Assembly: GCF_006717075.1 (NCBI RefSeq)
Contig: NZ_VFQC01000001.1
Span: 2,403,501 to 2,467,500 of the forward strand
DNA: 64,000 nucleotides
Direction of reading: 5' to 3'
Source: Haloactinospora alba
GTDB lineage: Bacteria > Actinomycetota > Actinomycetes > Streptosporangiales > Streptosporangiaceae
Shown: piece after piece, positions 1 to 64,000 of the stretch
Numbering within the stretch: position 1 is the first letter of the stretch
Layout: every line of letters begins with the position of its first letter
The notes under the pieces: model-generated
Seen by the model: the letters and a program-made list of their open reading frames with translations, nothing else
Told to the model about the DNA's origin: nothing
Database searches by the model: none
Position numbers and translations under genes: made by a program

Positions 1-450
1 CAGCGTGGTGCCGCGGACCCGCCCTCCCAGCAGGTACAGGGTGCAGTTGGCCCGCGCGCAGAGCTGGTTGGCCGCGGGAAGCGAGTTCGTCACCACCGTG
101 AGCTCCCGGTCCTCGGGCAGCAGCCGGGCCAGGCGGGCTGTGGTCGTTCCGGCGTCCAGCAGGACCGTGCCGCGCGTGGGCAGCAGGTCCACCGCCGCCC
201 GGGCGATGCGTTCCTTCGCCGCGGCGTTGGTCTGGTCCCGCGTGGCCACGCCGGGCTCGAAGTCCAGACGCTCGACGGGGATCGCACCGCCGTAGACACG
301 CCGCACCACACCCTGGCGTTCCAGTGCGCTCAGGTCCCGCCGGAGCGTCTCCGGTGCCACACCGAACTCCTCGGCCGCGGCCGACACGTCGATCCGCCCG
401 TCACGCCGCGCCCGCTGCGCCAGCATCTGCCTCCGCTCCGCGCCATGCAT
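1..450 (-). CDS. DeoR-family transcriptional regulator, N-terminal part
   Basis: The gene is cut by the left window edge; 150 codons are visible from an ATG at 450, preceded by a GGAAGGA ribosome site. Residues 5-60 form a DeoR-type winged helix-turn-helix (EEFGVAPETLRRDLSALERQG, then VRRVYGGAI). The start of the sugar-phosphate-sensing DeoRC domain follows, with its usual LLDAGTTTARLA stretch. DeoR regulators of this type commonly control sugar PTS genes and respond to a phosphorylated sugar. The gene is divergent from ptsI with only about 100 bases between them, so ptsI, and probably a sugar-specific PTS operon to the left, is the likely target. The sugar cannot be told from what is visible; fructose is a guess from family context. 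Confidence 0.88.
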   Translation of the reverse strand, partial: MHGAERRQMLAQRARRDGRIDVSAAAEEFGVAPETLRRDLSALERQGVVRRVYGGAIPVERLDFEPGVATRDQTNAAAKERIARAAVDLLPTRGTVLLDAGTTTARLARLLPEDRELTVVTNSLPAANQLCARANCTLYLLGGRVRGTTL

Positions 451-480
451 GCCCGTTTCCTTCCGATTAAATCTGTGTTG

Positions 481-506
481 TTGCCTGATTCTGCCTTGTT
501 TTGCCA
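481..506. promoter_or_regulatory. Candidate operator: three TGCC repeats spaced 10 bp apart
   Basis: In the roughly 100-base gap between the divergent DeoR regulator and ptsI, TGCC occurs at 482-485, 492-495 and 502-505, exactly one helical turn apart, in a T-rich context. Direct repeats on one DNA face are common for DeoR-family operators. The link to this regulator is inference. Confidence 0.3.
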
Positions 507-551
507 GAGTTGTCATCCAGGTCACAGAGAAAAGCACGAGGAAGGGACTCC

Positions 552-2237
552 ATGCCCGTGGAAACAGCAGAACGGGTCCCCGCACCGGGACAGCGCCTGC
601 GCGGTGTCCCGGTGAGCCCGGGCCGCGCCTTGGGACCGGCCGTCCGGGTAGCCGACCCTCCGGCCGAACCGGGCCCCGCTCCAGCGCCGGAGGACCCCGG
701 TGCCGAGGCGGCACGCATCCGCCCAGCGGCCGAGGCCGTCTCCCGCGCGCTGCGGGAACGGCCGGCGGCCACAGGGGAGACGCGCGCGATCCTGGACACC
801 ACGGCGGCCATGGCCAGCGATCCCGCGCTACTGGCGGAGGCGGAGAAGGCCGTCACCGAACGCGGGCTGCCGGCCGGACGGGCGGTGCACGAGGCGGCCG
901 GGTACTTCGCCTCGACACTGGCCGCGAGCGGCGACTACCTCGCCCAGCGCGCCCGGGACATCCGCGACGTCCGCGACCGGATCATCGCCGAGCTCGCCGG
1001 GGAGGCCGCTCCGGGAGTACCGGAGATCACCGGTCCCAGCGTGCTCGTGGCCCGGGACCTGGCTCCGGCCGACACCGCTGACCTGGACCCCTCCCTGGTA
1101 CTGGCACTGGTGACGGAAGAGGGCGGCCCGACCAGCCACACCGCGATCCTGGCCCGGTCGCTGGGGATACCCGCGGTCGTCGCCGCACCCGGTGCCGCCG
1201 GTGCCGACGTCGCGGGTGCCAGCGTGGACGGCGAGACGGGAGAGGTGGAACTGTTGGACCACGCCCCTCCGGCCGCCCCAGCGGCCCGGCCCCGTCCCGA
1301 CCACCAGGTCGCTGCGGGCGCAACGGCCGACGGCCACCCGGTCGCCCTCCTGGCCAACGTCGGCTCCGCGGCCGACGCCCGTTCCGCTGCCGATCTCGGG
1401 ATGGCGGGCTGCGGGCTTCTCCGTACCGAGTTCTGCTTCCTGGAGGCCGCGACCGAACCCGACGAGGACACGCAACGGGCCGCCTACCGGGAGATCCTGG
1501 CTCCGCTGGAGGGAAAGCCGGTCGTCGTCCGCACCCTGGACGCCGGTGCCGACAAACCCTTGCCCTTCCTCGACATGACCGGCGAGCCGAACCCCGCCCT
1601 GGGGGTGCGCGGCCTGCGTCTCGCCGCGGACCGCCCCGGGCTGGTGGAGCGCCAGTTGGCGGCGATCGCCGGCGCGGCGGCGGACACCGGAGCGGAGGTC
1701 GCCGTGATGGCTCCCATGGTGGCCACACCCGAGGAGGCCGCCTGGTTCGCCGAACGCGCCCGCGCCGCCGGCCACCCGCGAGCCGGGGTCATGGTGGAGA
1801 CGCCGGCGGCGGTGATGTCGGGGCCCGACCTGCTCGAGGCGGTGGACTTCCTGAGCGTCGGAACCAACGACCTCGCGCAGTACATGTTCGCGGCGGACCG
1901 GTTGTCCGGTTCCCTGGCGAGACTGAACGACCCGTGGCAGCCCGCGTTGCTGCGGGCCGTCGCCGAACTCGCCCGCGCCGGCCGGGACCACGACAGTTAC
2001 GTGGGTGTCTGCGGGGAGGCCGCGGCCGACCCCCTGCTCGCGGGGGTTCTCGCGGGGTTGGGCGTGACCGGGCTGTCCATGGCGGTGTCCGCGGCCCCCG
2101 CCGTATCCCACGCCCTGGCGCAGCACACGCACGACGACCACGAGCGGGCCGCCCGCGACGCGCTCAGCGCTACCGGTCCGGACGCCGCGCGGCGCCGTGC
2201 CCGCGCCGCCCTCACCCCGTCCGCGACACAGGAGTGA
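552..2237 (+). CDS. ptsI: PTS enzyme I, phosphoenolpyruvate-protein phosphotransferase
   Basis: The 561-residue length is normal for enzyme I, the cytosolic enzyme that moves phosphate from phosphoenolpyruvate to HPr at the head of all sugar PTS chains. The swivelling phosphohistidine motif GGPTSHTAIL places the active His at residue 196. The C-terminal PEP-binding barrel has LRTEFCFLE, the GTNDLAQY segment and the catalytic Cys487 in VCGEAAADP. The ATG at 552 is chosen over an in-frame ATG at 501 because GAGGAAGGGA sits just before it and the protein then begins like other enzymes I. A strong hairpin follows the stop. It is transcribed away from the DeoR-type regulator, which is its likely controller. 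Confidence 0.96.
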   Translation: MPVETAERVPAPGQRLRGVPVSPGRALGPAVRVADPPAEPGPAPAPEDPGAEAARIRPAAEAVSRALRERPAATGETRAILDTTAAMASDPALLAEAEKAVTERGLPAGRAVHEAAGYFASTLAASGDYLAQRARDIRDVRDRIIAELAGEAAPGVPEITGPSVLVARDLAPADTADLDPSLVLALVTEEGGPTSHTAILARSLGIPAVVAAPGAAGADVAGASVDGETGEVELLDHAPPAAPAARPRPDHQVAAGATADGHPVALLANVGSAADARSAADLGMAGCGLLRTEFCFLEAATEPDEDTQRAAYREILAPLEGKPVVVRTLDAGADKPLPFLDMTGEPNPALGVRGLRLAADRPGLVERQLAAIAGAAADTGAEVAVMAPMVATPEEAAWFAERARAAGHPRAGVMVETPAAVMSGPDLLEAVDFLSVGTNDLAQYMFAADRLSGSLARLNDPWQPALLRAVAELARAGRDHDSYVGVCGEAAADPLLAGVLAGLGVTGLSMAVSAAPAVSHALAQHTHDDHERAARDALSATGPDAARRRARAALTPSATQE

Positions 2238-2246
2238 CACGGTCAC

Positions 2247-2284
2247 CGGCGTCCTCTCTCCGGTGGGTGGGAGAGAGGACGCCG
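2247..2284 (+). terminator. Strong hairpin after ptsI
   Basis: A perfect 15-bp stem (arms 2247-2261 and 2270-2284) with an 8-base loop begins 9 bases after the ptsI stop. There is no clear T-tract. It is the likely end of the ptsI transcript. Confidence 0.7.
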
Positions 2285-2461
2285 CGCGGCACCGCACTGT
2301 CGCCGCCGGTGGACCGTTCACTCCCGGCCCGCCGTTCGGCCGCCCCGGAAGCGGAACCACCTCACCCGGTACGGCTCCCTTCCCCGTTGTTTCCTCCTCC
2401 CCGCTGCCGACGCACCGAACCTCCGCCCACAACGCCCCACCGGTTAATCTGATTACAGAGT

Positions 2462-2490
2462 TTGATATCTGTCATTCCATCCATGACAAT
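2462..2490 (+). promoter_or_regulatory. Promoter with embedded TetR-type operator
   Basis: TTGATA (2462-2467) and GACAAT (2485-2490) are separated by 17 bases and form a good housekeeping promoter. The perfect inverted repeat TGTCAT-N7-ATGACA (2470-2488) fills the spacer and overlaps the -10 box, as operators of TetR-type repressors often do. The predicted transcript start falls at or next to the ATG at 2497, so the mRNA may be leaderless. The repressor is probably the TetR protein encoded second in this operon. Confidence 0.55.
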
Positions 2491-2496
2491 GAAGGT

Positions 2497-3510
2497 ATGC
2501 ACCACCGCACATTGGGGGATACCGGCCCCCGGGTTTCCGCCCTCGGCCTCGGCCTGATGGGCATGTCCGACTTCTACGGCTCCGCGGACGAGTCCGAGAG
2601 CCTCGCCACGATCGACGCCGCCATCGGCAGCGGTGTCACCCTCCTGGACACGGGGGACTTCTACGGGAGTGGCCACAACGAACTACTGCTGGGCAGGGCT
2701 CTGCGCGGACACGACCGGGAGCAGCTGCGGATCAGTGTCAAGTTCGGAGCGCTGCGCGACCCCGCCGGTGGTTTCGTCGGTGTCGACGGCCGCCCGGAAT
2801 CGGTGAAGAACTTCCTCGCCCAGAGCCTGCGCCGCCTGGGGACCGACTACGTCGACGTCTACCGGCCCGCCCGCCTGGATCCGTCCGTTCCCATCGAGGA
2901 CACCGTGGGTGCCATCGCGGAGATGGTCGAAGCCGGTTACGTCCGCCACGTCGGGCTGTCCGAGGTGGGGCCCGAGACGATCCGCCGCGCGGCCGCGGTA
3001 CACCCGATCGCCGACCTGCAGATCGAGTACTCGCTGCTCTCGCGCGGGATCGAGGAGGAGATCCTGCCGGCCTGCCGGGAACTCGGCATCGGGACCACCG
3101 CCTACGGCGTCCTCTCCCGGGGGCTGCTGTCCGGGGACTGGAGCAGGGAACGCGCGGCCTGGACCCAGGACGCCCGCAGCCACATCCCCCGTTTCGCCGG
3201 CGAGAACCTGGAGCACAACCTCGCCCTGGTGGAGGCGCTGCGCGGTGTCGCCGACGCCAAGGGCGCTCGTGTCTCCCAGGTCGCCATCGGGTGGGCGCTG
3301 TCCCGCGGTGCGGACATCGTCCCGCTTGTCGGGGCGCGCCGCCGCGACCGGCTGACCGAGGCGTTGCGGGCGCTGGACGTGGAGCTGACACCGCGGGACC
3401 TCGCGGAGATCGAACGGGCCGTTCCCAGCGGGGCCGCGGCGGGCGAGCGTTACGACGTCGCCCAGATGGCTCTCCTCGACAGCGAACGCGCTGCGGGTCG
3501 GGATGAGTAA
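2497..3510 (+). CDS. Aldo/keto reductase family protein
   Basis: This 337-residue TIM-barrel protein resembles NADPH-dependent aldo/keto reductases. The N-terminus reads LGDTGPRVSALGLGLMGMSDFYG, followed by LLDTGDFYGSGHNE with the catalytic Asp and Tyr, the Lys-containing ISVKFG segment, and the C-terminal cofactor region IVPLVGARRRDRL. The position normally held by the tetrad His (YYQHRVDP in relatives) reads VYRPARLDP here, so that His appears replaced by Ala. A longer reading frame opens upstream, but it crosses the promoter region, and homology starts at the ATG at 2497. The gene overlaps the following tetR by 8 bases and is probably co-transcribed and repressed by it. The substrate is unknown. 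Confidence 0.88.
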   Translation: MHHRTLGDTGPRVSALGLGLMGMSDFYGSADESESLATIDAAIGSGVTLLDTGDFYGSGHNELLLGRALRGHDREQLRISVKFGALRDPAGGFVGVDGRPESVKNFLAQSLRRLGTDYVDVYRPARLDPSVPIEDTVGAIAEMVEAGYVRHVGLSEVGPETIRRAAAVHPIADLQIEYSLLSRGIEEEILPACRELGIGTTAYGVLSRGLLSGDWSRERAAWTQDARSHIPRFAGENLEHNLALVEALRGVADAKGARVSQVAIGWALSRGADIVPLVGARRRDRLTEALRALDVELTPRDLAEIERAVPSGAAAGERYDVAQMALLDSERAAGRDE

Positions 3511-4114
3511 CGCGCCGCTGACCCCGCAACGGATCCTCGAGGCGGCGGAGGAAACCCTGCGCCGTTTCGGCCCGGACAAGACGACCGTCGTGGACGTCGC
3601 CCGGGCGCTGGGGGTGAGCCACGGCAGCGTCTACCGCCACTTCCCGACCAAGGCCGCGCTGCGCGACGCCGTGGCGCAGCGCTGGTTGGAGGGTGTCTGC
3701 GCGCCCCTGCGCCCCATCGTCGAGGACGAACGGGAGGAGGCCGCCCCGCGACTGCGGCGGTGGCTGGAGTGCCTCAGCACGACGAAACGCCGGATGGCCC
3801 GGGAGGACCCGGAACTGTTCACCACGTACCACAAGCTGGCTCTGGAGTCGCGCGGGGTGGTGGACGAGCACCTCGAAACGCTGGCCCGGATGGTCACCCG
3901 GATCGTCGCCGACGGCAGGGCCCGCGGGGAGTTCGCGGTGCGGGAGCCCGAGGCGGCCGCCCGGGCGGTGCTGTCGGCCACCAGCCGGTTCCACGACCCG
4001 GTGCACGTGTCTGCCTGGGAGGAGCCCGGCATCGACGCCGAGTTCGAGGAGGTCTGGGCCCTGCTGCTGCACGGGCTCGCCACCCGGTCGGCACCCACCA
4101 CCTCAGGGGAGTGA
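3503..4114 (+). CDS. TetR-family transcriptional regulator
   Basis: A 203-residue one-component repressor. Residues 7-55 are the TetR DNA-binding domain, with recognition helix region TVVDVARALGVSHGSVYRHF followed by PTKAALRDAV. The rest is the helical ligand-binding and dimerisation domain, which gives no clue to the ligand. It starts 8 bases before the end of the aldo/keto reductase gene, so the two are translationally coupled. The inverted repeat inside the promoter at 2470-2488 is its most likely operator, giving autoregulation of the pair. A GC palindrome follows immediately. Confidence 0.93.
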   Translation: MSNAPLTPQRILEAAEETLRRFGPDKTTVVDVARALGVSHGSVYRHFPTKAALRDAVAQRWLEGVCAPLRPIVEDEREEAAPRLRRWLECLSTTKRRMAREDPELFTTYHKLALESRGVVDEHLETLARMVTRIVADGRARGEFAVREPEAAARAVLSATSRFHDPVHVSAWEEPGIDAEFEEVWALLLHGLATRSAPTTSGE

Positions 4115-4117
4115 AAC

Positions 4118-4135
4118 GCGCCCCGGCCGGGGCGC
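4118..4135. terminator. GC palindrome between convergent genes
   Basis: An 18-bp perfect palindrome (GCGCCCCGGCCGGGGCGC) lies 3 bases after the tetR stop and 31 bases from the end of the convergent LtrA gene. It is a plausible bidirectional transcription stop, though it lacks a T-tract. Confidence 0.45.
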
Positions 4136-4166
4136 CTGCCCACGGGAGCGGTCCCGCCCCGGTCTC

Positions 4167-5354
4167 TCACGAGGTGCCGGTCGCGGTACGCGTCGTGAGT
4201 CCCTCGAAAGCCCCCAGGACCAGAAGGAGCACGACGGCGGTGGCGGCCGCCCACAGGGGGCCCGGCAGGACCACCGGTGTGAGGGCGAGCAGCAGCGCGC
4301 AGAGCGGGTAGCGGCCTCGCGCCCACCCCGGGACCCCTCGGCCGGCGGGAAGCACGCAGACGAGCCAGAGGGAGAACACGACCACGGCGGCCGCGGCCAC
4401 CAGCGGGGAGGCGTCGGACGGACGCACGGCCGTCTCGGGCGAGGAAACGGTCTCAGCCAGGAAACGGGCCCCGGCCCCCACGGCGCCGACGGCGCCCACG
4501 ACCAGGTAGTGCCCGTACTCCCAGAGCCGCCGGTGGGGGCCGCTGGCCAGCTCCGCGTGCGGCAGGGCGTGGTAGAGCCACAGAAGGGGGATGACAGTGG
4601 TCACGGCGAGGACCGCCACAGCAACGAGAGAGGCGCGTGGCGGCCCGTCGGCGACGCCCAACTGGACGGCGTGGATGGCGGCGGCGACGACCTGCGCGGC
4701 GACCGTGAGAGTGAAACGTCCGTACCGTCCCGCCATGTGGGCGGGGTTGGTGGGGATCCGACCGCGGCGCTGGGCCCAGAAGGGCACGGCGAGTTCCGCC
4801 GCAACGAGCACGAGGAACGCGGGTGAGAGCCACTGTTCCGGTAGCGCCAACCGCGTCAGCCACACCACCTGGAGCACCAGAAGGCCGACGGCGTAACGCA
4901 GGCACGTCACCCGCCGCGACGGGTCACCGACCGCGGCCCGGCACCACTGCGCCGCCAGAGGCAGCCGCATCACCGCGTAGCCGAACGTGATCACGGCGAA
5001 GTCCCGTTCGGTGAGGGCCGCGGGGACTCCGGCCGCCAGCACGCACGCCCCCAGGATCTGAAGCGTGGTGACCGTCCACGTCACACCGTCGTCGGTGTCG
5101 TAGGCCGAGGCGTGCCAACTGAAGTTCAGCCAGGCCCACCAGATCGCGAAGAACACCATCGCGAACCCCAGCACCGCCTGCCCCCACCCGCCGGTGGTGA
5201 GGCTGCGGGTCAACTGCACGGCGGCGAACCCGGAGGCGGTGGAGAACGCCAGGTCGAACAGCAGCTCCAGCGGTGTCTGGCCGCGCCTCGCGTCCGGGTC
5301 GCGGGCCCGCATCGGGCGGTAGAGCGGATGCGCCAGCGGATTCGCGCGGTCCAT
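4167..5354 (-). CDS. LtrA-family membrane protein (copy 1)
   Basis: 395 residues, nearly all hydrophobic, with roughly a dozen membrane segments. The N-terminal signature TPLELLFDLAFSTASGFAAVQL matches the LtrA family (low temperature requirement protein A), whose first recognised member was linked to cold growth in Listeria; no biochemical activity is established. It lies 9 bases downstream of a second LtrA gene in the same direction, so the two form an operon. The pair share the E-L-x-F-D-L motif but differ widely elsewhere, so this is an old duplication or two acquired paralogues. An alternative role as a transporter of unknown solute cannot be excluded. Confidence 0.85.
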   Translation of the reverse strand: MDRANPLAHPLYRPMRARDPDARRGQTPLELLFDLAFSTASGFAAVQLTRSLTTGGWGQAVLGFAMVFFAIWWAWLNFSWHASAYDTDDGVTWTVTTLQILGACVLAAGVPAALTERDFAVITFGYAVMRLPLAAQWCRAAVGDPSRRVTCLRYAVGLLVLQVVWLTRLALPEQWLSPAFLVLVAAELAVPFWAQRRGRIPTNPAHMAGRYGRFTLTVAAQVVAAAIHAVQLGVADGPPRASLVAVAVLAVTTVIPLLWLYHALPHAELASGPHRRLWEYGHYLVVGAVGAVGAGARFLAETVSSPETAVRPSDASPLVAAAAVVVFSLWLVCVLPAGRGVPGWARGRYPLCALLLALTPVVLPGPLWAAATAVVLLLVLGAFEGLTTRTATGTS

Positions 5355-5363
5355 GGAAGGTAC

Positions 5364-6548
5364 TCACGCACCCGCGGTCTGGGAACGGACGCGGTTGGCG
5401 AACACGGCCAGACCCAGCATGCACAGGGTGGTCAGTGCTGCCAGGGCGAGCGGCGTCAGCAGGTGGGTGGCGCTGGCCACCGCCGCCAGTACCAGCAGGA
5501 ACCCGGCCACGACCAGGCGCGACCAGGCGATGGCCAGGGTCCGGGCGTGGATGTAGAGCAGGTTCCCCAGCAGGTACAGGAGCGGCCCGCCGACCACGCA
5601 CCCCACCACGGCCGGTTCCGGGTGGCCCATCGGGTGCGCCGTGACCTGTTCGATGGACACCGCGAGGACGATCGCCCCGGCGATCATGACCGCGTGCGCA
5701 TAGGCGAAGGCGGAGCGTGCGATGTCGGCCTGCTCCGCGGCCTCCGGGTTGGTGGAGCGTTCCTCCTCGAACCGGAACCCGAAGTAGTTCCACCACAGCA
5801 GGAGCAGCCCGAGGAAACCGATGATGGTCGCGAGCACGACCGGAGTCGTCAGTTCGACCTCGTCCAGGGTGAAGCCCATGATCAGGATGGACTCCCCCAG
5901 TGCGATGATGAAGACGAGCCGGTTGCGTTCGGCGAGGTGTTCGCGGTGCAGCGGCCACGACGTTATGGGCACCGACCCGAAACCGGGCACGGCGAAGTTC
6001 GCGATCGGGGCCGCGTAGTCGATCACCACCGCGAGCAGCCACACCCACAGCTGGTACTCCCCCGGGACGAACACCCCCGCCACCCACACGATCCCGGCGA
6101 GGACGTTCCAGGCCAGCAGATGGGCGAAGTTCGCCCCCAGCTGCCGCCCGCGCAGCGCCCAGACCATGAAAGCGGTGCGCACCACCTGGAGACAGATATA
6201 GGACCCGGCGAAGAGGAGCGCCTCGTCCTGGAAGGCCGCGGGCAGCGACACCGCCATTCCCAACCCCGCCAGCATGAGGAACGCCGTCAGCACCCGGACC
6301 GTGGTGTTCTGCGGGTTCAACCAGTTCATGGCCCAGGCGGTGTAGTTCCACCCCCACCACACGGCCAGGAACAGCACCGCGGTCTGTGCGATCCCGGCGG
6401 GGTCCAGGCTGTCCAGCAGGAAGTGGGAGAGCTGGATGATGGCGAAGACGTAGACGAGGTCGAAGAACAGCTCGATCGCCCCGACCTCCGACGCCTCGCT
6501 GGACTGCCGGTCACGGAGCACCGGCTCGTGCCCGAAGCGGAGTTGCAT
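5364..6548 (-). CDS. LtrA-family membrane protein (copy 2)
   Basis: 394 residues with multiple membrane helices and the family motif AIELFFDLVYVFAIIQLSH near residue 25, followed by VWWGWNYTAWAMNW. It belongs to the same LtrA family as the next gene and is first in the two-gene operon. No Shine-Dalgarno sequence is visible; a TANNNT-type -10 box (TAACTT, plus-strand 6555-6560) ends 6 bases before the ATG, which suggests a leaderless message. The gene is divergent from the PIG-L deacetylase. Function is unknown; membrane location is certain from the sequence. Confidence 0.87.
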   Translation of the reverse strand: MQLRFGHEPVLRDRQSSEASEVGAIELFFDLVYVFAIIQLSHFLLDSLDPAGIAQTAVLFLAVWWGWNYTAWAMNWLNPQNTTVRVLTAFLMLAGLGMAVSLPAAFQDEALLFAGSYICLQVVRTAFMVWALRGRQLGANFAHLLAWNVLAGIVWVAGVFVPGEYQLWVWLLAVVIDYAAPIANFAVPGFGSVPITSWPLHREHLAERNRLVFIIALGESILIMGFTLDEVELTTPVVLATIIGFLGLLLLWWNYFGFRFEEERSTNPEAAEQADIARSAFAYAHAVMIAGAIVLAVSIEQVTAHPMGHPEPAVVGCVVGGPLLYLLGNLLYIHARTLAIAWSRLVVAGFLLVLAAVASATHLLTPLALAALTTLCMLGLAVFANRVRSQTAGA

Positions 6549-6833
6549 GACACAAAGTTAGCAATTAAACACACACTGACGTATCACCGCATCGCGCGGT
6601 CTCCTCCCGGCCCGTGGCCGGAGACCGGAGGAGGTTGCGCGTGGAACGGGGCGGCTTCGCCCCCAGGCCGGGAGCCGCGCCGGGAGGAGCCACCGCGCCG
6701 GGTTCCGAGGAGGCGACGCTCTCCTCCGGCGCGGAGACCCTCGGGCCGCGGGTTTCCGTGCCACTGCCCTGGCTAGACTGCACCCCGGCACGGGCATCCC
6801 CTCCCCCGGACGACAGCGAAGGCAAGGTGGATT

Positions 6834-7559
6834 ATGGCGCGGCCGAACGACAGCGGCACCGAGCGGGCCCTGGTGGTCATGGCCCACCCCGACGACGTGG
6901 ACTTCGGGTGCGCTGGGACCGTGGCGCTGTGGACCGGCACCGGGATCGACGTCACCTACCTCATGGTGACCGACGGGGACGCGGGCGGCGACGACCGCAG
7001 TCTGGACGGAACGAGCATGGCCGAGCTCCGGCGGTCGGAGCAGCGGGCGGCCGCCGCGACCGTGGGGGTGCACGACGTCCGGTTCCTGGGCTACCCGGAC
7101 GGGCGCCTCACGGCGACCCTGGAGCTGCGGAGGGACATCGCGCGGGTCATTCGCCAGGTACGGCCGCACCGGGCCATCATCCCCAGCCCGGACCGCAACT
7201 GGGAGGCGATCGCTCCCAGCCACCCCGACCACCTCGCCACGGGCGAGGCAGCGATCAACGCCGTCTATCCGGACGCGCGCAACCCGCACGCACACCCCGA
7301 GCTGCTATCCGAGGAGGGGCTGGCGGGGTGGGTCGTCCCCACAGTGTGGTTGTCCAACGGGACCTCACCCAACCACTACTCCGACATCACCGACGTGGTC
7401 GACCGCAAGATGGCGGCGCTCGCCGCGCACGAGAGCCAGATCCCGGACTTCCCGCGTGTAGAGGCGTCACTGCGCGAGGGACTGGCCTCCCACGCGCGTC
7501 GCGGTGGTCTGGCCGAGGGGAGGATGGCCGAGGTGTTCCAGATCGTCGACACCGCTTAG
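6834..7559 (+). CDS. PIG-L family N-acetyl-sugar deacetylase
   Basis: 241 residues of the PIG-L/LmbE zinc hydrolase fold. The metal motif AHPDDVDFG is at residues 17-25 and the third ligand is in SHPDH near residue 130. Family members remove acetyl groups from N-acetylglucosamine-type substrates, for example MshB in mycothiol synthesis and Mca in conjugate cleavage. This protein is shorter than typical MshB or Mca and cannot be assigned to either; it resembles the general LmbE-like deacetylases of actinomycetes. The ATG at 6834 has an AAGGTGG site in front, and TAGACT at 6774-6779 could be a -10 box. The stop codon TAG overlaps the beginning of a dispersed palindromic repeat. Confidence 0.88.
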
Positions 7560-7710
7560 GTCCTGTTCGGTGGATGCTGTTCGTGGCGGGCGGCGCGGCC
7601 GGTTCCGCTCTGGCAGGGCCGAGGCGGGGCACGGCCTCTGCCGGAAGGGCGGGGACGCCGCCGGCGCGGTGCCGGAGCGACGCGCACGCGTGCGCCGAAC
7701 AGGGCTTAGT
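7557..7710. repeat. Dispersed palindromic element, copy A
   Basis: About 150 bp bounded by inverted ends (CCTGTTCGG near 7563 and CCGAACAGG near 7697). The first part shares 32 of 34 bases with the reverse complement of copy B (23752-23815) and about 80% over 35 bases with copy C (55500-55672). It begins at the TAG stop of the deacetylase gene. No coding capacity is evident. It looks like a MITE or the remains of insertion-sequence ends. Confidence 0.6.
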
Positions 7711-7755
7711 GTCGGGAGCGGTTCTCCAGTTCCGCAACGACGTCAGGAGGAAAAC

Positions 7756-8292
7756 GTGACCCAACCGCCCTCTCCGTACAACTTCCTTCCCGAGGTTCCG
7801 TCGTTCACTGTAACCAGCAGCGACGTCACCCACGGCCAGACTCTTCCGAACTCCCAGGTCAGCGGCATCATGGGAGCGGGTGGGGAGGACGTGTCCCCGC
7901 AACTGTCGTGGAGTGGTTTCCCCGAGGGCACCAGGAGTTTCGCCGTCACCTGCCTCGACCCGGACGCCCCCACCGCGAGCGGTTTCTGGCACTGGGCCGT
8001 GTGCGACATTCCCGCGACGACCACCGAGCTCGTCCGCGGCGCCGGGGACGAGAACGGCACGGGGCTTCCGGCCGGGGCGGTCACGCTGCGCAACGACGCC
8101 GGGAGCAAGCGCTACATCGGTGCCGCCCCGCCGCCCGGGCACGGGCCGCACCGTTACATGTTCGTGGTCCACGCGGTGGACGTGGAGTCGTTGGGAATCG
8201 ACGACTCCGCGAGCCCGGCGTTCCTCGGATTCAACCTGTTCTTCCACACTCTGGGCCGCGGGGAGATCACCCCGGTCTTCGAACTGGCCTGA
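7756..8292 (+). CDS. PEBP family protein (YbhB/YbcL, Raf kinase inhibitor-like)
   Basis: 178 residues of the phosphatidylethanolamine-binding protein fold. It shows the bacterial hallmarks: [15 protein letters not shown], the ligand-pocket [19 protein letters not shown] segment, and [18 protein letters not shown]. The GTG start at 7756 sits 5 bases after a perfect AGGAGG, ruling out the longer upstream frame. Bacterial members are small cytoplasmic or periplasmic proteins whose ligand is unknown; some inhibit proteases or bind phosphorylated ligands. No signal peptide is seen. The transcript ends in a strong hairpin. Confidence 0.92.
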
Positions 8293-8302
8293 GCGCACAC
8301 GT

Positions 8303-8336
8303 GTCCGGGGCCGTCCCCGTGGCGACGGCCCCGGAC
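8303..8336 (+). terminator. Strong hairpin after the PEBP gene
   Basis: A perfect 13-bp stem (8303-8315 and 8324-8336) with an 8-base loop starts 11 bases after the stop codon. It is GC-rich and has no T-tract. Confidence 0.65.
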
Positions 8337-8450
8337 CGCCCCCCGCCCGGAGACCGCTGGCGTTCGGAACACGGACCGGCCTGCTTGCCCGCGCGGGAGG
8401 GAACGGTTCTCCACCCCCTGAGACCCCACCGAAAGGCCACGTGAACAGCC

Positions 8451-9083
8451 ATGGACACAACCCTTCCCGCGGCGCCCGCCGACACGACGGTCATCTTCGA
8501 CTACGGAGGCGTGCTCTCCCAGCCACAGCCGCCGGAAGCAGTGGCCGAGCTGGAACGGCTCGCGGGCGTACCGGCCCCGGACTTCTGGGCAGCCTACTGG
8601 GACCAGCGGCGCAGCTACGACGGTGGGCTCACGGCTGTGGAGTACTGGGACCGCGTCGCCCACCAGGCCGGCGCCGAATGGGACACGTCCCGGACGAACG
8701 AGCTGTGGGCGGCCGACGTGAGCTCGTGGCTGCACGTCGCCCCCGAGAGTGTCGACCTTCTCCACCGGGCCGCCGCCACCGGCGCCAACGTGGCGCTGCT
8801 CTCCAACGCCCCCGCGGGGATCGCGAACGCGTTGCGGAGTTCGCCCGCCCTGTCCGTCCTGCGTGCGCAGTTCTTCAGCTGCGACCTTCGGATCTGCAAA
8901 CCCGATCCGGCGATCTACACCCGGGTACTCGACGCGTTGGACCTCCCTCCCGAGCGCAGTGTCTTCGTCGACGACCGCGAGGAGAACGTACAGGCCGCTC
9001 TGCGGTTGGGGATCGACGCGCACCGTTTCACCGGGAGCGGCGAGCTGGAGTCGTTCCTCACCCAGCGTCTGGGCCCCGTGTGA
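8451..9083 (+). CDS. HAD superfamily hydrolase (subfamily IA-like)
   Basis: 210 residues with all four haloacid-dehalogenase motifs in order: I, VIFDYGGVLS (residues 14-23) with the nucleophile Asp; II, LLSNA; III, the Lys of ICKPDP; IV, VFVDDREEN with the acidic pair. Motif I reads D-Y-G-G rather than D-x-D-G, so the acid/base Asp typical of phosphatases is missing, as in epoxide-hydrolase N-terminal-like and some dehalogenase-type HADs. The helical cap lies between motifs I and II. The substrate cannot be predicted. It stands alone between the PEBP gene and an ATP-grasp gene. Confidence 0.88.
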   Translation: MDTTLPAAPADTTVIFDYGGVLSQPQPPEAVAELERLAGVPAPDFWAAYWDQRRSYDGGLTAVEYWDRVAHQAGAEWDTSRTNELWAADVSSWLHVAPESVDLLHRAAATGANVALLSNAPAGIANALRSSPALSVLRAQFFSCDLRICKPDPAIYTRVLDALDLPPERSVFVDDREENVQAALRLGIDAHRFTGSGELESFLTQRLGPV

Positions 9084-9274
9084 GCGGTGTCCTCCCCACC
9101 GCCTCCCGGCTCGGGTAGTTCCCGGGCGGCGGGGAGCCGGTCACTCGCTCCGACACTCGGAGGCCGCTGTCCCACACGATGTGCGGATCGCGGGTTTACG
9201 CTCGGTACATGCGCGTTGACCGTATTCACTCTGAGAACAGCGCATTCCTCACCCCGAGCGGAGGAGCCCATACC

Positions 9275-10318
9275 GTGTCCGCCGCACATTTCCCCGACCG
9301 GTCCACCGTCATCGTCACCGCGGCCGGGTCGGCCGCGACGCCGTCCACGGTCCTGCACCTGCGCCGGCACGGGTTCCGCGTCGTCGCCACCGACACCGAT
9401 CCCGAAGCACCGGGACTCTACCTGGCGGACCGCAGCTACCTGGTCCCGTCGGGGGACAGCGGTGTTTTCCTGCCCGAGCTCCGTGCCATCTGCCGACGGG
9501 AGCAGGCCAGCGCGCTCGTCCCGTTGGTCGACGAGGAGCTGGTTCCGGCCGGGGAACTGGAGGACAAGGGGATGGCCGTGCTCCTCCCCCGTGCCGAGTT
9601 CGTCGCGACATGCCTGGACAAGTACGTGCTGATGCGACGGTTGGCGGCGGCCGGGCTCCCCGTCCCGGCCACCCGCCTGTTCGGGGAACGGTTCGGTTCT
9701 CCGGCGCCGCCGCTCGTGGTGAAGCCCCGCTCCGGACGTGGCAGCCGCGGGGTCCGGACGTGCGCCACGGCGGAGGAGTACGAGCGGTTGTCGGCCAGTG
9801 GCGAGCATGCCCCGGAGAACACCGTCGTCCAGGAGTGGATCGGCGGGACCGAGTTCACCGTGTCCGTGGTCTGCTGGCGGGACGGGACCGTGCAGGCGGT
9901 GGTTCCGAAGGAGGTGGTCCTGAAACGTGGGGTCACCACGTTCGCGGTGTCCCGCGAGCACCCGCGGGTGTCCGAGGTGTGCCGTGCTGTCCAGCACGAG
10001 CTGCGGGCCGACGGGCCGTTCAACGTTCAGCTCGCGCTGGACGGTTCCGGTGAGCCCCGCATCTTCGAGATCAACCCGCGGTTCTCCTCCACGGCCCCTC
10101 TAACCGCGGCCGCCGGGGTGGACGAGATCGCGGGGCTGATTCTGCAGGCGAGGCACCACGGACCGCGGTTGCGCGACACGTGGCGCTCGGGTGTGGTGAT
10201 GGTGCGGCGCTGCACCGAGGAGTTCCTCACCGAGGAGGAGTTCTCCGCCTGTGGCATCGTCCCGGGAGCGGAAACGCCGCGGACCGCGCGTCCGGCGGAC
10301 GTGGGAAGCCTGACGTAA
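9275..10318 (+). CDS. ATP-grasp enzyme, carbamoyl-phosphate-synthase-like
   Basis: 347 residues. An N-terminal pre-ATP-grasp Rossmann-like domain (VIVTAAGSAATPSTVLHLRRHG; VVATDTDPEAPGL) is followed by an ATP-grasp domain with LVVKPRSGRGSRGV, VQEWIGGTEFTV and the metal-binding IFEINPRFSS. Such proteins join a carboxylate to an amine or thiol using ATP, and this type often acts on peptidoglycan precursors, amino acids or natural products. The GTG at 9275 is chosen because GGAGGAG lies 8 bases upstream and homology begins just after it; the frame could be opened further upstream at 9179. No biosynthetic partners surround it, so the substrate is open. Confidence 0.85.
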   Translation: MSAAHFPDRSTVIVTAAGSAATPSTVLHLRRHGFRVVATDTDPEAPGLYLADRSYLVPSGDSGVFLPELRAICRREQASALVPLVDEELVPAGELEDKGMAVLLPRAEFVATCLDKYVLMRRLAAAGLPVPATRLFGERFGSPAPPLVVKPRSGRGSRGVRTCATAEEYERLSASGEHAPENTVVQEWIGGTEFTVSVVCWRDGTVQAVVPKEVVLKRGVTTFAVSREHPRVSEVCRAVQHELRADGPFNVQLALDGSGEPRIFEINPRFSSTAPLTAAAGVDEIAGLILQARHHGPRLRDTWRSGVVMVRRCTEEFLTEEEFSACGIVPGAETPRTARPADVGSLT

Positions 10319-10378
10319 CCGGCACCGCCCCGGGCGGTTGTCGGGATCGCGGACCCGTCCGCCAGAGATCCGGAAATT

Positions 10379-10399
10379 TATCCAGACATTTCCTGGATA
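10379..10399. promoter_or_regulatory. Inverted repeat upstream of the DUF1707 pair
   Basis: Perfect 7-bp arms TATCCAG and CTGGATA flank a 7-base spacer. A second repeat (GGAAAT/ATTTCC) is interleaved just upstream. The local AT content is unusually high. It is a candidate operator for the downstream genes. Confidence 0.35.
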
Positions 10400-10578
10400 G
10401 TGGTCATGGATAGGCAGCGTCGCTAGCGGAAAGAACCCTGTCGAGAAGAGGACGTAACGGTGCGCCCTGCTGCGTGGCGGACTCGTCACGACGGCGCGGT
10501 TCTGACGCGGCGCTTTTCTCGTACGAAGGCGGGACGTATCGTGAAATTCCCCAGCATCGTGCGGTAGGGGGTGGGACG

Positions 10579-11028
10579 TTGAGCGAGGAACAGGTCCCGG
10601 AAAACCGCATGCGCGCCTCGGACGCTGACCGGGACGCCACAGCCGAACGTCTCGCGATCGCCCTTCAGGAAGGCCGGCTCGGCGTGACGGAGTACGAGCA
10701 GCGCCTGGACGCGGCGATGAACGCAACCGTTCTGGGCCAGCTATGGAAACTATCGGCTGACCTTCCCGAGCCTCCGGAACCCGAGGAGTCCGACAGGGAA
10801 CTGGCCACCGCGGACCAGTCCGGTTTCGTCTCACCGTGGAAGGACTGGATCGACGAGTGGCGGTGGTGGCTCGGTGGAGCGGTCATCATGACGGGAATAT
10901 GGGGGGTAACCAGCATCATGGGCGGAGCACTGCTGCCGTTCTGGCCGCTGGTTCCGCTCGGAATCTGGGCAGCGATCCTGGTGGCGGCTGCCATCTGGCC
11001 GGACGAGAGTTCCGGCAGTCGGAGATAA
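10579..11028 (+). CDS. DUF1707 and 2-transmembrane domain protein (copy 1)
   Basis: 149 residues. A DUF1707 domain (MRASDADRDATAERLAIALQEGRLGVTEYEQRLDAA, residues 11-50) is followed by two membrane helices with IWGVTSIMGGALLPFWPLVPLGIW between and within them. DUF1707 is an actinobacterial helical domain found at the N-terminus of small membrane proteins, with no fixed function. The TTG start at 10579 is favoured because the neighbouring paralogue begins with the same E-E-Q-V-P segment and third-position GC drops sharply upstream. A GGGGGTGGG stretch precedes it. It is followed after 32 bases by its paralogue. Confidence 0.85.
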   Translation: MSEEQVPENRMRASDADRDATAERLAIALQEGRLGVTEYEQRLDAAMNATVLGQLWKLSADLPEPPEPEESDRELATADQSGFVSPWKDWIDEWRWWLGGAVIMTGIWGVTSIMGGALLPFWPLVPLGIWAAILVAAAIWPDESSGSRR

Positions 11029-11060
11029 ACGCCGTCCGGTTCGGGGGACGGAAGGCGAGT

Positions 11061-11549
11061 ATGGACGAGGAACAAGTACCGCCCGACCTCATGCGCGCCG
11101 GCGACATCGACCGCGATGCCGTCACCGAACGCCTGACGTACGCCTTCCAGGAAGGGCGGCTGACGCTGGACGAGTACCACGAGCGTCTGGACCGCGCCAT
11201 GCGTGCCGTTGTCATGCGCGACCTCGCTCCGCTCACCAGCGACCTTCCCGCTCCACCGCCGCCAGCCCCGAGAACCGAGTCGGAGGCGGGGCAGGAGGTT
11301 TCCGACGAACGCCAGGAACGGTGGCGGCAGCGGCTGGAACCGTGGCGCGGTCTCGCGGCGATCTCCGTCATCCTGGTGGGGATCTGGGGTGTAACGAGCG
11401 TGATCTCCGGTGAGCTGCTGCCGTTCTGGCCGCTGATCCCCATCGGTTTCATGTTCATGTTCACGCTGGCGGGAGCGGTCGGCGGAACGTACCTCGACGG
11501 GAGCGAGCAGCGTTCCCCGTTGGAGCGTCCGGACAGCGACGACCCGTGA
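11061..11549 (+). CDS. DUF1707 and 2-transmembrane domain protein (copy 2)
   Basis: 162 residues with the same layout as the preceding gene: EEQVPPDLMRAGDIDRDAVTERL opens the DUF1707 domain, a proline-rich linker follows, and two helices flank the shared motif IWGVTSVISGELLPFWPLIPIG. The two proteins are clear tandem duplicates and may form a membrane complex together. The ATG at 11061 follows GGAAGGCGAG. The membrane-domain repeat WGVTS..G.LLPFWPL is the best conserved part, more than the DUF1707 part. Function is unknown. Confidence 0.87.
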   Translation: MDEEQVPPDLMRAGDIDRDAVTERLTYAFQEGRLTLDEYHERLDRAMRAVVMRDLAPLTSDLPAPPPPAPRTESEAGQEVSDERQERWRQRLEPWRGLAAISVILVGIWGVTSVISGELLPFWPLIPIGFMFMFTLAGAVGGTYLDGSEQRSPLERPDSDDP

Positions 11550-11565
11550 CGGACGTGTCCCCTCC

Positions 11566-11592
11566 CGCCGCCGGAGGAGTCAGCCGGCGGCG
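11566..11592. terminator. Hairpin between convergent DUF1707 and DUF3145 genes
   Basis: Perfect 9-bp arms CGCCGCCGG and CCGGCGGCG flank a 9-base loop. The right arm lies in the last codons of the convergent DUF3145 gene. Probable bidirectional terminator. Confidence 0.5.
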
Positions 11593-12074
11593 TGCAACCA
11601 ACGCACCGGGGCGCCCTCCCCGGCGTGGCGGAACGGTTCGAGTTCCTCGTCCCACACACGGCCGGTGAGCCGGTCGAGTTCCTCGGCGAGGTCGGTCCCG
11701 TGCGCCGCCGCGCTCTCCATCGCCGCACGCAGCCGGGACTCGGAGACCATGACCTCCCCCGCCGCGCTCGTGACGGCGGTGAAGATGCCCAGTGCGGGGG
11801 TGTAGCTGTAACGCACCCCGTCGCATCCGGGCGTCGCCTCCTCGGTCACCTCGAAGCGAAGCTTCTGCCAACCGTTCAGCGCGGAGGCGATGGCGCCGGA
11901 CACACCCGGCGTGCCCTGCCAGTTCAGCTCGGAACGTTGCACTCCCGGGGCGGCCGGCTGGGCTGTCCACTCGAGTCGCACGGGTACACCCATCACCCCG
12001 GCGACCGCCCATTCGACATGCGGGCACAGCGCCGCAGGAGCGGAGTGTACGTACAAGACGCCGCGTGCGGACAC
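11580..12074 (-). CDS. DUF3145 family protein
   Basis: 164 residues matching the actinobacterial DUF3145 family, recognised from RGVLYVHSAPAALCPHVEWAVAGVMG at the start and the late RLTGRVWDEELEPFRHAGEGAPVRWLHAAG. The family is nearly universal in actinomycetes, often near fatty-acid synthesis genes, but has no assigned function; no such neighbours are visible here. The start is GTG with AGGAGG just upstream. No membrane segment or signal is present, so it should be cytosolic. It is divergent from the sigma factor gene. Confidence 0.88.
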   Translation of the reverse strand: MSARGVLYVHSAPAALCPHVEWAVAGVMGVPVRLEWTAQPAAPGVQRSELNWQGTPGVSGAIASALNGWQKLRFEVTEEATPGCDGVRYSYTPALGIFTAVTSAAGEVMVSESRLRAAMESAAAHGTDLAEELDRLTGRVWDEELEPFRHAGEGAPVRWLHAAG

Positions 12075-12241
12075 TGAACCTCCTGATACGAACGAGTGCG
12101 CTTCCCCGACGCCCTCGTACCGGCAGAGGAGCTGTCCGTATTGGGTACTCTTCGCACCCCATTGTGCCCCATGCCCCCCACGGGCACCAGAGGCACCGAC
12201 CGAATCCGGCGTTTCCCCGGCGTAGGGCGATGAAAAAGGCT

Positions 12242-12264
12242 AACGTGCTCCTGCATATAGACGT
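12242..12264 (+). promoter_or_regulatory. Candidate ECF-type promoter of the sigma-CHAT operon
   Basis: AAC (12242-12244) and CGT (12262-12264) are separated by 17 bases, matching the AAC...CGT pattern of many ECF sigma promoters, which often drive their own sigma gene. It lies 20 bases before the sigma start. A TATAGA sequence also falls within it. Confidence 0.3.
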
Positions 12265-12284
12265 GAACCGAGATCCTACTGGGG

Positions 12285-12878
12285 GTGCGGGTGCGAGACC
12301 AGCCCGACGGAGACGTCCCAACCGGCGAACTGGTCAAACGTGCCCTGGAGGGAGGGGATCCCGCAGCGTGGGAGTCCCTCATCGGCCGCTACGTCCGCAG
12401 GGTCCGTGCGGTGGTGCGTTCCTACGGCCTCTCCACCCACGACGCCCAGGACGCGGAGCAGACGGTGTGGTTCCGCCTCTCCGACCATCTCGCCCGCATA
12501 CGTTCCCCCGACCGGATCGGCGCCTGGCTCGCTTCCACGGCACACGACGAGTGCCGCAAACAGCTGCGTCTGAGCCGCCGCGTCACTCCCGCCGACCCCG
12601 CCCAGCTCGACGCCGTCGACCATCACAGCCCCGAAACGTTGCATCTGGACGCTGAGACGGCCCGCCGGGTACACGGGGCCATAACCCAGCTGGGCGAGCC
12701 GGACCGGACCGTGGCCGCCCTGGACCTGCACGCTCCCCGCTCTCCCGCGAGTGACGTGGCGGAGTTCACCGGATTGCCGCAGCGGGAGGTTCCCACTGTG
12801 CGCCGCCGCGCGCGGCGGCGGCTACGCCGGATCCTCACGTCGAACGACCAGCGGAAAGGGTCAGGATATGTCCGATGA
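12285..12878 (+). CDS. ECF-like RNA polymerase sigma factor
   Basis: 197 residues with a sigma-70 region 2 (ESLIGRYVRRVRAVVRSYGL, DAQDAEQTVWFRLSDHLARI, then the -10-binding RIGAWLASTAHDECRK) and a degenerate region 4 helix-turn-helix ([28 protein letters not shown]). Length and domain order fit an extracytoplasmic-function sigma factor. It probably directs RNA polymerase to a small regulon. Its stop overlaps the next gene by 11 bases. There is no membrane anti-sigma factor, so activity is presumably set by the neighbouring beta-domain protein or CHAT protease. The GTG start lacks a strong ribosome site; 12291 is an alternative GTG. Confidence 0.85.
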   Translation: MRVRDQPDGDVPTGELVKRALEGGDPAAWESLIGRYVRRVRAVVRSYGLSTHDAQDAEQTVWFRLSDHLARIRSPDRIGAWLASTAHDECRKQLRLSRRVTPADPAQLDAVDHHSPETLHLDAETARRVHGAITQLGEPDRTVAALDLHAPRSPASDVAEFTGLPQREVPTVRRRARRRLRRILTSNDQRKGSGYVR

Positions 12879-13338
12879 GGACGCAGTCGAGGACGCGCTG
12901 TTCATGGAGGAGCTCCGGCGCGCCCACGCCGCGCCGGAACCCACGACCGACGAGATCCGCGCCACCGCCCGGGCGCTGAGCTCGAACCGCCGGCACGGTG
13001 CGCTCCTCGCCGAGTTGGAGGAGGACTCGGCGGACTGCCCCGCAGGCGGGTTGCGGGAGACGTCCGCCCTCACGGACACGCGCTACGCGTGGTTCCACGA
13101 CTCCACTGTCACGGTCCGGTTGGAGATCGTCGCGTTCGACGGGCAGCGGGATGTCGTCGGACGCGTCACGCCCGCCCCGGACTCCCCCGTCCTACTGCAG
13201 CGCGCGGACAGCACGAGCAGCCATCCCGTGGACCCCGACGGTGCTTTCACGGCACGGGGCCTCGCGCGGGGGCCGCTCAGCCTGCTGGTGCTGCCACCGG
13301 GCGGCCCTATGGTCGCGACCCGGTGGATCACCGTGTAA
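12868..13338 (+). CDS. Small acidic protein with C-terminal beta (CarboxypepD_reg-like) domain
   Basis: 156 residues. The first 65 residues are acidic and helical. The C-terminal half (VTVRLEIVAFDGQRDVVGRV, then DPDGAFTARGLARGPLSLLVL and a final TRWITV) looks like a transthyretin-like beta sandwich of the carboxypeptidase-regulatory type. It overlaps the sigma gene by 11 bases and has AGGGTCAGG before its ATG, so it is translationally coupled to it. I recall similar proteins between sigma factors and CHAT-protease genes in other actinomycetes, without known function. It could be an anti-sigma or adaptor, or a substrate of the protease; nothing in the sequence decides. Confidence 0.8.
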   Translation: MSDEDAVEDALFMEELRRAHAAPEPTTDEIRATARALSSNRRHGALLAELEEDSADCPAGGLRETSALTDTRYAWFHDSTVTVRLEIVAFDGQRDVVGRVTPAPDSPVLLQRADSTSSHPVDPDGAFTARGLARGPLSLLVLPPGGPMVATRWITV

Positions 13339-13339
13339 C

Positions 13340-13389
13340 CGCGCCGGTGGCACTGTCGGGGTCGCCATACCCCCGGCGCGACGTTGACA
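13340..13389 (+). promoter_or_regulatory. Stem-loop followed by TTGACA box before the CHAT gene
   Basis: Arms CGCGCCGG (13340-13347) and CCGGCGCG (13373-13380) start right after the stop codon of the beta-domain gene, with a further TGGC/GCCA pairing inside. TTGACA follows at 13384-13389, with a weak -10 (GTGTAG or TGTAGA) 17-18 bases on. This suggests attenuation plus a separate promoter for the protease gene. Confidence 0.4.
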
Positions 13390-13497
13390 CGTCGCGGAAA
13401 CGCTTCGTGTAGAAGGAATTCCGGAGTGTTATCACTGCTGTGGGCCGGACCTCCTCTCCGCCCCGCAGTTCCGGTAGCTCTCGAAAGGCGCTGTCTC

Positions 13498-16041
13498 GTG
13501 ACGGTTTCCCGTGCCGACGGAATCTCCCTCTCCCGCACCCTCATCGCGCAAAGCCCGGACGTCGCCCGCCGGCGGGCGGAACAGACACTCGCGGAGGACC
13601 CCTCCCCCCGCCCACGAGCCACAGCGTTGTGGCTGCTGGGAATGGCGCGGCGGGAGCTCGGGGAGTCCGACACCGCCCACCGCCTGCTGTACCAGGCGGC
13701 CGCTGTCGCCTCCCGGGCCGGCGTACCCGACACAGCAGCCCACGCGCGGGCCTCCCGGTTGGGTTCCATGGCCATGCGGCACGGCACGAGCGGTATGGCG
13801 GGAACCTCCCTGGGACGTATGAGTACCGCCGTTTCCTCGGCACGCGCCCTCGTTCCGCTGCACCTCGGGGTCGCCGCCGCCCAGCGCGGACGGTTCGGTT
13901 CCGCGTTGGCCGGTTTCGACACCGCCCTGGGCGAGATGGCCGGTGCGGACGAACAGCTGCTGTGCGGGCTCCTCAGCAACCGCGGCCTCGCCCTGATGTA
14001 CTCGGAGCGTTTCGGGGAAGCCCGCCACGACCTGGAACGGGCCCGCTCCATAGCGGAGGAGCGCACGCTGACCTACCTGCACGGCGTCACCGTGCAGAAC
14101 CTGGGGTGCCTCGCGGTCCGGAACGGCGACGTTCCCGGCGCCCTCTCCCTCTTCGCCGAGGCCGCTCCTCTGGTTCCCGCAGCGAGGCAGGCCGCGTTGT
14201 GGCTGGACCGCACGGACGCGCTCCTCACCGCCGGCATGACGGGCCAGGCCGAACACGCCCTCACCGAGGTGCAGCGCCTCCTCCCACCGCGGGGAGCCTC
14301 CACCTCCGACCTCACCGCCTTCTCCCTGCTGCGCGCCAAGATCCACCTCGCTCGGGGCGCCTCTGAGGAGGCGGGCCGCCACGCGCAGCGTGTGCGCCGC
14401 TGGTTCCCCTCCGACTCCATGTGGGCACGGCTCGGCGCTCTCCTGGAATGGGCGGCCCGCAACGGGACCAGTCACAGCCACGCTCTCGGGCCGGTCGCGG
14501 AGGAGGCAGCGCGCGGCACCGGAATACGCAACAACCGTAAGGCTCCACGGCCGCGTTCCCGTGCCCGGCCGCACTCCTCGGTTCCGGACGTCCGCACGGG
14601 GGCGGCGTCGGCCGCGCTCGCCCGTTGCGTGCCGACTACCCCGTTGGGTCCGCTCTCCGTGGCTGTCCCCAACCAGCGGCACACCGACGCGCTCGGTGCT
14701 CTCGCCCTCGGCGAGCACGAACGGGCCCGAAGCGAGCTCCTGCGGCGGCCGGCGGACGGGCAGCCGGCCGTCGCCGTCCACCACGTGGAAGCGATCGCCC
14801 AGACCCGCACGCACAGCCAGGAGATCGCCAGCGCCGGCGCGGAGATAGCGATGGCCGACGGGGACGCTGCCGCCGCACTGGAATGGGTCGAGCACAGCCG
14901 CACGCCCGGGATCCGCCCGTCCCCGTGCCGGGACCGGGAATGGGGCGGGCTGCTGGAGCGGTGCCGTTCCGAGTACACCAGGGCCGACGACGGGGAAGGC
15001 ACAGCCCCGGAACAGTTGCGCAGCACGACCGCCCGGCTGGGGATCGCGCAGTGGCACAGCGGATGCGCACGACCCTCCGCTCCTCCGCGAACGGTGGCAC
15101 CCCTGCCGCAGGAGTTCCGCCGCCACCTACGGGACCGGGTGTTCCTGTGTTACGCCCATGTCGGCGGCGCACCCGTGGCGTTCACGTTCTCCAACGGCCG
15201 GAGCGGCATCCACGAACTCGCGCCCCGGGGAGAGATCGAGGACGCGGTGGCGAAGCTGGTGAGCGCCGCGCGGTTCAACGCCGTCTTCCCTGGCGGAGCT
15301 GCCCAGCGGGACCTCACCCGCGCGGCGCAACGGGTGGAACACGCCCTTCTCCGTCCCGTCGCCGCAGCCGTCGGCGACCGTCCGCTGGTCATCGCCCCGG
15401 CAGCGTACGCGCAGTCGCTTCCGTGGGGACTCCTCCCGTCGCTGCGCGGCCGCGACATCACCGTCGTACCGTCCGGACGGTCCTGGCTGGAGAGCCTCGA
15501 CCACTGCCGAGGCGCACGCGGCACGGCGCTGCTCGCCGCCGGGGCGGGGATCGGCGGCGGCGAGACGGAGGTCCGGAGTCTGCGTCGGCTCTACCCCGGC
15601 GCACGCGTCCTTACCGGGAAGGACGCCACGGTGAGGACACTGCTGGAAGAGCTCGGCGGCGCCGACGTGGCGCACGTGGCGGCGCACGGCTGGACCCCCG
15701 CGTCCGCTCCCATGCTGTCCGGGCTGTCCATGGCGGACGGGCCCGTCTTCGCCTACGACCTGGAACGGCTCCCCCGCGTTCCCAATCTGTGCGTGCTGTC
15801 GTCCTGCTGGCTCGGACGGTCGGTCCCCTCCGACACCGGGAGCCCACTCGGATTGAGTTCGGCCCTCCTGGCGCTGGGCTCGGCGACCGTCGTCGCCGGG
15901 GTCCTTCCGGTGCGCGACCACGACATCACCCCCGCGATGACCCGCATGCACGGTGCCATCCACGCGGGGGCGACACCGAGCCGCGCGGTCGCCGACCATC
16001 TGGCGGACGCCGGGTTCGTCTGCTTCGGCGCCGGAGCGTAG
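13498..16041 (+). CDS. TPR-CHAT domain protein (caspase-like protease)
   Basis: 847 residues. Roughly 1-330 is a run of at least five TPR-like helical repeats (such as LLSNRGLALMYSERFGEAR), followed by a basic proline-rich hinge and further helices. The C-terminal 250 residues are a CHAT peptidase domain of the caspase/separase clan with both catalytic residues: His730 in HVAAHGW and Cys770 in CVLSSCWLG. It should be a cytosolic cysteine protease gated by the repeat region. The GTG at 13498 is chosen over a GTG at 13426, which has a better ribosome site, because third-position GC is only about half in the stretch between. It is third in a sigma-factor operon. Confidence 0.86.
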   Translation: MTVSRADGISLSRTLIAQSPDVARRRAEQTLAEDPSPRPRATALWLLGMARRELGESDTAHRLLYQAAAVASRAGVPDTAAHARASRLGSMAMRHGTSGMAGTSLGRMSTAVSSARALVPLHLGVAAAQRGRFGSALAGFDTALGEMAGADEQLLCGLLSNRGLALMYSERFGEARHDLERARSIAEERTLTYLHGVTVQNLGCLAVRNGDVPGALSLFAEAAPLVPAARQAALWLDRTDALLTAGMTGQAEHALTEVQRLLPPRGASTSDLTAFSLLRAKIHLARGASEEAGRHAQRVRRWFPSDSMWARLGALLEWAARNGTSHSHALGPVAEEAARGTGIRNNRKAPRPRSRARPHSSVPDVRTGAASAALARCVPTTPLGPLSVAVPNQRHTDALGALALGEHERARSELLRRPADGQPAVAVHHVEAIAQTRTHSQEIASAGAEIAMADGDAAAALEWVEHSRTPGIRPSPCRDREWGGLLERCRSEYTRADDGEGTAPEQLRSTTARLGIAQWHSGCARPSAPPRTVAPLPQEFRRHLRDRVFLCYAHVGGAPVAFTFSNGRSGIHELAPRGEIEDAVAKLVSAARFNAVFPGGAAQRDLTRAAQRVEHALLRPVAAAVGDRPLVIAPAAYAQSLPWGLLPSLRGRDITVVPSGRSWLESLDHCRGARGTALLAAGAGIGGGETEVRSLRRLYPGARVLTGKDATVRTLLEELGGADVAHVAAHGWTPASAPMLSGLSMADGPVFAYDLERLPRVPNLCVLSSCWLGRSVPSDTGSPLGLSSALLALGSATVVAGVLPVRDHDITPAMTRMHGAIHAGATPSRAVADHLADAGFVCFGAGA

Positions 16042-16187
16042 AGCGCCACCGCGGCGAACGCGTGACAGCGCGCTCCCCGCCGCCGTAGGGCGTTGCCCCG
16101 GCACGGAGCGGTCCGGGCGCCGCGGGGTGCGTCACCTCCCCGGGGCGAGGCACAGCAGCCTCGGCGCGGGCGCGATAGCGTACACAC

Positions 16188-16598
16188 ATGGAGGATGACA
16201 CAACCCGTTCGCACGAGGCGGGCGAGGCACACGTTTTCACGGTGGCGGAGGCGCGTGCGCTCATGCCCGAGGTACGCAGCAACGCGGCGGACCTCGTCTC
16301 CCTGCGGGCGGACATGGCCGAACTCGCCGCCGAGGTCCGCGGGGTCGGCGGTTCCGCGCTGGGCGGGGTCGCCGAGCTCAAGGCCATGGAAGCGCGGTTC
16401 AGCGAACTGCAGACCTGGTTCACGGACAAGGGGATCGAGGTGAAGGGGATAGCACCGCTTCTCATCGATTTCCCGGCGTCACTGGACGGTGTGTCGGTGC
16501 GGTTGTGCTGGTTGGAGGACGAGACCGAGCTGGGCTGGTACCACCGGAGCGACCTCGGTTTCCTCGGCCGCCGCCCTCTCCCACCCGAGGCTTCCTGA
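16188..16598 (+). CDS. DUF2203 family protein
   Basis: 136 residues. The N-terminus HVFTVAEARALMPEVRSNAADLVSLRADMAEL is a long helix typical of DUF2203; the C-terminus carries the signature LLIDFPASLDGVSVRLCWLEDETELGWYH and a closing GFLGRRPL. DUF2203 is a small widespread soluble family of unknown function. No membrane segment or signal is visible. The gene stands alone and is followed by two hairpins. Confidence 0.87.
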   Translation: MEDDTTRSHEAGEAHVFTVAEARALMPEVRSNAADLVSLRADMAELAAEVRGVGGSALGGVAELKAMEARFSELQTWFTDKGIEVKGIAPLLIDFPASLDGVSVRLCWLEDETELGWYHRSDLGFLGRRPLPPEAS

Positions 16599-16931
16599 CC
16601 CGACGCGACCGCGGAGGTTCCGCCTCCGCACCCCATCCAGCGAACGCGCCCCCGGCACCCGGACCCGCGTCACACGGCGGGACCGGGCCCCGGGGGCGGG
16701 ATCCGGTTCCGCCCCCGGGCGCGTTCCGGTCGTACGAGGCGCCACTCCGCGAACGGCAACAGCGCAGCACGAGTACGTATCTCTCCGGGAAACAGGGGTG
16801 TGCCCGCATCAGGTCGGTTTGCTAACGGTGAGCCGAGTGCACCCGCGGACCCGAGCGGTGCAGCATTGGAGGGGCACCTCCCGCCGCGGGTCCGGTGCGG
16901 GACACGAGCGCCCGACTGAGGGGAGAAACGC
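16599..16931. other. Non-coding gap with two hairpins
   Basis: The stretch between DUF2203 and anmK has no credible gene. It holds a perfect 7-bp hairpin (16611-16629) just after the DUF2203 stop and a stronger 11-bp hairpin (16689-16699 with 16709-16719, 9-base loop). Both are terminator-like. The remainder is presumably the anmK promoter and leader, with GAGGGGAGAA before its GTG. Confidence 0.55.
16689..16719 (+). terminator. 11-bp GC hairpin
   Basis: Perfect arms CCCGGGGGCGG and CCGCCCCCGGG flank a 9-base loop. It is the second of two hairpins after DUF2203 and separates it from anmK. Confidence 0.5.
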
Positions 16932-18107
16932 GTGCGCGTCATCGGCCTTTCCTCGGGAACGTCGATCGACGGTATCGATGTCGCGGCCGCCGACCTGGAG
17001 CTCACCGGCGATCTGCTGCGTATGACCCCGCTCGGCCACCGCACCGTGCCGTACTCCCCCCACCTCCGCCGGACCATCGGGGAGGCGCTGCCGCCGGCCC
17101 CCACGACGATGGAGACCGTGTGCCGCATCGACACCCTGGCCGGACAGGAGTTCGCTGCCGCAGCGGCGCGCGGAGCAGCGGAGCTCACCGGCGACACGGC
17201 CGAACTCGTCGCCTCCCACGGCCAGACCCTCTTCCACTGGGTGGAGGAGGGGCGCACCGCGGGTTCCCTGCAACTCGGACAGCCCGCCTGGATCTCCGAA
17301 CGGACCGGACTACCCGTTGTGGCGGACCTCCGCGCCGCCGACGTGGCCGCGGGAGGCCAGGGGGCGCCCCTGGCCTCCGTCCTCGACGTCCTCCTGCTCC
17401 ACGACCGCCCGGCGCCGGCGGCGGCGCTGAACCTCGGCGGTATCGCCAACGTGACCGTCGCACGCGGGGACGCGCCTGAGACCGCCTTCGACACCGGCCC
17501 CGGCAACGCGCTGTTGGACGCTGCCGCCAGCCGCGTGACCGACGGGCGGGAGCACGCCGACACCGGTGGGCGGTGGGCCGCCTCCGGAAACGTCGCCGAC
17601 CACGTGCTGCGCCACCTGCTGTCGGACCCGTACTACCAGCGCGCTCCCCCGAAGACCACCGGAAAGGAGCGTTTCCACGCGGGATACCTCGCGGACGCGA
17701 TCGGCGGAAGCGACATCACCGCCGCCGACCTCATGGCCACCCTCACCGAACTCACCGCGGTGACCGTGGCGGACGCGCTCCGTCCCCACGGGGTGGGTGA
17801 GGTACTCGCCTCCGGTGGGGGAACCCGCAACCCGGTTCTGATGCGCCGCCTCGCCGACAGGCTGCGCCCCGCCCGTCTCATCCCGACGGACGACATCGGT
17901 CTGGACAGCGACGCGAAAGAGGCGTACCTGTTCGCGCTTCTCGGGTTCCTCACCTGGAACGGCCTCAGCGGTTCCCTGCCCGGTTGCACCGGAGCCCGAC
18001 GAGCACCGGTAGCGGGAAGCATCACTCCCGGAACCGCACCACTGCGGCTTCCCGCTCCCCACCCCACGTTCCCGACACGGATGCGTATCGACGACGCCCG
18101 ACACTGA
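16932..18107 (+). CDS. anmK: Anhydro-N-acetylmuramic acid kinase
   Basis: 391 residues of the AnmK family, which phosphorylates 1,6-anhydro-N-acetylmuramic acid while opening its anhydro ring, giving MurNAc-6-phosphate in cell-wall recycling. The sequence opens with VIGLSSGTSIDGIDVAAADLE, the family ATP and sugar motif, continues with ASHGQTLFHWV, ALNLGGIANVTV and FDTGPGNALLDAA, and ends with LASGGGTRNPVLMRRL. The GTG at 16932 has GAGGGGAGAA upstream. The last 50 residues, rich in Pro and Arg, extend beyond the usual fold. A sodium/solute symporter gene follows after 29 bases, suggesting linked uptake and phosphorylation of a wall-derived sugar. Confidence 0.94.
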   Translation: MRVIGLSSGTSIDGIDVAAADLELTGDLLRMTPLGHRTVPYSPHLRRTIGEALPPAPTTMETVCRIDTLAGQEFAAAAARGAAELTGDTAELVASHGQTLFHWVEEGRTAGSLQLGQPAWISERTGLPVVADLRAADVAAGGQGAPLASVLDVLLLHDRPAPAAALNLGGIANVTVARGDAPETAFDTGPGNALLDAAASRVTDGREHADTGGRWAASGNVADHVLRHLLSDPYYQRAPPKTTGKERFHAGYLADAIGGSDITAADLMATLTELTAVTVADALRPHGVGEVLASGGGTRNPVLMRRLADRLRPARLIPTDDIGLDSDAKEAYLFALLGFLTWNGLSGSLPGCTGARRAPVAGSITPGTAPLRLPAPHPTFPTRMRIDDARH

Positions 18108-18136
18108 CCGCGTCCCGCGACCCCCTGGAGGCCCCA

Positions 18137-19651
18137 GTGCAACCACTCGATCTCGTCGTCATCGCCGCCTACCTGCTGTGTTCCGCGTGGGTGGGGCTGC
18201 GTCTCTCCGGCAAGCAGCACAACGTCAGGGACTACTTCCTCGGCAGCAGGCAGCTGCCGTGGTGGGCCGTGTGCCTCTCCGTCGTGGCGACGGAGACCAG
18301 CGCGCTGACCGTGATCAGTGTCCCCGCGGTCGCCTACATCGGCGACATCACCTTCCTCCAGTTAGCCATCGGCTACCTGATCGGACGGATCATCGTCGCG
18401 TTCGTCCTGCTACCCCGGTACTACAACGGCGAGATGGCGACCGCCTACGCGTACTTCGGCCTGCGTTTCGGCCGCGGCATGCAGAGCACGGCCTCGGTGG
18501 CGTTCCTGTTCACCCGGCTACTCGCCGACGGGGTGCGGCTCTTCGCCGCCGCCATCCCGATGAAGGTCATCCTGGACTCCTACGGCCTGGAGATGTCCTA
18601 CTTCACGATCATCGCCGGCCTCGGTGTCGTCACGATCCTCTACACCTTCATCGGCGGCATCAGGGCCGTCGTGTGGGTGGACGTGCTGCAGATGGCCCTG
18701 TACGCGGCCGGAGCCGTCATCGCGCTGGGGTTCATCACCAGCAGTCTCGACGTGAACTTCCTCAGCGTCGCGGCGGAGGAGGGCAAGACCCGGTTCCTGG
18801 ACCTCACCTCCAACCCGTTCGCGGCCCCCTACGCCACGGTCACCGCGCTGGTCGCGGGAGCACTGCTGTCGACCGCCTCGCACGGCGCGGACCAGATCGT
18901 CGTCCAGCGGCTGCTCGGCTGCCGGAGCCTGCGGGACGCGCAGAAAGCCGTCATCGGCAGCGCCGTCGTGGTGTTCTTCCAGTTCGCCCTGTTCCTCACC
19001 GTGGGACTGGCGCTGTTCAGCTACTACGAGGGCGCCTCGATCGAACAACTCGGTCTCGACCAGAACGACGAGATCTTCCCGACCTACATCATCGAGGGAC
19101 TGCCCGCCGGACTGTCCGGCCTGCTCCTCGCCGGGATGATGGCCTCGGCCATGAGCACGCTGTCCTCCTCCCTGTCCGCCCTGTCCTCCTCCACCATGGC
19201 CGACCTCTACCAGAAGTTCACCCGCCGGTCCCTCTCCGAGGCCCAGGGGCTCAGGCTCGGCAGGATCTTCACGCTCGGCTGGGGGCTCGTGTTCATCGGT
19301 GCCGGCGCCCTGTTCACCGGCACCGACAACCCCGTCATCGAGTTGGGGCTGTCCGTCGCGGGACTCACCTACGGCGGGCTGCTCGGGGCGTTCTTCCTCG
19401 GGCTGTGGGTCCGCAGGGCGCGCCAGCTCGACGCCGTCATCGCGTTCACCGCAGCCGTGGTCACGACGGTGTGGCTGTTCGTCTTCCAGCCCGAGGTGGT
19501 GGAGTTCACGTGGTACACGGGTATCGGTCTGGCCATCGTGCTCGTGGTCGGCTACCTCCTGTCCCGGCGGCACCGGGACGGCGCCCCGGGGGCCGACGCC
19601 GCCCGCGCTCCCGACCCCCACAGCACGGAGGAGGCACAGGACCACGCATAG
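18137..19651 (+). CDS. Sodium/solute symporter (SSS family)
   Basis: 504 residues with about 13 membrane helices. The family signature is clear: YFLGSRQLPWWAVCLSVVATETSALTVISVPA near the N-terminus, LLPRYYNGEMATAYAYF, and GLLLAGMMASAMSTLSSSLSALSS in the C-terminal half, the helix that usually contributes Na+-binding Ser residues. SSS transporters import sugars, amino acids, sialic acid or vitamins with Na+. The GTG start is preceded by GGAG at a normal distance; the upstream in-frame ATG would overlap anmK. Placement right after anmK suggests a muropeptide-derived sugar as solute, but this is inference only. Confidence 0.92.
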   Translation: MQPLDLVVIAAYLLCSAWVGLRLSGKQHNVRDYFLGSRQLPWWAVCLSVVATETSALTVISVPAVAYIGDITFLQLAIGYLIGRIIVAFVLLPRYYNGEMATAYAYFGLRFGRGMQSTASVAFLFTRLLADGVRLFAAAIPMKVILDSYGLEMSYFTIIAGLGVVTILYTFIGGIRAVVWVDVLQMALYAAGAVIALGFITSSLDVNFLSVAAEEGKTRFLDLTSNPFAAPYATVTALVAGALLSTASHGADQIVVQRLLGCRSLRDAQKAVIGSAVVVFFQFALFLTVGLALFSYYEGASIEQLGLDQNDEIFPTYIIEGLPAGLSGLLLAGMMASAMSTLSSSLSALSSSTMADLYQKFTRRSLSEAQGLRLGRIFTLGWGLVFIGAGALFTGTDNPVIELGLSVAGLTYGGLLGAFFLGLWVRRARQLDAVIAFTAAVVTTVWLFVFQPEVVEFTWYTGIGLAIVLVVGYLLSRRHRDGAPGADAARAPDPHSTEEAQDHA

Positions 19652-19680
19652 CCTCGCCGGCCGTGGTTAGCGGAACGGAC

Positions 19681-20112
19681 ATGACGGAGAGGAACCCGGA
19701 CGGACACGGCGACCCGGTCAACGAGGAAGCCGCGGACTGGGAGGAAGCCGGACTACCGGCCCAGGAGGACAGCACCGAGGACCAGACGCTCCCGGGCGAC
19801 CGGCCGAGTGCCATGTCGGAGTTCGGCTCCGCCGGCACGGAGCGGGAGGCCGGGGAGCCCCTGGACACCGCCCTCTCCCGGGACCAGCCGGACACCCGGG
19901 GAGCACGCGGCAGCGCGGCACGCGTGGAGGAGGAGCGGACACCGCAAAGCCCCGACGACCAGGAGGAGGGGATGCGCCTCGTCGCGGAGGACGAGGGAGT
20001 GCGCCGCGACGAGGAGGACACGCTCATCGCCGAGGACGCGGGAGAGGACCGCGGAGCTCACACTCCCGAGGAGCAGGCGGTCCACGAGCGCCACGAACGC
20101 GGGCGGCGGTGA
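19681..20112 (+). CDS. DUF5709-like acidic protein
   Basis: 143 residues, strongly acidic and low in hydrophobic residues, likely largely disordered. The pattern GEPLDTALSRDQPD, then RLVAEDEGVRRDEEDTLIAEDAGEDRGAHTPEEQAVH, matches what I know of the actinobacterial DUF5709 family. Function is unknown. The ATG at 19681 lies 29 bases after the symporter stop; the ribosome site is weak. A palindrome follows before the convergent MBL gene. Confidence 0.75.
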   Translation: MTERNPDGHGDPVNEEAADWEEAGLPAQEDSTEDQTLPGDRPSAMSEFGSAGTEREAGEPLDTALSRDQPDTRGARGSAARVEEERTPQSPDDQEEGMRLVAEDEGVRRDEEDTLIAEDAGEDRGAHTPEEQAVHERHERGRR

Positions 20113-20189
20113 GGACCCCTTCCACGGCCGCGGCCGGGGCGAGGGTGGTGGAGTCTGACGGCGCGGCCGCAGGCTCCACCAACGCGGTC

Positions 20190-20203
20190 ACCGTCCGGAC
20201 GGT
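20190..20203. terminator. Palindrome between convergent genes
   Basis: ACCGTCCGGACGGT is a perfect 14-bp palindrome lying 19 bases from the end of the MBL gene and about 80 bases after DUF5709. A looser GTGGAG/CTCCAC pair lies just before it. It is a possible bidirectional terminator. Confidence 0.4.
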
Positions 20204-20221
20204 TGGTTCGCTGTGGGGGGC

Positions 20222-20884
20222 TCACCAGCCGCGGGCACGCCACTCGGCCAGGTGCGGGCGCTCGGCGCCCAGCGTGGTGTCCTTCCCGTGGCCCGGGTAC
20301 ACCCAGGTGTCGTCGCCCAGCTCGGCGAAGACGCGCCCCTCCACGTCGTCGATCAGTGACGTGAACGCCTCCGTCGAGAAGGTTTTCCCGACACCTCCCG
20401 GGAACAGGCTGTCCCCGGTGAAGAGGTGCGTGCGCCCGTCCGGGCCGTCGTAGCGCAACGCGATCGACCCCGGGGTGTGGCCGCGCAGGTGGATCACCCC
20501 CAGCTCGCTCTCCCCGACCGGAACCCGCTCACCGTGCTCCACCGGATCGTCCACGGACACCGGAAGTTCGGAGCTGTCGTCGGGGTGGGCCACGGTCCGC
20601 GCCCCGGTCACTCCCACGACCTCGGCCAGGGCTTGCCAGTGGTCCTGGTGCCGGTGCGTGGTGATCGCCCTCGCCAGCCCCGTGCCGCCGATGAGTTCCA
20701 ACAGGCGGTCGGCCTCGTTCGCGGCGTCGATGAGGACCGCTTCCCCGCTGCGTTTGCAGCGCAGCAGGTAGGCGTTGTTGTCCATCGGCCCCACGGCGAG
20801 TTTGCTGATCGTCAACTCGGACAGGTCACGTGTGTCGGCGGGTCCACCGACCCGCGTATCTCCGGAGTAGGTCACATCTCCCAT
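20222..20884 (-). CDS. MBL-fold metallo-hydrolase (glyoxalase II-like)
   Basis: 220 residues of the metallo-beta-lactamase fold. The metal-binding THRHQDHW motif (HxHxDH type), RGHTPGSIAL, LFTGDSLFPGGVGKT and the final VYPGHGKDTT are the standard ligands for a dinuclear Zn/Fe site, and the overall pattern is that of glyoxalase-II-like thioesterases. It starts one base inside the stop of the upstream enoyl-CoA hydratase gene (TAATG overlap), so the two are coupled. It could hydrolyse a thioester made by or related to its partner, but the substrate is unknown. Confidence 0.9.
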   Translation of the reverse strand: MGDVTYSGDTRVGGPADTRDLSELTISKLAVGPMDNNAYLLRCKRSGEAVLIDAANEADRLLELIGGTGLARAITTHRHQDHWQALAEVVGVTGARTVAHPDDSSELPVSVDDPVEHGERVPVGESELGVIHLRGHTPGSIALRYDGPDGRTHLFTGDSLFPGGVGKTFSTEAFTSLIDDVEGRVFAELGDDTWVYPGHGKDTTLGAERPHLAEWRARGW

Positions 20885-21672
20885 TACAACACCCAGTTAG
20901 GCTGACGTTTCTCGCGGAACGCGGAACGCCCCTCGGCGGCATCCGCACTGTCGAAGAACTCCGCGGACAGCTCTCCCATCTCGGCGAACGCCGCCTCCCG
21001 TTCGGAGGCGTGGCCCGCCCCCAACAGCTCCTTCGTGCGCGCCAGTGCCCGGGGGGCACCCTGGCGCAGACCGTCCAGAACGCTCTCGGTGGCGGCGTCC
21101 AGCTCCTCCGGAGGTACGGCGCGGGTCAGCAACCCACTGTCCACAGCAGCGGCCGCGTCGAACGTCTCCCCCGTCAGGAAGTAGCGGCTCATCCAGCGGT
21201 GGTGCATCCGGGCCGCGACCGGAACCGAGATTATCGCGGGGACGACTCCGATCCGGACCTCGGTGAAGGCGAACGTGGCCTCCGTGGTGGCCACGGCGAT
21301 GTCGGCGGCCGCGACCAGGCCGATGCCGCCGGCGCGCGCCGGACCGTTCACCCTGGCGACCACCGGTTTGGGAGCGTCCATGACCGCGGAGAACAGTTCC
21401 GGCATCCCGGGGGCGTCGGCGGGAGCCGGTGGGTGCCCCGCGCGCTCGGCCGCGATCTCCTTCAGGTCGGCACCAGCGCAGAACACCGACCCGGACGCGG
21501 TCAGGACCACCCCGCGCACCCCGTCGTCGGCCATGGCCGCCGCCAGTCCCCGGGAAAGCTCGGCGCGCAACCGGGCCGACAACGCGTTGCGGTTGCCCGG
21601 CGAATCCAGGGTGAGAGTGGCTATTCCCCGGTCGACCTCCCATCGGACCAACTCGCCTGTCGTCTCCGCCAT
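20884..21672 (-). CDS. Enoyl-CoA hydratase/isomerase family protein
   Basis: 262 residues of the crotonase fold. TLTLDSPGNRNALSARLRAELSRGL, VVLTASGSVFCAGADLKEI (first oxyanion-hole segment) and NGPARAGGIGLVAAADIAVA (second) are present. The catalytic glutamate region reads FAFTEVRIGVVPAIIS, with Glu at the first of the two usual positions. Members add water to, or isomerise, enoyl-CoA in fatty-acid or branched amino-acid breakdown. The ATG at 21672 is chosen because the longer frame upstream has no homology. It is coupled to the MBL hydrolase downstream by a one-base overlap. Confidence 0.91.
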   Translation of the reverse strand: MAETTGELVRWEVDRGIATLTLDSPGNRNALSARLRAELSRGLAAAMADDGVRGVVLTASGSVFCAGADLKEIAAERAGHPPAPADAPGMPELFSAVMDAPKPVVARVNGPARAGGIGLVAAADIAVATTEATFAFTEVRIGVVPAIISVPVAARMHHRWMSRYFLTGETFDAAAAVDSGLLTRAVPPEELDAATESVLDGLRQGAPRALARTKELLGAGHASEREAAFAEMGELSAEFFDSADAAEGRSAFREKRQPNWVL

Positions 21673-21761
21673 GTCTCTGCTGCTCCCATCCGACCGTGTT
21701 CGTCTGCCACCGTACGCGGGTGGGGACGGAACCACCGGACCCGCTCCCCCCACCCCGCGTC

Positions 21762-22916
21762 TCAACGGACCGCCGCCCCAGCCCCGCCGGACGCGGTACT
21801 GACGCTCAGCAGCGGGACGCGCAGTTCGTCGGGAGTCAGCGACCCGTGCTGCCCCACGAGGGAGCTCTCCACGCGTTCCGAGCGTGGGGCGACGAGCGCC
21901 GTGTCACCACGGGCCAGGGCGAGCACGTCGCCGATCCGGGGGCGCAGCTCCTCCGAGACCGGCCCGAACAGTCCCGCCGAGATCGCCTGCTCACGGCTGA
22001 CGACGTCCGCGCGGGCGGCGAGCTCCTGCCGCCACGCCGCGAGCACGTCCTCCTGGGCGCCCGGGCGGGTGTACACGTGGCGGGCGCGGGCCTCGCCGGC
22101 GAGCACGCGCACTCCCGCGGACAGCTCCGGTGGGGACTCGACGTCGACGCGGCTCCCGGCGTTCGTGTCCACCATCCCGTGGTCGGCCGTGATGTACAGC
22201 GCGGCGTCGGGGGGCAGCGCGTTGGCGAGCTGTTCGGCGAGCCGGTCCACCTGGCCCAGGTGCAGCCGCCAGTGGGAGGAGTCCACACCGAACATGTGGC
22301 CGTAGGTGTCCAGGTCGGAATGGTAGACAACGGCGAGGCACCGGTCAGCGGAGGAGAGAACCGCCCCGGCCTGCACCGCGAGTTCGGTGACGCTGTCGGC
22401 CGCCACGTAGCGGCTTCCCCGCGTGGAGGCCAGGGTCAGCCCGCTTCCCTCGTAACTTCCCGCGGCGATGTAGGAGGTGGCGATACCCGCCGTCTCCGCC
22501 CGTTCGTACACGGTGCGCCGCGGCTGCCACGTTTCCGGGTCGATGTCCCCGTTCCAGCGCAGCTGGTGCAGTACCCGGTCACTCCCCGGGATCGCGACCT
22601 GGAGCCCGACGACACCGTGCTGTCCCGGCGCGGCCCCCGTTCCCAGCGTCGTGAGACTGGTGGCTGTGGTGCTGGGAAACCCGGCCGTGATGGGGCTGGC
22701 GCCGTCCGCCAGCGACGCCAGGAACGGAGCGTGCCCGCGGCGCGACGCCAGCGCCTCCCACCCCATACCGTCGACCAGTAGCACACAGGCCCGACGGACC
22801 GGGGGAAGCCCCAGCGGATTGGGCTCCTCAACCGCGCCGAGCGACGACACCACCGAGGGCAGGAGGTCAGCCAGCGACGCCCGGCCGTACCGGGGGACTT
22901 CGAACGCGGCGTCCAT
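21762..22916 (-). CDS. Alkaline phosphatase superfamily / nucleotide pyrophosphatase-like protein
   Basis: 384 residues resembling type I phosphodiesterases of the alkaline phosphatase superfamily. CVLLVDGMGWEAL gives the first metal Asp, AGFPSTTATSLTTLGTG the Thr nucleophile, HSDLDTYGHMFG the Asp and His ligands, and ITADHGMVD the last Asp-His pair. No signal peptide is seen, so it is probably cytosolic. The start at 22916 lies 3 bases after the stop of the DUF5998 gene, so they are co-transcribed, an arrangement I recall from other actinomycetes. It hydrolyses some phosphodiester or pyrophosphate, substrate unknown. Confidence 0.9.
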   Translation of the reverse strand: MDAAFEVPRYGRASLADLLPSVVSSLGAVEEPNPLGLPPVRRACVLLVDGMGWEALASRRGHAPFLASLADGASPITAGFPSTTATSLTTLGTGAAPGQHGVVGLQVAIPGSDRVLHQLRWNGDIDPETWQPRRTVYERAETAGIATSYIAAGSYEGSGLTLASTRGSRYVAADSVTELAVQAGAVLSSADRCLAVVYHSDLDTYGHMFGVDSSHWRLHLGQVDRLAEQLANALPPDAALYITADHGMVDTNAGSRVDVESPPELSAGVRVLAGEARARHVYTRPGAQEDVLAAWRQELAARADVVSREQAISAGLFGPVSEELRPRIGDVLALARGDTALVAPRSERVESSLVGQHGSLTPDELRVPLLSVSTASGGAGAAVR

Positions 22917-22918
22917 GG

Positions 22919-23512
22919 TCAGGCCGTAGTGGCTTCGGCCAGCACGTTGGCGAAGTTCACCATGTTGGACACGGACTCCGAGCCGTCGGCGGTCTGACTC
23001 ACCCGCAGGGTCAGTGGTTCGGCGGTGATCGCTCCCGTGTAGCCGTGGTCGAGGTCGCACGACTCGTCGGCGCACGACGCGGGTTCGAGGTCGATGTGGG
23101 CCAGCGCTCCCCAACTGACGTTGAGACTGACGCTGAGGACGACCTCGTCCGGCAGTGTCCCGGGCACGTAGTTCGCCGGGTCGGATACCACTCGGGTCAG
23201 TGCGACGGACTGGATGTTGCCGGTCTGGATGGCGTCGGTCGTGGTCGACGCGTGTGGGCGCCCTCCGGCCTCGGCCGGGGGGTGTTCGTCCGTGTGGCAC
23301 ACGATGAGCCGCGTGGCGGTGAGCAGCATGACGGTGATGTGCCGCCGCATTTCCATCGCTGGGTCGAACGTGGCCTCGTGGTGGACGACGGACGCCTCGG
23401 CGGTCTCGCTTCCGAGGGCGGTTGCCACAGCGTCGATCACCAGCGCTGGGTAATACCCGCTGCGCTCGATTTCCAAGCGCCAATCAGTAGACACGGCGCG
23501 CGTTTTCCTCAT
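22919..23512 (-). CDS. DUF5998 family protein
   Basis: 197 residues. The N-terminal IERSGYYPALVIDAVATALG and later EVVLSVSLNVSWGALAHIDLEPASCADESCDLDHGYTG match the actinobacterial DUF5998 family, which has no known activity. The start at 23512 has GGATGGAG before it; an in-frame GTG 7 codons on (just before STDWRLEIE) is an alternative. The Cys pair in SCADESCDLDHG may bind metal, though this is speculative. It is first in a two-gene unit with the phosphodiesterase. Confidence 0.85.
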   Translation of the reverse strand: MRKTRAVSTDWRLEIERSGYYPALVIDAVATALGSETAEASVVHHEATFDPAMEMRRHITVMLLTATRLIVCHTDEHPPAEAGGRPHASTTTDAIQTGNIQSVALTRVVSDPANYVPGTLPDEVVLSVSLNVSWGALAHIDLEPASCADESCDLDHGYTGAITAEPLTLRVSQTADGSESVSNMVNFANVLAEATTA

Positions 23513-23616
23513 GACTCCATCCTGCCTTGTTCCGCTGACAGGTCGCATCCACGAATCGTTTCCCCCACACGGAGACGATATGGGTAAGAACAGCACAAAC
23601 CGGGTAAGGCGTCGGC

Positions 23617-23754
23617 ATGACCGTGCCTCCAGTACCGACACCGCCGCCCCCGGGGCCGCCCATGCCGGAACCGGAGCCGCTACCGCCCGAACCCTCTCCG
23701 TCCCCGCCGGAGCCTCCCGAACCCGAGCCCGAGCCCCAGCCCGAACCGGCCTAG
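23617..23754 (+). CDS. Proline/glutamate-rich 45-residue protein
   Basis: A short frame (ATG 23617, TAG 23754) encoding a protein almost wholly of Pro with Glu and Ser, ending in a PEPEPEPQPEPA tail. AAGG lies upstream at a usable distance. It is divergent from DUF5998. The composition is that of a wall-spanning or linker peptide, but there is no signal peptide or membrane helix. It may be a real microprotein or a chance frame in GC-rich DNA. Its stop codon is the first base triplet of a dispersed palindromic element. Confidence 0.45.
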   Translation: MTVPPVPTPPPPGPPMPEPEPLPPEPSPSPPEPPEPEPEPQPEPA

Positions 23755-23815
23755 GGTCTGTCCGGTGGACGCGCCGCTCGCCACGGACAGCATCCACCGA
23801 ACAGACCCCGGCCGC
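23752..23815. repeat. Dispersed palindromic element, copy B
   Basis: Near-perfect inverted arms (GGGTCTGTCCGGTGGACGC and GCATCCACCGAACAGACCC; two mismatched positions) flank a 17-base centre. It is the most compact copy of the family at 7557, 23752 and 55500. It begins at the TAG of the proline-rich frame and ends near the convergent end of the GNAT fusion gene, so it could also serve as a terminator. Confidence 0.65.
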
Positions 23816-23816
23816 G

Positions 23817-26573
23817 CTAGCCATGCTCGGAGGCCACCCCCCGCAGGCGGCGGGGGCCCGCGTCCGGGCGCACGTCGGCGGCCTCGTCCAGCCACACGCG
23901 GTGCCCCAGCACGTAGGCCCCGGAAGCGTTCACCATGACCGGGTCGAGCTCCACGTGCGCCACCTCCGGGAACGCGTCCACCAGGCGGGACAGCCGGATG
24001 AGCAGCTCCTCCAACGCGGCGACGTTGGGCTGGTCGGCCAGGGAGGTGGCACCCGCGGGGAGTCCGAACAGCAACGGTGAGGAACGGACGGCGTGCACGA
24101 GGCCGGCGGCGTCCACGTCGGTCAGCGGGGCGAGCCGGAAAGCGCGGTCGTCGAGCAGTTCCGCCGTGGCGTCGGCGAGGCCGAACCCGACCACCGACCC
24201 GAACGAGGGGTTCTCTCCCGCTCGCACCACCGTCGGCACCCCGGGGGAAACCATCGGCTGCACCACGAGCATGGCCTCGTCCCCGAGCCGCTCGTACAGC
24301 GCGGCGTAGGCGCTGCGCACCTCCTCGGGGGAACGCAGGTCGGCGCGGATTCCGGTTCCTCCGGCACGCAGCCGCAGGTCCGGAGCGTTGGCCTTGACCA
24401 CCACGGGGTAGCCCAGCTCGTCCGCTGCCGTGACGGCCTCCTCCTCGGAGGAGACCGGTGTGTCCGGACACACGGTTATGCCGTAGCAGTCGAGCAGTTC
24501 CCGGGCCGCGGACGCGGGAATCGAGGTGGCCTCGCTGCTTACCGGTTCGCTGGTGAACCACACGTGGCTACCGGACTCTCCGCCTCCGGTCGAGGCGAGG
24601 GTACGGCCGATGACCTCGCGCGCGCGGGCCCCGTCGATCCCGGGGAGCTCCGGGTGCCTGCCGGCGTCGCGTTCACGCCACAGGGAATAGTGGGTGGCGC
24701 GCGACAGCGCGCGCACCGCGTCCTCCGGGGCGGGGTAGGAGGGAACCGAGCCGCGCAGCGTCTCCCCGCTCTCGTTGACGCGTCGCAGTTCCTCGGGCAT
24801 CCCCTGGTAGCCCAGGTAACTGGTGAGGATGGGCTTGTCGGAGGTCGCCGCCTTGGACCGCATGACCTCGGCGACGTCGTCGGAGATCGGGGTCAGTGCC
24901 GGGATGAACACGACCACCACGGAGTGCACGGAGTCGTCGTCCAGCGCTGAGGTCAGCGCGGCGTCGAACCCCTCGGCGGTGGCGTTCGGTCCGAGGTCGA
25001 CCGGCTCGTGGGGTTTCAGCCCGGAGCGCACGCAGGCGTCCTTCACCAGGAGCCCCAGCGAGTCCGAGTTGCCGAGGATTCCCACGCGCGGCCCGGCCGG
25101 CAGCGGCTGGTAGGCGAACAGCTGGGCGACGTCGAACATCTGCGTGATGTCGTCCACCCGCACCACACCGGCCTGCTGGAACAGCGAGGTGACGGCGTAG
25201 TCGGGAAGCGCGAGCGTGTCGGCGGCGTGACCGGTGGGAACCCCCTCCGACGACCCTCCGCTGCGCACCGCCACCACCGGCTTGTGCTGGGCCAGACGGC
25301 GGGCGAGCCGGGTGAACTTCCGGGGGTTTCCCAGGGACTCCAGATACTGCAGGACGACCTCGGTGGAGGGGTCCTCCTGCCAGTACTGGATCAGGTCGTT
25401 ACCGGACACGTCTGCCCGGTTGCCCGCGGACACGAACGTGGACAGCCCCATCCCCCGTTCGGACACCCGCTGCAGGATGGCCCGCCCCAGCGCTCCGGAC
25501 TGGGAGAAGAATCCGATCGGACCACGCGGCGGCACGTGCGGGGACAGGGTGCTGTTCAGCGAGGTGACCGGATCGGTGTTGACGATTCCCAGGCAGTTGG
25601 GACCCACCACGCGCATGCCCGCGGCACGGGCGGTGCGCACCAGTTCGTCCTGGCGGCCGCGGCCCTCGGGGCCGGCCTCCCCGAAGCCCGCGGTGAGCAC
25701 CACGAGCCCGTGCACACCCTTACTCGCGCATTCGGCCACGACACCGGCGACCATCTCGGCGGGGACGGCCACGACCGCGAGGTCGACCCGGTCCGGGATG
25801 TCCAGCACGCTCGGGTAGGCACGCACCCCCGCGACCGCGTTCGCCTCCGGGTGCACGGGGAACACCGGGCCCTGGAAATCACCGGCCAGCAGGTTGCGCA
25901 GCGCGGTCTGGCCGATCGTGTGCGCGGTACGGCTCGCCCCGATGACGGCCACCGACTCGGGGAACAGGAGCCGGGCGATGGAACGCGACTCCGCCCGCTG
26001 CTCCCGGGCGCGCATGACCTCTGTGGACGTCTCGGTCGGTTCCAGGTCCAGGGTGAGGCGGATGACACCCTCGTCGAAGGTCTGCTGGGCGGTGTAGCCC
26101 GCCTCCCGGAACACGTTGATCATGCGCCGGTTCTCCGGGAGCACGTCGGCGATGAACCTGCGCACCCCGCGTTCGCGGGCCGCCGCACCGATGTGCTCCA
26201 ACAGGACGGAGGCGAGACCGCGCCCCTGGTGGGCGTCCTCCACGACGAACGCCACCTCGGCCTCGTCCGCACCGATCTTGTCGTAGCGGACGACGGCGAC
26301 CATGACCCCGGAGATGGTCGCGATCAGCCCCACCCGGTCCTCGTAGTCCACTGTGGTGAACCGTTCGACATCACGTGTGGACAGTTTCGGATAGGGCGCG
26401 AAGAAGCGGTAGTAGATCGTCTCCTGTGACAGGCGTTCGTGGAACGCCCGCAGCATGTCGGCGTCGTCGGGTGTGATCGGGCGGAGATGGGCGGTGCCCC
26501 CGTCGGTGAGGACGACGTCTGCTTCCCAGTGGTTCGGGTATGGCTGCACGCTCTTGACTCTAAACGACATCAC
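23817..26573 (-). CDS. GNAT acetyltransferase fused to NDP-forming acyl-CoA synthetase-like protein
   Basis: 918 residues. A GNAT domain (about 20-175; acetyl-CoA loop VVEDAHQGRGLASVLLEH) precedes a succinyl-CoA-synthetase-type body: CoA-binding domain (SVAVIGASRTAHTIGQTALRN), a flavodoxin-like domain (VVGPNCLGIVN, GFFSQSGALG) and a C-terminal ATP-grasp domain (PVVVKANAPDLRLRAGGTGIR). This is the architecture of bacterial protein lysine acetyltransferases (Pat) that control acyl-CoA synthetases. A His remains at GHAADTLALPD, near where catalytic members carry SHTG. It is convergent with the proline-rich frame and divergent from pfkB. A second ATG lies one codon in. Confidence 0.9.
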   Translation of the reverse strand: MMSFRVKSVQPYPNHWEADVVLTDGGTAHLRPITPDDADMLRAFHERLSQETIYYRFFAPYPKLSTRDVERFTTVDYEDRVGLIATISGVMVAVVRYDKIGADEAEVAFVVEDAHQGRGLASVLLEHIGAAARERGVRRFIADVLPENRRMINVFREAGYTAQQTFDEGVIRLTLDLEPTETSTEVMRAREQRAESRSIARLLFPESVAVIGASRTAHTIGQTALRNLLAGDFQGPVFPVHPEANAVAGVRAYPSVLDIPDRVDLAVVAVPAEMVAGVVAECASKGVHGLVVLTAGFGEAGPEGRGRQDELVRTARAAGMRVVGPNCLGIVNTDPVTSLNSTLSPHVPPRGPIGFFSQSGALGRAILQRVSERGMGLSTFVSAGNRADVSGNDLIQYWQEDPSTEVVLQYLESLGNPRKFTRLARRLAQHKPVVAVRSGGSSEGVPTGHAADTLALPDYAVTSLFQQAGVVRVDDITQMFDVAQLFAYQPLPAGPRVGILGNSDSLGLLVKDACVRSGLKPHEPVDLGPNATAEGFDAALTSALDDDSVHSVVVVFIPALTPISDDVAEVMRSKAATSDKPILTSYLGYQGMPEELRRVNESGETLRGSVPSYPAPEDAVRALSRATHYSLWRERDAGRHPELPGIDGARAREVIGRTLASTGGGESGSHVWFTSEPVSSEATSIPASAARELLDCYGITVCPDTPVSSEEEAVTAADELGYPVVVKANAPDLRLRAGGTGIRADLRSPEEVRSAYAALYERLGDEAMLVVQPMVSPGVPTVVRAGENPSFGSVVGFGLADATAELLDDRAFRLAPLTDVDAAGLVHAVRSSPLLFGLPAGATSLADQPNVAALEELLIRLSRLVDAFPEVAHVELDPVMVNASGAYVLGHRVWLDEAADVRPDAGPRRLRGVASEHG

Positions 26574-26728
26574 GGCGATCGCCGAGGGCCATCGGAAAGA
26601 ACAAACTCTGCGACTTCGTTACTCGCCTGCCAGCTTCGACCTGTTAACGTCTAGCCCGATAAGGCTTCGCTTTCAGTGGGAATCGGCACAATCCGGTCTT
26701 CCGGTCGGCAAGGTGTTAGGGGACGCGA

Positions 26729-27631
26729 ATGACACACGTGGTCGTGATCGGCGACCTCATGACCGACTCCATCGCGCGGGCTTTCTACGCGCTGGCGCGC
26801 GGAAGCGACACCCCGGCCTCGGTGCTCACCTACGGCGGCGGTTCCGGCGCCAACGTGGCCGCGTGGCTGGCTATCGACGGTACCGACACGACGTTCGTCG
26901 GCCGCCGCGGCTCGGACATCACCGGACGCACCCGGGAGATGGAGCTCATGGGCTACGGCATCGACTCCCGGCTCGTCATGGACCCGGAACGCGCCACCGG
27001 CACCTGTGTCGTGATGATCACCCACCGGGGTGACCGGACGATGCTGAGCGACCCCGGTGCCAACGCCCGGCTGCAGCCCGAGGACCTCCCCCGCGACGCT
27101 TTCACCGCGGACGCCCACCTGCACCTCTCCGGGTTCACCCTGCTCAACGAGTCCTCCCGTGAGGCCGGACGGACAGCGCTGCGCATGGCACGGGAGAAGG
27201 GGATGACGATCTCGGTCGACGGCGGCTCGCACGCCCCGCTCGAACGGGTGGGCGCGCAGCACTTCCTGGAGTGGACGGAGCACGCTCGCCTGCTGTTCGC
27301 CACCACCGCGCTGGCGCGGGTCCTGACCGGCAAGGAGGACGCGGAGGCCGCGGCCGCGGAGCTGACCTCCCGGTTCCCCAACGTGGTGGTGCACGACGGC
27401 GAGAACGGCGCGTTGTGGGCCTCGCGAACGCGGGACGACACGGTCAGCGTGCCCACCGAGCCGGTGGAGCCGGTCCCGGACGCCATCGGCGCGTGGGACG
27501 CGTTCATCGCCGGCTTCCTGCCACCGTGGCTGGCGGGCCAGCATCCCAAGGACGCGCTCTCCATGGGCCAGCGGCTCTTCGCCCGGGCGCTGCAACAGCC
27601 CGGAGCGCGCCCCGACCTGGGAGAGGCCTGA
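26729..27631 (+). CDS. PfkB-family carbohydrate kinase
   Basis: 300 residues of the ribokinase fold. VVIGDLMTDSIAR opens the protein, LTYGGGSGANVAAWLA is the sugar-binding glycine region, and GRRGSDITGR follows. The catalytic motif, normally DTTGAGDAF, reads PDAIGAWDAFIAGF: the catalytic Asp is kept, but the middle Gly of the anion hole is Trp and the Thr pair is lost. The enzyme may have changed specificity or reduced activity. It is the first of a pair with the deaminase gene 48 bases downstream, hinting at nucleoside or sugar salvage. It is divergent from the GNAT fusion gene. Confidence 0.87.
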   Translation: MTHVVVIGDLMTDSIARAFYALARGSDTPASVLTYGGGSGANVAAWLAIDGTDTTFVGRRGSDITGRTREMELMGYGIDSRLVMDPERATGTCVVMITHRGDRTMLSDPGANARLQPEDLPRDAFTADAHLHLSGFTLLNESSREAGRTALRMAREKGMTISVDGGSHAPLERVGAQHFLEWTEHARLLFATTALARVLTGKEDAEAAAAELTSRFPNVVVHDGENGALWASRTRDDTVSVPTEPVEPVPDAIGAWDAFIAGFLPPWLAGQHPKDALSMGQRLFARALQQPGARPDLGEA

Positions 27632-27679
27632 CACCGCGGCCCGCTCCACCGGCCCCGCTCCCGCTGCAGAGGCACCACC

Positions 27680-28150
27680 ATGGCAGTCAACGACACCGAC
27701 CTGGACTTCCTGCGACGCGCGATCGCGTTGAGCCACACAGCGCGTGCCGAGGGGAACCCCCCGTTCGGCTCCCTGCTGGTGGGACCGGACGGGACCATCC
27801 TGGCGGAGAGGACCAACACCTCGAGCACCGACTCCGACATCTCCGCGCATCCGGAGTTCAAGCTCGCGGTGTGGGCGGCGCGCGCGCTTCCGCCAGAACA
27901 GGCGGCGCACACGACGATGTACACGAGCTGCGAGAACTGCGCCATGTGTTCGGGTGCCATGGTGTGGTCAGGGTTGGGACGCCTGGTCTACGCCCTGAGC
28001 TGCGCCCAGGTGACCGCCCTCCAGCGGGGAAGCGTTCCGACGCTCGACCTCGCCTCCGCCGAGGTCTTCGCCCGTGCGGACCGTCCTATCCTGTCCGAGG
28101 GGCCGGCCCTCTACGAGGAGGCGGCCGCGGCGCACGAAGGGTACTGGTAG
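27680..28150 (+). CDS. Nucleoside deaminase family protein
   Basis: 156 residues of the cytidine/deoxycytidylate deaminase fold. The zinc and proton-shuttle motif reads SAHPEFKLAVWA (His-Pro-Glu instead of His-Ala-Glu) and the Cys pair is in YTSCENCAMCSGAM. From memory this HPE variant is found in an actinobacterial branch related to guanine and tRNA-adenosine deaminases. The N-terminal LRRAIALSHTARAEGNPPFGSLLV is typical of that group. It lies 48 bases after the pfkB gene and is likely co-transcribed. The substrate may be a free base or nucleoside. Confidence 0.9.
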   Translation: MAVNDTDLDFLRRAIALSHTARAEGNPPFGSLLVGPDGTILAERTNTSSTDSDISAHPEFKLAVWAARALPPEQAAHTTMYTSCENCAMCSGAMVWSGLGRLVYALSCAQVTALQRGSVPTLDLASAEVFARADRPILSEGPALYEEAAAAHEGYW

Positions 28151-28238
28151 CCCTCCCGGCCGGGCCCCGCCACGGCCGTACCCGGGAAACCCGCGGGTGA
28201 TTTCGCCGAACCCCCAGCGCAGACTCGCGCGCAGCGTC

Positions 28239-28244
28239 TAGAAT
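28239..28244 (+). promoter_or_regulatory. Candidate -10 box (TAGAAT)
   Basis: TAGAAT, a good actinobacterial -10 hexamer, lies 37 bases before the ATG of the 35-residue cysteine peptide. No convincing -35 hexamer is seen. Confidence 0.3.
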
Positions 28245-28281
28245 TCCGGCCACCCGTCGTTTCCCCGGAGGTGACAGCACG

Positions 28282-28389
28282 ATGGCGCGTACCTGCCCGC
28301 GTTGCAACGGTTCCGGTATCAGCCCGGACGGTTCCGGAAAATGCTACTTCTGCAAGGGAACCGGCAGCACATCACACTCCGCTGGATAG
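28282..28389 (+). CDS. 35-residue four-cysteine zinc-ribbon-like peptide
   Basis: A very short gene with a strong ribosome site (GGAGGTGA, 8 bases before the ATG). The peptide reads CPRCNGSGISPDGSGKCYFC followed by KGTGS, a pair of CxxC(x)GxG units like one half of the DnaJ zinc-finger domain, so it should bind one zinc ion. It ends 6 bases before the ATG of the next gene and is probably co-transcribed with it. It may be a small RNA- or protein-binding factor, and is too short for most gene callers. Confidence 0.7.
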   Translation: MARTCPRCNGSGISPDGSGKCYFCKGTGSTSHSAG

Positions 28390-28394
28390 CGCTG

Positions 28395-28706
28395 ATGGGC
28401 GTCGATATCACCGACCTGTCACCGGGCGGCTCGTTCGACACGGCATGGCGGGAGTGGGCGGAGGGACACGCGGCCGTGTCGGGGGGTTCCCCCCTGGAGC
28501 CGGACGGGCAACCGCTGCACCTGTACGACCTGCTTCCCACCAGTGTCCTGAGCCGGCTGGACTGGGTCACGTTGCAGTGCGCCGCCATCACGAAGATCCT
28601 GTCCGGTAACCGGTGCGACTCCGACCTCGTGCTGCGGTTCGTCGCGACGTACCGGGAGCCCGGACTGCAGCGTGTCGTGGACGACATGCGCCGCCATCCG
28701 CCGTAG
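28395..28706 (+). CDS. Hypothetical 103-residue protein
   Basis: I do not recognise this protein. It has a soluble composition with several Trp, GSFDTAWREWAEGHAAVSGG early and LLPTSVLSRLDWVTLQCAAITKIL in the middle, probably mostly helical. The ATG at 28395 lies 6 bases after the stop of the zinc-ribbon peptide; the frame is open further upstream but overlaps that peptide. Third-position GC bias supports coding. A hairpin follows before the convergent mnhG. Confidence 0.65.
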   Translation: MGVDITDLSPGGSFDTAWREWAEGHAAVSGGSPLEPDGQPLHLYDLLPTSVLSRLDWVTLQCAAITKILSGNRCDSDLVLRFVATYREPGLQRVVDDMRRHPP

Positions 28707-28724
28707 GGGATCCCGTCTCCCCGA

Positions 28725-28744
28725 GCGTCCCGTGAGTGGGACGC
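28725..28744. terminator. Hairpin between convergent genes
   Basis: Perfect 7-bp arms GCGTCCC and GGGACGC flank a 6-base loop. It lies between the 103-residue protein gene and the end of the mrp operon, and may stop both. Confidence 0.5.
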
Positions 28745-28773
28745 GGCAGGGACCGACGGCCCCTCGGACAGGG

Positions 28774-29121
28774 TCAGTCCCGGTCCGCCTCGCGCACCCC
28801 CTCAGCGAGCTCGTCCACGACGAGGTACTCGGGGTTCGCCTCCCCTCGGCTGTACGCCACCCGGCCCAGCGTCTGTGCGAGCACGGGGACGGTGACGAAC
28901 TGGAACAGGACGACGAGAATCAGCGGCGCGGCGGCACGCGGACCGGAGACCTGGAACGCCGTGCCCAACAGGATCAGCGCCAGACCGACCGTGTCGGGTT
29001 TGGTAGCGGCGTGCATCCGGGTGAGGAGGGTCGGGAACCGGACCAGACCGATGGTTCCGACGAGCGTGAACAGCGCGCCCACCGGCAGCAGTACGGCGGT
29101 GACCCAGTCAGCCGCGGTCAT
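28774..29121 (-). CDS. mnhG: Na+/H+ antiporter subunit G
   Basis: 115 residues with three membrane helices, matching MnhG/MrpG: LVGTIGLVRFPTLLTRMHAATKPDTVGLALILLG is the family signature. It is the last subunit of the Mrp (multiple resistance and pH) antiporter, a large membrane complex that exports Na+ in exchange for H+ and is distantly related to complex I. It overlaps mnhF by 14 bases. Confidence 0.95.
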   Translation of the reverse strand: MTAADWVTAVLLPVGALFTLVGTIGLVRFPTLLTRMHAATKPDTVGLALILLGTAFQVSGPRAAAPLILVVLFQFVTVPVLAQTLGRVAYSRGEANPEYLVVDELAEGVREADRD

Positions 29122-29386
29122 GCGCCCTCCTCTCTGCGAACCGTGCCGCCGTCAGGGTTCCCACGAAGCCCAGCAGCGCGATCGTGACGAGCAGCCCGAA
29201 ATAGGCGGTGTCCGCCCGCACTGCCGCCTCCACCGCGATGAAACTGACCACCAGCACCGACACCGCGTTCAGGCACACGATCCGGTCCAGCACCGTCGGT
29301 CCGCGCACGAGGCGCAGCACGGTGAACAGTGCGGCGAGGGAGAGCATGACGAAGGTCGCGGTGTAGACATGGTCCAGGATGCTCAC
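29108..29386 (-). CDS. mnhF: Na+/H+ antiporter subunit F
   Basis: 92 residues with three membrane helices and the MnhF pattern VLRLVRGPTVLDRIVCLNAVSVLVVSFIAV. The GTG start at 29386 has a GGGAGGGG site and overlaps mnhE by 4 bases, so a longer frame seen upstream is not used. It is part of the same Mrp complex. Confidence 0.94.
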   Translation of the reverse strand: MSILDHVYTATFVMLSLAALFTVLRLVRGPTVLDRIVCLNAVSVLVVSFIAVEAAVRADTAYFGLLVTIALLGFVGTLTAARFAERRAHDRG

Positions 29387-30081
29387 TGTTCCCCCCTCCC
29401 GTCCGGGGTGTCGGTGGGTCCTTGCGTTGTTCCGCCGGTGTTGGGGTCCGACGTGTCGGGAAGCGCCGCGAACTCCCGCTCGGCCGCCTCGAACTGCGCT
29501 ATGTCGTCCGGAGTGCCGAACGCGCGGACGAACTGCTCCTCCGTGCGCTGGATCTGTCGGCGTAGTCTGCCGACCGACTGCGGGGAGTGGATCGGTATCC
29601 CGTGCACGTAGACCACCCCCCGGTCCCGGTTGAGCTCGATCACCAGGCTGCCGGTGATGAGGGAGAGACCGCCGCTCACCATCGCCAGCAGCAGGTCGGA
29701 GTCGGTGCGCATCGGTACCGCCACGATCGCTCCGCGCACCCGGCTCGGCCGCCACAGCACGTGTACCGCCACGTGCACGCTGGAAGCGACCAGGTCGAAC
29801 GCGATGTAGGCGGCCAGGCGCAGCGCGGGCACCGGGCTGAACCTCAGCTTGACGGGGATGTGGGGTAGTTTCGCCACGGCGTAGCACCCCGACGCGACCA
29901 CGGCACCGGCGATCACCGTGCCCGGGGAGAAGTCGCCCCACAGCAGCCCCCACATCACCGTCAGCCAGAGCACGGTGGGCAGCCGGCCGAGCATCCGCCG
30001 CGCCCAGGTCCGGCCCGCGGGCGCCGCGTCACTCGTCACGTGCCGGGCTCCCGGACTGTCGCCGTCTTGCCCAGTGGGCAT
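29383..30081 (-). CDS. mnhE: Na+/H+ antiporter subunit E
   Basis: 232 residues, longer than typical MnhE (about 160) because of hydrophilic tails at both ends. The core LPTVLWLTVMWGLLWGDFSPGTVIAGAVVA and GLSLITGSLVIELNRDRGVVYVHGI are family hallmarks. It has GGAGG before the ATG. It is the only subunit not overlapping the one before it (79-base gap after mnhD) and it overlaps mnhF by 4 bases. Confidence 0.93.
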   Translation of the reverse strand: MPTGQDGDSPGARHVTSDAAPAGRTWARRMLGRLPTVLWLTVMWGLLWGDFSPGTVIAGAVVASGCYAVAKLPHIPVKLRFSPVPALRLAAYIAFDLVASSVHVAVHVLWRPSRVRGAIVAVPMRTDSDLLLAMVSGGLSLITGSLVIELNRDRGVVYVHGIPIHSPQSVGRLRRQIQRTEEQFVRAFGTPDDIAQFEAAEREFAALPDTSDPNTGGTTQGPTDTPDGRGEQ

Positions 30082-30160
30082 ACCATCCTCCTTCCCCGGG
30101 ATGCGGGCTCTCCACGCCGACTGCGCCGCGGCCCTCGGCGGGCGGAGCGCGACGCCCCCG

Positions 30161-31687
30161 TCACTGGGTCCCCGTACCGAGGACCGCCTCGATGTAGGGT
30201 TGCCGTTCCACCAGGTCGCGCGCGGCGGTGAAGGCCACCTCGGACAACGGTCCGCTCACGGCGGCCACCAGGAGACCGATGCCGACCATCACCCCCGTCG
30301 TCGCTGTCATGAACCGCAGCCCCCGGCGGTTGGCGCCCTGCCGGAGTTGGCTGCGGGCCTCCACCATGTCCGGCATCGGTTCGCCCCAGAAGGCGCGGGT
30401 CCATACCCGGAATATGGCGAGCAACGTGAGCAGGCTGGTGACGACGCCCGCCGCCACGCCCACCAGCGCCAGCCAGTCACCAGCGGCGACACCGGCCTCG
30501 AACAGCGCCACCTTGGCGATGAAGCCCGACATGGGGGGCAGCCCCGCGAGGCTCATGGCGGGCAGGAAGAAGAACAGCGCGAGCTTGGGCGACACCGCGT
30601 TCATCCCCCGGATGGCGCTCAGTGAGGTGTGCCCCACGTGCTGCCGTATCAGGCCGTTGACGAGGAAGAGTGTTGCCTGGACGACGATGTGGTGGACCAG
30701 GTAGATCACCGCCCCGGCGATACCGGCCACGGTTCCCACGCCAAGACCGAAGATCATGAAACCGATGTGGCTGACCAGCGCGAACGACAGCACCCGGTTG
30801 ATGTCGTCCTGCACCAACGCTCCCAGGATGCCCACGAGCATGGTGGCGATGGCCAGGACCAGCAGCACGGTGGAGATGTCGTCCCTGCCGAACAGCAGGG
30901 TCTGGGTCCGGATGATGGCATAGACCGCGACCTTGGTCAGCAGCGCCGCGAAGATCGCGGAGATGCGGGTGAGCGCGACGGGGTAACTGTCCGGCAGCCA
31001 GAAGTGCATGGGCACCAGGGCGGACTTGATCCCGAACACGACCAGGAACAGCAGCGCGAGCACCGTGCGGAGCTCGGCCGGGGCACCGCCCAGTTTCTGG
31101 GCTATGTCGGCCAGGTTGACCGTCCCGGTGAGCCCGTAGACCAGCGCGATCCCGGTGAGGAACAGGATGGAGGAGGTCAGGCTGACCACCGTGTAGATCA
31201 TCCCGGCCCGCACTCGCTCCCGGGTGGGTGCCTGGGTGATCAGGGTGTAGCTCGCCGTGAGCATGACCTCGAACCCGACGAACAGGTTGAACAGATCCCC
31301 GGCCAGGAAGCTGAGACACACCCCGGCGGTGAGAACCAGGTAGACGGGGTGGAACACCTGGGGGATGGCCCGGCTGAGACCGCCGACGTCCTGTCCGATC
31401 GCGTACAGCAGCACGATGAGCAGCACCACGGCCGAAACGGTCAGCAGCAGCGCGGACAACGGGTCGGCCACCAGGGTGATGCCCAACGGGGCGCTCCACC
31501 CGCCGGCCTGGCCGGCGAGCACCGTCCCGTCCGCGGTGACGACAAGCAGCGCCGCGGCGGCGGCGATGACAGCCGACACCGCGAGCACGCTGACGGTCTG
31601 TTGCGAGCGTGGTGTGCGGCGCAGAAGCAGGGTCGCTGCCGCTCCGAGAAGCGGCACGATGAACGGCGCGGCGAGCAGCAGGTTCAC
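30161..31687 (-). CDS. mnhD: Na+/H+ antiporter subunit D
   Basis: 508 residues with about 14 membrane helices, homologous to proton-pumping subunits of complex I (NuoM/N type). Recognisable segments are LTAGVCLSFLAGDLFNLFVGFEVMLTASYTLI, KSALVPMHFWLPDSYPVA with its channel Lys, and VSHIGFMIFGLG. The GTG at 31687 overlaps the end of mnhC by 4 bases and has GGAGGA upstream. It forms a core ion path of the Mrp antiporter with MnhA. Confidence 0.95.
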   Translation of the reverse strand: MNLLLAAPFIVPLLGAAATLLLRRTPRSQQTVSVLAVSAVIAAAAALLVVTADGTVLAGQAGGWSAPLGITLVADPLSALLLTVSAVVLLIVLLYAIGQDVGGLSRAIPQVFHPVYLVLTAGVCLSFLAGDLFNLFVGFEVMLTASYTLITQAPTRERVRAGMIYTVVSLTSSILFLTGIALVYGLTGTVNLADIAQKLGGAPAELRTVLALLFLVVFGIKSALVPMHFWLPDSYPVALTRISAIFAALLTKVAVYAIIRTQTLLFGRDDISTVLLVLAIATMLVGILGALVQDDINRVLSFALVSHIGFMIFGLGVGTVAGIAGAVIYLVHHIVVQATLFLVNGLIRQHVGHTSLSAIRGMNAVSPKLALFFFLPAMSLAGLPPMSGFIAKVALFEAGVAAGDWLALVGVAAGVVTSLLTLLAIFRVWTRAFWGEPMPDMVEARSQLRQGANRRGLRFMTATTGVMVGIGLLVAAVSGPLSEVAFTAARDLVERQPYIEAVLGTGTQ

Positions 31688-32058
31688 GAGGAGTCCTCCG
31701 GCTCGCTCAGCCGCCCGATACGGCGGTCCTCCACGTCGTCGGGAACCTCGTCGTTGTCGTCCCCCAGCCACACCCGGTAGGCGAGCGCGAGCAGGAACGT
31801 CGTCACACCGAAGGTGATGACGATGGCGGTCAGCGCCATGGCCTGGGGCAACGGGTCCGAGATCGCGCCCTCCTTACCGGTCAGGATCGGAGGCAGTGTG
31901 ATCGCCCTGTCGGTGAGCATCAGGGAGAGGTTCGCCGCGTGTCCGAGCACGATGATGCCGAACACGACGCGCATCAACGACCGTTGGAGCAGCAGGTAGA
32001 ACCCGCTGGAGTACAGCACGGCGACAGTGGCGACGAGGACGAGTCCGGGTGCGCTCAT
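31684..32058 (-). CDS. mnhC: Na+/H+ antiporter subunit C
   Basis: 124 residues, three membrane helices, similar to complex I NuoK: SLMRVVFGIIVLGHAANLSLM and QAMALTAIVITFGVTTFLLALAYR. It overlaps both neighbours by 4 bases. The acidic C-terminal tail is unusual in density but harmless to the call. Confidence 0.95.
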   Translation of the reverse strand: MSAPGLVLVATVAVLYSSGFYLLLQRSLMRVVFGIIVLGHAANLSLMLTDRAITLPPILTGKEGAISDPLPQAMALTAIVITFGVTTFLLALAYRVWLGDDNDEVPDDVEDRRIGRLSEPEDSS

Positions 32059-32612
32059 GGCCGCGCCCTCCTTCCGCGCCAGAGTCTGGCTTCGCTCTCT
32101 TCGGCTTCCATCCGCGCCCCCAGCGCGGCGACCACGGACAGCACGAGACCCACGACGATGAGGAACACCCCCGTTTCGAACACGAGGTAACCGGCGAACT
32201 TCACGTCACCGAACAGCGGGAGGGAAACCGTGGCCGCGGGCATGTCCAGCACGGGCTGACCGAACAGCAGCGGGATCCCCGCGGCGCAGCACGCCAGGAA
32301 CATCCCCAGCGCCAGGAACCCGTTCGGACGCATCGGCACGCCCGCGGCCAACTCGTGCCGGCCGCCGGCGAGGTAACGCAGCACATAGGCCATGCTGGCG
32401 ACCAGCCCGCCGGCGAACCCTCCGCCGGGGCGGTCGTGTCCGGATACCAGGAGGAAGACGGAGAAGGTCAGGATGGCCGGGATCAGCAGTCGCGCCACGA
32501 CCTCCAGAAGTACCGAGCGCGGGCCGAACGCCGGACGGACGGCGGTACTCAGCCAACGTTCGCGCGGCGCCTCCCACCCTTCGGGAGGCGAGCCGTCGGT
32601 CCCAGGGGTCAC
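32055..32612 (-). CDS. mnhB: Na+/H+ antiporter subunit B
   Basis: 185 residues matching MnhB/MrpB: RLLIPAILTFSVFLLVSGHDRPGGGFAGGLVASMAYVLRYL is diagnostic, followed by FETGVFLIVVGLVLSVV. The GTG start overlaps the mnhA stop by 4 bases; the much longer frame upstream runs antisense-like through mnhA and is not coding. It is about 40 residues longer than usual because of an N-terminal hydrophilic stretch. Confidence 0.94.
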   Translation of the reverse strand: MTPGTDGSPPEGWEAPRERWLSTAVRPAFGPRSVLLEVVARLLIPAILTFSVFLLVSGHDRPGGGFAGGLVASMAYVLRYLAGGRHELAAGVPMRPNGFLALGMFLACCAAGIPLLFGQPVLDMPAATVSLPLFGDVKFAGYLVFETGVFLIVVGLVLSVVAALGARMEAEESEARLWRGRRARP

Positions 32613-34984
32613 GCGTGTTCCTCCTCGGTCTCGTCGGGTTCTTCCTCCACCACCCGGTTGCGCCGGTTGAGCAGCACCAGGGAGGAGACGGCCACCGCAG
32701 CGGTGGCCAGCACGATGACCTCCCCGAACGTGTCCAACGCCCGGAACTCCGCGAGGATCATGTTCACGAGGTTGTGGCCTCCGGCCTCCTTCGCCTGTTC
32801 GGCGAGCCCCCGGGACACGGGAGGGTCGGTACGCGCCGCGGTCATCAGCCACAGTAGGGCCGCGATGAGCGTTCCCACCGCAGCGCACAGCAGCACGGTG
32901 AGGCGTTTCATCCAGCCGTTGGGGCGGGTGCTGAACGTCGCGGGCAGCCGGCGCAGCACGAAGACCAGGATGATCGTGGTCAGCGTCTCCACGAGCAGCA
33001 GGGTCAGGGCGAGGTCGGGGGCGCCGTGCAGCACGAACAGTCCGGTGAGCGCGAACCCTGTCGCGCTGAGCAGGATGAGGGCGGGGAAACGCCGGTGCTC
33101 GCGTACCGTGGCCACGGCCGTGACGGCGATGACGACCGCGACGAGGCCCTCCAGCGGGCTGTCCCACAGCCGCAGGCCCTGGCCCGGCTCCGGAAGGTCC
33201 ACGTCACCGTTCACCAGGGCCACCACCAGCCGTACTCCGGGGAGCGCGAGCAGCGTCGCCAGGATTATGCCGAGGTAGACCGGCAGCGAACCGCTCTGCG
33301 CACGCCGGGTGACCCCCAGCGCGAACGTGTACACCGCGTGGGTGAACATGTGGTAGGAGACCTCGGCGTTCGCACTCACCGCCATCGCCCGCTGCGCGCG
33401 CGCCACGGCCCGACGTTTCCAGAACAGCACCGCCCCGCCGGCGATGATGAGGGCGGATATACCCAGCGCGGGCGTCGCCCCGTGCCACAGGGCCAGGTGG
33501 TAGCTCCCCTCGCGGAACCCGGAGGCGTACCCCTGCGCGAGGGGGTCGGCCAGCAGCGCGGGAGACACGCCGCACACGATCCCCGCCGCGGCCAGTAGCA
33601 ACGGTGGCAGGACGAACCCCCGGGACGGGGCCTCGGGGGCGCGGTCGCCGTCCCGGGCCTCCCCCGCGAACGCCCCCCAGAGGAACCGCGCACTGTAACC
33701 GAACGTCAGCACGGAAGCGCCCGCTATCCCGAGGAGAACCGCGACGGAGGCCCACCCGGGAAGTTGCGGGGTGTGCCCGGGGACGAACGCTTCCAGCGCC
33801 GCCTCCTTGCCGACGAACCCCAGCATCGGCGGCACCCCCGCCATCGACGCCGCGGCCGCGGCCGCTCCCGCCGCCAGGAGGGGCATCCTCCGCCCGAGCC
33901 CGGCGAGTTCCCCGATGGTGCGGGTTCCGGTCTGCTTGTCGATGACCCCCACCGTGAGGAAGAGCGCCCCCTTGAAGAAACCGTGCGCGAGAAGGGCGCC
34001 GACCGCGGCGATGGCTGCCAGCCGGGACCCCGTCCCGGCCAGCAGGGTGAGAAAACCGAGCTGGCTCACGGTCCCGTGGGCGAGGAGCAGTTTCAGGTCG
34101 CTCTGGCGCAGCGCTCTCCACCCGCCCAGAAGCATGGTGGCCAGCCCGATGGTGATGACCAGGACGCGCCACGGTTCCACGTCGGCGAACCCCGGGGCCA
34201 GGCGCGCCACCAGGTAGACCCCGCCCTTCACCATCGCCGCGGCGTGGAGGTAGGCACTCACCGGGGTCGGGGCGACCATCGCCCCCGGTAGCCAGAAGTG
34301 CAACGGCACCTGCGCGGACTTGGCGAACGCCCCGGCCAGGACGAGCACCACGGCCACCGGAAGCCAGGGATCGCCGGTGGGGGGAGCGCTCACCAGCTCG
34401 GAGATGCGGTACGTGCCGCCGATTTCGCCCAGCAGCACGAAGCCGACGAGCATGAGCAGGCCCGACCCGGACGTGACTATCAGCGCCTGGACGGCGGCGC
34501 GGCGCGCTCCCACGTTCCGGTCCTCGTTCCCGATCAGCAGGAAGGAGGTGACCGAGGTCAGTTCCCAGAAAACGAACAGGACGAAGAGGTTGTCCGTGGT
34601 GACGACGCCCAGCATCGCCCCCGCGAACAGCAGCAGTACGGCGCACAGTCGGCCGAGCGCCACCGCACCGGAACGGAAGTAGCTGGCGCTGTAGCAGAAG
34701 ATGACAGCGCCGACTCCGCTCACCAGGAGCGTCATGGTCAGTGCGAGAGCGTCGATCCGGAAGGCGATCTCGATGCCCAGGGCGGGCACCCAGGCGAAGG
34801 AGGCCTCCACCGGGCTGCCCGCGAGGATGCCGGGGGCGTGGGAAAGCACCCACACCGCGGCGGCGGCCGGCGGCAGGCTCGCCGCGTAGAAGGCGCGGGA
34901 TCCATGGGCACGCACCAGGCTCGGCAGAAGAACGGCGACAGCGAGGTGCAGGAGGAGGATCAGGAGCAGCGGCATGGGACCCAT
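32609..34984 (-). CDS. mnhA: Na+/H+ antiporter subunit A
   Basis: 791 residues, the usual length for MnhA/MrpA, with about 20 membrane helices. The N-terminal two thirds resemble NuoL (LFVLFVFWELTSVTSFLLIGNEDR; KSAQVPLHFWLPGAMVAPTPVSAYLHAAAMVKGG); the C-terminal third carries the MrpA-specific NuoJ-like part (LILLSATGFALTGLFVLHGAPDLALTLLLVE). It is first in the mnhABCDEFG operon. The pathway removes Na+ and helps growth at high pH or salt. The ATG at 34984 and another at 34975 are both possible; neither has a clear ribosome site. Confidence 0.95.
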   Translation of the reverse strand: MGPMPLLLILLLHLAVAVLLPSLVRAHGSRAFYAASLPPAAAAVWVLSHAPGILAGSPVEASFAWVPALGIEIAFRIDALALTMTLLVSGVGAVIFCYSASYFRSGAVALGRLCAVLLLFAGAMLGVVTTDNLFVLFVFWELTSVTSFLLIGNEDRNVGARRAAVQALIVTSGSGLLMLVGFVLLGEIGGTYRISELVSAPPTGDPWLPVAVVLVLAGAFAKSAQVPLHFWLPGAMVAPTPVSAYLHAAAMVKGGVYLVARLAPGFADVEPWRVLVITIGLATMLLGGWRALRQSDLKLLLAHGTVSQLGFLTLLAGTGSRLAAIAAVGALLAHGFFKGALFLTVGVIDKQTGTRTIGELAGLGRRMPLLAAGAAAAAASMAGVPPMLGFVGKEAALEAFVPGHTPQLPGWASVAVLLGIAGASVLTFGYSARFLWGAFAGEARDGDRAPEAPSRGFVLPPLLLAAAGIVCGVSPALLADPLAQGYASGFREGSYHLALWHGATPALGISALIIAGGAVLFWKRRAVARAQRAMAVSANAEVSYHMFTHAVYTFALGVTRRAQSGSLPVYLGIILATLLALPGVRLVVALVNGDVDLPEPGQGLRLWDSPLEGLVAVVIAVTAVATVREHRRFPALILLSATGFALTGLFVLHGAPDLALTLLLVETLTTIILVFVLRRLPATFSTRPNGWMKRLTVLLCAAVGTLIAALLWLMTAARTDPPVSRGLAEQAKEAGGHNLVNMILAEFRALDTFGEVIVLATAAVAVSSLVLLNRRNRVVEEEPDETEEEHA

Positions 34985-35051
34985 GGATGTCTGTCAGCGG
35001 CCAGTACGTGCGCTTGGTTCCCTAAGGTTAGCCCGTGTCCCACTCGTTACC

Positions 35052-35079
35052 TTGACTACGACGCGATCGGGTGTATCAT
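35052..35079 (+). promoter_or_regulatory. Promoter for the parC-like gene
   Basis: TTGACT (35052-35057) and TATCAT (35074-35079) with 16-base spacing match the housekeeping sigma consensus well. Transcription would start near 35086, leaving a leader of about 265 bases. Confidence 0.5.
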
Positions 35080-35314
35080 CTGTCCCGTTTTTCCCGCGCC
35101 ACACAGTGGACACTTTCCGTAACAGCCACTGTCACCAGGAAATACGCTTCCCTCTCCGCCGGCCGAGTTCCGCGTGTTCCCGCTGGCGGCGTGCCCTATC
35201 TCACGGTGCGCTGGCACACGTGGCGCCCGGCGCCGCCGGCGCGGCAACCACCCGGAACTCCCGTCCCTCCCGCCCCACTGTCCAGCCCTCCCATCTTCCG
35301 ACGGCGGGGCCTGA

Positions 35315-35332
35315 TTCGCACTGACGTGCGAA
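35315..35332. promoter_or_regulatory. Inverted repeat TTCGCAC-N4-GTGCGAA
   Basis: A perfect 7-bp palindromic pair with 4-base spacing lies 19 bases before the ATG of the parC-like gene, overlapping the likely leader. It has the arm-N4-arm geometry of actinobacterial LexA boxes, but the arm sequence differs from CGAAC/GTTCG. It is a candidate operator or RNA hairpin. Confidence 0.35.
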
Positions 35333-35351
35333 CCGGGCCAGAATTGCCACC

Positions 35352-37820
35352 ATGGCCAGTACTACGTCCGAACCAACCGAAGAACTCGCTGACAAGATCG
35401 TCGATATCGACGTCTCCGAGGAGATGCGTAGCAGTTTCCTGGAGTACGCCTACTCGGTGATCTACCAGCGGGCACTCCCCGACGCCCGCGACGGGATGAA
35501 ACCCGTCCAGAGGCGCATCCTCTACCAGATGAACCAGATGGGGCTGCGCCCCGACCGGGCCCACGTCAAGTCCGCCCGTGTCGTCGGCGAGGTGATGGGT
35601 AAGCTCCACCCGCACGGCGACAGCCCGATCTACGACGCTCTGGTGCGCATGAGCCAGGGCTTCGCCATGCGGGTCCCGCTCGTGGACGGGCACGGGAACT
35701 TCGGGTCCCTGGGCGGCGACGACGCCCCGGCCGCGATGCGGTACACCGAGGCCCGGCTCGACCGCGCCTCGCAGCTGCTCGTGGACTCCATCGACGAGAA
35801 CGTCGTCGACTTCCAGGCCAACTACGACGGCCAGGAGACCGAACCCGAGGTTCTTCCCGCCGCGTTCCCCAACCTGCTGGTGAACGGCGCCTCCGGGATC
35901 GCGGTGGGCATGGCGACGAACATGGCTCCGCACAACCTCGGGGAGGTCATCGCCGCGGCCCGGCACCTCGTCACCAACCCCGAGGCCGGGCTGGACGAGC
36001 TCATGGAGTTCGTTCCCGGCCCTGACCTGCCGACCGGTGGAACCATCGTCGGCCTCGACGGTGTCCGGGAGGCCTACCGCAGCGGGCGCGGCTCCTTCCG
36101 CACCCGCGCCACCGTCTCCATCGAGAAGGTCTCACCGCGCCGCACGGGGCTGATCGTCACCGAACTGCCGCACAGTGTCGGCCCGGAGAAGGTCATCAGC
36201 CGCATCAAGGACCTGGTGCAGTCCAAGAAGCTGCAGGGTATCGCGGACCTGAAGGACCTCACCGACCGCTCGCAGGGGCTGCGGCTGGTCATCGAGCTGA
36301 AGAACGGTTTCAACCCGGAGGCGGTGCTGGAGGAGCTCTACCGGCTCACGCCGATGGAGGAGTCCTTCGGCATCAACAACGTGGCCCTCGTCGACGGCCA
36401 GCCGCAGACGATGGGGCTGCGTGAACTGCTCCAGGTGTACGTGGACCACCGTCTGGACGTCGTGCGGCGGCGTTGCGAGTTCCGCCGCGGGAAGCGCGAG
36501 GAACGCCTGCACCTGGTGGCCGGACTCATCACCGCGCTGACCAGCATAGACGAGGTCATCGCGCTGATCCGCGACTCGGAGGACTCCGCCCAGGCACGGC
36601 GGCGGCTGATGGTCACGTTCGACCTGTCCGACACCCAGGCCCGCTACATCCTGGAGACCCCGCTGCGCCGGCTCACCAAGTACGACCGGCAGGAGCTGGA
36701 GAACGAGCGCGACCGCCTGAACTCCGAGATCGCGGAACTCACCGCCATCCTGGAGTCCGAAACCAGGCTGCGTTCCCTCGTCGCCGAGGAGATGGGCGAG
36801 ATCGCCAGGGAGTACACCACTCCCCGGCGCACCCTCCTGATGGAGAGCTCGGGCGTCACCCGCAGCGCCGCCGTACCGCTGGAGCTGGGGGACGAACCGT
36901 GCCACGCGCTGCTGAGCACCAGCGGGATGGTGGGACGCAGCAGAACGGAGACCGCACCCCACATGTTCGAGGGTCTGCGTACGCGGCACGACGCGACGGC
37001 CGCCTCGGTCCCCACGAGCTCCCGTTCCGACGTCGGGCTGGTGACCAGCCTCGGCCGGGTGATCCGGGTGCCGGTGCTGGAACTACCGGAACTGCCGGAC
37101 CAGGGGACGGAGGCTCCCCCCTTGGCGTCCGGTGTCCCCGTCAGCGACTTCGCCGAACTCACCGAGGGGGAGGAGGTCGTGTCGCTCGTGTCGCTCGGTA
37201 GCGACCCGCCCGACCTCGCCGTCGGAACCCGCTCGGGTGTGGTGAAACGGATCGCGGCGGACTATCCGCAGAACAAGGACGACTTCGAGATCATCAACCT
37301 CAGGGAGGCGGACCGGGTGATCGGCGCCGTCCAGCTCAGCAGCGGTTCGGAGGAGCTCGTGTTCGTCACGTCCGACGCCCGGCTGCTGCGTTTCTCCGCG
37401 GAGTCGGTCCGCGCGCAGGGTCGCGCGGCGTCCGGAGTCACCGGCATAAAGCTGGCCGAGGACGCGCATGCCGTGTGGTTCGGCGGCGTCGCCCAGCCGG
37501 AGGACTCGGTCCTGGTGACGGTCGCCGGGGATTCCACGGCCCTGCCCGACACCCAGACAGGGGCGGCGAAGGTCACCCCGTTCGACGCCTACCCCGCCAA
37601 GGGCCGCGCCACGGGCGGGGTGCGCTGCCACCGCTTCCTCAAGGGAGAGGACATGCTCCTGCTCGGATGGGCCGGCCGTGCCCCGGCACGCGCCAGCCGC
37701 GCTGACGGCGGTCCTATCCGGCTGCCCGACACCGACAGCCGCCGGGACGGCTCCGGAGAGGCGCTGCCGCGCGCTGTCGCCGCCGTCGGCAGCGGGCAGC
37801 ACGCTCCGGCCGAAGCATAG
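35352..37820 (+). CDS. parC: DNA topoisomerase IV / second gyrase subunit A
   Basis: 822 residues of the type IIA topoisomerase A subunit. The winged-helix breakage domain has [18 protein letters not shown] (the quinolone-pocket region) and active-site Tyr131 in [11 protein letters not shown] coiled coil and beta-propeller-type C-terminus follow; the latter lacks an obvious GyrA box. Together with the parE-like subunit it cuts and passes DNA, mainly decatenating chromosomes. It resembles the second (ParC-like) pair known in Streptomyces rather than the main gyrase near the origin. The ATG at 35352 fits the family start. The partner lies 2.5 kb downstream on the opposite strand. Confidence 0.9.
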
Positions 37821-37965
37821 GCTCCGGAGCACACGGTGGCGGCCCCTCGCCGGGCGCGCTCCCGACGGCGGTCGCGCTTTCCCGGGGCACTCCGCATCCG
37901 GGAATGCCACCCACAGCACCGCTGTTGTACCCCGCGGACGCAGGCACCGAAGGGAGGGTGTGTCC

Positions 37966-38304
37966 TTGACCGACGCGGCACCGGAAACAACGTTCAACGC
38001 GTTCACCCTCGCCCGCCACTGCTTCGAACTCGGCGATCCGATCGAGGCGGCCAACATCCTCGCTCCCGTGGCGGAACGGGAACCGTGGAGCCGTTCGATC
38101 CTGGAACTGCTGGGGCGCGCCTATTTCCACTCGGCCCAGCTGACCAGGGCGGAGCAGACATTCCGCCGGATCGTCGAACTCGACCCGTGCGACAGTTGGG
38201 CCCACATCGCACTCGCCCGGTCATTGGAACGGCAGAGCCGCGACTCCGAGGCCGCCCCGCACCGGAGGATGCACGCAGCCATGTCCGGAGGCTCCCTCGA
38301 TTAG
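37966..38304 (+). CDS. Small TPR protein
   Basis: 112 residues made of about three TPR-like helix pairs: FTLARHCFELGDPIEAANILAPVAEREP, ILELLGRAYFHSAQLTRAEQTFRRIVELDP, and AHIALARSLERQSRDSEAA. It probably acts as a protein-binding adaptor. The TTG at 37966 is chosen because GGGAGG sits 8 bases upstream; a GTG at 37960 is too close to that site. It lies between parC and the desulfhydrase gene. Confidence 0.8.
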   Translation: MTDAAPETTFNAFTLARHCFELGDPIEAANILAPVAEREPWSRSILELLGRAYFHSAQLTRAEQTFRRIVELDPCDSWAHIALARSLERQSRDSEAAPHRRMHAAMSGGSLD

Positions 38305-38332
38305 GCGCGGCCGGTACGACTAACCTACCGGC

Positions 38333-39463
38333 ATGACCGTACCGTCCGAGAACTCCGGCCACGCCTGGGTGGACCGCACCTGTGCGCGTACCCGCTCCTG
38401 GGTGGACGAGGCCGTCCGACTCGTGACCGCTGACGCGAACCGGTCAGCGGACACGCACCTGCACACGTTCCCGTTGCCGGCGCAGTGGGGCATCGACCTG
38501 TACCTCAAGGACGAGTCGGTGCACCCCACGGGCAGTCTCAAGCACCGTCTCGCGCGTTCCCTGTTCCTCTACGGACTGGCCAACGGGTGGATCACCGAGG
38601 GGACGACCGTCGTCGAGGCGAGTTCCGGTTCCACCGCCGTCTCCGAGGCGTACTTCGCCCGACTCATCGGACTGGACTTCATCACCGTCGTCCCGCGTTC
38701 GACCAGTCCGGAGAAGATCGCGCTGATCGAGCGTTACGGCGGCCGGTGCCACTTCGTCGACGTTCCCGCGGAGATGTACAGCGAGGCGGCCCGGCTCGCC
38801 GCCGACACCAACGGCCACTACATGGACCAGTTCACCTACGCGGAGCGGGCGACCGACTGGCGCGGCAACAACAACATCGCCGAGTCCATCTTCGAGCAGC
38901 TCAGCCTGGAACGCTATCCGGTGCCGGAGTGGGTCGTGGTGGGCGCGGGTACCGGCGGGACCTCCGCCACCATCGGCCGCTACCTGCGCTACCGGCGCCA
39001 CCACACCAGGCTCGCCGTGGTCGATCCGGAGAACTCCGCGTTCTTTCCGGGATGGGTGAGCGACGTTCCCGACTACGCGACCGGGATGCCCTCCCGGATC
39101 GAGGGAATCGGCCGGCCGCGGATAGAGCCGAGCTTCCTGCCCAACGTCATAGACCTGATGGTCCCCGTTCCCGACGCCGCCAGCATCGCCGCCATGCGCC
39201 ACCTCAACGACGTCACCGGACTCCTGGCGGGCGGTTCCACCGGCACCAACCTGTGGGGCGTGTGGCAGCTCATCGCGCGGATGCTGCGCGAGGGACGCAG
39301 CGGAAGCGTGGTCACCCTGATCTGTGACGGTGGGGAACGCTACCGGCACAACTACTACGACGACGGCTGGGTGGCGGAGCAGGGCATGGACCTGGGGCCC
39401 TACACCGCGACGCTCGAACGCTTCATGGACACGGGCCAGTGGGTTCCGCCTCAGGGGAAGTGA
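38333..39463 (+). CDS. PLP-dependent L-cysteine desulfhydrase (Cds1-like)
   Basis: 376 residues of the cysteine synthase fold (type II PLP). The cofactor Lys is Lys70 in [10 protein letters not shown]; the Asn- and Ser-binding loop reads [16 protein letters not shown]; the phosphate-binding glycines are [19 protein letters not shown]. The sequence fits the actinobacterial Cds1 group, which breaks cysteine to H2S, ammonia and pyruvate, rather than CysK/CysM. No sulfur assimilation genes flank it. Its end overlaps the convergent RDD gene by 13 bases. Confidence 0.88.
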
Positions 39464-40011
39464 CGGTAACGGTGGTCTGACGCGCCGCCCGCAGGGGGCG
39501 GCGCCACCCGGACCACCAGGGTGCGGGCCGCCAGGTCCCCGACCCGCTGCCGCCGCTCGGTCGCCAGCATCACCAGGAGACCGGCCAGCCCGCCCGCGAA
39601 CCCGTCGACGGCCAGCAACAGCCAGCGAAGGAACATCTGGCCGACCGTCGCCTCGCTACCGTCGTCCGTGATCACACGGACGCCGAACAGCCTCATCCCC
39701 GGCGTCTGGCCGCGGAAGAGGGCTGGGAGAACCGCCCAGTACCCCACGTACACCACGACGAAGACCGTCACGGCCAACGAACCGAGCGCCAGAGCGAGCC
39801 CGGGCTCGGGGATGGTGCCGTCCGGTTCGACCGGAACCAGTATGAGCAGGGCGAGGGAGCACCACGGCAGGACCGAGGACAGCGCGGCGTCGGTGAGGAA
39901 CTGCGCGATCCGGCGGAGGACCACCCGCGTGTCGTCCGGGCGCTCCGGCCGCCCGCGCGCAGCGGTTCGGGAAAGCAGCTCCCCGTTCGGGGGGCGCTGA
40001 TCGGTCATCAC
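39451..40011 (-). CDS. RDD-family membrane protein
   Basis: 186 residues with about four membrane helices. [18 protein letters not shown] matches the N-terminal RDD helix (Arg plus Asp), and [21 protein letters not shown] followed by [21 protein letters not shown] is the typical second half. The function of RDD proteins is unsettled; some act in Na+ export. It overlaps the convergent desulfhydrase gene by 13 bases. A hairpin separates it from parE upstream. Confidence 0.88.
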
Positions 40012-40247
40012 GCACCACCGGTCACGTACCGACCCTCCGCCGGAGAGTCACTCACCGCGAAAATCCAAACACTTTCGGTGATTAAACCATGGGGGCACTC
40101 ACTTTCCGCGTTACCGCGCCGACGGTCGCCGACTCCTGACCGGTGCTCCCCGTGTCCGCCGTGAACAGCTCCCCCGGCACCGCGCGGCGGGCTCCGGCGA
40201 GGAGGGGAGGGAGCCGCCCCGAGGCCCCGGCGAGCGCAACGCCGGCG

Positions 40248-40290
40248 CGGCCGGGAGGAGTCCCGCACGAAGCAACGGAGCTCCCGGCCG
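40248..40290 (-). terminator. Hairpin after the parE-like gene
   Basis: Perfect 10-bp arms CGGCCGGGAG (40248-40257) and CTCCCGGCCG (40281-40290) with a 23-base loop begin 1 base after the parE-like stop, read on the minus strand. No T-tract is seen. Confidence 0.5.
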
Positions 40291-40291
40291 G

Positions 40292-42397
40292 TTACGTGTC
40301 GATCCGGTTGACGTCGAGTTCCTGGGCCCCCTGCGCGATGAACTCCCGGCGGGGTGCCACCTCGTTGCCCATCAGCAGCCCGAACATGCTGGCCGCCTCC
40401 TCGGCGTGCTCCACCTTGATCCGGCGCAGGGTCCGGTGCCGCGGGTCCATCGTCGTCTCGGCGAGCTGGTCAGCGTCCATCTCGCCCAGTCCCTTGTACC
40501 GCTGGACCGGCTCCTTCCAGCTCAGTCCCTTCTTCTCCAGCTCCAGCAGGTTCCGCTGCAGTTCCGCGTCGGTGTAGGTGTAGATGTAACGGTCCTGGGG
40601 CTTGGCCCCCCGCTTCTTCTTGCCGACGTTGGTGAGCTCGATCCGGTGCAGCGGCGGAACCGCGGCGTACACCCGGCCGGCTTCCAGCATCGGCCGCATG
40701 TACCGGTAGATCAGGGTCAGCAGCAGGCACCGGATGTGCGCACCGTCGACATCGGCGTCCGCCATCAGGATGACCCGCCCGTACCGGGCGGAGTCCAGGT
40801 CGAACGACTTCCCGGAGCCGGCACCGATCACCTGCAGGATCGCCGCGCACTCCGCGTTCTTCAGCATGTCGGCGACGGAGGACTTCTGCACGTTGAGGAT
40901 CTTGCCGCGGATCGGCAGCAGCGCCTGGAACTCCGAGTCGCGCGCGAGTTTGGCGGTGCCGAGCGCGGAGTCCCCCTCGACGATGAACAGCTCGCTGCGC
41001 TCAAACCCCTCGTTCCGGCAGTCCACCAGTTTGGACGGCAGCGCGGAGCTTTCCAGTGCGTTCTTCCGACGCTGGGTCTCCCGCTGCTGGCGGGCGGCCA
41101 ACCGCGCCTTGGCGGCGTCCCGCACCTTCTCCAGGACGGTCCGGGCCTGCTGCTTCTCCCGGCGCTTGGTCGAGGTGAGGAACTCACGCAGCTCTTTGCT
41201 GACGACCTGGGAGACGATCCGGGAGACGGGGGACGTTCCCAGGATCTCCTTGGTCTGGCCCTCGAACTGCGGTTCGGCCAGGCGGACCGTGACGACGGCC
41301 GTGATCCCCTCGAGGACGTCCTCCTTGGTGACCGCATCGTCGTTGGCCTTCAGCAGCTTCGCGTTGCGTAGCTGTTCGTTGACCGTGCGCACGAGGGCCC
41401 GTTCGAAGCCGGTGATGTGCGTACCCCCCTTGGGGGTGGCGATCACGTTGACGAAGGAGCGCACTGTGGAGTCGTAGCCGTTCCCCCAGCGCAGGGCGAT
41501 GTCCACGTCGAGCTGGCGTTCGACGTCGGTGGGCGTCATGTGCCCGTCCTCGTCGAGCACGGGCACGGTCTCGGTGAAGTTCCCCGCCCCCTGGATCCGC
41601 AGTACGTCGCTGACCGGCTCGTCCGAGGCGAGGTAGCCGCAGAACTCGCTGATGCCACCGTCGAAGCGGAACTCCTCCTCGTAGACCTCCTCGCTGTCCG
41701 AGCGTTCGTCCCGCACGGCGATGGTCAGGCCGGGAACCAGGAAGGCGGTCTGCCGGGCCCGGTCCAGCAGGGACTCCCGCGTGATGTCCGCTTCCTTCAG
41801 GAAGATCTCCCGGTCGGCCCAGAACCGGATCCGCGTTCCCGTCGCGTCGCCGCCGACCCGTCCGAGCCGCTCCACACCGGCCTGGGCGGTGAACTCCGCG
41901 TCCGGGCCCTCGGCGAGGAAACGGCCCGCGATCCCGCGCCGGAAGCTGATGGCGTGTGTGTAGCCCTGCCGGTCGACCTCCACGTCGAACCGGGAGGACA
42001 GGGCGTTGACGACGGAAGCGCCGACACCATGCAAGCCCCCGGAGGCGTTGTAGGACCCGGAACCGAACTTCCCGCCGGCGTGCAGCTTGGTCATGACCAG
42101 TTCGATACCGGACAGGCCCGACTTCGGTTCGATGTCGACCGGGATACCCCGACCGTTGTCCTGCACCTCGACCGACCCGTCGCTGTGGAGGACCACGTCG
42201 ATCCGGGTGCAGTGCCCTCCCAGAGCCTCGTCCACCGCGTTGTCGATGATCTCCCACATGCAGTGGGTGAGCCCGCGACTGTCCGTCGACCCGACATACA
42301 TACCGGGCCGTTTACGAACCGCCTCGAGTCCTTCCAGTACCGAAAGGTTGCGTGCGGAGTAGTCCTCCGGATCGTGAACGGCAGTGAGGGCGGTCAC
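40292..42397 (-). CDS. parE: DNA topoisomerase IV / second gyrase subunit B
   Basis: 701 residues. The GHKL ATPase domain has EIIDNAVDEALGGH (catalytic Glu), DNGRGIPVDI and GLHGVGASVVNALS. The transducer and TOPRIM domains follow, the latter with FIVEGDSALGTAKLARD and LMADADVDGAHIR, whose acidic residues bind Mg2+. The EGDSALG form, instead of EGDSAGG, is what I recall for the ParE-like second pair of actinomycetes. The GTG start at 42397 follows AGGAGATG at 8 bases. It works with the parC-like subunit 2.5 kb away. Confidence 0.93.
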   Translation of the reverse strand: MTALTAVHDPEDYSARNLSVLEGLEAVRKRPGMYVGSTDSRGLTHCMWEIIDNAVDEALGGHCTRIDVVLHSDGSVEVQDNGRGIPVDIEPKSGLSGIELVMTKLHAGGKFGSGSYNASGGLHGVGASVVNALSSRFDVEVDRQGYTHAISFRRGIAGRFLAEGPDAEFTAQAGVERLGRVGGDATGTRIRFWADREIFLKEADITRESLLDRARQTAFLVPGLTIAVRDERSDSEEVYEEEFRFDGGISEFCGYLASDEPVSDVLRIQGAGNFTETVPVLDEDGHMTPTDVERQLDVDIALRWGNGYDSTVRSFVNVIATPKGGTHITGFERALVRTVNEQLRNAKLLKANDDAVTKEDVLEGITAVVTVRLAEPQFEGQTKEILGTSPVSRIVSQVVSKELREFLTSTKRREKQQARTVLEKVRDAAKARLAARQQRETQRRKNALESSALPSKLVDCRNEGFERSELFIVEGDSALGTAKLARDSEFQALLPIRGKILNVQKSSVADMLKNAECAAILQVIGAGSGKSFDLDSARYGRVILMADADVDGAHIRCLLLTLIYRYMRPMLEAGRVYAAVPPLHRIELTNVGKKKRGAKPQDRYIYTYTDAELQRNLLELEKKGLSWKEPVQRYKGLGEMDADQLAETTMDPRHRTLRRIKVEHAEEAASMFGLLMGNEVAPRREFIAQGAQELDVNRIDT

Positions 42398-43384
42398 GTG
42401 GGCATCTCCTGCGTTGGTTGAACAGGGTGCGCACGCTCCGGGCGGAGTGTGCGCCGGACGCGTGTGGGCAGGGCCGACGCCGGGGGTACGGGTGTACGAC
42501 TGACACACCACACGTAAAACGCGCGGCCGTCCAGCAGCCCCGCCGCACCCGTGTGGAACTCGCTTGACGGGAGGCAACGGGTAACCCGCTCCCAACGGGC
42601 CCAAACGTCTCTACCAGACAGACCCTAGCTGTATCGACATGCAGCCCCATTGTGGGGGTGACTGTTCGCGACGGTCAGTGGCGCGGAACCCGCAGCCGTG
42701 GCACGCCCCGCGCCCGTGCGGGTCCTTCCGCACCCGGAACCGGAGGTTCGGGCCCGGCCCAGCCGCTCAGTCGGCGCTTCCCACCCCACGGCCGTCTCCG
42801 GTTCCGCGATCCGGCCGGTCCAGGACTCCCACGGGCTGGTACGGCTTCCCACTCGCACCCGCGTGACTGTCGCGGGCGGGGCAGAATCTACCAGACGCCG
42901 GGAACAGGGGGCCGGGTGTGAACGGTGTGGGAAACACGCACCCGGGGTGTTCCGAGCGCTGGGCAGCCACGGGCTCCTCGACGGTGGTTCGCGCGGAACC
43001 GCTGCCACTGGTTCCCGGTTCTCCCGGGGAGCCTCCGCGTGCCCCGTGGCCCGCGAGCGGACGGCCCGGGCACCGGCCACCCGAACCTCTTCACTCGGGC
43101 GGGACCGTGGCCCGGCTTCCCCGGAGGACAGCGGCCTGCCGGAGGTCCGACCACCCCCGCGCCGCAGGTGGATTCCGCCGAACCGGGAGACGCACTTCCG
43201 GTCGTTGTCGATATCCTGGCGATCCGCCGGGTACAACCGCGACACGAGAACCCAACGGTCCGGAGGGGCTGAGCTGCACATCACGTCGATTCCGCTGTCA
43301 GCGTACACCGGGGTTGATTAGGAAGTTCCGCCTCCGGATAGATGTTGTCCCGAGTGACTGACGCCGAGCATTGAGGAAGGCGAA
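42398..43384. other. Roughly 1-kb region without a recognisable gene
   Basis: Upstream of parE and before DUF7455. Several long frames open here on both strands, but their products are low-complexity Arg/Gly/Pro-rich and match nothing I know, and third-position GC bias is not convincing. The parE leader occupies the left part, with a TAGGGT sequence (minus strand, 42622-42627) as a possible -10 box inside a half-copy of the dispersed repeat. The right end holds the DUF7455 promoter. Decayed genes are possible but not shown. Confidence 0.5.
43314..43342 (+). promoter_or_regulatory. Promoter of the DUF7455 gene
   Basis: TTGATT (43314-43319) and GATAGA (43337-43342) with 17-base spacing. Transcription would start near 43349, about 35 bases before the GTG, which has a GGAAGG ribosome site. 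Confidence 0.5.
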
Positions 43385-43612
43385 GTGACTGGAACGCTTG
43401 CCCCCACCCAGCCGTTGACGGCTGCTGACCGTTGCGACCGTTGCGGTGCGCAGGCCTACGTCCGAGTGGTTCTCAACTCTGGCGGCGAGCTGTTGTTCTG
43501 CGCACACCACATGCGTGAGCATGACGATTCGATCCGAAAGATCGCCGCTGAGATTCAGGACGAGACGAATCGACTCCACGAGGAGACACCAGGCGCAGCC
43601 GCTGACGATTGA
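43385..43612 (+). CDS. DUF7455-like small zinc-finger protein
   Basis: 75 residues. CDRCGAQAYVRV and LFCAHHMREH give two Cys, one more Cys and His residues in a zinc-ribbon-like pattern, followed by an acidic helix (IRKIAAEIQDETNRLHEE). I recall this family as conserved in actinomycetes close to hrdB and parE, consistent with the location here. Function is unknown; zinc binding is likely. The GTG start has GAGGAAGGCGAA in front. Confidence 0.82.
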   Translation: MTGTLAPTQPLTAADRCDRCGAQAYVRVVLNSGGELLFCAHHMREHDDSIRKIAAEIQDETNRLHEETPGAAADD

Positions 43613-43637
43613 GCGTTAAGTCCCATAGCGAACAGGC

Positions 43638-43901
43638 GTGAACAACACCAGCGGCAGCGGTCCGGTCGGACCGCTGCCGCTGGTTTCGGTTCGAGCCCCC
43701 AACCGGTACGACCCCAACTCACCAGCACGCGCGGCGGCCGCGACCGGCGAAACGCCCGGCCGGTACCGGTTGGTAGGCGACGAGCTCGTCACCGACGCCC
43801 GGGGCGGCTCCGCCATCTCCATGGAAGACTTCGCCGTCGCGCTGCTCGACGAGGCGCAACACCCCAGGCACCACCGCAGCCGCTTCACCGTCGGGTACTG
43901 A
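43638..43901 (+). CDS. Hypothetical 87-residue protein
   Basis: I do not recognise it. The C-terminal part [32 protein letters not shown], ending in a basic RSRFTVGY, looks like a real globular protein, and third-position GC supports coding. The GTG start at 43638 has no ribosome site and the first 15 codons contain a perfect hairpin, so the true start may lie further in or translation may be controlled by the hairpin. It follows DUF7455 after 25 bases. Confidence 0.55.
43651..43682. terminator. Strong hairpin over the start of the 87-residue gene
   Basis: Arms close to CCAGCGGCAGCGGTCC and GGACCGCTGCCGCTGG (about 16 bp) flank a 2-4 base loop, and TTTCGGTT follows. It looks like the terminator of DUF7455 but lies inside the predicted 5' coding part of the next gene, so it may act as an attenuator. 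Confidence 0.6.
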
Positions 43902-43938
43902 CGTTTCCCCGAGCGTAGCGACGCGGCCGCGTGCCCGA

Positions 43939-43966
43939 CCTCGGAGGCACTCCCGAGGCTCCGAGG
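43939..43966. terminator. Hairpin between convergent genes
   Basis: Perfect 8-bp arms CCTCGGAG and CTCCGAGG with a 12-base loop lie between the 87-residue gene and the convergent membrane-protein gene. Confidence 0.4.
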
Positions 43967-44072
43967 GCATCCGGGTGACACGGAGGGCTCCGTCGCGGGA
44001 GGCCGGGAGCGCTTTCCACCCGGGCCGTGGAAGACCGGCCGGGCGGCGACCTCCCGTACGACGGGCGGATCC

Positions 44073-44735
44073 TCAGCCCGACACGCGCTTCGCGACGTGG
44101 GCGAACAGCTCCTCCTCGTCGGAGAGGAACGCGGGAAGCTTCACCTCGCTGCCGTTGGCCATGTGGAGATAGCGGTCCTCCCTGTCCTTACGCATCCTGT
44201 ACACCTGCCCGAAGTGCACGGGGAAGGGACGGCCGGACTCGGTCTTCACCAGCCCGTGGGTGAAGAGGTGCACCGCTGTGCCGGTCCGGAAGAACGTCTT
44301 GAACATGTAGACGAACGCGTAGATCACCCCGAAGAACAGGATGCCGCCCACGACGTACACGCCAGCGAAGACGACCAGCGCGATCTCGATGAGGACCACG
44401 GCGGCGAGCGTTCCGAAGGCTGTCAGCACACCCGCGAGGGGCCCGGCGGGAACGTGGCTCCGCACGAAGCCACCGAGCTGGTACTGCGCGGCGAGCTGGG
44501 CCACGTCGGCCGGCGGCGTCCCGCCGTCGCCGTTGGAGGGTGGTTGCGGCGGAGCATGGCCCTGTGGGGGGTGGTTCTGCTGTTGCACGGGAGCGTAGCC
44601 GGGCTGCCCCCACTGCGGCTGCCCCTGCCACTGCCCCCATCCCGGAGCGGGCGGATGAGGGCCATGGTGCTGCGGAGGGCCGTAGTGCTGTGGAGGTCCA
44701 GCGGGCGGTTGCTGTGCGTAGGGAGGGTAGGACAC
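44073..44735 (-). CDS. Proline/glutamine-rich membrane protein
   Basis: 220 residues. The first 75 are a Pro/Gln/Gly/Tyr-rich, probably disordered cytoplasmic tail (PPQHYGPPQHHG type repeats). Two membrane helices follow (LTAFGTLAAVVLIEIALVVFAG, GILFFGVIYAFVYMF), then a soluble part with VHLFTHGLVKTESGRPFPV and RYLHMANGSEVKLPAFLSDEEELF. The gene is single and of unknown function; the C-terminal part resembles proteins sometimes labelled as pleckstrin-like. The GTG start at 44735 has GAGAGGG upstream. Confidence 0.7.
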   Translation of the reverse strand: MSYPPYAQQPPAGPPQHYGPPQHHGPHPPAPGWGQWQGQPQWGQPGYAPVQQQNHPPQGHAPPQPPSNGDGGTPPADVAQLAAQYQLGGFVRSHVPAGPLAGVLTAFGTLAAVVLIEIALVVFAGVYVVGGILFFGVIYAFVYMFKTFFRTGTAVHLFTHGLVKTESGRPFPVHFGQVYRMRKDREDRYLHMANGSEVKLPAFLSDEEELFAHVAKRVSG

Positions 44736-45081
44736 GGGGGGGTACCCTCTCGTCGAACTGGACTGCGTCTCGCGCCACTGGCGGAATCCGCTGGCACGGC
44801 GAACCGGACGCGCGACGGCCCCGTCCTCGTGGACACGGAGGGGTGGCCGGCCCGCCCGCCTGGCTCGGCCGGCGGCCGAGCCCCGGGGCCAAGCGGAGTG
44901 CGGCGCTCCGGGACGGGAAACACGCACCGGCCCGGTTTCTGACGGGAGTGTACGTCGCGTTTCCCGCCGTGGGAAACGGAAACCGTGGCGCCGGAGAGCG
45001 CCAATCCCCACTCGAGCGTTCGGCACCGCTCTCCGGCGAATACGATTGGGGCCGTTCCCGTCCCCGAGCCAGGTGAGAACC
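44736..45081. other. Divergent intergenic region with strong inverted repeats
   Basis: No gene is seen. It holds GGCTCGGCC/GGCCGAGCC (44862-44882), CGTTTCCC/GGGAAACG (44958-44978) and a 12-bp pair CGCCGGAGAGCG/CGCTCTCCGGCG (44989-45038). The last two lie just upstream of yaaA. Confidence 0.55.
44989..45038. promoter_or_regulatory. 12-bp inverted repeat upstream of yaaA
   Basis: Perfect arms CGCCGGAGAGCG and CGCTCTCCGGCG flank a 26-base loop, ending 43 bases before the yaaA start. It may be an operator pair or an RNA structure. Confidence 0.35.
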
Positions 45082-45903
45082 ATGCTCTTTCTGCTGCCGC
45101 CGTCGGAGGGTAAGGCAACCGCGGGGTCCGGTCCTCGGCTGGACCCCGCGGCGCTGAGTCTTCCGGAGACCGCGAGTGCCCGCGAGACAGTGTTGGAAGC
45201 GCTGGAGACCCTGTGTGCGGGACCGGAGGAGGACGCCCGGCAGGTGTTGGGCCTGTCGGCGGGGCAGGCCGCGAAGATAGCGCACAACCGGGAGCTCCGC
45301 ACCGCCCCCACTCTGCGCGCCGCCGACCTGTACACCGGTGTGCTGTACGACAGGCTCGGCCTCGGTGACCTTCTCACCGGCGGGAACGCCGAACGCGTCC
45401 GCGGCTCCGTGCTGATCTTCTCGGGACTGTGGGGAGTGGTCGGTGTCACCGACCAGCTACCGCCCTACCGGCTCTCCATGGGGGTGAAGCTCCCGCCGCT
45501 GGGAGCTCTCGGTGCGTTCTGGCGCAAGCACCTCACCACTCCGCTTCTCGAACACGCCGGGGACCGGTTGCTGGTGGACTGCCGCTCCTCGGCCTACGCG
45601 GCCGCTTTCAAACCCTCGGGAGAGACGGCGGAGCGTACGGTGTCGGTGCGTGTACTGCGGGATACGGGAAGCGGGGAGCACGCACAACGGTCCGTGGTCA
45701 GCCACATGGCCAAAGCCACGCGGGGGGAGATCGCCCGGGACATGCTGGCCAAGGGCGAGGACGCGCGGACGCCGGCCGAGTTCGTCACGGCGCTCAACGA
45801 CCTCGGCTACCCCACGGAGCTCACCGCCCCCTCCCGCAAGGGCCGCCCGTACACGGCGGACATCGTCCTGCGGGACGGGACCGCTCCTGTCAGCTCATCC
45901 TGA
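45082..45903 (+). CDS. yaaA: YaaA family peroxide-stress protein
   Basis: 273 residues. The N-terminal MLFLLPPSEGKATAGSG and later LIFSGLWGVVGVTDQLPPYRLSM, LLVDCRSSAYAAAF and HMAKATRGEIARDML are diagnostic of the YaaA/DUF328 family. In E. coli YaaA lowers free iron and DNA damage under hydrogen peroxide and is controlled by OxyR; the actinobacterial role is assumed alike. The ATG at 45082 follows AGGTGAG. Its end overlaps the convergent 342-residue gene by 14 bases. Confidence 0.9.
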   Translation: MLFLLPPSEGKATAGSGPRLDPAALSLPETASARETVLEALETLCAGPEEDARQVLGLSAGQAAKIAHNRELRTAPTLRAADLYTGVLYDRLGLGDLLTGGNAERVRGSVLIFSGLWGVVGVTDQLPPYRLSMGVKLPPLGALGAFWRKHLTTPLLEHAGDRLLVDCRSSAYAAAFKPSGETAERTVSVRVLRDTGSGEHAQRSVVSHMAKATRGEIARDMLAKGEDARTPAEFVTALNDLGYPTELTAPSRKGRPYTADIVLRDGTAPVSSS

Positions 45904-46918
45904 GGTCCACCAGCGCCTCGGCGAGTTCCTCCCGCTCGTCGCCCATGCAGTCCCACGGTGTACCCACGACGAGGTTCCCCACCTGTGCGAGGTGCCACCG
46001 GGCCGCGTCGGGAACGTCCGCCCGGTACATGGACCAACCGAACAGGTGGTGGCCCTCCAGGTCGTCGGGATGGGGCCGGGGGTCCGCCGCGCACCACTTG
46101 GCCGCGGCGGATTTGAGTTCCGCGACGAGTCCCGCCTCCCAGTAGTCCGTCTCCAACGTCGCGAACGCGAACGTCTTCCCCTGTTCGAGAACCATCTCGA
46201 TGAACACGGCACTGAGATACTCGTAGTGCGCCATGGGCAGCATCGCACTCGCCGGATGCCCCGGAGGCAGAGCGTCCACCGTCTGCCGGGCGAACGCGAA
46301 CATCTCCTCGTGCGACCCGCCCCACTTCAGGCACAGTGCCTGAAGCCGGAGCCAGTTCGCCCGGTAGAGGGAGCGGCACCGTCGGGCGACACTGTCCCAG
46401 ACAGCGTCCTCCTGCTGCCGGTCGAGCTGCATGCCCATCGCATACGCCAACATTTCGGACCAGGGGACAGGATCGTCCGGGCGCCGTCGGGCAGCTTCCA
46501 GGAGAGGTTCCTCGGCCGCTCCCAGACTCGCGAAGAACAGCTTGTACCGGCCCTCGCCCACGGTATCGGCGAAGCCGCCTCCACGGATCTCCCACGCCTC
46601 CCGGACCAGGGTGGCGCCCACCCACAGCAGGACATCCGACGCTTCCTCGGCGGGCATGCCGTCGGTGAACAGGTCATAGATCTCGCCGCTGCGTCCGAGG
46701 GCGGAGTCGCTGAGAGCACCCAGCCGGTAGGAGCGCTGTTCGTAGTCGTAGCGCGACTCTCGCAGCAGCGCGAGGCCAGCCTGCAGGTACCCCTGCTCCA
46801 CAGCGGATGCCCCCGCGTTGAGGGCCGGGTCGTGCCAGAGCTCACCGGTGGCCAGCGTCTGCGCCACCGAGGCGATTCTCGTCTGTCGTTTGCCGCGCCC
46901 GAACAGTCCCATAGCCAC
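45890..46918 (-). CDS. Hypothetical 342-residue helical protein
   Basis: I do not recognise the family. The protein is soluble and mostly helical, with a basic start (MAMGLFGRGKRQTRIAS) and many Trp/Leu/Ala-rich helices that may be TPR-like (VEQGYLQAGLALLRESRYDYEQRSYRLGAL; PVPWSEMLAYAMGMQLDRQQEDAVWDSVARR). No enzyme motif is seen. Its end overlaps the convergent yaaA gene by 14 bases. It may be a bacterial-specific scaffold. Confidence 0.65.
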   Translation of the reverse strand: MAMGLFGRGKRQTRIASVAQTLATGELWHDPALNAGASAVEQGYLQAGLALLRESRYDYEQRSYRLGALSDSALGRSGEIYDLFTDGMPAEEASDVLLWVGATLVREAWEIRGGGFADTVGEGRYKLFFASLGAAEEPLLEAARRRPDDPVPWSEMLAYAMGMQLDRQQEDAVWDSVARRCRSLYRANWLRLQALCLKWGGSHEEMFAFARQTVDALPPGHPASAMLPMAHYEYLSAVFIEMVLEQGKTFAFATLETDYWEAGLVAELKSAAAKWCAADPRPHPDDLEGHHLFGWSMYRADVPDAARWHLAQVGNLVVGTPWDCMGDEREELAEALVDLRMS

Positions 46919-47084
46919 GGCACTTTAGCGCCCCTGCCGCGCCGCCGGAACAGCGCCTCACGGTTTCCGGGGCCCGAACGTGGGACCAACCGGACCGCGG
47001 CACGGTCCCTCGGTCTTTATCTCGCTCATACTCCGCGCACGCAACAATCGGGAGTATCGGATGCGAGATGCTGGTGAACGGCAC

Positions 47085-47129
47085 GTCCGGGTGTGGGGCG
47101 GGGCGGTGACACCCCAACCACACCCGGAC
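47085..47129 (-). terminator. Hairpin after hrdB
   Basis: Perfect 12-bp arms GTCCGGGTGTGG (47085-47096) and CCACACCCGGAC (47118-47129), with a GGGG/CCCC pair inside, lie 80 bases beyond the hrdB stop. A weaker pair ATACTCC/GGAGTAT (47028-47057) is also in this gap. Confidence 0.55.
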
Positions 47130-47208
47130 CATGCGTGGCGGACGCTTCCGCGGTTCCGGCCTCGGGCCCCATCCCGGTGAGCCGGAGCGAAAGGTCCGCA
47201 ACGGTGGG

Positions 47209-49011
47209 TCAGTCCAGGTAGTCCCGCAGCACCTGGGAACGGGAGGGGTGGCGGAGTTTGGACATGGTCTTGCTCTCGATCTGCCGGATCCGCTCGCGGG
47301 TGACCCCGTAGACCTTGCCGATCTCGTCGAGGGTCTTGGGCTGGCCGTCAGTGAGACCGAACCGCATGGACACCACTCCGGCCTCACGCTCGGAGAGGGT
47401 GTCCAGCACCGAGTGCAGCTGCTCCTGCAGCAGGGTGAAGCTGACCGCCTCTCCCGGCTGGATCGCCTCGGAGTCCTCGATGAGGTCCCCGAACTCGCTG
47501 TCGCCGTCCTCCCCCAGCGGGGTGTGCAGCGAGATCGGCTCACGGCCGTACTTCTGCACCTCGACGACCTTCTCCGGGGTCATGTCGAGCTCCTTGGCGA
47601 GCTCCTCCGGGGTGGGCTCGCGGCCGAGGTCCTGCAGCATCTGGCGCTGGACCCGCGCGAGCTTGTTGATGACCTCCACCATGTGGACCGGGATACGGAT
47701 CGTGCGCGCCTGGTCGGCCATCGCACGGGTGATCGCCTGCCGGATCCACCAGGTGGCGTAGGTGGAGAACTTGAAGCCCTTGGTGTAGTCGAACTTCTCC
47801 ACGGCCCGGATCAGGCCGAGGTTCCCCTCCTGGATCAGGTCCAGGAACAGCATCCCCCGTCCGGTGTAGCGTTTCGCCAGCGAGACGACGAGCCGGAGGT
47901 TCGCCTCGAGAAGGTGTTTCTTCGCCCGGCCACCGTCGTCGGCGATCCACTCCAGTTCCTCACGGAACTCGGAGGAGAGGCTGTGCCGCTCCTCGGAGAG
48001 CTTCTCCTCCGCGAACAGGCCCGCCTCGATCCGTTTGGCGAGCTCCACCTCCTGCTCGGCGTTCAGCAGCGAGACGTTGCCGATCTGCTTGAGGTAGTCC
48101 TTGACCGGATCCGCCGTCGCCCCGGCCGCAGCCACCTGCGCGGCAGGAGCGTCGTCGTCGTCCTGGTAGAGGATGAAAGCCTCATCCTCGGAGGTGTTCG
48201 CTGCCGCCTTCTCAGGTATCCCGGCCACCTCGGGGGTGAGGCCGGAACCGGCCACCGGGCCGTCAGCGGGCTCGGACCTGTCCATCGGGTCCTCGACGAG
48301 CTCCAGCTCAACGCCGGTGTCCTCGAGTTCACCCGCCTCTTCGAGCTCGAAGTCCTGGTCCTCGGCGGGCTCCAGACCGCTCTCCTGCGTGGCGGCCTTG
48401 TCGCCCTGCTCCTCCTGCGGGGCGTCACCGGACTGCTCTGCGCTTCCGGACTTCTCGCTCTTGGCGGAGGAAGCGGCCTTCCCGGAGCTCTTCGACTTCT
48501 TCGCAGTGCTCTTCTTCGCCGAGCTCTTCGCCGAACCACCGCTGGCAGACGACTTCTCCTCGGACGCCTGTTCGGAGGCCTGCTCGGAGGCCGCCTCCTC
48601 GTCCGCGGAGGCCTTCGCCTGCGTATCGGCACCGGAATCGACGACCGCTGTCACGGTCTCGGACTGTTCCTGCGCCGCCGCGGCACGCTTGGACTTGCCG
48701 GAACTCTTCTGCTGGTTGTTCGAACTCTTCTGCTGGCTGGCCGACTGCTGGCTGGCCGACTTCCGGCGGGCAGACTTACGGCGCGTGGGTGCGGATTCCT
48801 CGGCCCCCACGACGAGAGTCACGCCTTCTTGGGTCAGACCGCGGAGAATGGTCTGGGCCTGCGACATCGGAATGTCGGCCTCCTCGAAGGCACGGCGCAC
48901 GTCCTCGGGCTCAAGGTACCCCTGGGACCGCCCACGCTCGATCAGCTGCTGGATGACAGGCTCTTGCAGCGATTCTTGCTGTTTAGAGCGGGTCGAACTG
49001 GCAGGTGACAC
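47209..49011 (-). CDS. hrdB: RNA polymerase principal sigma factor (HrdB/RpoD type)
   Basis: 600 residues. Region 1.1 is near the N-terminus; residues of about 75-240 are a Lys/Ser/Ala- then Glu/Asp-rich low-complexity insert, longer than in most principal sigma factors. Region 1.2 ([31 protein letters not shown]), region 2 ([54 protein letters not shown]), region 3 and region 4 ([30 protein letters not shown]) are complete. It directs RNA polymerase to housekeeping promoters. The GTG at 49011 follows GAGAGG. Location beside parE and DUF7455 matches other actinomycetes. Confidence 0.95.
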
Positions 49012-49246
49012 AAACACCTCTCGAACGGACGTGTGGCGAGATTGCTGGACCCGGCGGCCCAAAGAGCCGCGAGGGAGAGCGAGCACCCTCTCCTCGCTGT
49101 TGACCGGGATCCTCCCCCGCCGGGGACGGGGAAGCCGGTTTTTTTCAGCGTATGCGCCCTCTCTGGCGTTTGGGCACATCCGCCCAGTAGGATTTTTCTC
49201 CGCAACCGCGCGGATCGAATCCCACCGTCGGGTCCCCTACATCACC

Positions 49247-49262
49247 CCCCGCTTCAGCGGGG
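49247..49262. terminator. Hairpin between hrdB and the SpoIIE gene
   Basis: CCCCGCT-TC-AGCGGGG is a perfect 7-bp hairpin 48 bases after the SpoIIE-type gene (minus strand), within the hrdB leader region. The rest of this 299-base gap shows no gene. Confidence 0.45.
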
Positions 49263-49310
49263 TTGACGGTTCCTCCACCTTAGGCAAAGTGTCGGACTTC
49301 TTCGTACGGT

Positions 49311-51407
49311 TCACTTATCAAGCTCCGGTTGGAGCACCGGGAGGTGCACGGCGAGCAGTGTGACGTCATCGTCCTGCTCATACCCTGTGAGCATGCCCTC
49401 AACAAGGTAGTTGAGTACTTCCTGTGGATCACCCACCACCCCCGGCGGCGCCTGGGACGCCATGCTGACAAGTTCGTCGAGACCGGCGGCGACGGAACGC
49501 TTCCGGTTCTCAACAAGTCCATCGGAGTAGAGCACGACAGTGTTACCGGGTTGTACGAAAAAATTGTGGTGCCCCCGTTGCGAACTCACTCCGAGTGGTG
49601 TTCCTGGTTCAGCGCGCAGCAACCAGGGCTCCGTGTTCTCCGCCACCACCAGCGGCGGCAGGTGCCCCGCGTTACTGAGATCGATCTGACCTGTTTCCGG
49701 GTCAAGCACGAAGTAAACCAACGTTGTCACTTGGTCCACTTCCTCGGTGGCGTCGAACATGCGGTCAAGCCCGGTCATCACCTCGGCGGGTTCGGGCATG
49801 CTGAACGCCAGGGCCCGCAACGCGTTCCGGACCCGGCTCATTCCGGTGGCGGCCTTGATCCCCTTGCCCATGACGTCGCCGAGCACCCCCGCGACCCGGC
49901 CGTCCGGCAGCGGGAACGCGTCGTACCAGTCCCCGCCCACCTGGACGTGCTGTGTCCCCGGACTGTACGAGGACTGCATCCGAACGCCCTTGACCTCGGG
50001 AAGCTCCTCCGGAAGCAGACTCTTCTGCAGCGCTTCGGCCGTGCGGTGCTCCCGCTCGAAGAGCGTCGCCCGCTCCAGCGCCAGAGCGCACTGCCCCGCC
50101 AGCGCTTCCAGGAAAACGCGCTCCTCCTCGGATATCTCACGCTGACTGGTGAACGCGAACCGCAGCGCTCCGATCGGCAGCCCGGCACTGACCAGCGGGA
50201 GCGCCACCCACGCCTGTTCGTCGGTACCGGCCAGGAACTCGGTGACCGAGGGGGCGTCGTGCAGGAGGGCACGCAACTCCAGCGGGTTTCCCGCGATGAA
50301 CGGCTTCCGCTCCCGGGCCGCTTGCGACATGGTTCCCGGATACTCCAGCCCGGCCTCCTCCGGCTGGTCACCCGGGACGTCGTCCTCCCGCTGACTCAGT
50401 ACCCGTAGCCGCAACCGCTCCCGGTCCAACTGCGCCACGGCGGTACGGTCCGCTCCCACCGCTGTCCAGCCGATCTCCGCGATCGCCCGCACAACCTGGT
50501 CCACGGTCAGCGCCTCGGCGAGATCGGACGTGGCCTTCTGCAGCCGGACGGTCCGCAACGCCGCCTCACCGAGCTGTTGGGTGAGGCGCTGGCGCATGTC
50601 GTCGGCCTCGTGTTGTGTCGTGACGTCGATGTTGGCACCGACCCACTCGATGACGGCGCCGCCGCGCATGATGGGGACCGCCCGGGAACGGAAGTTCCGG
50701 AAGTCGCCGGACTGCGAGCGCACCCGGAACGTCGTGTCGAAACCGGTGGAGTCGGCGACGGCCTCCTGCCAGAGGTGCTCCACCCGCTGACGGTCGTCGG
50801 GGTGGATCGTCTCCAGCCACCCCTGGCCGAGGTACTGTTCGACGCTCTGCCCGGTGATGGCCCGCCACTCCGGGCAGTCCTCGGCGATGTTGCCGTCGGG
50901 ACGGGCGGACCACACGATCTGGTTCGTCGCTCTGAGCAGCGAACGGTACCGCTCCTCGCCCCGGCGCAGCGCCGCTTCCACCGCCTGCTCGTCGCTCAGG
51001 TCGAGCGTGATGAGCACGACGCCCGCTATCCCACCGTCCTGCTGGTGGGCGGGGAACCACGACATCGCCCACGGCTGCGCGTCGTGGTTGCCGGAACGCG
51101 GAGCGGAGAGTATCCGCTGGTCGCTGTAGACCGTCGGCTCCCCTGCAAGCACCGCAGCAAGCGCCCGCTCGTGCTCGGCCACGTCTCCCGCGCACTCCAG
51201 CACCTCCGCTGGTGTCCGCCCCTGGCAGTCCGCCGCGGACTTCCCGTAGACAGCAGCGAGGGTGCGGTTGACCCGCTGGAACCTGTACTGGGTGTCGAAG
51301 AAGGCGAAACCGAGCGGGGCTTCCTTGAGCAGGACCTCCAACAGCGCGGAGTCCAGCGTCCCAAGACTGGGCACGCGAGGGAGCGGAACGGACGTTTCGG
51401 TGCTCAA
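49311..51407 (-). CDS. PAS-PAS-GAF-SpoIIE serine phosphatase
   Basis: 698 residues, cytosolic. Two PAS domains (about 25-135 and 150-265; the second with WSARPDGNIAEDCPEW and IEWVGANIDVTTQHEA), a GAF domain (about 300-445) and a PP2C-type SpoIIE domain (about 470-690; VQVGGDWYDAFPLPDGR, VLGDVMGKGIKAA, DDDVTLLAVH carry the metal-binding Asp residues). Such proteins dephosphorylate anti-sigma-factor antagonists in partner-switching pathways. No anti-sigma kinase (HATPase) domain or gene is visible nearby. The TTG start at 51407 has GGAGGTG in front. Transcription runs towards hrdB. Confidence 0.92.
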   Translation of the reverse strand: MSTETSVPLPRVPSLGTLDSALLEVLLKEAPLGFAFFDTQYRFQRVNRTLAAVYGKSAADCQGRTPAEVLECAGDVAEHERALAAVLAGEPTVYSDQRILSAPRSGNHDAQPWAMSWFPAHQQDGGIAGVVLITLDLSDEQAVEAALRRGEERYRSLLRATNQIVWSARPDGNIAEDCPEWRAITGQSVEQYLGQGWLETIHPDDRQRVEHLWQEAVADSTGFDTTFRVRSQSGDFRNFRSRAVPIMRGGAVIEWVGANIDVTTQHEADDMRQRLTQQLGEAALRTVRLQKATSDLAEALTVDQVVRAIAEIGWTAVGADRTAVAQLDRERLRLRVLSQREDDVPGDQPEEAGLEYPGTMSQAARERKPFIAGNPLELRALLHDAPSVTEFLAGTDEQAWVALPLVSAGLPIGALRFAFTSQREISEEERVFLEALAGQCALALERATLFEREHRTAEALQKSLLPEELPEVKGVRMQSSYSPGTQHVQVGGDWYDAFPLPDGRVAGVLGDVMGKGIKAATGMSRVRNALRALAFSMPEPAEVMTGLDRMFDATEEVDQVTTLVYFVLDPETGQIDLSNAGHLPPLVVAENTEPWLLRAEPGTPLGVSSQRGHHNFFVQPGNTVVLYSDGLVENRKRSVAAGLDELVSMASQAPPGVVGDPQEVLNYLVEGMLTGYEQDDDVTLLAVHLPVLQPELDK

Positions 51408-51852
51408 CTATGACACCTCCAGGGCCCTTCCCAACTCGAGGCGCGCTTCCGACCACCGGAAGCGCGGCTCATACTCGGCAAGCGAGGCTACGCACCGTGC
51501 TCAGAGTGCGACGTCCCCGCGCCGCACCCGGCGTTACACCCGCTAACCGCTACCACTGCCTCAGCATAAGCGACGAACGCGCGGCCACGGTGGTGGAGGT
51601 GACATGGAAGACCGGTGGTGGCGACGGAAAGTGAATGCCGCACGGCAACCGCCACCCCACGGTCACGGCCCGCGCGCCCCGCCGCCGCGTGCTCCCGCAC
51701 CGCCACGCACACGACCTCCCCGCCGCGGAGGACACCCACACACCCGGAAACACGCCGCCGCGGAATCCGCTGCGCACACCCCTTCCACGTGACAGACTGG
51801 CCCGGGAAGAGGTCACTGTTACGGACACCACCAGCGAGGGACGTGACCCGCT
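51408..51852. other. Divergent intergenic region upstream of the SpoIIE-type gene
   Basis: No convincing gene. A perfect 10-bp inverted repeat CGCGCTTCCG-N5-CGGAAGCGCG (51442-51466) lies 35 bases upstream of the SpoIIE-type start and is a candidate operator or attenuator. The rest is GC-rich with weak coding signal in every frame. Confidence 0.5.
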
Positions 51853-52173
51853 ATGCTCCATACCCACCTGACAGGGGATTCACAGCAGGTAACCGTCAGA
51901 CTCCACGACGAGTTCAACGCCCTGTCACGGCTGTGTATCGAACGCTGTGTCCACGACGCGTGGAGGTGCGCGGAACACCTCGGGTTCCGCGTCACCACGG
52001 GGCTCGTGGAGCGCCTCGCTCGGGAGCGCCTACACGCCGTGCTCAACTCCGAGCCCTCCCCGAGGGCACGCGTCGGCGCCTCCGCTTCCGCGGCCGCGGT
52101 ACCGGAGTCCCGCCGGGAGTCCTCGCCCGGAGATTCCCGGAATCAGCCATGGAACGGACCATACGTGCAATAG
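51853..52173 (+). CDS. Three-helix-bundle dimerization-domain protein
   Basis: 106 residues. The first 60 (VTVRLHDEFNALSRLCIERCVHDAWRCAEHLGFRVTTGLVERLARERL) fit the actinobacterial three-helix bundle dimerization domain as I remember it; the rest is Ser/Ala/Arg-rich and disordered. Third-position GC supports coding from the ATG at 51853. Function is unknown. It is followed after 10 bases by a larger gene and may be co-transcribed with it. Confidence 0.65.
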   Translation: MLHTHLTGDSQQVTVRLHDEFNALSRLCIERCVHDAWRCAEHLGFRVTTGLVERLARERLHAVLNSEPSPRARVGASASAAAVPESRRESSPGDSRNQPWNGPYVQ

Positions 52174-52183
52174 GCTCGGAGGG

Positions 52184-53824
52184 GTGTCCGTACCGTCCCA
52201 CTCTTCCCAGCCAGATTCCGGGCCAGTGCCCAGCGCCGTTTTCGCTGAGATGCTGCGTGCCGCGCACACCCTGCTGTCAGTGCGCGAGCCCCTCGACGCC
52301 GAGGTGGGTGTCAGCGAGATGCTCGGGGCATGGTGGGCGCGGAAGATGCCCGGCGTCGACGTGGAACGCCGGCTCGGCGAGGGACTGGTCGCCCACGCTG
52401 CCGACTCCGGCACACCCGCCGGGTTGGCACTGCTCAGCGGGATCTCGGTACTCGGCACCTCCCAGCGTCAGCGCCGGCTCGCCGCGGAATCCGCGCGGAG
52501 CCTGCGGGCCCAGGGGGTTTCCGGCCCGTCCTGGACAACGTCCGTGGGAGAGGTACTGCCGCAGAGCGCCTACATATCGGGCACGAGGTACGGCGACACG
52601 GACGAGGTCATCTGCGTCTTCCGTTACGCTCCCACAGCCGGTACCGACGCGGCGCACCACGCTCTGATCGCGGCGATCGACCACAACAGTGGCGGCGTGC
52701 TCCGCGACGCCTGGGTGACCGCCAAACCCCAGCAGCTGATCGAACGCTGCGAGGAGCAGAAGAACCGCGACCCCATGTCCGTGTTCGCCGCGACCCGGCC
52801 GGAGCGCGCCCGCACCCTGTTGGAGAACGCCATCCAGCGCACCGACCAGGTACTGGGCGGGAAACCGGAGAACCCCGTCCGCAGTGTGGGTATCAGCGAG
52901 CAGGACCTGGCCGGCGGCTCCCTCGCAGCCCACCACGCGCTGACCCGGGCACGGGTGCGCTCCCTGCCGCGCGAGGCCGAGCCTCCGGCAGAGCCGGTGT
53001 GGCGCCCCGACCACCGGGCCGTTCTCGCGGCGCGCTTCCTGGCGTCCGAGGAGGCGGCCGAGCTCTCCGACTCCTATGCCGCCAGCCGGTGCGTCGACCA
53101 CATCATCGGTTACGGCTGCGACATCGACGCCGGGCGTCCCACGCGTGTCAGCCCGAGCAAGGTGGAAACGTTCCTGCTGAGCTGGCTACCGCGCCGTACG
53201 GTCCTGCTTCCCGAGGAGCAGGAGGCCATGCCGCACGTGCTGGCGGCATGGATCCGGTGGGCCGGAGCACGCAACGAGCTCCCGGAGTCCGCGGTCGGTG
53301 CCACACTCGACGCCCTGTGGAACTCCACCGCCGTCTTCACCAACACCTATCCGGACCCCGCCTCCTCGTTCGGCCTACGCCAGGAGGTGATCCGGCGGCT
53401 GCTCCCCGACGGGGACCTGGCGGCCCTCCCGCGGCGGATGTTCGCGTTCCCGCTGCTCACCAGTGACCTGCTCGCCGACTCGGCGCACGAGTTCGACCCG
53501 ACCACGCGGGAGGGGCGCCGGGCGCTGCTGAAGCTGGACCATTTCGGCCACTACGAGTCCCCGACGGAACACCGGGGCAAACACTCGGCGGGAGGCCGGA
53601 CACCCAGCAGCGGGGAGACCCCTTCGGAGGAGGACCTGGCAGCGCACGAACGGCTGGCCGAACGCTTGTGGCACGGCGATCCCCCCGCCCTGTGGAACGC
53701 TGCCCAGCGGCTGCTCGACCGGGGCTGCGGTCGCTCCGTGGTGCTGCAGGAACTGCTCGCGGTCCTCGCGGACACCGACGGTCACGACGAGGAGGAGCTG
53801 CGGGAGCGGTTGGAGAACTTATGA
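52184..53824 (+). CDS. Hypothetical 546-residue protein
   Basis: I do not recognise the family. It is soluble, alpha-rich with some beta, with MLRAAHTLLSVREPLDAEVGVSEMLGAWWARKMPGVDVE near the N-terminus, SVGEVLPQSAYISGTRYGDTDEVICVFRY, ALIAAIDHNSGGVLRDAWVT and TFLLSWLPRRTVLLPEE. The C-terminal 120 residues are acidic and likely flexible. The arrangement resembles uncharacterised actinobacterial proteins of about 500 residues without named domains. Start sites at 52184, 52226 and 52250 are possible; 52184 follows GGAGG too closely for certainty. It ends 6 bases into the convergent phosphatase gene. Confidence 0.7.
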   Translation: MSVPSHSSQPDSGPVPSAVFAEMLRAAHTLLSVREPLDAEVGVSEMLGAWWARKMPGVDVERRLGEGLVAHAADSGTPAGLALLSGISVLGTSQRQRRLAAESARSLRAQGVSGPSWTTSVGEVLPQSAYISGTRYGDTDEVICVFRYAPTAGTDAAHHALIAAIDHNSGGVLRDAWVTAKPQQLIERCEEQKNRDPMSVFAATRPERARTLLENAIQRTDQVLGGKPENPVRSVGISEQDLAGGSLAAHHALTRARVRSLPREAEPPAEPVWRPDHRAVLAARFLASEEAAELSDSYAASRCVDHIIGYGCDIDAGRPTRVSPSKVETFLLSWLPRRTVLLPEEQEAMPHVLAAWIRWAGARNELPESAVGATLDALWNSTAVFTNTYPDPASSFGLRQEVIRRLLPDGDLAALPRRMFAFPLLTSDLLADSAHEFDPTTREGRRALLKLDHFGHYESPTEHRGKHSAGGRTPSSGETPSEEDLAAHERLAERLWHGDPPALWNAAQRLLDRGCGRSVVLQELLAVLADTDGHDEEELRERLENL

Positions 53825-54694
53825 CCGGGGTTCCAGCATGCGTTCCCGCAGCTCCCGCACGGTGCGTTGGGAGATTCCCAGACCGTCGCGGACGTAGGCG
53901 TCGAACGAGCCGTGCAGGCGGTCCGCCTCCGCGAACGCCGTCTCCAGGTACTCCCGGCGCACTTCCACCAGCGGGAGGAAGGCTTCCGGGGCGAAGCCAT
54001 AGTTCCGGACCAGCAGGTGCGCCCAGTCCTCGAGCCCGCCCAGCCGCGCGTTGCTGGCGAGGTAGTCGGCGACGACCGTCTCCGTGGGGACGCCGAGCAG
54101 GCGCAGCAGGACCGCCGCCCCCCACCCGGTACGGTCCTTTCCCGCGCTGCAGTGGAACACGAGCGCCCCGGGCCCGGCCGCGGCCCGCTGGATGAGCTCC
54201 CGGTAACCGGAGCACGCCTCGTCGCTGGCGACGAGCATCCGGTTCACCCCGTGCATGAACCGCTCCGCCCCGTTGTCCGCCAGCAGTGCGTGGGCGCGCT
54301 CGGCGTCGGCGAGGAGGGTGACGAGGTCGGCGTTGGGGGAGGGAGCTTCCGGGGTGCCGCTGCTGCCCGGCGCGGGGGAACCGTGGGAGCGGGGCTCACG
54401 CTCTCCCGCCGGCGCGGACGGCGGGCTTTTGGTGGGCGTGACGTCCAGGGGCACGTACTCGGCTCCGTCCGGAATCCGGTCCGCCTCCCGCGCACGCTCC
54501 GTCTCCGTGCGGAGGTCGACCACCTGGCGCAGTCCCAGGGAACGCAGCGCCGCGAGGTCGGACTCCTCCAGCCTGTGCAGGGTACCCGCGCGGTAGAGCA
54601 CCCCGCTACGCACACGCTCCCCGTTATGTGTGGCATAGCCCCCGACGTCGCGAAAGTTGGGGGCCGCGGCAAGTATGGGTGAATTGTTCGTCAC
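53819..54694 (-). CDS. Protein tyrosine/serine phosphatase
   Basis: 291 residues of the dual-specificity phosphatase type (Y_phosphatase3). NFRDVGGYATHNGERVRSGVLYRAGTLHRL opens the domain and the catalytic loop is HCSAGKDRTG with Cys182 and Arg188. A Pro/Ser-rich insert of about 35 residues (85-122) interrupts the first half and is likely disordered. Related proteins dephosphorylate proteins or phosphoinositides; PtpB of Mycobacterium belongs to this group. GTG start at 54694 without a clear ribosome site. It overlaps the end of the 546-residue gene. Confidence 0.9.
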   Translation of the reverse strand: MTNNSPILAAAPNFRDVGGYATHNGERVRSGVLYRAGTLHRLEESDLAALRSLGLRQVVDLRTETERAREADRIPDGAEYVPLDVTPTKSPPSAPAGEREPRSHGSPAPGSSGTPEAPSPNADLVTLLADAERAHALLADNGAERFMHGVNRMLVASDEACSGYRELIQRAAAGPGALVFHCSAGKDRTGWGAAVLLRLLGVPTETVVADYLASNARLGGLEDWAHLLVRNYGFAPEAFLPLVEVRREYLETAFAEADRLHGSFDAYVRDGLGISQRTVRELRERMLEPRS

Positions 54695-54742
54695 GCCGGT
54701 GACAGTACACGCACTCCCCTACCGCGCGGGAGTCGCGTCCCC

Positions 54743-55462
54743 TCACGTTCCGCTCCGCAGGGCGGGGATCTGCTCGCTGGCCTCCTTGACGTCCTTGACC
54801 GTGTCGACCCCCCGCCAGAACGCGTTGATCCGGTACCCGAAGAGACGCCCCTCGGCCGCGAGATCCGGGAAGGTGGTGGCCTCGTGGTCTCCCTCCTCCG
54901 GAAGCAGCGCCAGGGCTTCCCGCTCGAAGACGTACACCCCCGCGTTGATCCAGAACGGCAGCAACGGGCTCTGCGTGAACCCCTCGATCGTGCCGTCCTC
55001 CGTCACGTCCACGATTCCCCAGTTCGTCCGGTACTGGGCGAGCGCCAACGTCGCCAGCCCGCCCTTCTCGCGGTGGTAGTCGGTGAACTCCTCCAGCGAG
55101 AACCACGTGAGAACGTCGCCGTTCAGGGCGTAGCAGGCTCCCTGGCCCTCCCGCAGACCGGAGGAGGCGTAACGCAGCGCCCCGCCGCGTCCCAACGGCT
55201 CCTCCTCGACCAGCAGTGTGATCTCGGGGCCACCGCGGCGGGTGTTGAGGTGCTCCCGCAGGACGTCGGCCTTGTACCCGCAGGAGACGACCACGTGTTC
55301 CACGCCGTACTCGGCGAGCCACTCCAGCTGGTAGTCGATGATCGGCCGGTCGGCCACCTCCACCATGGCTTTGGGGCGGGTGTCGGTGTAGGGACGCAGC
55401 CGGGTCGCCTGACCGCCGGCGAGGATGATGGCCTGGTTGATGGGAGTGGTGGATCGGTTCAT
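54743..55462 (-). CDS. Sugar-1-phosphate nucleotidyltransferase
   Basis: 239 residues of the nucleotidyltransferase (GT-A-like) fold. The nucleotide motif is ILAGGQATRLRPYTDTRPKAMVEVADRPIIDYQLEW, followed by VVSCGYKADVLREHL, EEPLGRGGALRYA and ALNGDVLTW with the metal-binding Asp. Such enzymes make NDP-sugars (GDP-mannose, dTDP-glucose or UDP-glucose types) for walls or natural products; the exact sugar is unclear. The ATG at 55462 is the family start; a longer frame upstream is not credible. No other sugar genes neighbour it. Confidence 0.9.
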   Translation of the reverse strand: MNRSTTPINQAIILAGGQATRLRPYTDTRPKAMVEVADRPIIDYQLEWLAEYGVEHVVVSCGYKADVLREHLNTRRGGPEITLLVEEEPLGRGGALRYASSGLREGQGACYALNGDVLTWFSLEEFTDYHREKGGLATLALAQYRTNWGIVDVTEDGTIEGFTQSPLLPFWINAGVYVFEREALALLPEEGDHEATTFPDLAAEGRLFGYRINAFWRGVDTVKDVKEASEQIPALRSGT

Positions 55463-55499
55463 GCCAGCGGAGGTTAACAGGACGTGCCGTCGTGTCACG

Positions 55500-55672
55500 C
55501 CCAGCTCCTTGTCCGGTGGACGCTGGCCGCCACGAGCGGCGCGCCCAGCACCGCGCCGACGGGCCGGTCGGGAATGCGCAGCGGATCCTCCGCCGGGAGG
55601 CCGGGAAACACCGCCGGGCCGCGCTGGGGCGCCGCGCACGCGTCCATCGGAGGGCTTACACAGGACCTACCC
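55500..55672. repeat. Dispersed palindromic element, copy C
   Basis: About 165 bp between the nucleotidyltransferase and AAA+ genes. Its left end matches copies A and B over about 35 bases at roughly 80%, and its right end shares GCGCACGCGT and GGGCTTA with copy A at similar spacing. It may be a MITE or the remnant ends of an insertion sequence. Confidence 0.5.
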
Positions 55673-58102
55673 TTGGGTGACCTCGGCGTAAGCGTTGCGG
55701 ACGTCCTCGCGGGTGACCACGGTGAGTTCCGCGGCGGTGGCGGAGTTCCCGTAGTCCTGGGAGACACGCAGGTCCCGGTGAGCGCACGCTTTCTCGAACA
55801 GCGAGCGGACGAACCGGCCGTTACCGAGTTCGTCGATCCAGCCGGCGGAACAGACGTAGTCGAAGATCCGCCGGAGGTCCGCGCGCGCCGCCTCCTCGAA
55901 AACGTCGCCGGCGCTCTCCGCCACACCGTCGGCGATCTCGGTCAGCTCGCCGGGAGTGTAGCTGGGGAAACCCACGCGGATGTTGAAGCGGGAGGAGAGG
56001 CCGGAGTTGCTCGCGAGGAACCGCTCCATCTCCGCGGGGTAGCCGGCGAGCACGACCACGAGTCTGGAACGGTCGTCCTCGGCGCGTTTCAGCAGGGTCT
56101 GCACCGCCTCGGCCCCGAACGCGTCGCCGCCGCTGTATCCGGGGTTGTCCAGGGAGTAGGCCTCGTCCACGAACAGCACGCCCCCCAGTGCCCGGTCGAC
56201 GAGCTTCCCGGTCTTGATCGCGGTCGCTCCCAGGTGCTCGCCGACCAGGTCCAGACGCTGCGCCTCGACGACATCCGGGCGGCTGAGCAGTCCCAGGGCG
56301 GCGAAGACCCGTCCGAGGATGCGTGCCACCGAGGTCTTGCCGGTGCCGGGCGGTCCGGTGAAGACGAAGTGCCGCATCGGCGGCTGGTTCCGCAGCCCCT
56401 GCTCCTCGCGCAGCTTGGCCACCTGCAGCTGTGCCACGATCGAGCGGACCTGGCGTTTGACCGGTTCCAGACCGATCATGTCGTCCAGCTCGGCCAGTGC
56501 CTCCTCCACGTCCGGAGGCTCCGCGAAACCGGAGAGCCGTCCGGTCAGTTCGGTGAAAGCGCTCGTGATGTCCGTGGCGCGCACCGTGACCAGCTCTCCG
56601 GTGTCCGGTCGGTTCCTGCCCTGCTGCGCGGTGACGACGCGCACGTCGCGGGCCTCGGTCGCCTTCTCGACGAGCGAGCGGGCGAACCGTCCGTTGCCCA
56701 GTTCGTCGACGACCTCCCGTTGCTGGACCTGCTCGAACCTCCGTTGCAGCGCGGGCCGCGCCTCCTCCGCGATGGCCTCGCCGCGCTGTTCCAGCAGTGA
56801 TTCCGCGATGCGCTGCAGCTCCGCCGCGGAGAAGCTGGGAAACGTGACACGGGTGTCGAACCGGGACGCCAGACCCGGGTTGGAGGCCAGGAAACGCTCC
56901 ATCTCGTCCCGGTAGCCCGCCAGGATGATCACCAACCCGTTGCGGTCGTCCTCGGCGCGTTTCAGCAGGGTCTGCACCGCCTCGTTCCCGAAGCGGTCGG
57001 GTTGCCCGTCCCCGTCGTTCACCAGGGAGTACGCCTCGTCGACGAACAGCACCCCGCCCAGGGCACTGTCGATGAGCTGGTTGGTCTTGATCGCGGTCGC
57101 TCCCAGGTACTCCCCCACCAGGTCGGCGCGTTGCGCCTCGACGACGCGGGAGGAGGGCAGGAGTCCGAAGGCGTGGAAAACCCGCGCCAGTGTGCGCGCC
57201 ACGCTGGTTTTCCCCGTTCCGGGAGGCCCGGAGAACACCAGGTGGCGTAACGGCCGTTCCACGCTGTAGCCCGCATCGGCACGCAGCCGGGCCGCTTCGA
57301 TGGAGGCGGCGAGCGCGCGCACCTCCTGCTTCACCGGCTCGAGCCCGATCATGTTCTCGAGTTCGGCCAGGGCCTCGTCCGCCGAGACGGCCGGGGGATC
57401 GTCCCCGTCACCCGGCGCGTTCGCGGCGGACGGCCCGCTGGCACCGCGTGCCGGCACGGTCGAACCGGGGCGGAACCGGGGGCGCCGGTTGGCGTCGTCC
57501 GGTCGTCGGGTGGCGGTGCCGTCCCGGTTGTGCATGCCGCGGCGCAACCGGTAGGCGGCCACGAACCGCCATCCCAGCGCCGCGCCGGACGCCGCCGCCG
57601 TGAGGACGAGCCCCAGCGCTGGTGGGAACGCCGAGGTGAGCATCCCGGCCAGCGCCACCGCCAGTCCCACGATGAGCCCGACGAGCAGAGCGAGCAGGGT
57701 CGTGTGCCACACCGGGAACTCGGGGATCCGGGTGGCCACCACCGAAACCGACAGCGGTAACAGCGGTAACAGCAGCAGGACCGCCGAGTCGGCGGTGGGG
57801 ATCGGGACCTGGAACAGCACGAAGGCGAGCCCCAGCCACACCAGGCTCACCGACGTCGTCGCCACGGCCTCCGTGGAGCGCATCAACGCCGCGAACACCA
57901 GGAGGGACGCGAGTGTCACACCGACGGCTGCCGGGACCGGGACTCCGAGGAGGAACGCCAGAACGGCGACAGCCACAATGACAGCAGCGCCCGCGAGCAG
58001 GCGGTTGCGTGGCGGATGCCGGTAGTAGCGGGCGCGGAGGCGTTCCACCGGGGACGTCTGTCGTGGCTCCCGACCCGTTCGGGAGTGGTCCGCACTCGGC
58101 AT
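55667..58102 (-). CDS. Membrane-anchored protein with two CbxX/SpoVK-type AAA+ domains
   Basis: 811 residues. Residues 34-180 hold several membrane helices and a short linker follows. Two tandem AAA+ modules of the CbbX/SpoVK type come next: the first with Walker A SGPPGTGKTS (292-300) and Walker B VLFVDEAYSL (351-360), the second with Walker A TGPPGTGKTS (582-591) and a matching Walker B. Both keep AGY-type sensor and Arg-finger regions. Similar single-module proteins are rubisco activases or type VII secretion EccA partners. A two-module membrane-anchored form suggests a remodelling motor for a membrane or secreted complex. No ESX genes are nearby. Confidence 0.9.
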   Translation of the reverse strand: MPSADHSRTGREPRQTSPVERLRARYYRHPPRNRLLAGAAVIVAVAVLAFLLGVPVPAAVGVTLASLLVFAALMRSTEAVATTSVSLVWLGLAFVLFQVPIPTADSAVLLLLPLLPLSVSVVATRIPEFPVWHTTLLALLVGLIVGLAVALAGMLTSAFPPALGLVLTAAASGAALGWRFVAAYRLRRGMHNRDGTATRRPDDANRRPRFRPGSTVPARGASGPSAANAPGDGDDPPAVSADEALAELENMIGLEPVKQEVRALAASIEAARLRADAGYSVERPLRHLVFSGPPGTGKTSVARTLARVFHAFGLLPSSRVVEAQRADLVGEYLGATAIKTNQLIDSALGGVLFVDEAYSLVNDGDGQPDRFGNEAVQTLLKRAEDDRNGLVIILAGYRDEMERFLASNPGLASRFDTRVTFPSFSAAELQRIAESLLEQRGEAIAEEARPALQRRFEQVQQREVVDELGNGRFARSLVEKATEARDVRVVTAQQGRNRPDTGELVTVRATDITSAFTELTGRLSGFAEPPDVEEALAELDDMIGLEPVKRQVRSIVAQLQVAKLREEQGLRNQPPMRHFVFTGPPGTGKTSVARILGRVFAALGLLSRPDVVEAQRLDLVGEHLGATAIKTGKLVDRALGGVLFVDEAYSLDNPGYSGGDAFGAEAVQTLLKRAEDDRSRLVVVLAGYPAEMERFLASNSGLSSRFNIRVGFPSYTPGELTEIADGVAESAGDVFEEAARADLRRIFDYVCSAGWIDELGNGRFVRSLFEKACAHRDLRVSQDYGNSATAAELTVVTREDVRNAYAEVTQG

Positions 58103-58218
58103 TCCCCTGACCCTCTCCCTCCTCGTCTCGTACTCGGTCGGTGCGGCGCTGCCGCCCCGTCCGCGTTCCCGGAAACCGGGTTACCTGCCGGTGGTGGGAG
58201 GCGGAGCCGTGCACCGGT

Positions 58219-58905
58219 TCAGAGCAGCGGAAGCTGGGCGCCACGGTTGGGCTTGGGTTTGCGCAGGTGTCGCCACCGCGGCAGCCGGTCCATGTACGAC
58301 CAGCTCACCCGGTGGTGGGGAGTGGGCCCGTGCTCCCCCAGAGCCGCGCGGTGCACGGGTGAGGGGTAGCCGACGGCGGTGGCGAACCCGTAGCCCGGGT
58401 AGTGCCCGTCCAGGCCCGCCATGAACGTGTCGCGTTCCACCTTGGCCAGGACGGACGCCGCGGCGACCGACACGCAGGAGAGGTCGGCCGCCACTTCGGT
58501 ACGTACCCGCCAGGGCGGCCCGAGGTAGTCGTGCCTGCCGTCCAGGAGGACCGTGTCGGGCCGCTCGCGCAGCCCTTCCAGCGCGCGGTTAGCTGCCACG
58601 CGCAGGGATTCGGTGAGCCCGAGCTCGTCGATCTCGGCCGGCTCCGCCCGCCCGAACGCGTAGTCTCCGACCCAGGTGCGGAGGAGGTCGTCGACCTCCG
58701 CGCGGCGTTTGGGGGTGAGCTTCTTGGAGTCGGTCAGCCCTGCGGGAGGCGCGGTTCCGTCGGTGACGGCGGCGCACACGAGCACCGGACCCGCCCAGGC
58801 TCCCCGTCCCACTTCGTCGACTCCGGCGATGACGCCGGCGCCGTTCTCGGACAGTTCGTGTTCCAACGCGTAACTGGGCGTTGGGTTCGAGGAGGTGTCG
58901 GCCAC
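58219..58905 (-). CDS. rnhB: Ribonuclease HII
   Basis: 228 residues. [20 protein letters not shown] carries the first two catalytic acids (Asp30, Glu31), [10 protein letters not shown] a third, and [13 protein letters not shown] the fourth. It cleaves RNA in RNA:DNA hybrids and removes single ribonucleotides from DNA. The GTG start is chosen because the family homology begins a few residues after it; the upstream frame is not coding. The gene has its own short gap from the upstream-transcribed neighbours. Confidence 0.95.
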
Positions 58906-59160
58906 TTCGCCGAGGATAGTGGCAGCGTACCTGTTCCCAAAGCGCGGTCGGTGGCAGGTCCGGGATCCGTCGCGGCCGGGCGGGGTGGAACGCGCCGCTC
59001 GGACTCCGCGGCACGCTCCCTGACGGGATGTGCCGGTACCGACAACAGCTCCGGAAAATCGCGTTGGGCGCGGAAGAGCGGCCCCCGTTCCCCTATGCTG
59101 AGAACAGCCCGCACAGAGCCTGCTGGGCAGGGGAAGCCGACGCACTTAAGGAACAGCCGC

Positions 59161-59808
59161 ATGTCCGCCGCCTCCAGTGACGAGGATTCGGTCGCCAAAC
59201 TCATCGAGATCTCGCACCGGCCCACGGTCGGGCAACGACTCATCTCGTGGGCGTCCCGCCCACCCGGTCGTCTCTACATACCGGCCTGCGTCGTCGTGGC
59301 TCTCGTCCTGCTGCACGAGGACAGCGTTCCCGGCGGCCACCTGACCAGCTTCGTCCTGGGCATGGGCGGCGGTGCGTTCCTGGCGGGAATGGGCGCGCTA
59401 CGGCTGGGTATCGCGTTGACGGTGGCCCGGCCGATGATCCGTTACTACTGGTTGCGCTGGATCTCCGCTCCGGCCATCGCTCTGCTCACCCTGGGTCTCT
59501 CCGTCGCCGACGTCCCCCTCACCTCACGGGTCGAGGCCTCCAGCGCGCAGCTCACCGAGGTGCGCGCTACGGCGGACTCCTCGACCACCCTTCCGATGGG
59601 CGGGGAGTGGGCCGGGTGGTACCCGCTGCGGGCGGTATCGGTCTCGGACGGGATCACCAGGTACACGATCCGGGGAGCGGGGCTCCTCCACACGTCGGGC
59701 CTGGCCTACAGCACCGAGGCGCTCCCGACCGGAACCTTCATAGACGGGCAGGACAGCGTGGTTTACGAACACGTCTCCGGCAACTGGTACTCCTGGACCG
59801 AATACTGA
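59161..59808 (+). CDS. Hypothetical membrane protein
   Basis: 215 residues, not assigned to a family. A short cytoplasmic start (SDEDSVAKLIEISHRPTVGQRL) precedes about three membrane helices (YIPACVVVALVLL, FVLGMGGGAFLAGMGALRLGIAL, ISAPAIALLTLGLSVADV), followed by an 80-residue soluble domain with a beta pattern (ITRYTIRGAGLLHTSGLAYSTEA). The ATG at 59161 is preceded by AAGGAAC. It is divergent from rnhB. Confidence 0.75.
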   Translation: MSAASSDEDSVAKLIEISHRPTVGQRLISWASRPPGRLYIPACVVVALVLLHEDSVPGGHLTSFVLGMGGGAFLAGMGALRLGIALTVARPMIRYYWLRWISAPAIALLTLGLSVADVPLTSRVEASSAQLTEVRATADSSTTLPMGGEWAGWYPLRAVSVSDGITRYTIRGAGLLHTSGLAYSTEALPTGTFIDGQDSVVYEHVSGNWYSWTEY

Positions 59809-59946
59809 GTTCCCCGGATTCCGGGTGGCGTTTCTCACTACCAGACTTCACCCATCACAGGCGTATCTCTCACTTTCCTTTTATCCGGTATCGGTAATCC
59901 TGGGCGCAGCTTTTGATTCAGAGCCGAATCGAGGGGCGGATACGCC

Positions 59947-60141
59947 ATGAACGAATTCATGATGACCCTGCATCTGCGCGTCTACGACGCTGTCATGGCA
60001 CTGCGCCGCGCCCGCCTGCGGGGCGACGCGGAACTGTGCGAAGCCCAGGCCGGGGAGATCGAGGACCTCGTGGAGATCGCCGCCCGGCACGGGATCGACA
60101 TCGACGGAGGCTACGACGCACTGGCCCACGCCGGAGTGTGA
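59947..60141 (+). CDS. Hypothetical 64-residue helical protein
   Basis: A short gene with a GAGGGG site before the ATG and strong third-position GC. The product is helical and amphipathic (LRVYDAVMALRRARLRGDAELCEAQAGEIEDLVEIAARHG). I do not recognise a family. It lies between a membrane protein and the convergent SPFH operon. Confidence 0.6.
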   Translation: MNEFMMTLHLRVYDAVMALRRARLRGDAELCEAQAGEIEDLVEIAARHGIDIDGGYDALAHAGV

Positions 60142-60287
60142 CCCACCCCACCACTTCCGGTGCACCCTCGCCCGAGACCGCGGACCCACCGAACGGAGGG
60201 AAGGCCACTGTCGGGGCGGCCGGCCGGCCCCCTGGCAGTTCAATTCCACGCAATACCGCAGGAAATTGTCTCTTTCGGCAAGACAAA

Positions 60288-60321
60288 CGGCCGGGGAATC
60301 CTGTATGGATTCTCCCGGCCG
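60288..60321 (-). terminator. Strong terminator of the SPFH operon
   Basis: A near-perfect stem of about 14 bp (one bulge) with a 5-base loop (60302-60306). Read on the minus strand it is followed by TTTGTCTT, giving one of the few T-rich tails in this window. It lies 44 bases after the stop of the SPFH gene. Confidence 0.75.
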
Positions 60322-60364
60322 CGCTCGTTTCCACGGGAAAAGCACCACGGCTCTTCCCGCTCGT

Positions 60365-61762
60365 CTAATCCTGCTGGGACCCCGCGTTACGGCGTTCGGC
60401 CGCCGCCGCTACCGACCCCTGCACCTGTTGGAACGCGTCGGAACCCGAGCCCTCCTCCGCGGCGGATTTCCGCTTCTCCCCGGAGGGGCGTTTGGACGAC
60501 CGCTCTCCGAGCTCGGGCAGCATCCTGGCCAACACCATCGTGGACAGCGTCGAGGCCTCACTGCTCTCGCCCTGCGTTCGCACCACCAACGGCTCCGGCG
60601 CGTGCTCCGCCAGAGTCGCGCCCACGTCGATCCGGCGCCGGGCGAGCTCGTACTGCAGCATGGCGCGGTTGTCCCGGTAGGAGGTGGCCAGCCGCCGCTG
60701 GGCTTTCGCCTCGTTCTGCGCCGCGACCAGATCCGCCCGGCCCCGGGTCTCGATCTCGTCCCGCACCCGCTGCGCTTCGGTCTCCTGCTCCTCCAACGTC
60801 TGGGCGACGTCCTTGCGGGCCTTGTTCACCGCCGCGTTGACCTCGACGATCTTGGCGTCCCGGGTCTTCTTGGAGCGTTCGATGTCCATCAGCAGCGTGT
60901 CGATCCGGCGCTTACGCGTGAGCTCCCACTCCTGCTCGTAGGCGGTGAGCTCCTTGGCCACCCGTTCCCGGGTCGCCAGGTGCTGCTGGTACTGGCTGGG
61001 GAGCTGCACGTCGGGGATGTTGCACCCCATGATCTGCACGCCGTAGCGGCTCAGCTGCCGGTTGAGCAGGTCCTGCATGTCGGCGACGTCGGAGCCGCGC
61101 AGGTCGTAGGCGCTCTCGGTGAGCACCCGCCGGCTGCGCTGGCGGATCGCGTCCTGCACCGCGTTGGACAGCACGAGGTCGAAGTTACTGGCCCCGATCG
61201 TCCGGACGAACGCCACCGCGTCGGTGATGCGGAACTTCAGGAAGAACTCGATCGACTTCAGCGGGACGTTCTCGTGCGTGGGGCACGCCAGGACCGGTGC
61301 GGTGTAGGGAACCTCGGTGGAGATGTCCACCACGAAGTCCACGCGCGACCACGGGTGCCACAGGTAGTGCCGCCCCGGGTCGAGCTGGCCCACCACGGCC
61401 CCGTATTTCGTCAGGATCCCGATCGTTCCCTGCTCGATCTCCACGACCGCGGAACGCCACCACCACAGCAGGCCCAGTGCCATGGCGATCAGCGCGACCA
61501 CCGCCACGGGCGTCGCGGTCCAGCCCACGAACGCCTGGGCCCCGACCGTGAGCAGCATCAGGGTGGTCAGCAGCATGTACACCGCGAACCAGACCAGCAT
61601 CGTCCACGTCAGTCCGCGGCTGTCCCGGGGGATCACGACCGGGACGAGCGCTCCCTGGTCTCCGCCGCGTAGCAGGCGGGCGATGTCGCCCCAGGAGGCG
61701 AGCGCCTCCTTGATGCTGGACCCGTTGTGCTTCGGCGGGGATGTCTCAGTGGCCTGGCTCAT
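60365..61762 (-). CDS. SPFH-domain (stomatin/flotillin-like) membrane protein (2nd gene)
   Basis: 465 residues. Two membrane helices (LVWFAVYMLLTTLMLLTVG, VAVVALIAMALGLLWWW) precede an SPFH domain (VEIEQGTIGILTKYGAVVGQLDPGRHY, LKSIEFFLKFRITDAVAFVR) and a long coiled coil (about 265-400). Such proteins form oligomeric rings at membranes, as in lipid microdomains or with proteases. The tail is Ser/Arg-rich. The start overlaps the end of the other SPFH gene by 4 bases, and the two are coupled. No NfeD partner is present. Confidence 0.88.
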   Translation of the reverse strand: MSQATETSPPKHNGSSIKEALASWGDIARLLRGGDQGALVPVVIPRDSRGLTWTMLVWFAVYMLLTTLMLLTVGAQAFVGWTATPVAVVALIAMALGLLWWWRSAVVEIEQGTIGILTKYGAVVGQLDPGRHYLWHPWSRVDFVVDISTEVPYTAPVLACPTHENVPLKSIEFFLKFRITDAVAFVRTIGASNFDLVLSNAVQDAIRQRSRRVLTESAYDLRGSDVADMQDLLNRQLSRYGVQIMGCNIPDVQLPSQYQQHLATRERVAKELTAYEQEWELTRKRRIDTLLMDIERSKKTRDAKIVEVNAAVNKARKDVAQTLEEQETEAQRVRDEIETRGRADLVAAQNEAKAQRRLATSYRDNRAMLQYELARRRIDVGATLAEHAPEPLVVRTQGESSEASTLSTMVLARMLPELGERSSKRPSGEKRKSAAEEGSGSDAFQQVQGSVAAAAERRNAGSQQD

Positions 61763-63462
61763 TCGGTGCCCTCCTGGTCCGGAGCGGTGCGCGGCACGCC
61801 GGTGGAGTCCGCACCCTCCGGCGGTGCGTCGGTGACCGCGCTCAGCTTCTCGTCGAGGTCCTCATCGGTCACGGAGTCGCGGATCTCCGCGACCTGGTCC
61901 TCACCGGTGTCGGAGTCGGCGCTGTCCTCCGCGTCCGGCACCACCGAACGCTCCTCGGCCTCCAGCAGCTCGTTGATCTCGGCCTCCCGTTCGGAGATCC
62001 GATCCGAGATCTCCGACAGCCGCTCCCGGATAGCTGCCATGTCCTCCTCGGAGAACAGGGAGGCGTCGGTCTCGCCGATGATGCTGCGCGCGATACTCAG
62101 GAAGTTCACGCTGTCGGTGTCGCCGTCCCCAATGTGCAGTACCTGCGGGAGGCTGTCAGCGACGGACTCCAGCTTGTCCAACAGCTCCTTCTGGTAGCGG
62201 TAGTCGAGGATCTCCGGTGCCTCGGCGGCGCTGACCGCGCGGATGTCCAGGGCCTGGGCCTCCAGCAGGGCCGCGTTGGCGTTAGCGGTGCTCTCCGCCT
62301 CGACGAAACGCTTCCGCGCCACGGCCCGGGCCCGGTTGGACTCGCGCTCCAGCGCCGTGTCCATCTGCGCCTGGTACTGGGCGATCTCGGCCTGGATGGA
62401 GGAGAGCCGCTCGTTGAGCGAGGCGAGTTCCTTGTTCAGGTCCCCCTCGTTCTGCTCCTTGCGGAGCTGCAGCTCGTACTCGTAGGTGTAGGCCTCCTTC
62501 TCCACCCGGACCATCTCCGGAGCGGCCAGGTCCATCCGGTACTCCTGGTTGGAGGGTTCGGCGTGGGTGATGTTGGCGTTGGTCAGCCGCACCGCCGGCA
62601 GGAACTGCTGGTTGAGCTGCTCCAGGAGGTCCGCGGTGTTCTCCCCGACCATGTCGTAGATCCCGGAGGCCTCCTGACCGTAGATCAGGCTCCGCGTGGT
62701 CTCGCTGACCGCGTTGTTCAGCTTCTCCTCGAACCCCTGGACCGCGCCGAGCACGAAGATGAACTGTTCCGGGTCCTCGATCCGGAACTGCACGAACAGG
62801 TCGATCGAGGCCTGGACCCCGCTCTTGGTCGGCGCCTCGCGTATCGGGGCGTTGAACGGGTACTCCCGTGTGGTGTTCACGATGTAGGAGACGCGTTTCC
62901 ACGGGTTGAAGAGGGTGACGCGCCCCGGGCCGACGACCTCTTCGAGCTTGCCGAACTTCGTGATGAGCGCCTGGCAGCCGTCCGGCACCATGACCATCCC
63001 CCGACGCCACCACACGAACGCGGCGAACCCGATCAGGACGACCCAGTAGTGCACCCCGAACCAGGGGTTCAGCAGCGCCGGGACACCGATCACCAGGGTG
63101 AAGTAGGGGTAGGTGGCCAGCTGTCCGATCACCCCCGCCACCGCCAGGAGGATCACGGGCAGTAGGGCGGTGAAGGTCCGGCCACGCGGGATCACCATCG
63201 GGCAGATGACGTGCACCGACCCGTTGTTGTCCCGGTCGAAAGAACTGCGGTTGAGGGCCTCGCCCGCGTTGTCCAGCGAGGTGCTCTGCTGCTCGATCCT
63301 GGTGCCGACCGAGGCGCCCTGTTCTCGGGCGGCCAGGAAGTCTCCGGGATCGAGTCCGCTTCCCTCAGCTGCCTCGCCGACCGCGTTGGTGACCGCCTCC
63401 TTCGCGTCGCCGCCCTGGGCGATCGTGGTAGCGGCCCCACGCACATTCTCCGCGAAGGACAT
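61759..63462 (-). CDS. SPFH-domain (stomatin/flotillin-like) membrane protein (1st gene)
   Basis: 567 residues. Two membrane segments lie near 95-175, followed by the SPFH domain (VMVPDGCQALITKFGKLEEVVGPGRVTLFNPW, VQASIDLFVQFRIEDPEQF) and a coiled coil around 380-470, then an acidic tail with an amphipathic DMAAIRERLSEISDRISEREAEINELLEAEE helix. Its N-terminal 90 residues are a soluble extension (AENVRGAATTIAQGG). The ATG at 63462 follows AAGGAG. It is first in the two-gene operon and shares the SPFH fold with the second protein, so the two may form a mixed ring. Confidence 0.88.
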   Translation of the reverse strand: MSFAENVRGAATTIAQGGDAKEAVTNAVGEAAEGSGLDPGDFLAAREQGASVGTRIEQQSTSLDNAGEALNRSSFDRDNNGSVHVICPMVIPRGRTFTALLPVILLAVAGVIGQLATYPYFTLVIGVPALLNPWFGVHYWVVLIGFAAFVWWRRGMVMVPDGCQALITKFGKLEEVVGPGRVTLFNPWKRVSYIVNTTREYPFNAPIREAPTKSGVQASIDLFVQFRIEDPEQFIFVLGAVQGFEEKLNNAVSETTRSLIYGQEASGIYDMVGENTADLLEQLNQQFLPAVRLTNANITHAEPSNQEYRMDLAAPEMVRVEKEAYTYEYELQLRKEQNEGDLNKELASLNERLSSIQAEIAQYQAQMDTALERESNRARAVARKRFVEAESTANANAALLEAQALDIRAVSAAEAPEILDYRYQKELLDKLESVADSLPQVLHIGDGDTDSVNFLSIARSIIGETDASLFSEEDMAAIRERLSEISDRISEREAEINELLEAEERSVVPDAEDSADSDTGEDQVAEIRDSVTDEDLDEKLSAVTDAPPEGADSTGVPRTAPDQEGTE

Positions 63463-63743
63463 AGGTTCCGACTCCTTGCCAAGTTTCCGAATGGCGGATC
63501 CGACGCGGTCGCCGCCGACACGGTTCCGATACTCGTCGAACGGCGGACCGCGCTGTCGCGCCAGCAGGTAGGTCGCCCCTCCTCCCCGACTCTGGGCCGG
63601 GGGGTGGCGGGAACGGTTCCACCGGACGCTACCGTCGGTTCCGGAAGACACCGACGGCCCTGGTCACCAGCCAGCGCAACCGGACTGTGTGTTTCGACTG
63701 CTCCGGCGCCCTGCTGGTTCCAACCATGACGAGGAGATTTCGA
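63463..63743. other. Divergent intergenic region upstream of the SPFH operon
   Basis: No gene seen; it separates the SPFH operon from a plus-strand membrane gene. Promoters are not clear by eye. Confidence 0.4.
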
Positions 63744-64000
63744 TGCGACGCGTTCCCGGGACGGTATTCAGCACGGTCGGACTCATCGGCGGCTACGCCG
63801 TCGCGCGCGGGACCCGCAGGCGCGCACTCGGTGGTGCGGTGATGGCCGCCTGCGGGGTGCCGGCGTTCGAGAGTTGGCGGCGCAGGAGTGGTGTGGCGGC
63901 AGCGGCAGCGGTCACGGGCGGCTACGTGGGCGCGGCGGCCGTCTCCCACCCGCTGGCGAAGAAGCTGGGAGCCTGGCCGTCCGTGTTCGCCGTGACCGCG
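63744..64000 (+). CDS. Hypothetical membrane protein, N-terminal part
   Basis: Cut by the right window edge; 85 codons are visible from an ATG at 63744, which follows GAGGAG. The product has repeated Gly/Ala-rich hydrophobic stretches (VFSTVGLIGGYAVARGTRRRALGG, AAVTGGYVGAAAVSHPLAKKLGAW) and a basic character; it is probably a small integral membrane protein. It is divergent from the SPFH operon. No family recognised. Confidence 0.65.

Follow-up and report, generated by a model that had tools for sequence, protein, structure and literature searches.

A candidate cytoplasmic sigma switch in actinobacteria: an ECF sigma factor, a probable soluble anti-sigma factor and a TPR-CHAT protease

The locus and its three products

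Classically, sigma factors are released by proteolysis at the membrane, as in DegS/RseA and similar systems; could a protease release an ECF sigma factor within the cytoplasm? The question is raised by a locus of Haloactinospora alba (GCF_006717075.1, NZ_VFQC01000001.1) in the 64,000-nt stretch of DNA analysed here (2,403,501-2,467,500, forward strand), hereafter the window, in whose numbering all positions are given; all features lie on its + strand. The original prediction described an ECF sigma gene, a gene for a beta-domain protein and a TPR-CHAT gene forming one unit without a membrane anti-sigma factor, and all three open reading frames are present as it described them. The sigma gene (12285-12878; GTG start, 197 aa) encodes a protein that matches Sigma70_r2 in Pfam (E 1.6e-9, residues 32-99) and the sigma70-ECF model TIGR02937 (E 6.3e-14, residues 28-183). 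Pfam gives no region-4 match separate from region 2 at E<=1, and sigma4 in the window's clade diverges from the common form; the protein nonetheless has the make-up of an ECF factor, with sigma2 and sigma4 regions and no further domains. Footprinting of the regions upstream of the sigma loci revealed blocks conserved within clades, and no autoregulatory sigma promoter motif common to several clades was seen by eye; a hand-set AAC-N15-18-CGT pattern fits only the window's own locus among 8 of its clade.

The gene for the small protein (12868-13338; ATG start, 156 aa), the putative anti-sigma factor and CHAT substrate, overlaps the sigma gene by the predicted 11 bases (12868-12878). That all three genes form a single unit calls for caution, as the likely start of the CHAT gene (GTG, 13498) lies 159 bases beyond the small gene and the gap holds a perfect 8-base inverted repeat, CGCGACGT-TGAC-ACGTCGCG (13377-13396), which includes TTGACA and might serve the CHAT gene as promoter or operator. 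Thus, the CHAT gene may have a promoter of its own, although a scan with consensus promoters and terminators gave no match. As to the membrane, the best Kyte-Doolittle means over 19-residue stretches are 0.25 for the sigma factor, 1.05 for the small protein and 1.82 for the third protein, the last peak falling within the CHAT fold; these low values make a membrane segment unlikely in any of the three, in line with the prediction.

The third gene (13498-16041) would encode 847 residues from the GTG that we take as its start; from an alternative upstream TTG (13384) the product would have 885 residues, with the catalytic pair at H768 and C808. A mostly helical TPR part (residues 7-523; 13516-15066), delimited by Pfam, a structure model and structure comparison, is followed by a CHAT (caspase-HetF/separase-like) domain (residues 548-844; 15139-16029), delimited by Pfam and structure comparison. 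The Pfam matches at E<=1 are TPR models (TPR_2, E 6e-7), CHAT (PF12770, E 2.5e-21) and a weak Peptidase_C50 only, so no SAVED domain is fused to CHAT at this limit. With the GTG start the predicted pair, His730 (codon 15685-15687) and Cys770 (15805-15807), is correctly numbered and intact, and both residues are invariant (152/152; 32/32). The former count covers the distinct CHAT domains aligned, 174 matches having been reduced to 152 by dropping duplicates and coverage under 90%; the pair is thus kept rather than often lost. The protein combines PF12770, with its His and Cys, and preceding TPRs, as expected of a CHAT protease, whose activity on the partner is predicted.

A probable soluble anti-sigma factor with a near-invariant arginine

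AlphaFold gives the small protein the predicted beta-domain, a C-terminal Ig/FnIII-like beta-sandwich (residues 70-156; 13075-13335) also found by structure comparison, with two helices ahead of it. These N-terminal helices (residues 3-42; 12874-12993), supported by the model and by the profile match to a longer form of the protein, may bind sigma. The window's protein itself matches no family in Pfam or NCBIfam at E<=1. Eight of nine long-form relatives, however, match the NCBIfam 'anti-sigma factor' family (limit E 1, best 8.7e-5) and the ninth matches no family; a match of the long forms to RskA is weak (E 0.57). The profiles of the short and long forms align over columns 13-138 (probability 96.4, E 1.1e-9), Arg on Arg. 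Judged by these sequence relationships, the small protein is probably a soluble anti-sigma factor, although the N-terminal domain of class I anti-sigma factors (ASD) is unmatched in the window's protein. The sandwich has no Foldseek relatives at E<=0.001, and its best VIA-align match is CBM56 (Z 8.6), with many Ig/FnIII-like folds tied lower; the modelled fold is generic, and we draw no function from it. There is no anti-sigma chain among the VIA-align matches listed for it, which is no evidence against an anti-sigma role. When coevolution of the sigma factor with the small protein was examined by mean-field DCA (231 pairs, effective number 171), contacts did not cluster: the top inter-protein pairs are scattered across both domains and outline no interface.

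Between helices and sandwich, residues 59-65 (13042-13062) are the sole segment of the small protein with pLDDT below 50. In this variable loop, where model confidence is very low, lies Arg63 (codon 13054-13056), conserved more strongly than any other residue of the protein (238/242, entropy 0.04), the alignment having been reduced from 287 matches to 242 by dropping duplicates and profile coverage under 60%; here as in the CHAT count, matches above E 1e-5 were left out. Val most commonly precedes Arg63, and Gly, Ser or Ala follow it. Within the small protein, a strong DCA pair, D53-R72, flanks the loop.

The four exceptions to Arg63 all come from genomes without a detected CHAT: Arg63 is absent in none of 139 CHAT-bearing cases against 4 of 11 CHAT-less ones. 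Seven of the latter 11 still align Arg at this site, which counts against reading it as the site of a CHAT cut. The motif is clear in three CHAT-less cases (L087, L097 and L237), all draft assemblies that are 82-97% complete, and the loop alignment is uncertain in L131, L134, L150, L171 and the CHAT-bearing L067. In a smaller table Arg was lacking from 7 of 134 rows, including L067 and L102, whose genomes both carry CHAT; with 242 rows aligned the number is four, none from a CHAT-bearing genome, and the placement of Arg in L067 is uncertain. On the tree, the absence of CHAT amounts to four changes (at least three forced) and Arg63 losses are fewer. Among 27 genomes with a locus that lacks CHAT, all 16 with a clear-motif Arg63 in the adjacent protein carry a triad-type CHAT (E<=1.9e-64), and none was found in seven Frankiales/Acidimicrobiia genomes with divergent small proteins. 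Where the small protein is missing from the locus (four genomes), CHAT is strong in one (2.7e-101), weak in one (1.3e-15) and not found in two.

That the CHAT protein may cut the small protein began as a guess; it gains strength from the near-invariance of an Arg whose loop has very low model confidence, and from the anti-sigma matches of the long forms. We favour, with a probability of about 0.6, a cytoplasmic sigma switch operated by the protease, which would cut the anti-sigma factor after Arg63 and free sigma. The 156-residue protein would hold the ECF sigma factor inactive until an intracellular signal, received by the TPR part, activates the CHAT domain; the active domain would then make its cut behind Arg63, where an exposed loop joins the helices to the sandwich. 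The severed anti-sigma factor would let go of sigma, or be degraded, and the freed sigma would transcribe its regulon. Sigma binding, cleavage, the position of the cut, sigma release and signal sensing are all steps that we infer. Possibly, the CHAT protein instead binds the anti-sigma factor and does not cut it, with Arg63 docking in the cleft of CHAT to be recognised or to act as a pseudosubstrate; the TPR protein would then free sigma by competition, or the small protein would hold the TPR protein inactive. Docking fits the near-invariance of one loop residue as well as cutting does, and DdvA, a solved structure titled as a transmembrane anti-sigma factor, implies that TPR-CHAT parts can serve sigma control in one chain. 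A pure scaffold, however, has no need of the H730/C770 pair invariant in 152/152 domains; moreover, securin-type inhibitors carry a non-Arg residue at P1, where an Arg would be cut. We regard binding without cutting as unlikely.

Distribution, the subtilase and the question of defence

Of 341 genomes in the window's family, 320 have the small protein, and a sigma gene lies directly upstream of it (same strand, within 900 bases) in 231 of the 242 distinct cases. The original prediction mentioned sigma-CHAT neighbourhoods in other actinomycetes. Orthologous sets recur across many genera, which places the gene set beyond chance; the conservation is too strong for it not to be a real feature. The gene set is thus kept well beyond close relatives, although the CHAT gene is not always downstream: among 123 linked CHAT genes, 85 are downstream and 14 upstream on the same strand, and 13 downstream and 11 upstream on the opposite strand. 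A search from sigma alone recovered the small protein at 74 of 80 loci and, within the sequence retrieved, a CHAT gene at 46 of 80. Across the phylum, a sample of 396 genomes had the small protein in 45 (E<=0.001), CHAT in 52 (E<=1e-20) and both in 40 (Fisher P 1.7e-38, a value that ignores kinship); after closer looks, 47 had both and 5 and 5 a single one. Beside loci without CHAT, a replacement protease was sought and rejected: 16 of the 18 neighbours scanned belong to unrelated families and one to no family, and the last, at L164, is a TPR protein that runs off the contig and may be a truncated TPR-CHAT. The better explanation, a CHAT gene elsewhere in the genome, was examined for 28 of the 34 CHAT-less loci (27 genomes), the other six lying at contig ends.

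In many lineages the gene set has a frequent fourth member that the original prediction missed, a subtilase, encoded within 4.5 kb at 26/42, 43/80 and 72/80 loci in three samples. The Asp and His motifs of this enzyme are kept across 57 distinct aligned rows; the Ser motif was a selection criterion and is conserved by construction. This linkage and conservation would suit a scheme in which most lineages rely chiefly on the subtilase as executor, either as a zymogen activated by CHAT or by trimming the anti-sigma factor, and the three-gene form of the window is a reduced relic. Yet the window's genome has no Peptidase_S8 match and the loci of its clade (L031-L038) no subtilase, while that clade keeps Arg63 in 8/8 and both His and Cys wherever the stretch includes a CHAT gene (seven loci); nor did the subtilase alignment show, by eye, an Arg motif resembling the small protein's. 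The subtilase as main executor is quite improbable; in many relatives it is perhaps a second protease or an output.

Little links the gene set to cell death or to defence. A module of either kind, with CHAT cleaving other cell proteins and sigma only reporting the event, might draw on the CRISPR-linked roles that PMC10028731 gives TPR-CHAT proteases elsewhere, on three RAMP-domain matches in the same genome (each in an ORF of its own, 377-598 codons long, on a different contig, C2) and on a weak match of the third protein to BovA (PADLOC, E 0.0011), but it is very unlikely: the small protein is near-core in the family (320/341), its neighbours are the ordinary chromosomal DUF3145, DUF2203 and AnmK, searches of viral contigs (reaching close relatives only), plasmids and phages gave it no match, and no direct repeat reaching 22 bases occurs at window positions 8000-24000. 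Given its near-core status and the lack of mobile-element matches in these searches, we reject a defence-island reading.

Relation to known sigma switches and proteases

Among the matches listed in the open-licence literature we found no paper on this gene set; work on ECF classification may already list the neighbourhood. The same logic of sigma release appears here to be cytoplasmic, in an ordinary chromosomal setting, carried by a caspase/separase relative and found in nearly every genome of one actinobacterial family, with Arg63 as a single sharp candidate cleavage site; it also suggests a candidate natural use for actinobacterial TPR-CHAT proteins. In its widest form, to which we give somewhat less than an even chance, the proposal is that of a CRISPR-independent, caspase/separase-type sigma switch, old and near-universal in this large family, in which an Arg-specific TPR-CHAT protease severs a soluble anti-sigma factor at a single near-invariant Arg, with a further proteolytic step by a subtilase in many lineages; the CRISPR Craspase would then be a specialised offshoot of a broader protease-anti-sigma-sigma theme.

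By fold, the third protein is nearest Csx29 (Z 32.0) and separases (Z up to 30.2), with DdvA lower (Z 22.9). Separases share the helical repeats and the caspase-like domain (yeast separase, Z 30.2, rmsd 12.3), but they are eukaryotic and cleave cohesin; they take Arg at P1 under an ExxR rule, which the surroundings of Arg63 (Val before; Gly, Ser or Ala after) do not follow. Among solved structures, DdvA (PDB 8rot/8rw5) comes nearest in sequence to the CHAT domain (E 3.8e-11); it shares the TPR-CHAT fold (rmsd 6.4 over 559 aligned residues) and, in the printed alignment, the His and Cys columns, but it is a single chain that its title places in the membrane, whereas the parts described here are separate genes without a likely membrane segment.

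CalpL, CalpT and CalpS, a SAVED-Lon protease, an anti-sigma factor and an ECF sigma factor as given in PMC11417357, follow the same protease-anti-sigma-sigma logic, but with a Lon protease, cyclic oligoadenylate sensing and no CHAT. Sigma release by CalpL, as by Craspase, is a CRISPR event. In the Craspase (CASP) system of type III-E CRISPR, comprising Csx29, Csx30 and CASP-sigma, Csx29 cleaves the sigma inhibitor Csx30 in a flexible loop (PMC10028731). The likeness extends to a TPR-CHAT protease, a sigma inhibitor as substrate (here a proposed one) and an ECF-type sigma factor, although no Csx30 chain appeared among the PDB matches of the small protein's profile up to E 10. A Craspase has a Cas7-11 effector and a CRISPR array as neighbours; at the window's locus none of five scanned neighbours is a Cas gene, and positions 8000-24000 hold no direct repeats. 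Craspases, moreover, cut at non-conserved sites (A|S, L|D and M|K; PMC11106740), which makes Arg specificity no general rule for CHAT, whereas here one Arg is near-invariant. The gene set is a candidate relative, outside CRISPR, of the output arm of Craspase.

The sigma–CHAT gene set and its distribution

The three genes of the original prediction are genuine open reading frames of the plus strand: a sigma factor gene (12285-12878) that family searches assign to the small ECF type, a gene for a 156-residue protein (12868-13338), the start of which lies, as predicted, under the last 11 bases of the sigma gene, and a gene for a protein composed of TPRs and a CHAT domain (13498-16041; E 2.5e-21). 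The predicted numbering of the catalytic pair, His730 and Cys770, is correct with a GTG start at 13498; the structural model of this protein (pLDDT 79), helical from residue 7 onwards, is consistent with that codon, rather than TTG 13384, being the start. The flanks are ordinary chromosomal genes, for a DUF3145 protein upstream on the opposite strand and for a DUF2203 protein and AnmK downstream. In the genome the small protein is matched once, and the CHAT protein of the window is the only one. A perfect inverted repeat, CGCGACGT/ACGTCGCG, which includes TTGACA, lies between the small-protein and CHAT genes (13377-13396) and possibly represents a separate promoter plus operator. Visual comparison of the eight loci of the window's clade showed the divergent DUF3145 gene to be strikingly conserved in its leader and 5' end (12020-12140 in the window), more so than the sigma leader, and no autoregulatory motif common to different clades was seen upstream of sigma. 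Further upstream, two tandem genes (10474-11549) encode DUF1707 (SHOCT-like) domains.

With the window's small protein as sole query, 40 of 60 relatives were matched, its own genome among them; a profile found matches in 320 of 341 genomes, and 64 of 68 genera, of the window's family. When named genomes were searched with sigma alone and the best 80 of 290 relatives taken, the small protein was present at 74 loci and a CHAT gene lay within the fetched stretch at 46; in some of the other 34 the contig end is the cause. Sigma lies at most 900 bases upstream on the same strand for 231 of 242 distinct small proteins. CHAT, found in the stretch for 123 of the 242 (many stretches being too short to reveal it), is not always downstream of the small protein: it is downstream on the same strand in 85 cases, upstream on the same strand in 14, and on the opposite strand downstream in 13 and upstream in 11. 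Since it occurs in every orientation, we infer that CHAT is bound to the set by function and not by operon structure. In two genomes of one genus, a single cluster holds two or three small-protein copies and two CHAT genes.

Across the phylum, the profile matched 45 of 396 sampled genomes, a triad-type CHAT was found in 52 (E ≤ 1e-20) and both in 40 (Fisher P 1.7e-38, kinship ignored). A closer look, confined to genomes with a single gene, found no CHAT in the five that have only the small protein, although in one of them (G066) there is a match that is weak and partial. Of the 12 with CHAT only, seven proved to have a weak small protein. The revised tally is 47 genomes with both, five and five with one, and 339 with neither, the last figure standing from the first pass.

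Neighbour clustering also revealed a fourth gene, for a subtilase (L046:5293-6912, Peptidase_S8, E 2.6e-19; about 370-480 codons in many loci of L039-L348). It lies within 4.5 kb at 26 of the 42 loci from relatives, at 43 of the 80 found by way of sigma and at 72 of the 80 from the family; in the first two of these samples, 33 of the 69 loci with both genes have it on the strand of sigma and at most 500 bases upstream. It is absent from the loci of the window's clade, and Peptidase_S8 had no match in the window's genome in a search positive in 7 of 14 control genomes; thus, the gene set can exist without it. Second protease, zymogen and output are candidate roles.

A small protein with a nearly invariant arginine

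Searched with the window sequence, Pfam, NCBIfam and PADLOC hold no family for the small protein at E ≤ 1. Its AlphaFold model (pLDDT 83.9, 40 rows) has helices at residues 3-21 and 28-42, a strand at 46-53, a segment below pLDDT 50 at 59-65 and, bearing out the predicted beta-domain, a confident beta-sandwich of the common Ig/FnIII-like kind at 70-156. In another family of the phylum (f37) the homologue is longer and, in the alignment, has an additional N-terminal part; its lengths of 215-262 codons are those of stop-to-stop reading frames, not of true starts. Eight of nine long forms match the NCBIfam 'anti-sigma factor' family at E ≤ 1 (best 8.7e-5); in the PDB there was no more than a weak match to RskA (E 0.57). 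Because the long forms match an anti-sigma family and align with the short ones (profile alignment, probability 96.4, E 1.1e-9), the small proteins are, by homology, best read as soluble anti-sigma factors, of which the window's would be a shortened form. Class I anti-sigma factors, according to PMC7406223, bind sigma4 by three helices and sigma2 by a fourth. No interface emerged from coevolution of sigma and the small protein. Sigma region 4 of the window's clade (L031-L038) is divergent, with an Arg-rich helix in place of the common IGPTRxRCL helix.

Arg63 is the most conserved residue of the small protein (238 Arg, one His and three gaps in 242 sequences; entropy 0.04). It is located where model confidence is lowest, in a linker variable in length and sequence on either side and flanked by a coevolving pair, D53-R72; an equivalent is present in nine of nine long forms, as G/A-V/I/L-R. 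The four exceptions (L130, L136, L162 and L220) come from genomes in which no CHAT was found: Arg63 is absent from none of 139 CHAT-bearing versus four of 11 CHAT-less cases (Fisher 1.6e-5), its placing being uncertain in some rows, including the CHAT-bearing L067. The link is weakened by the other seven CHAT-less cases, which still align Arg at this site, three with a clear motif (L087, L097 and L237). It is also weakened by a tree built without the linker, which leaves out L162 and L097: there CHAT absence requires four changes, at least three of them forced, and the Arg-less rows fall in the Frankiales group, with L220 apart. Separase and metacaspases, relatives of CHAT, cleave after Arg or after Arg/Lys, and we read Arg63 as the putative P1 residue of a CHAT cut.

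A putative proteolytic sigma switch and its precedents

All 152 distinct CHAT domains retain the catalytic pair, whose conservation the original prediction had raised as a check. In the window's clade the residue after the catalytic Cys is Trp in five of seven and Arg or Ala in the rest, at a position where Asp or Glu predominates in other clades. In structural comparison the TPR-CHAT model best fits Csx29 (Z 32.0, rmsd 8.2, 511 aligned), followed by yeast separase (Z 30.2, rmsd 12.3, 639 aligned); DdvA ranks lower (Z 22.9, rmsd 6.4, 559 aligned). The rmsd values are large and the alignments long, a sign of a common architecture and not of close relationship. In sequence, the best match is DdvA (E 3.8e-11), with Csx29 second.

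The set most likely forms a cytoplasmic switch. The anti-sigma factor would keep hold of sigma until the TPRs read a cytoplasmic signal and CHAT is awakened; CHAT would then cleave the small protein after Arg63, and sigma would be set free. No CRISPR component was seen at the locus among neighbouring genes or local repeats. Three ORFs with RAMP domains, separate from one another, lie on another contig of the same genome (C2, 398017-403564) and probably belong to a CRISPR-Cas locus of type III.

Csx29 is reported to cleave Csx30, an inhibitor of CASP-sigma (PMC10028731), and CalpL to cleave CalpT (PMC11417357); both pairs are direct precedents for the proposed switch. DdvA, by its PDB title a transmembrane anti-sigma factor (no paper by that name was among the literature matches listed), would be a natural case of TPR-CHAT joined to sigma control in a single chain. 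The difference that matters concerns the cut: cleavage sites of Craspase orthologues are non-conserved (PMC11106740), whereas here a single residue is nearly fixed.
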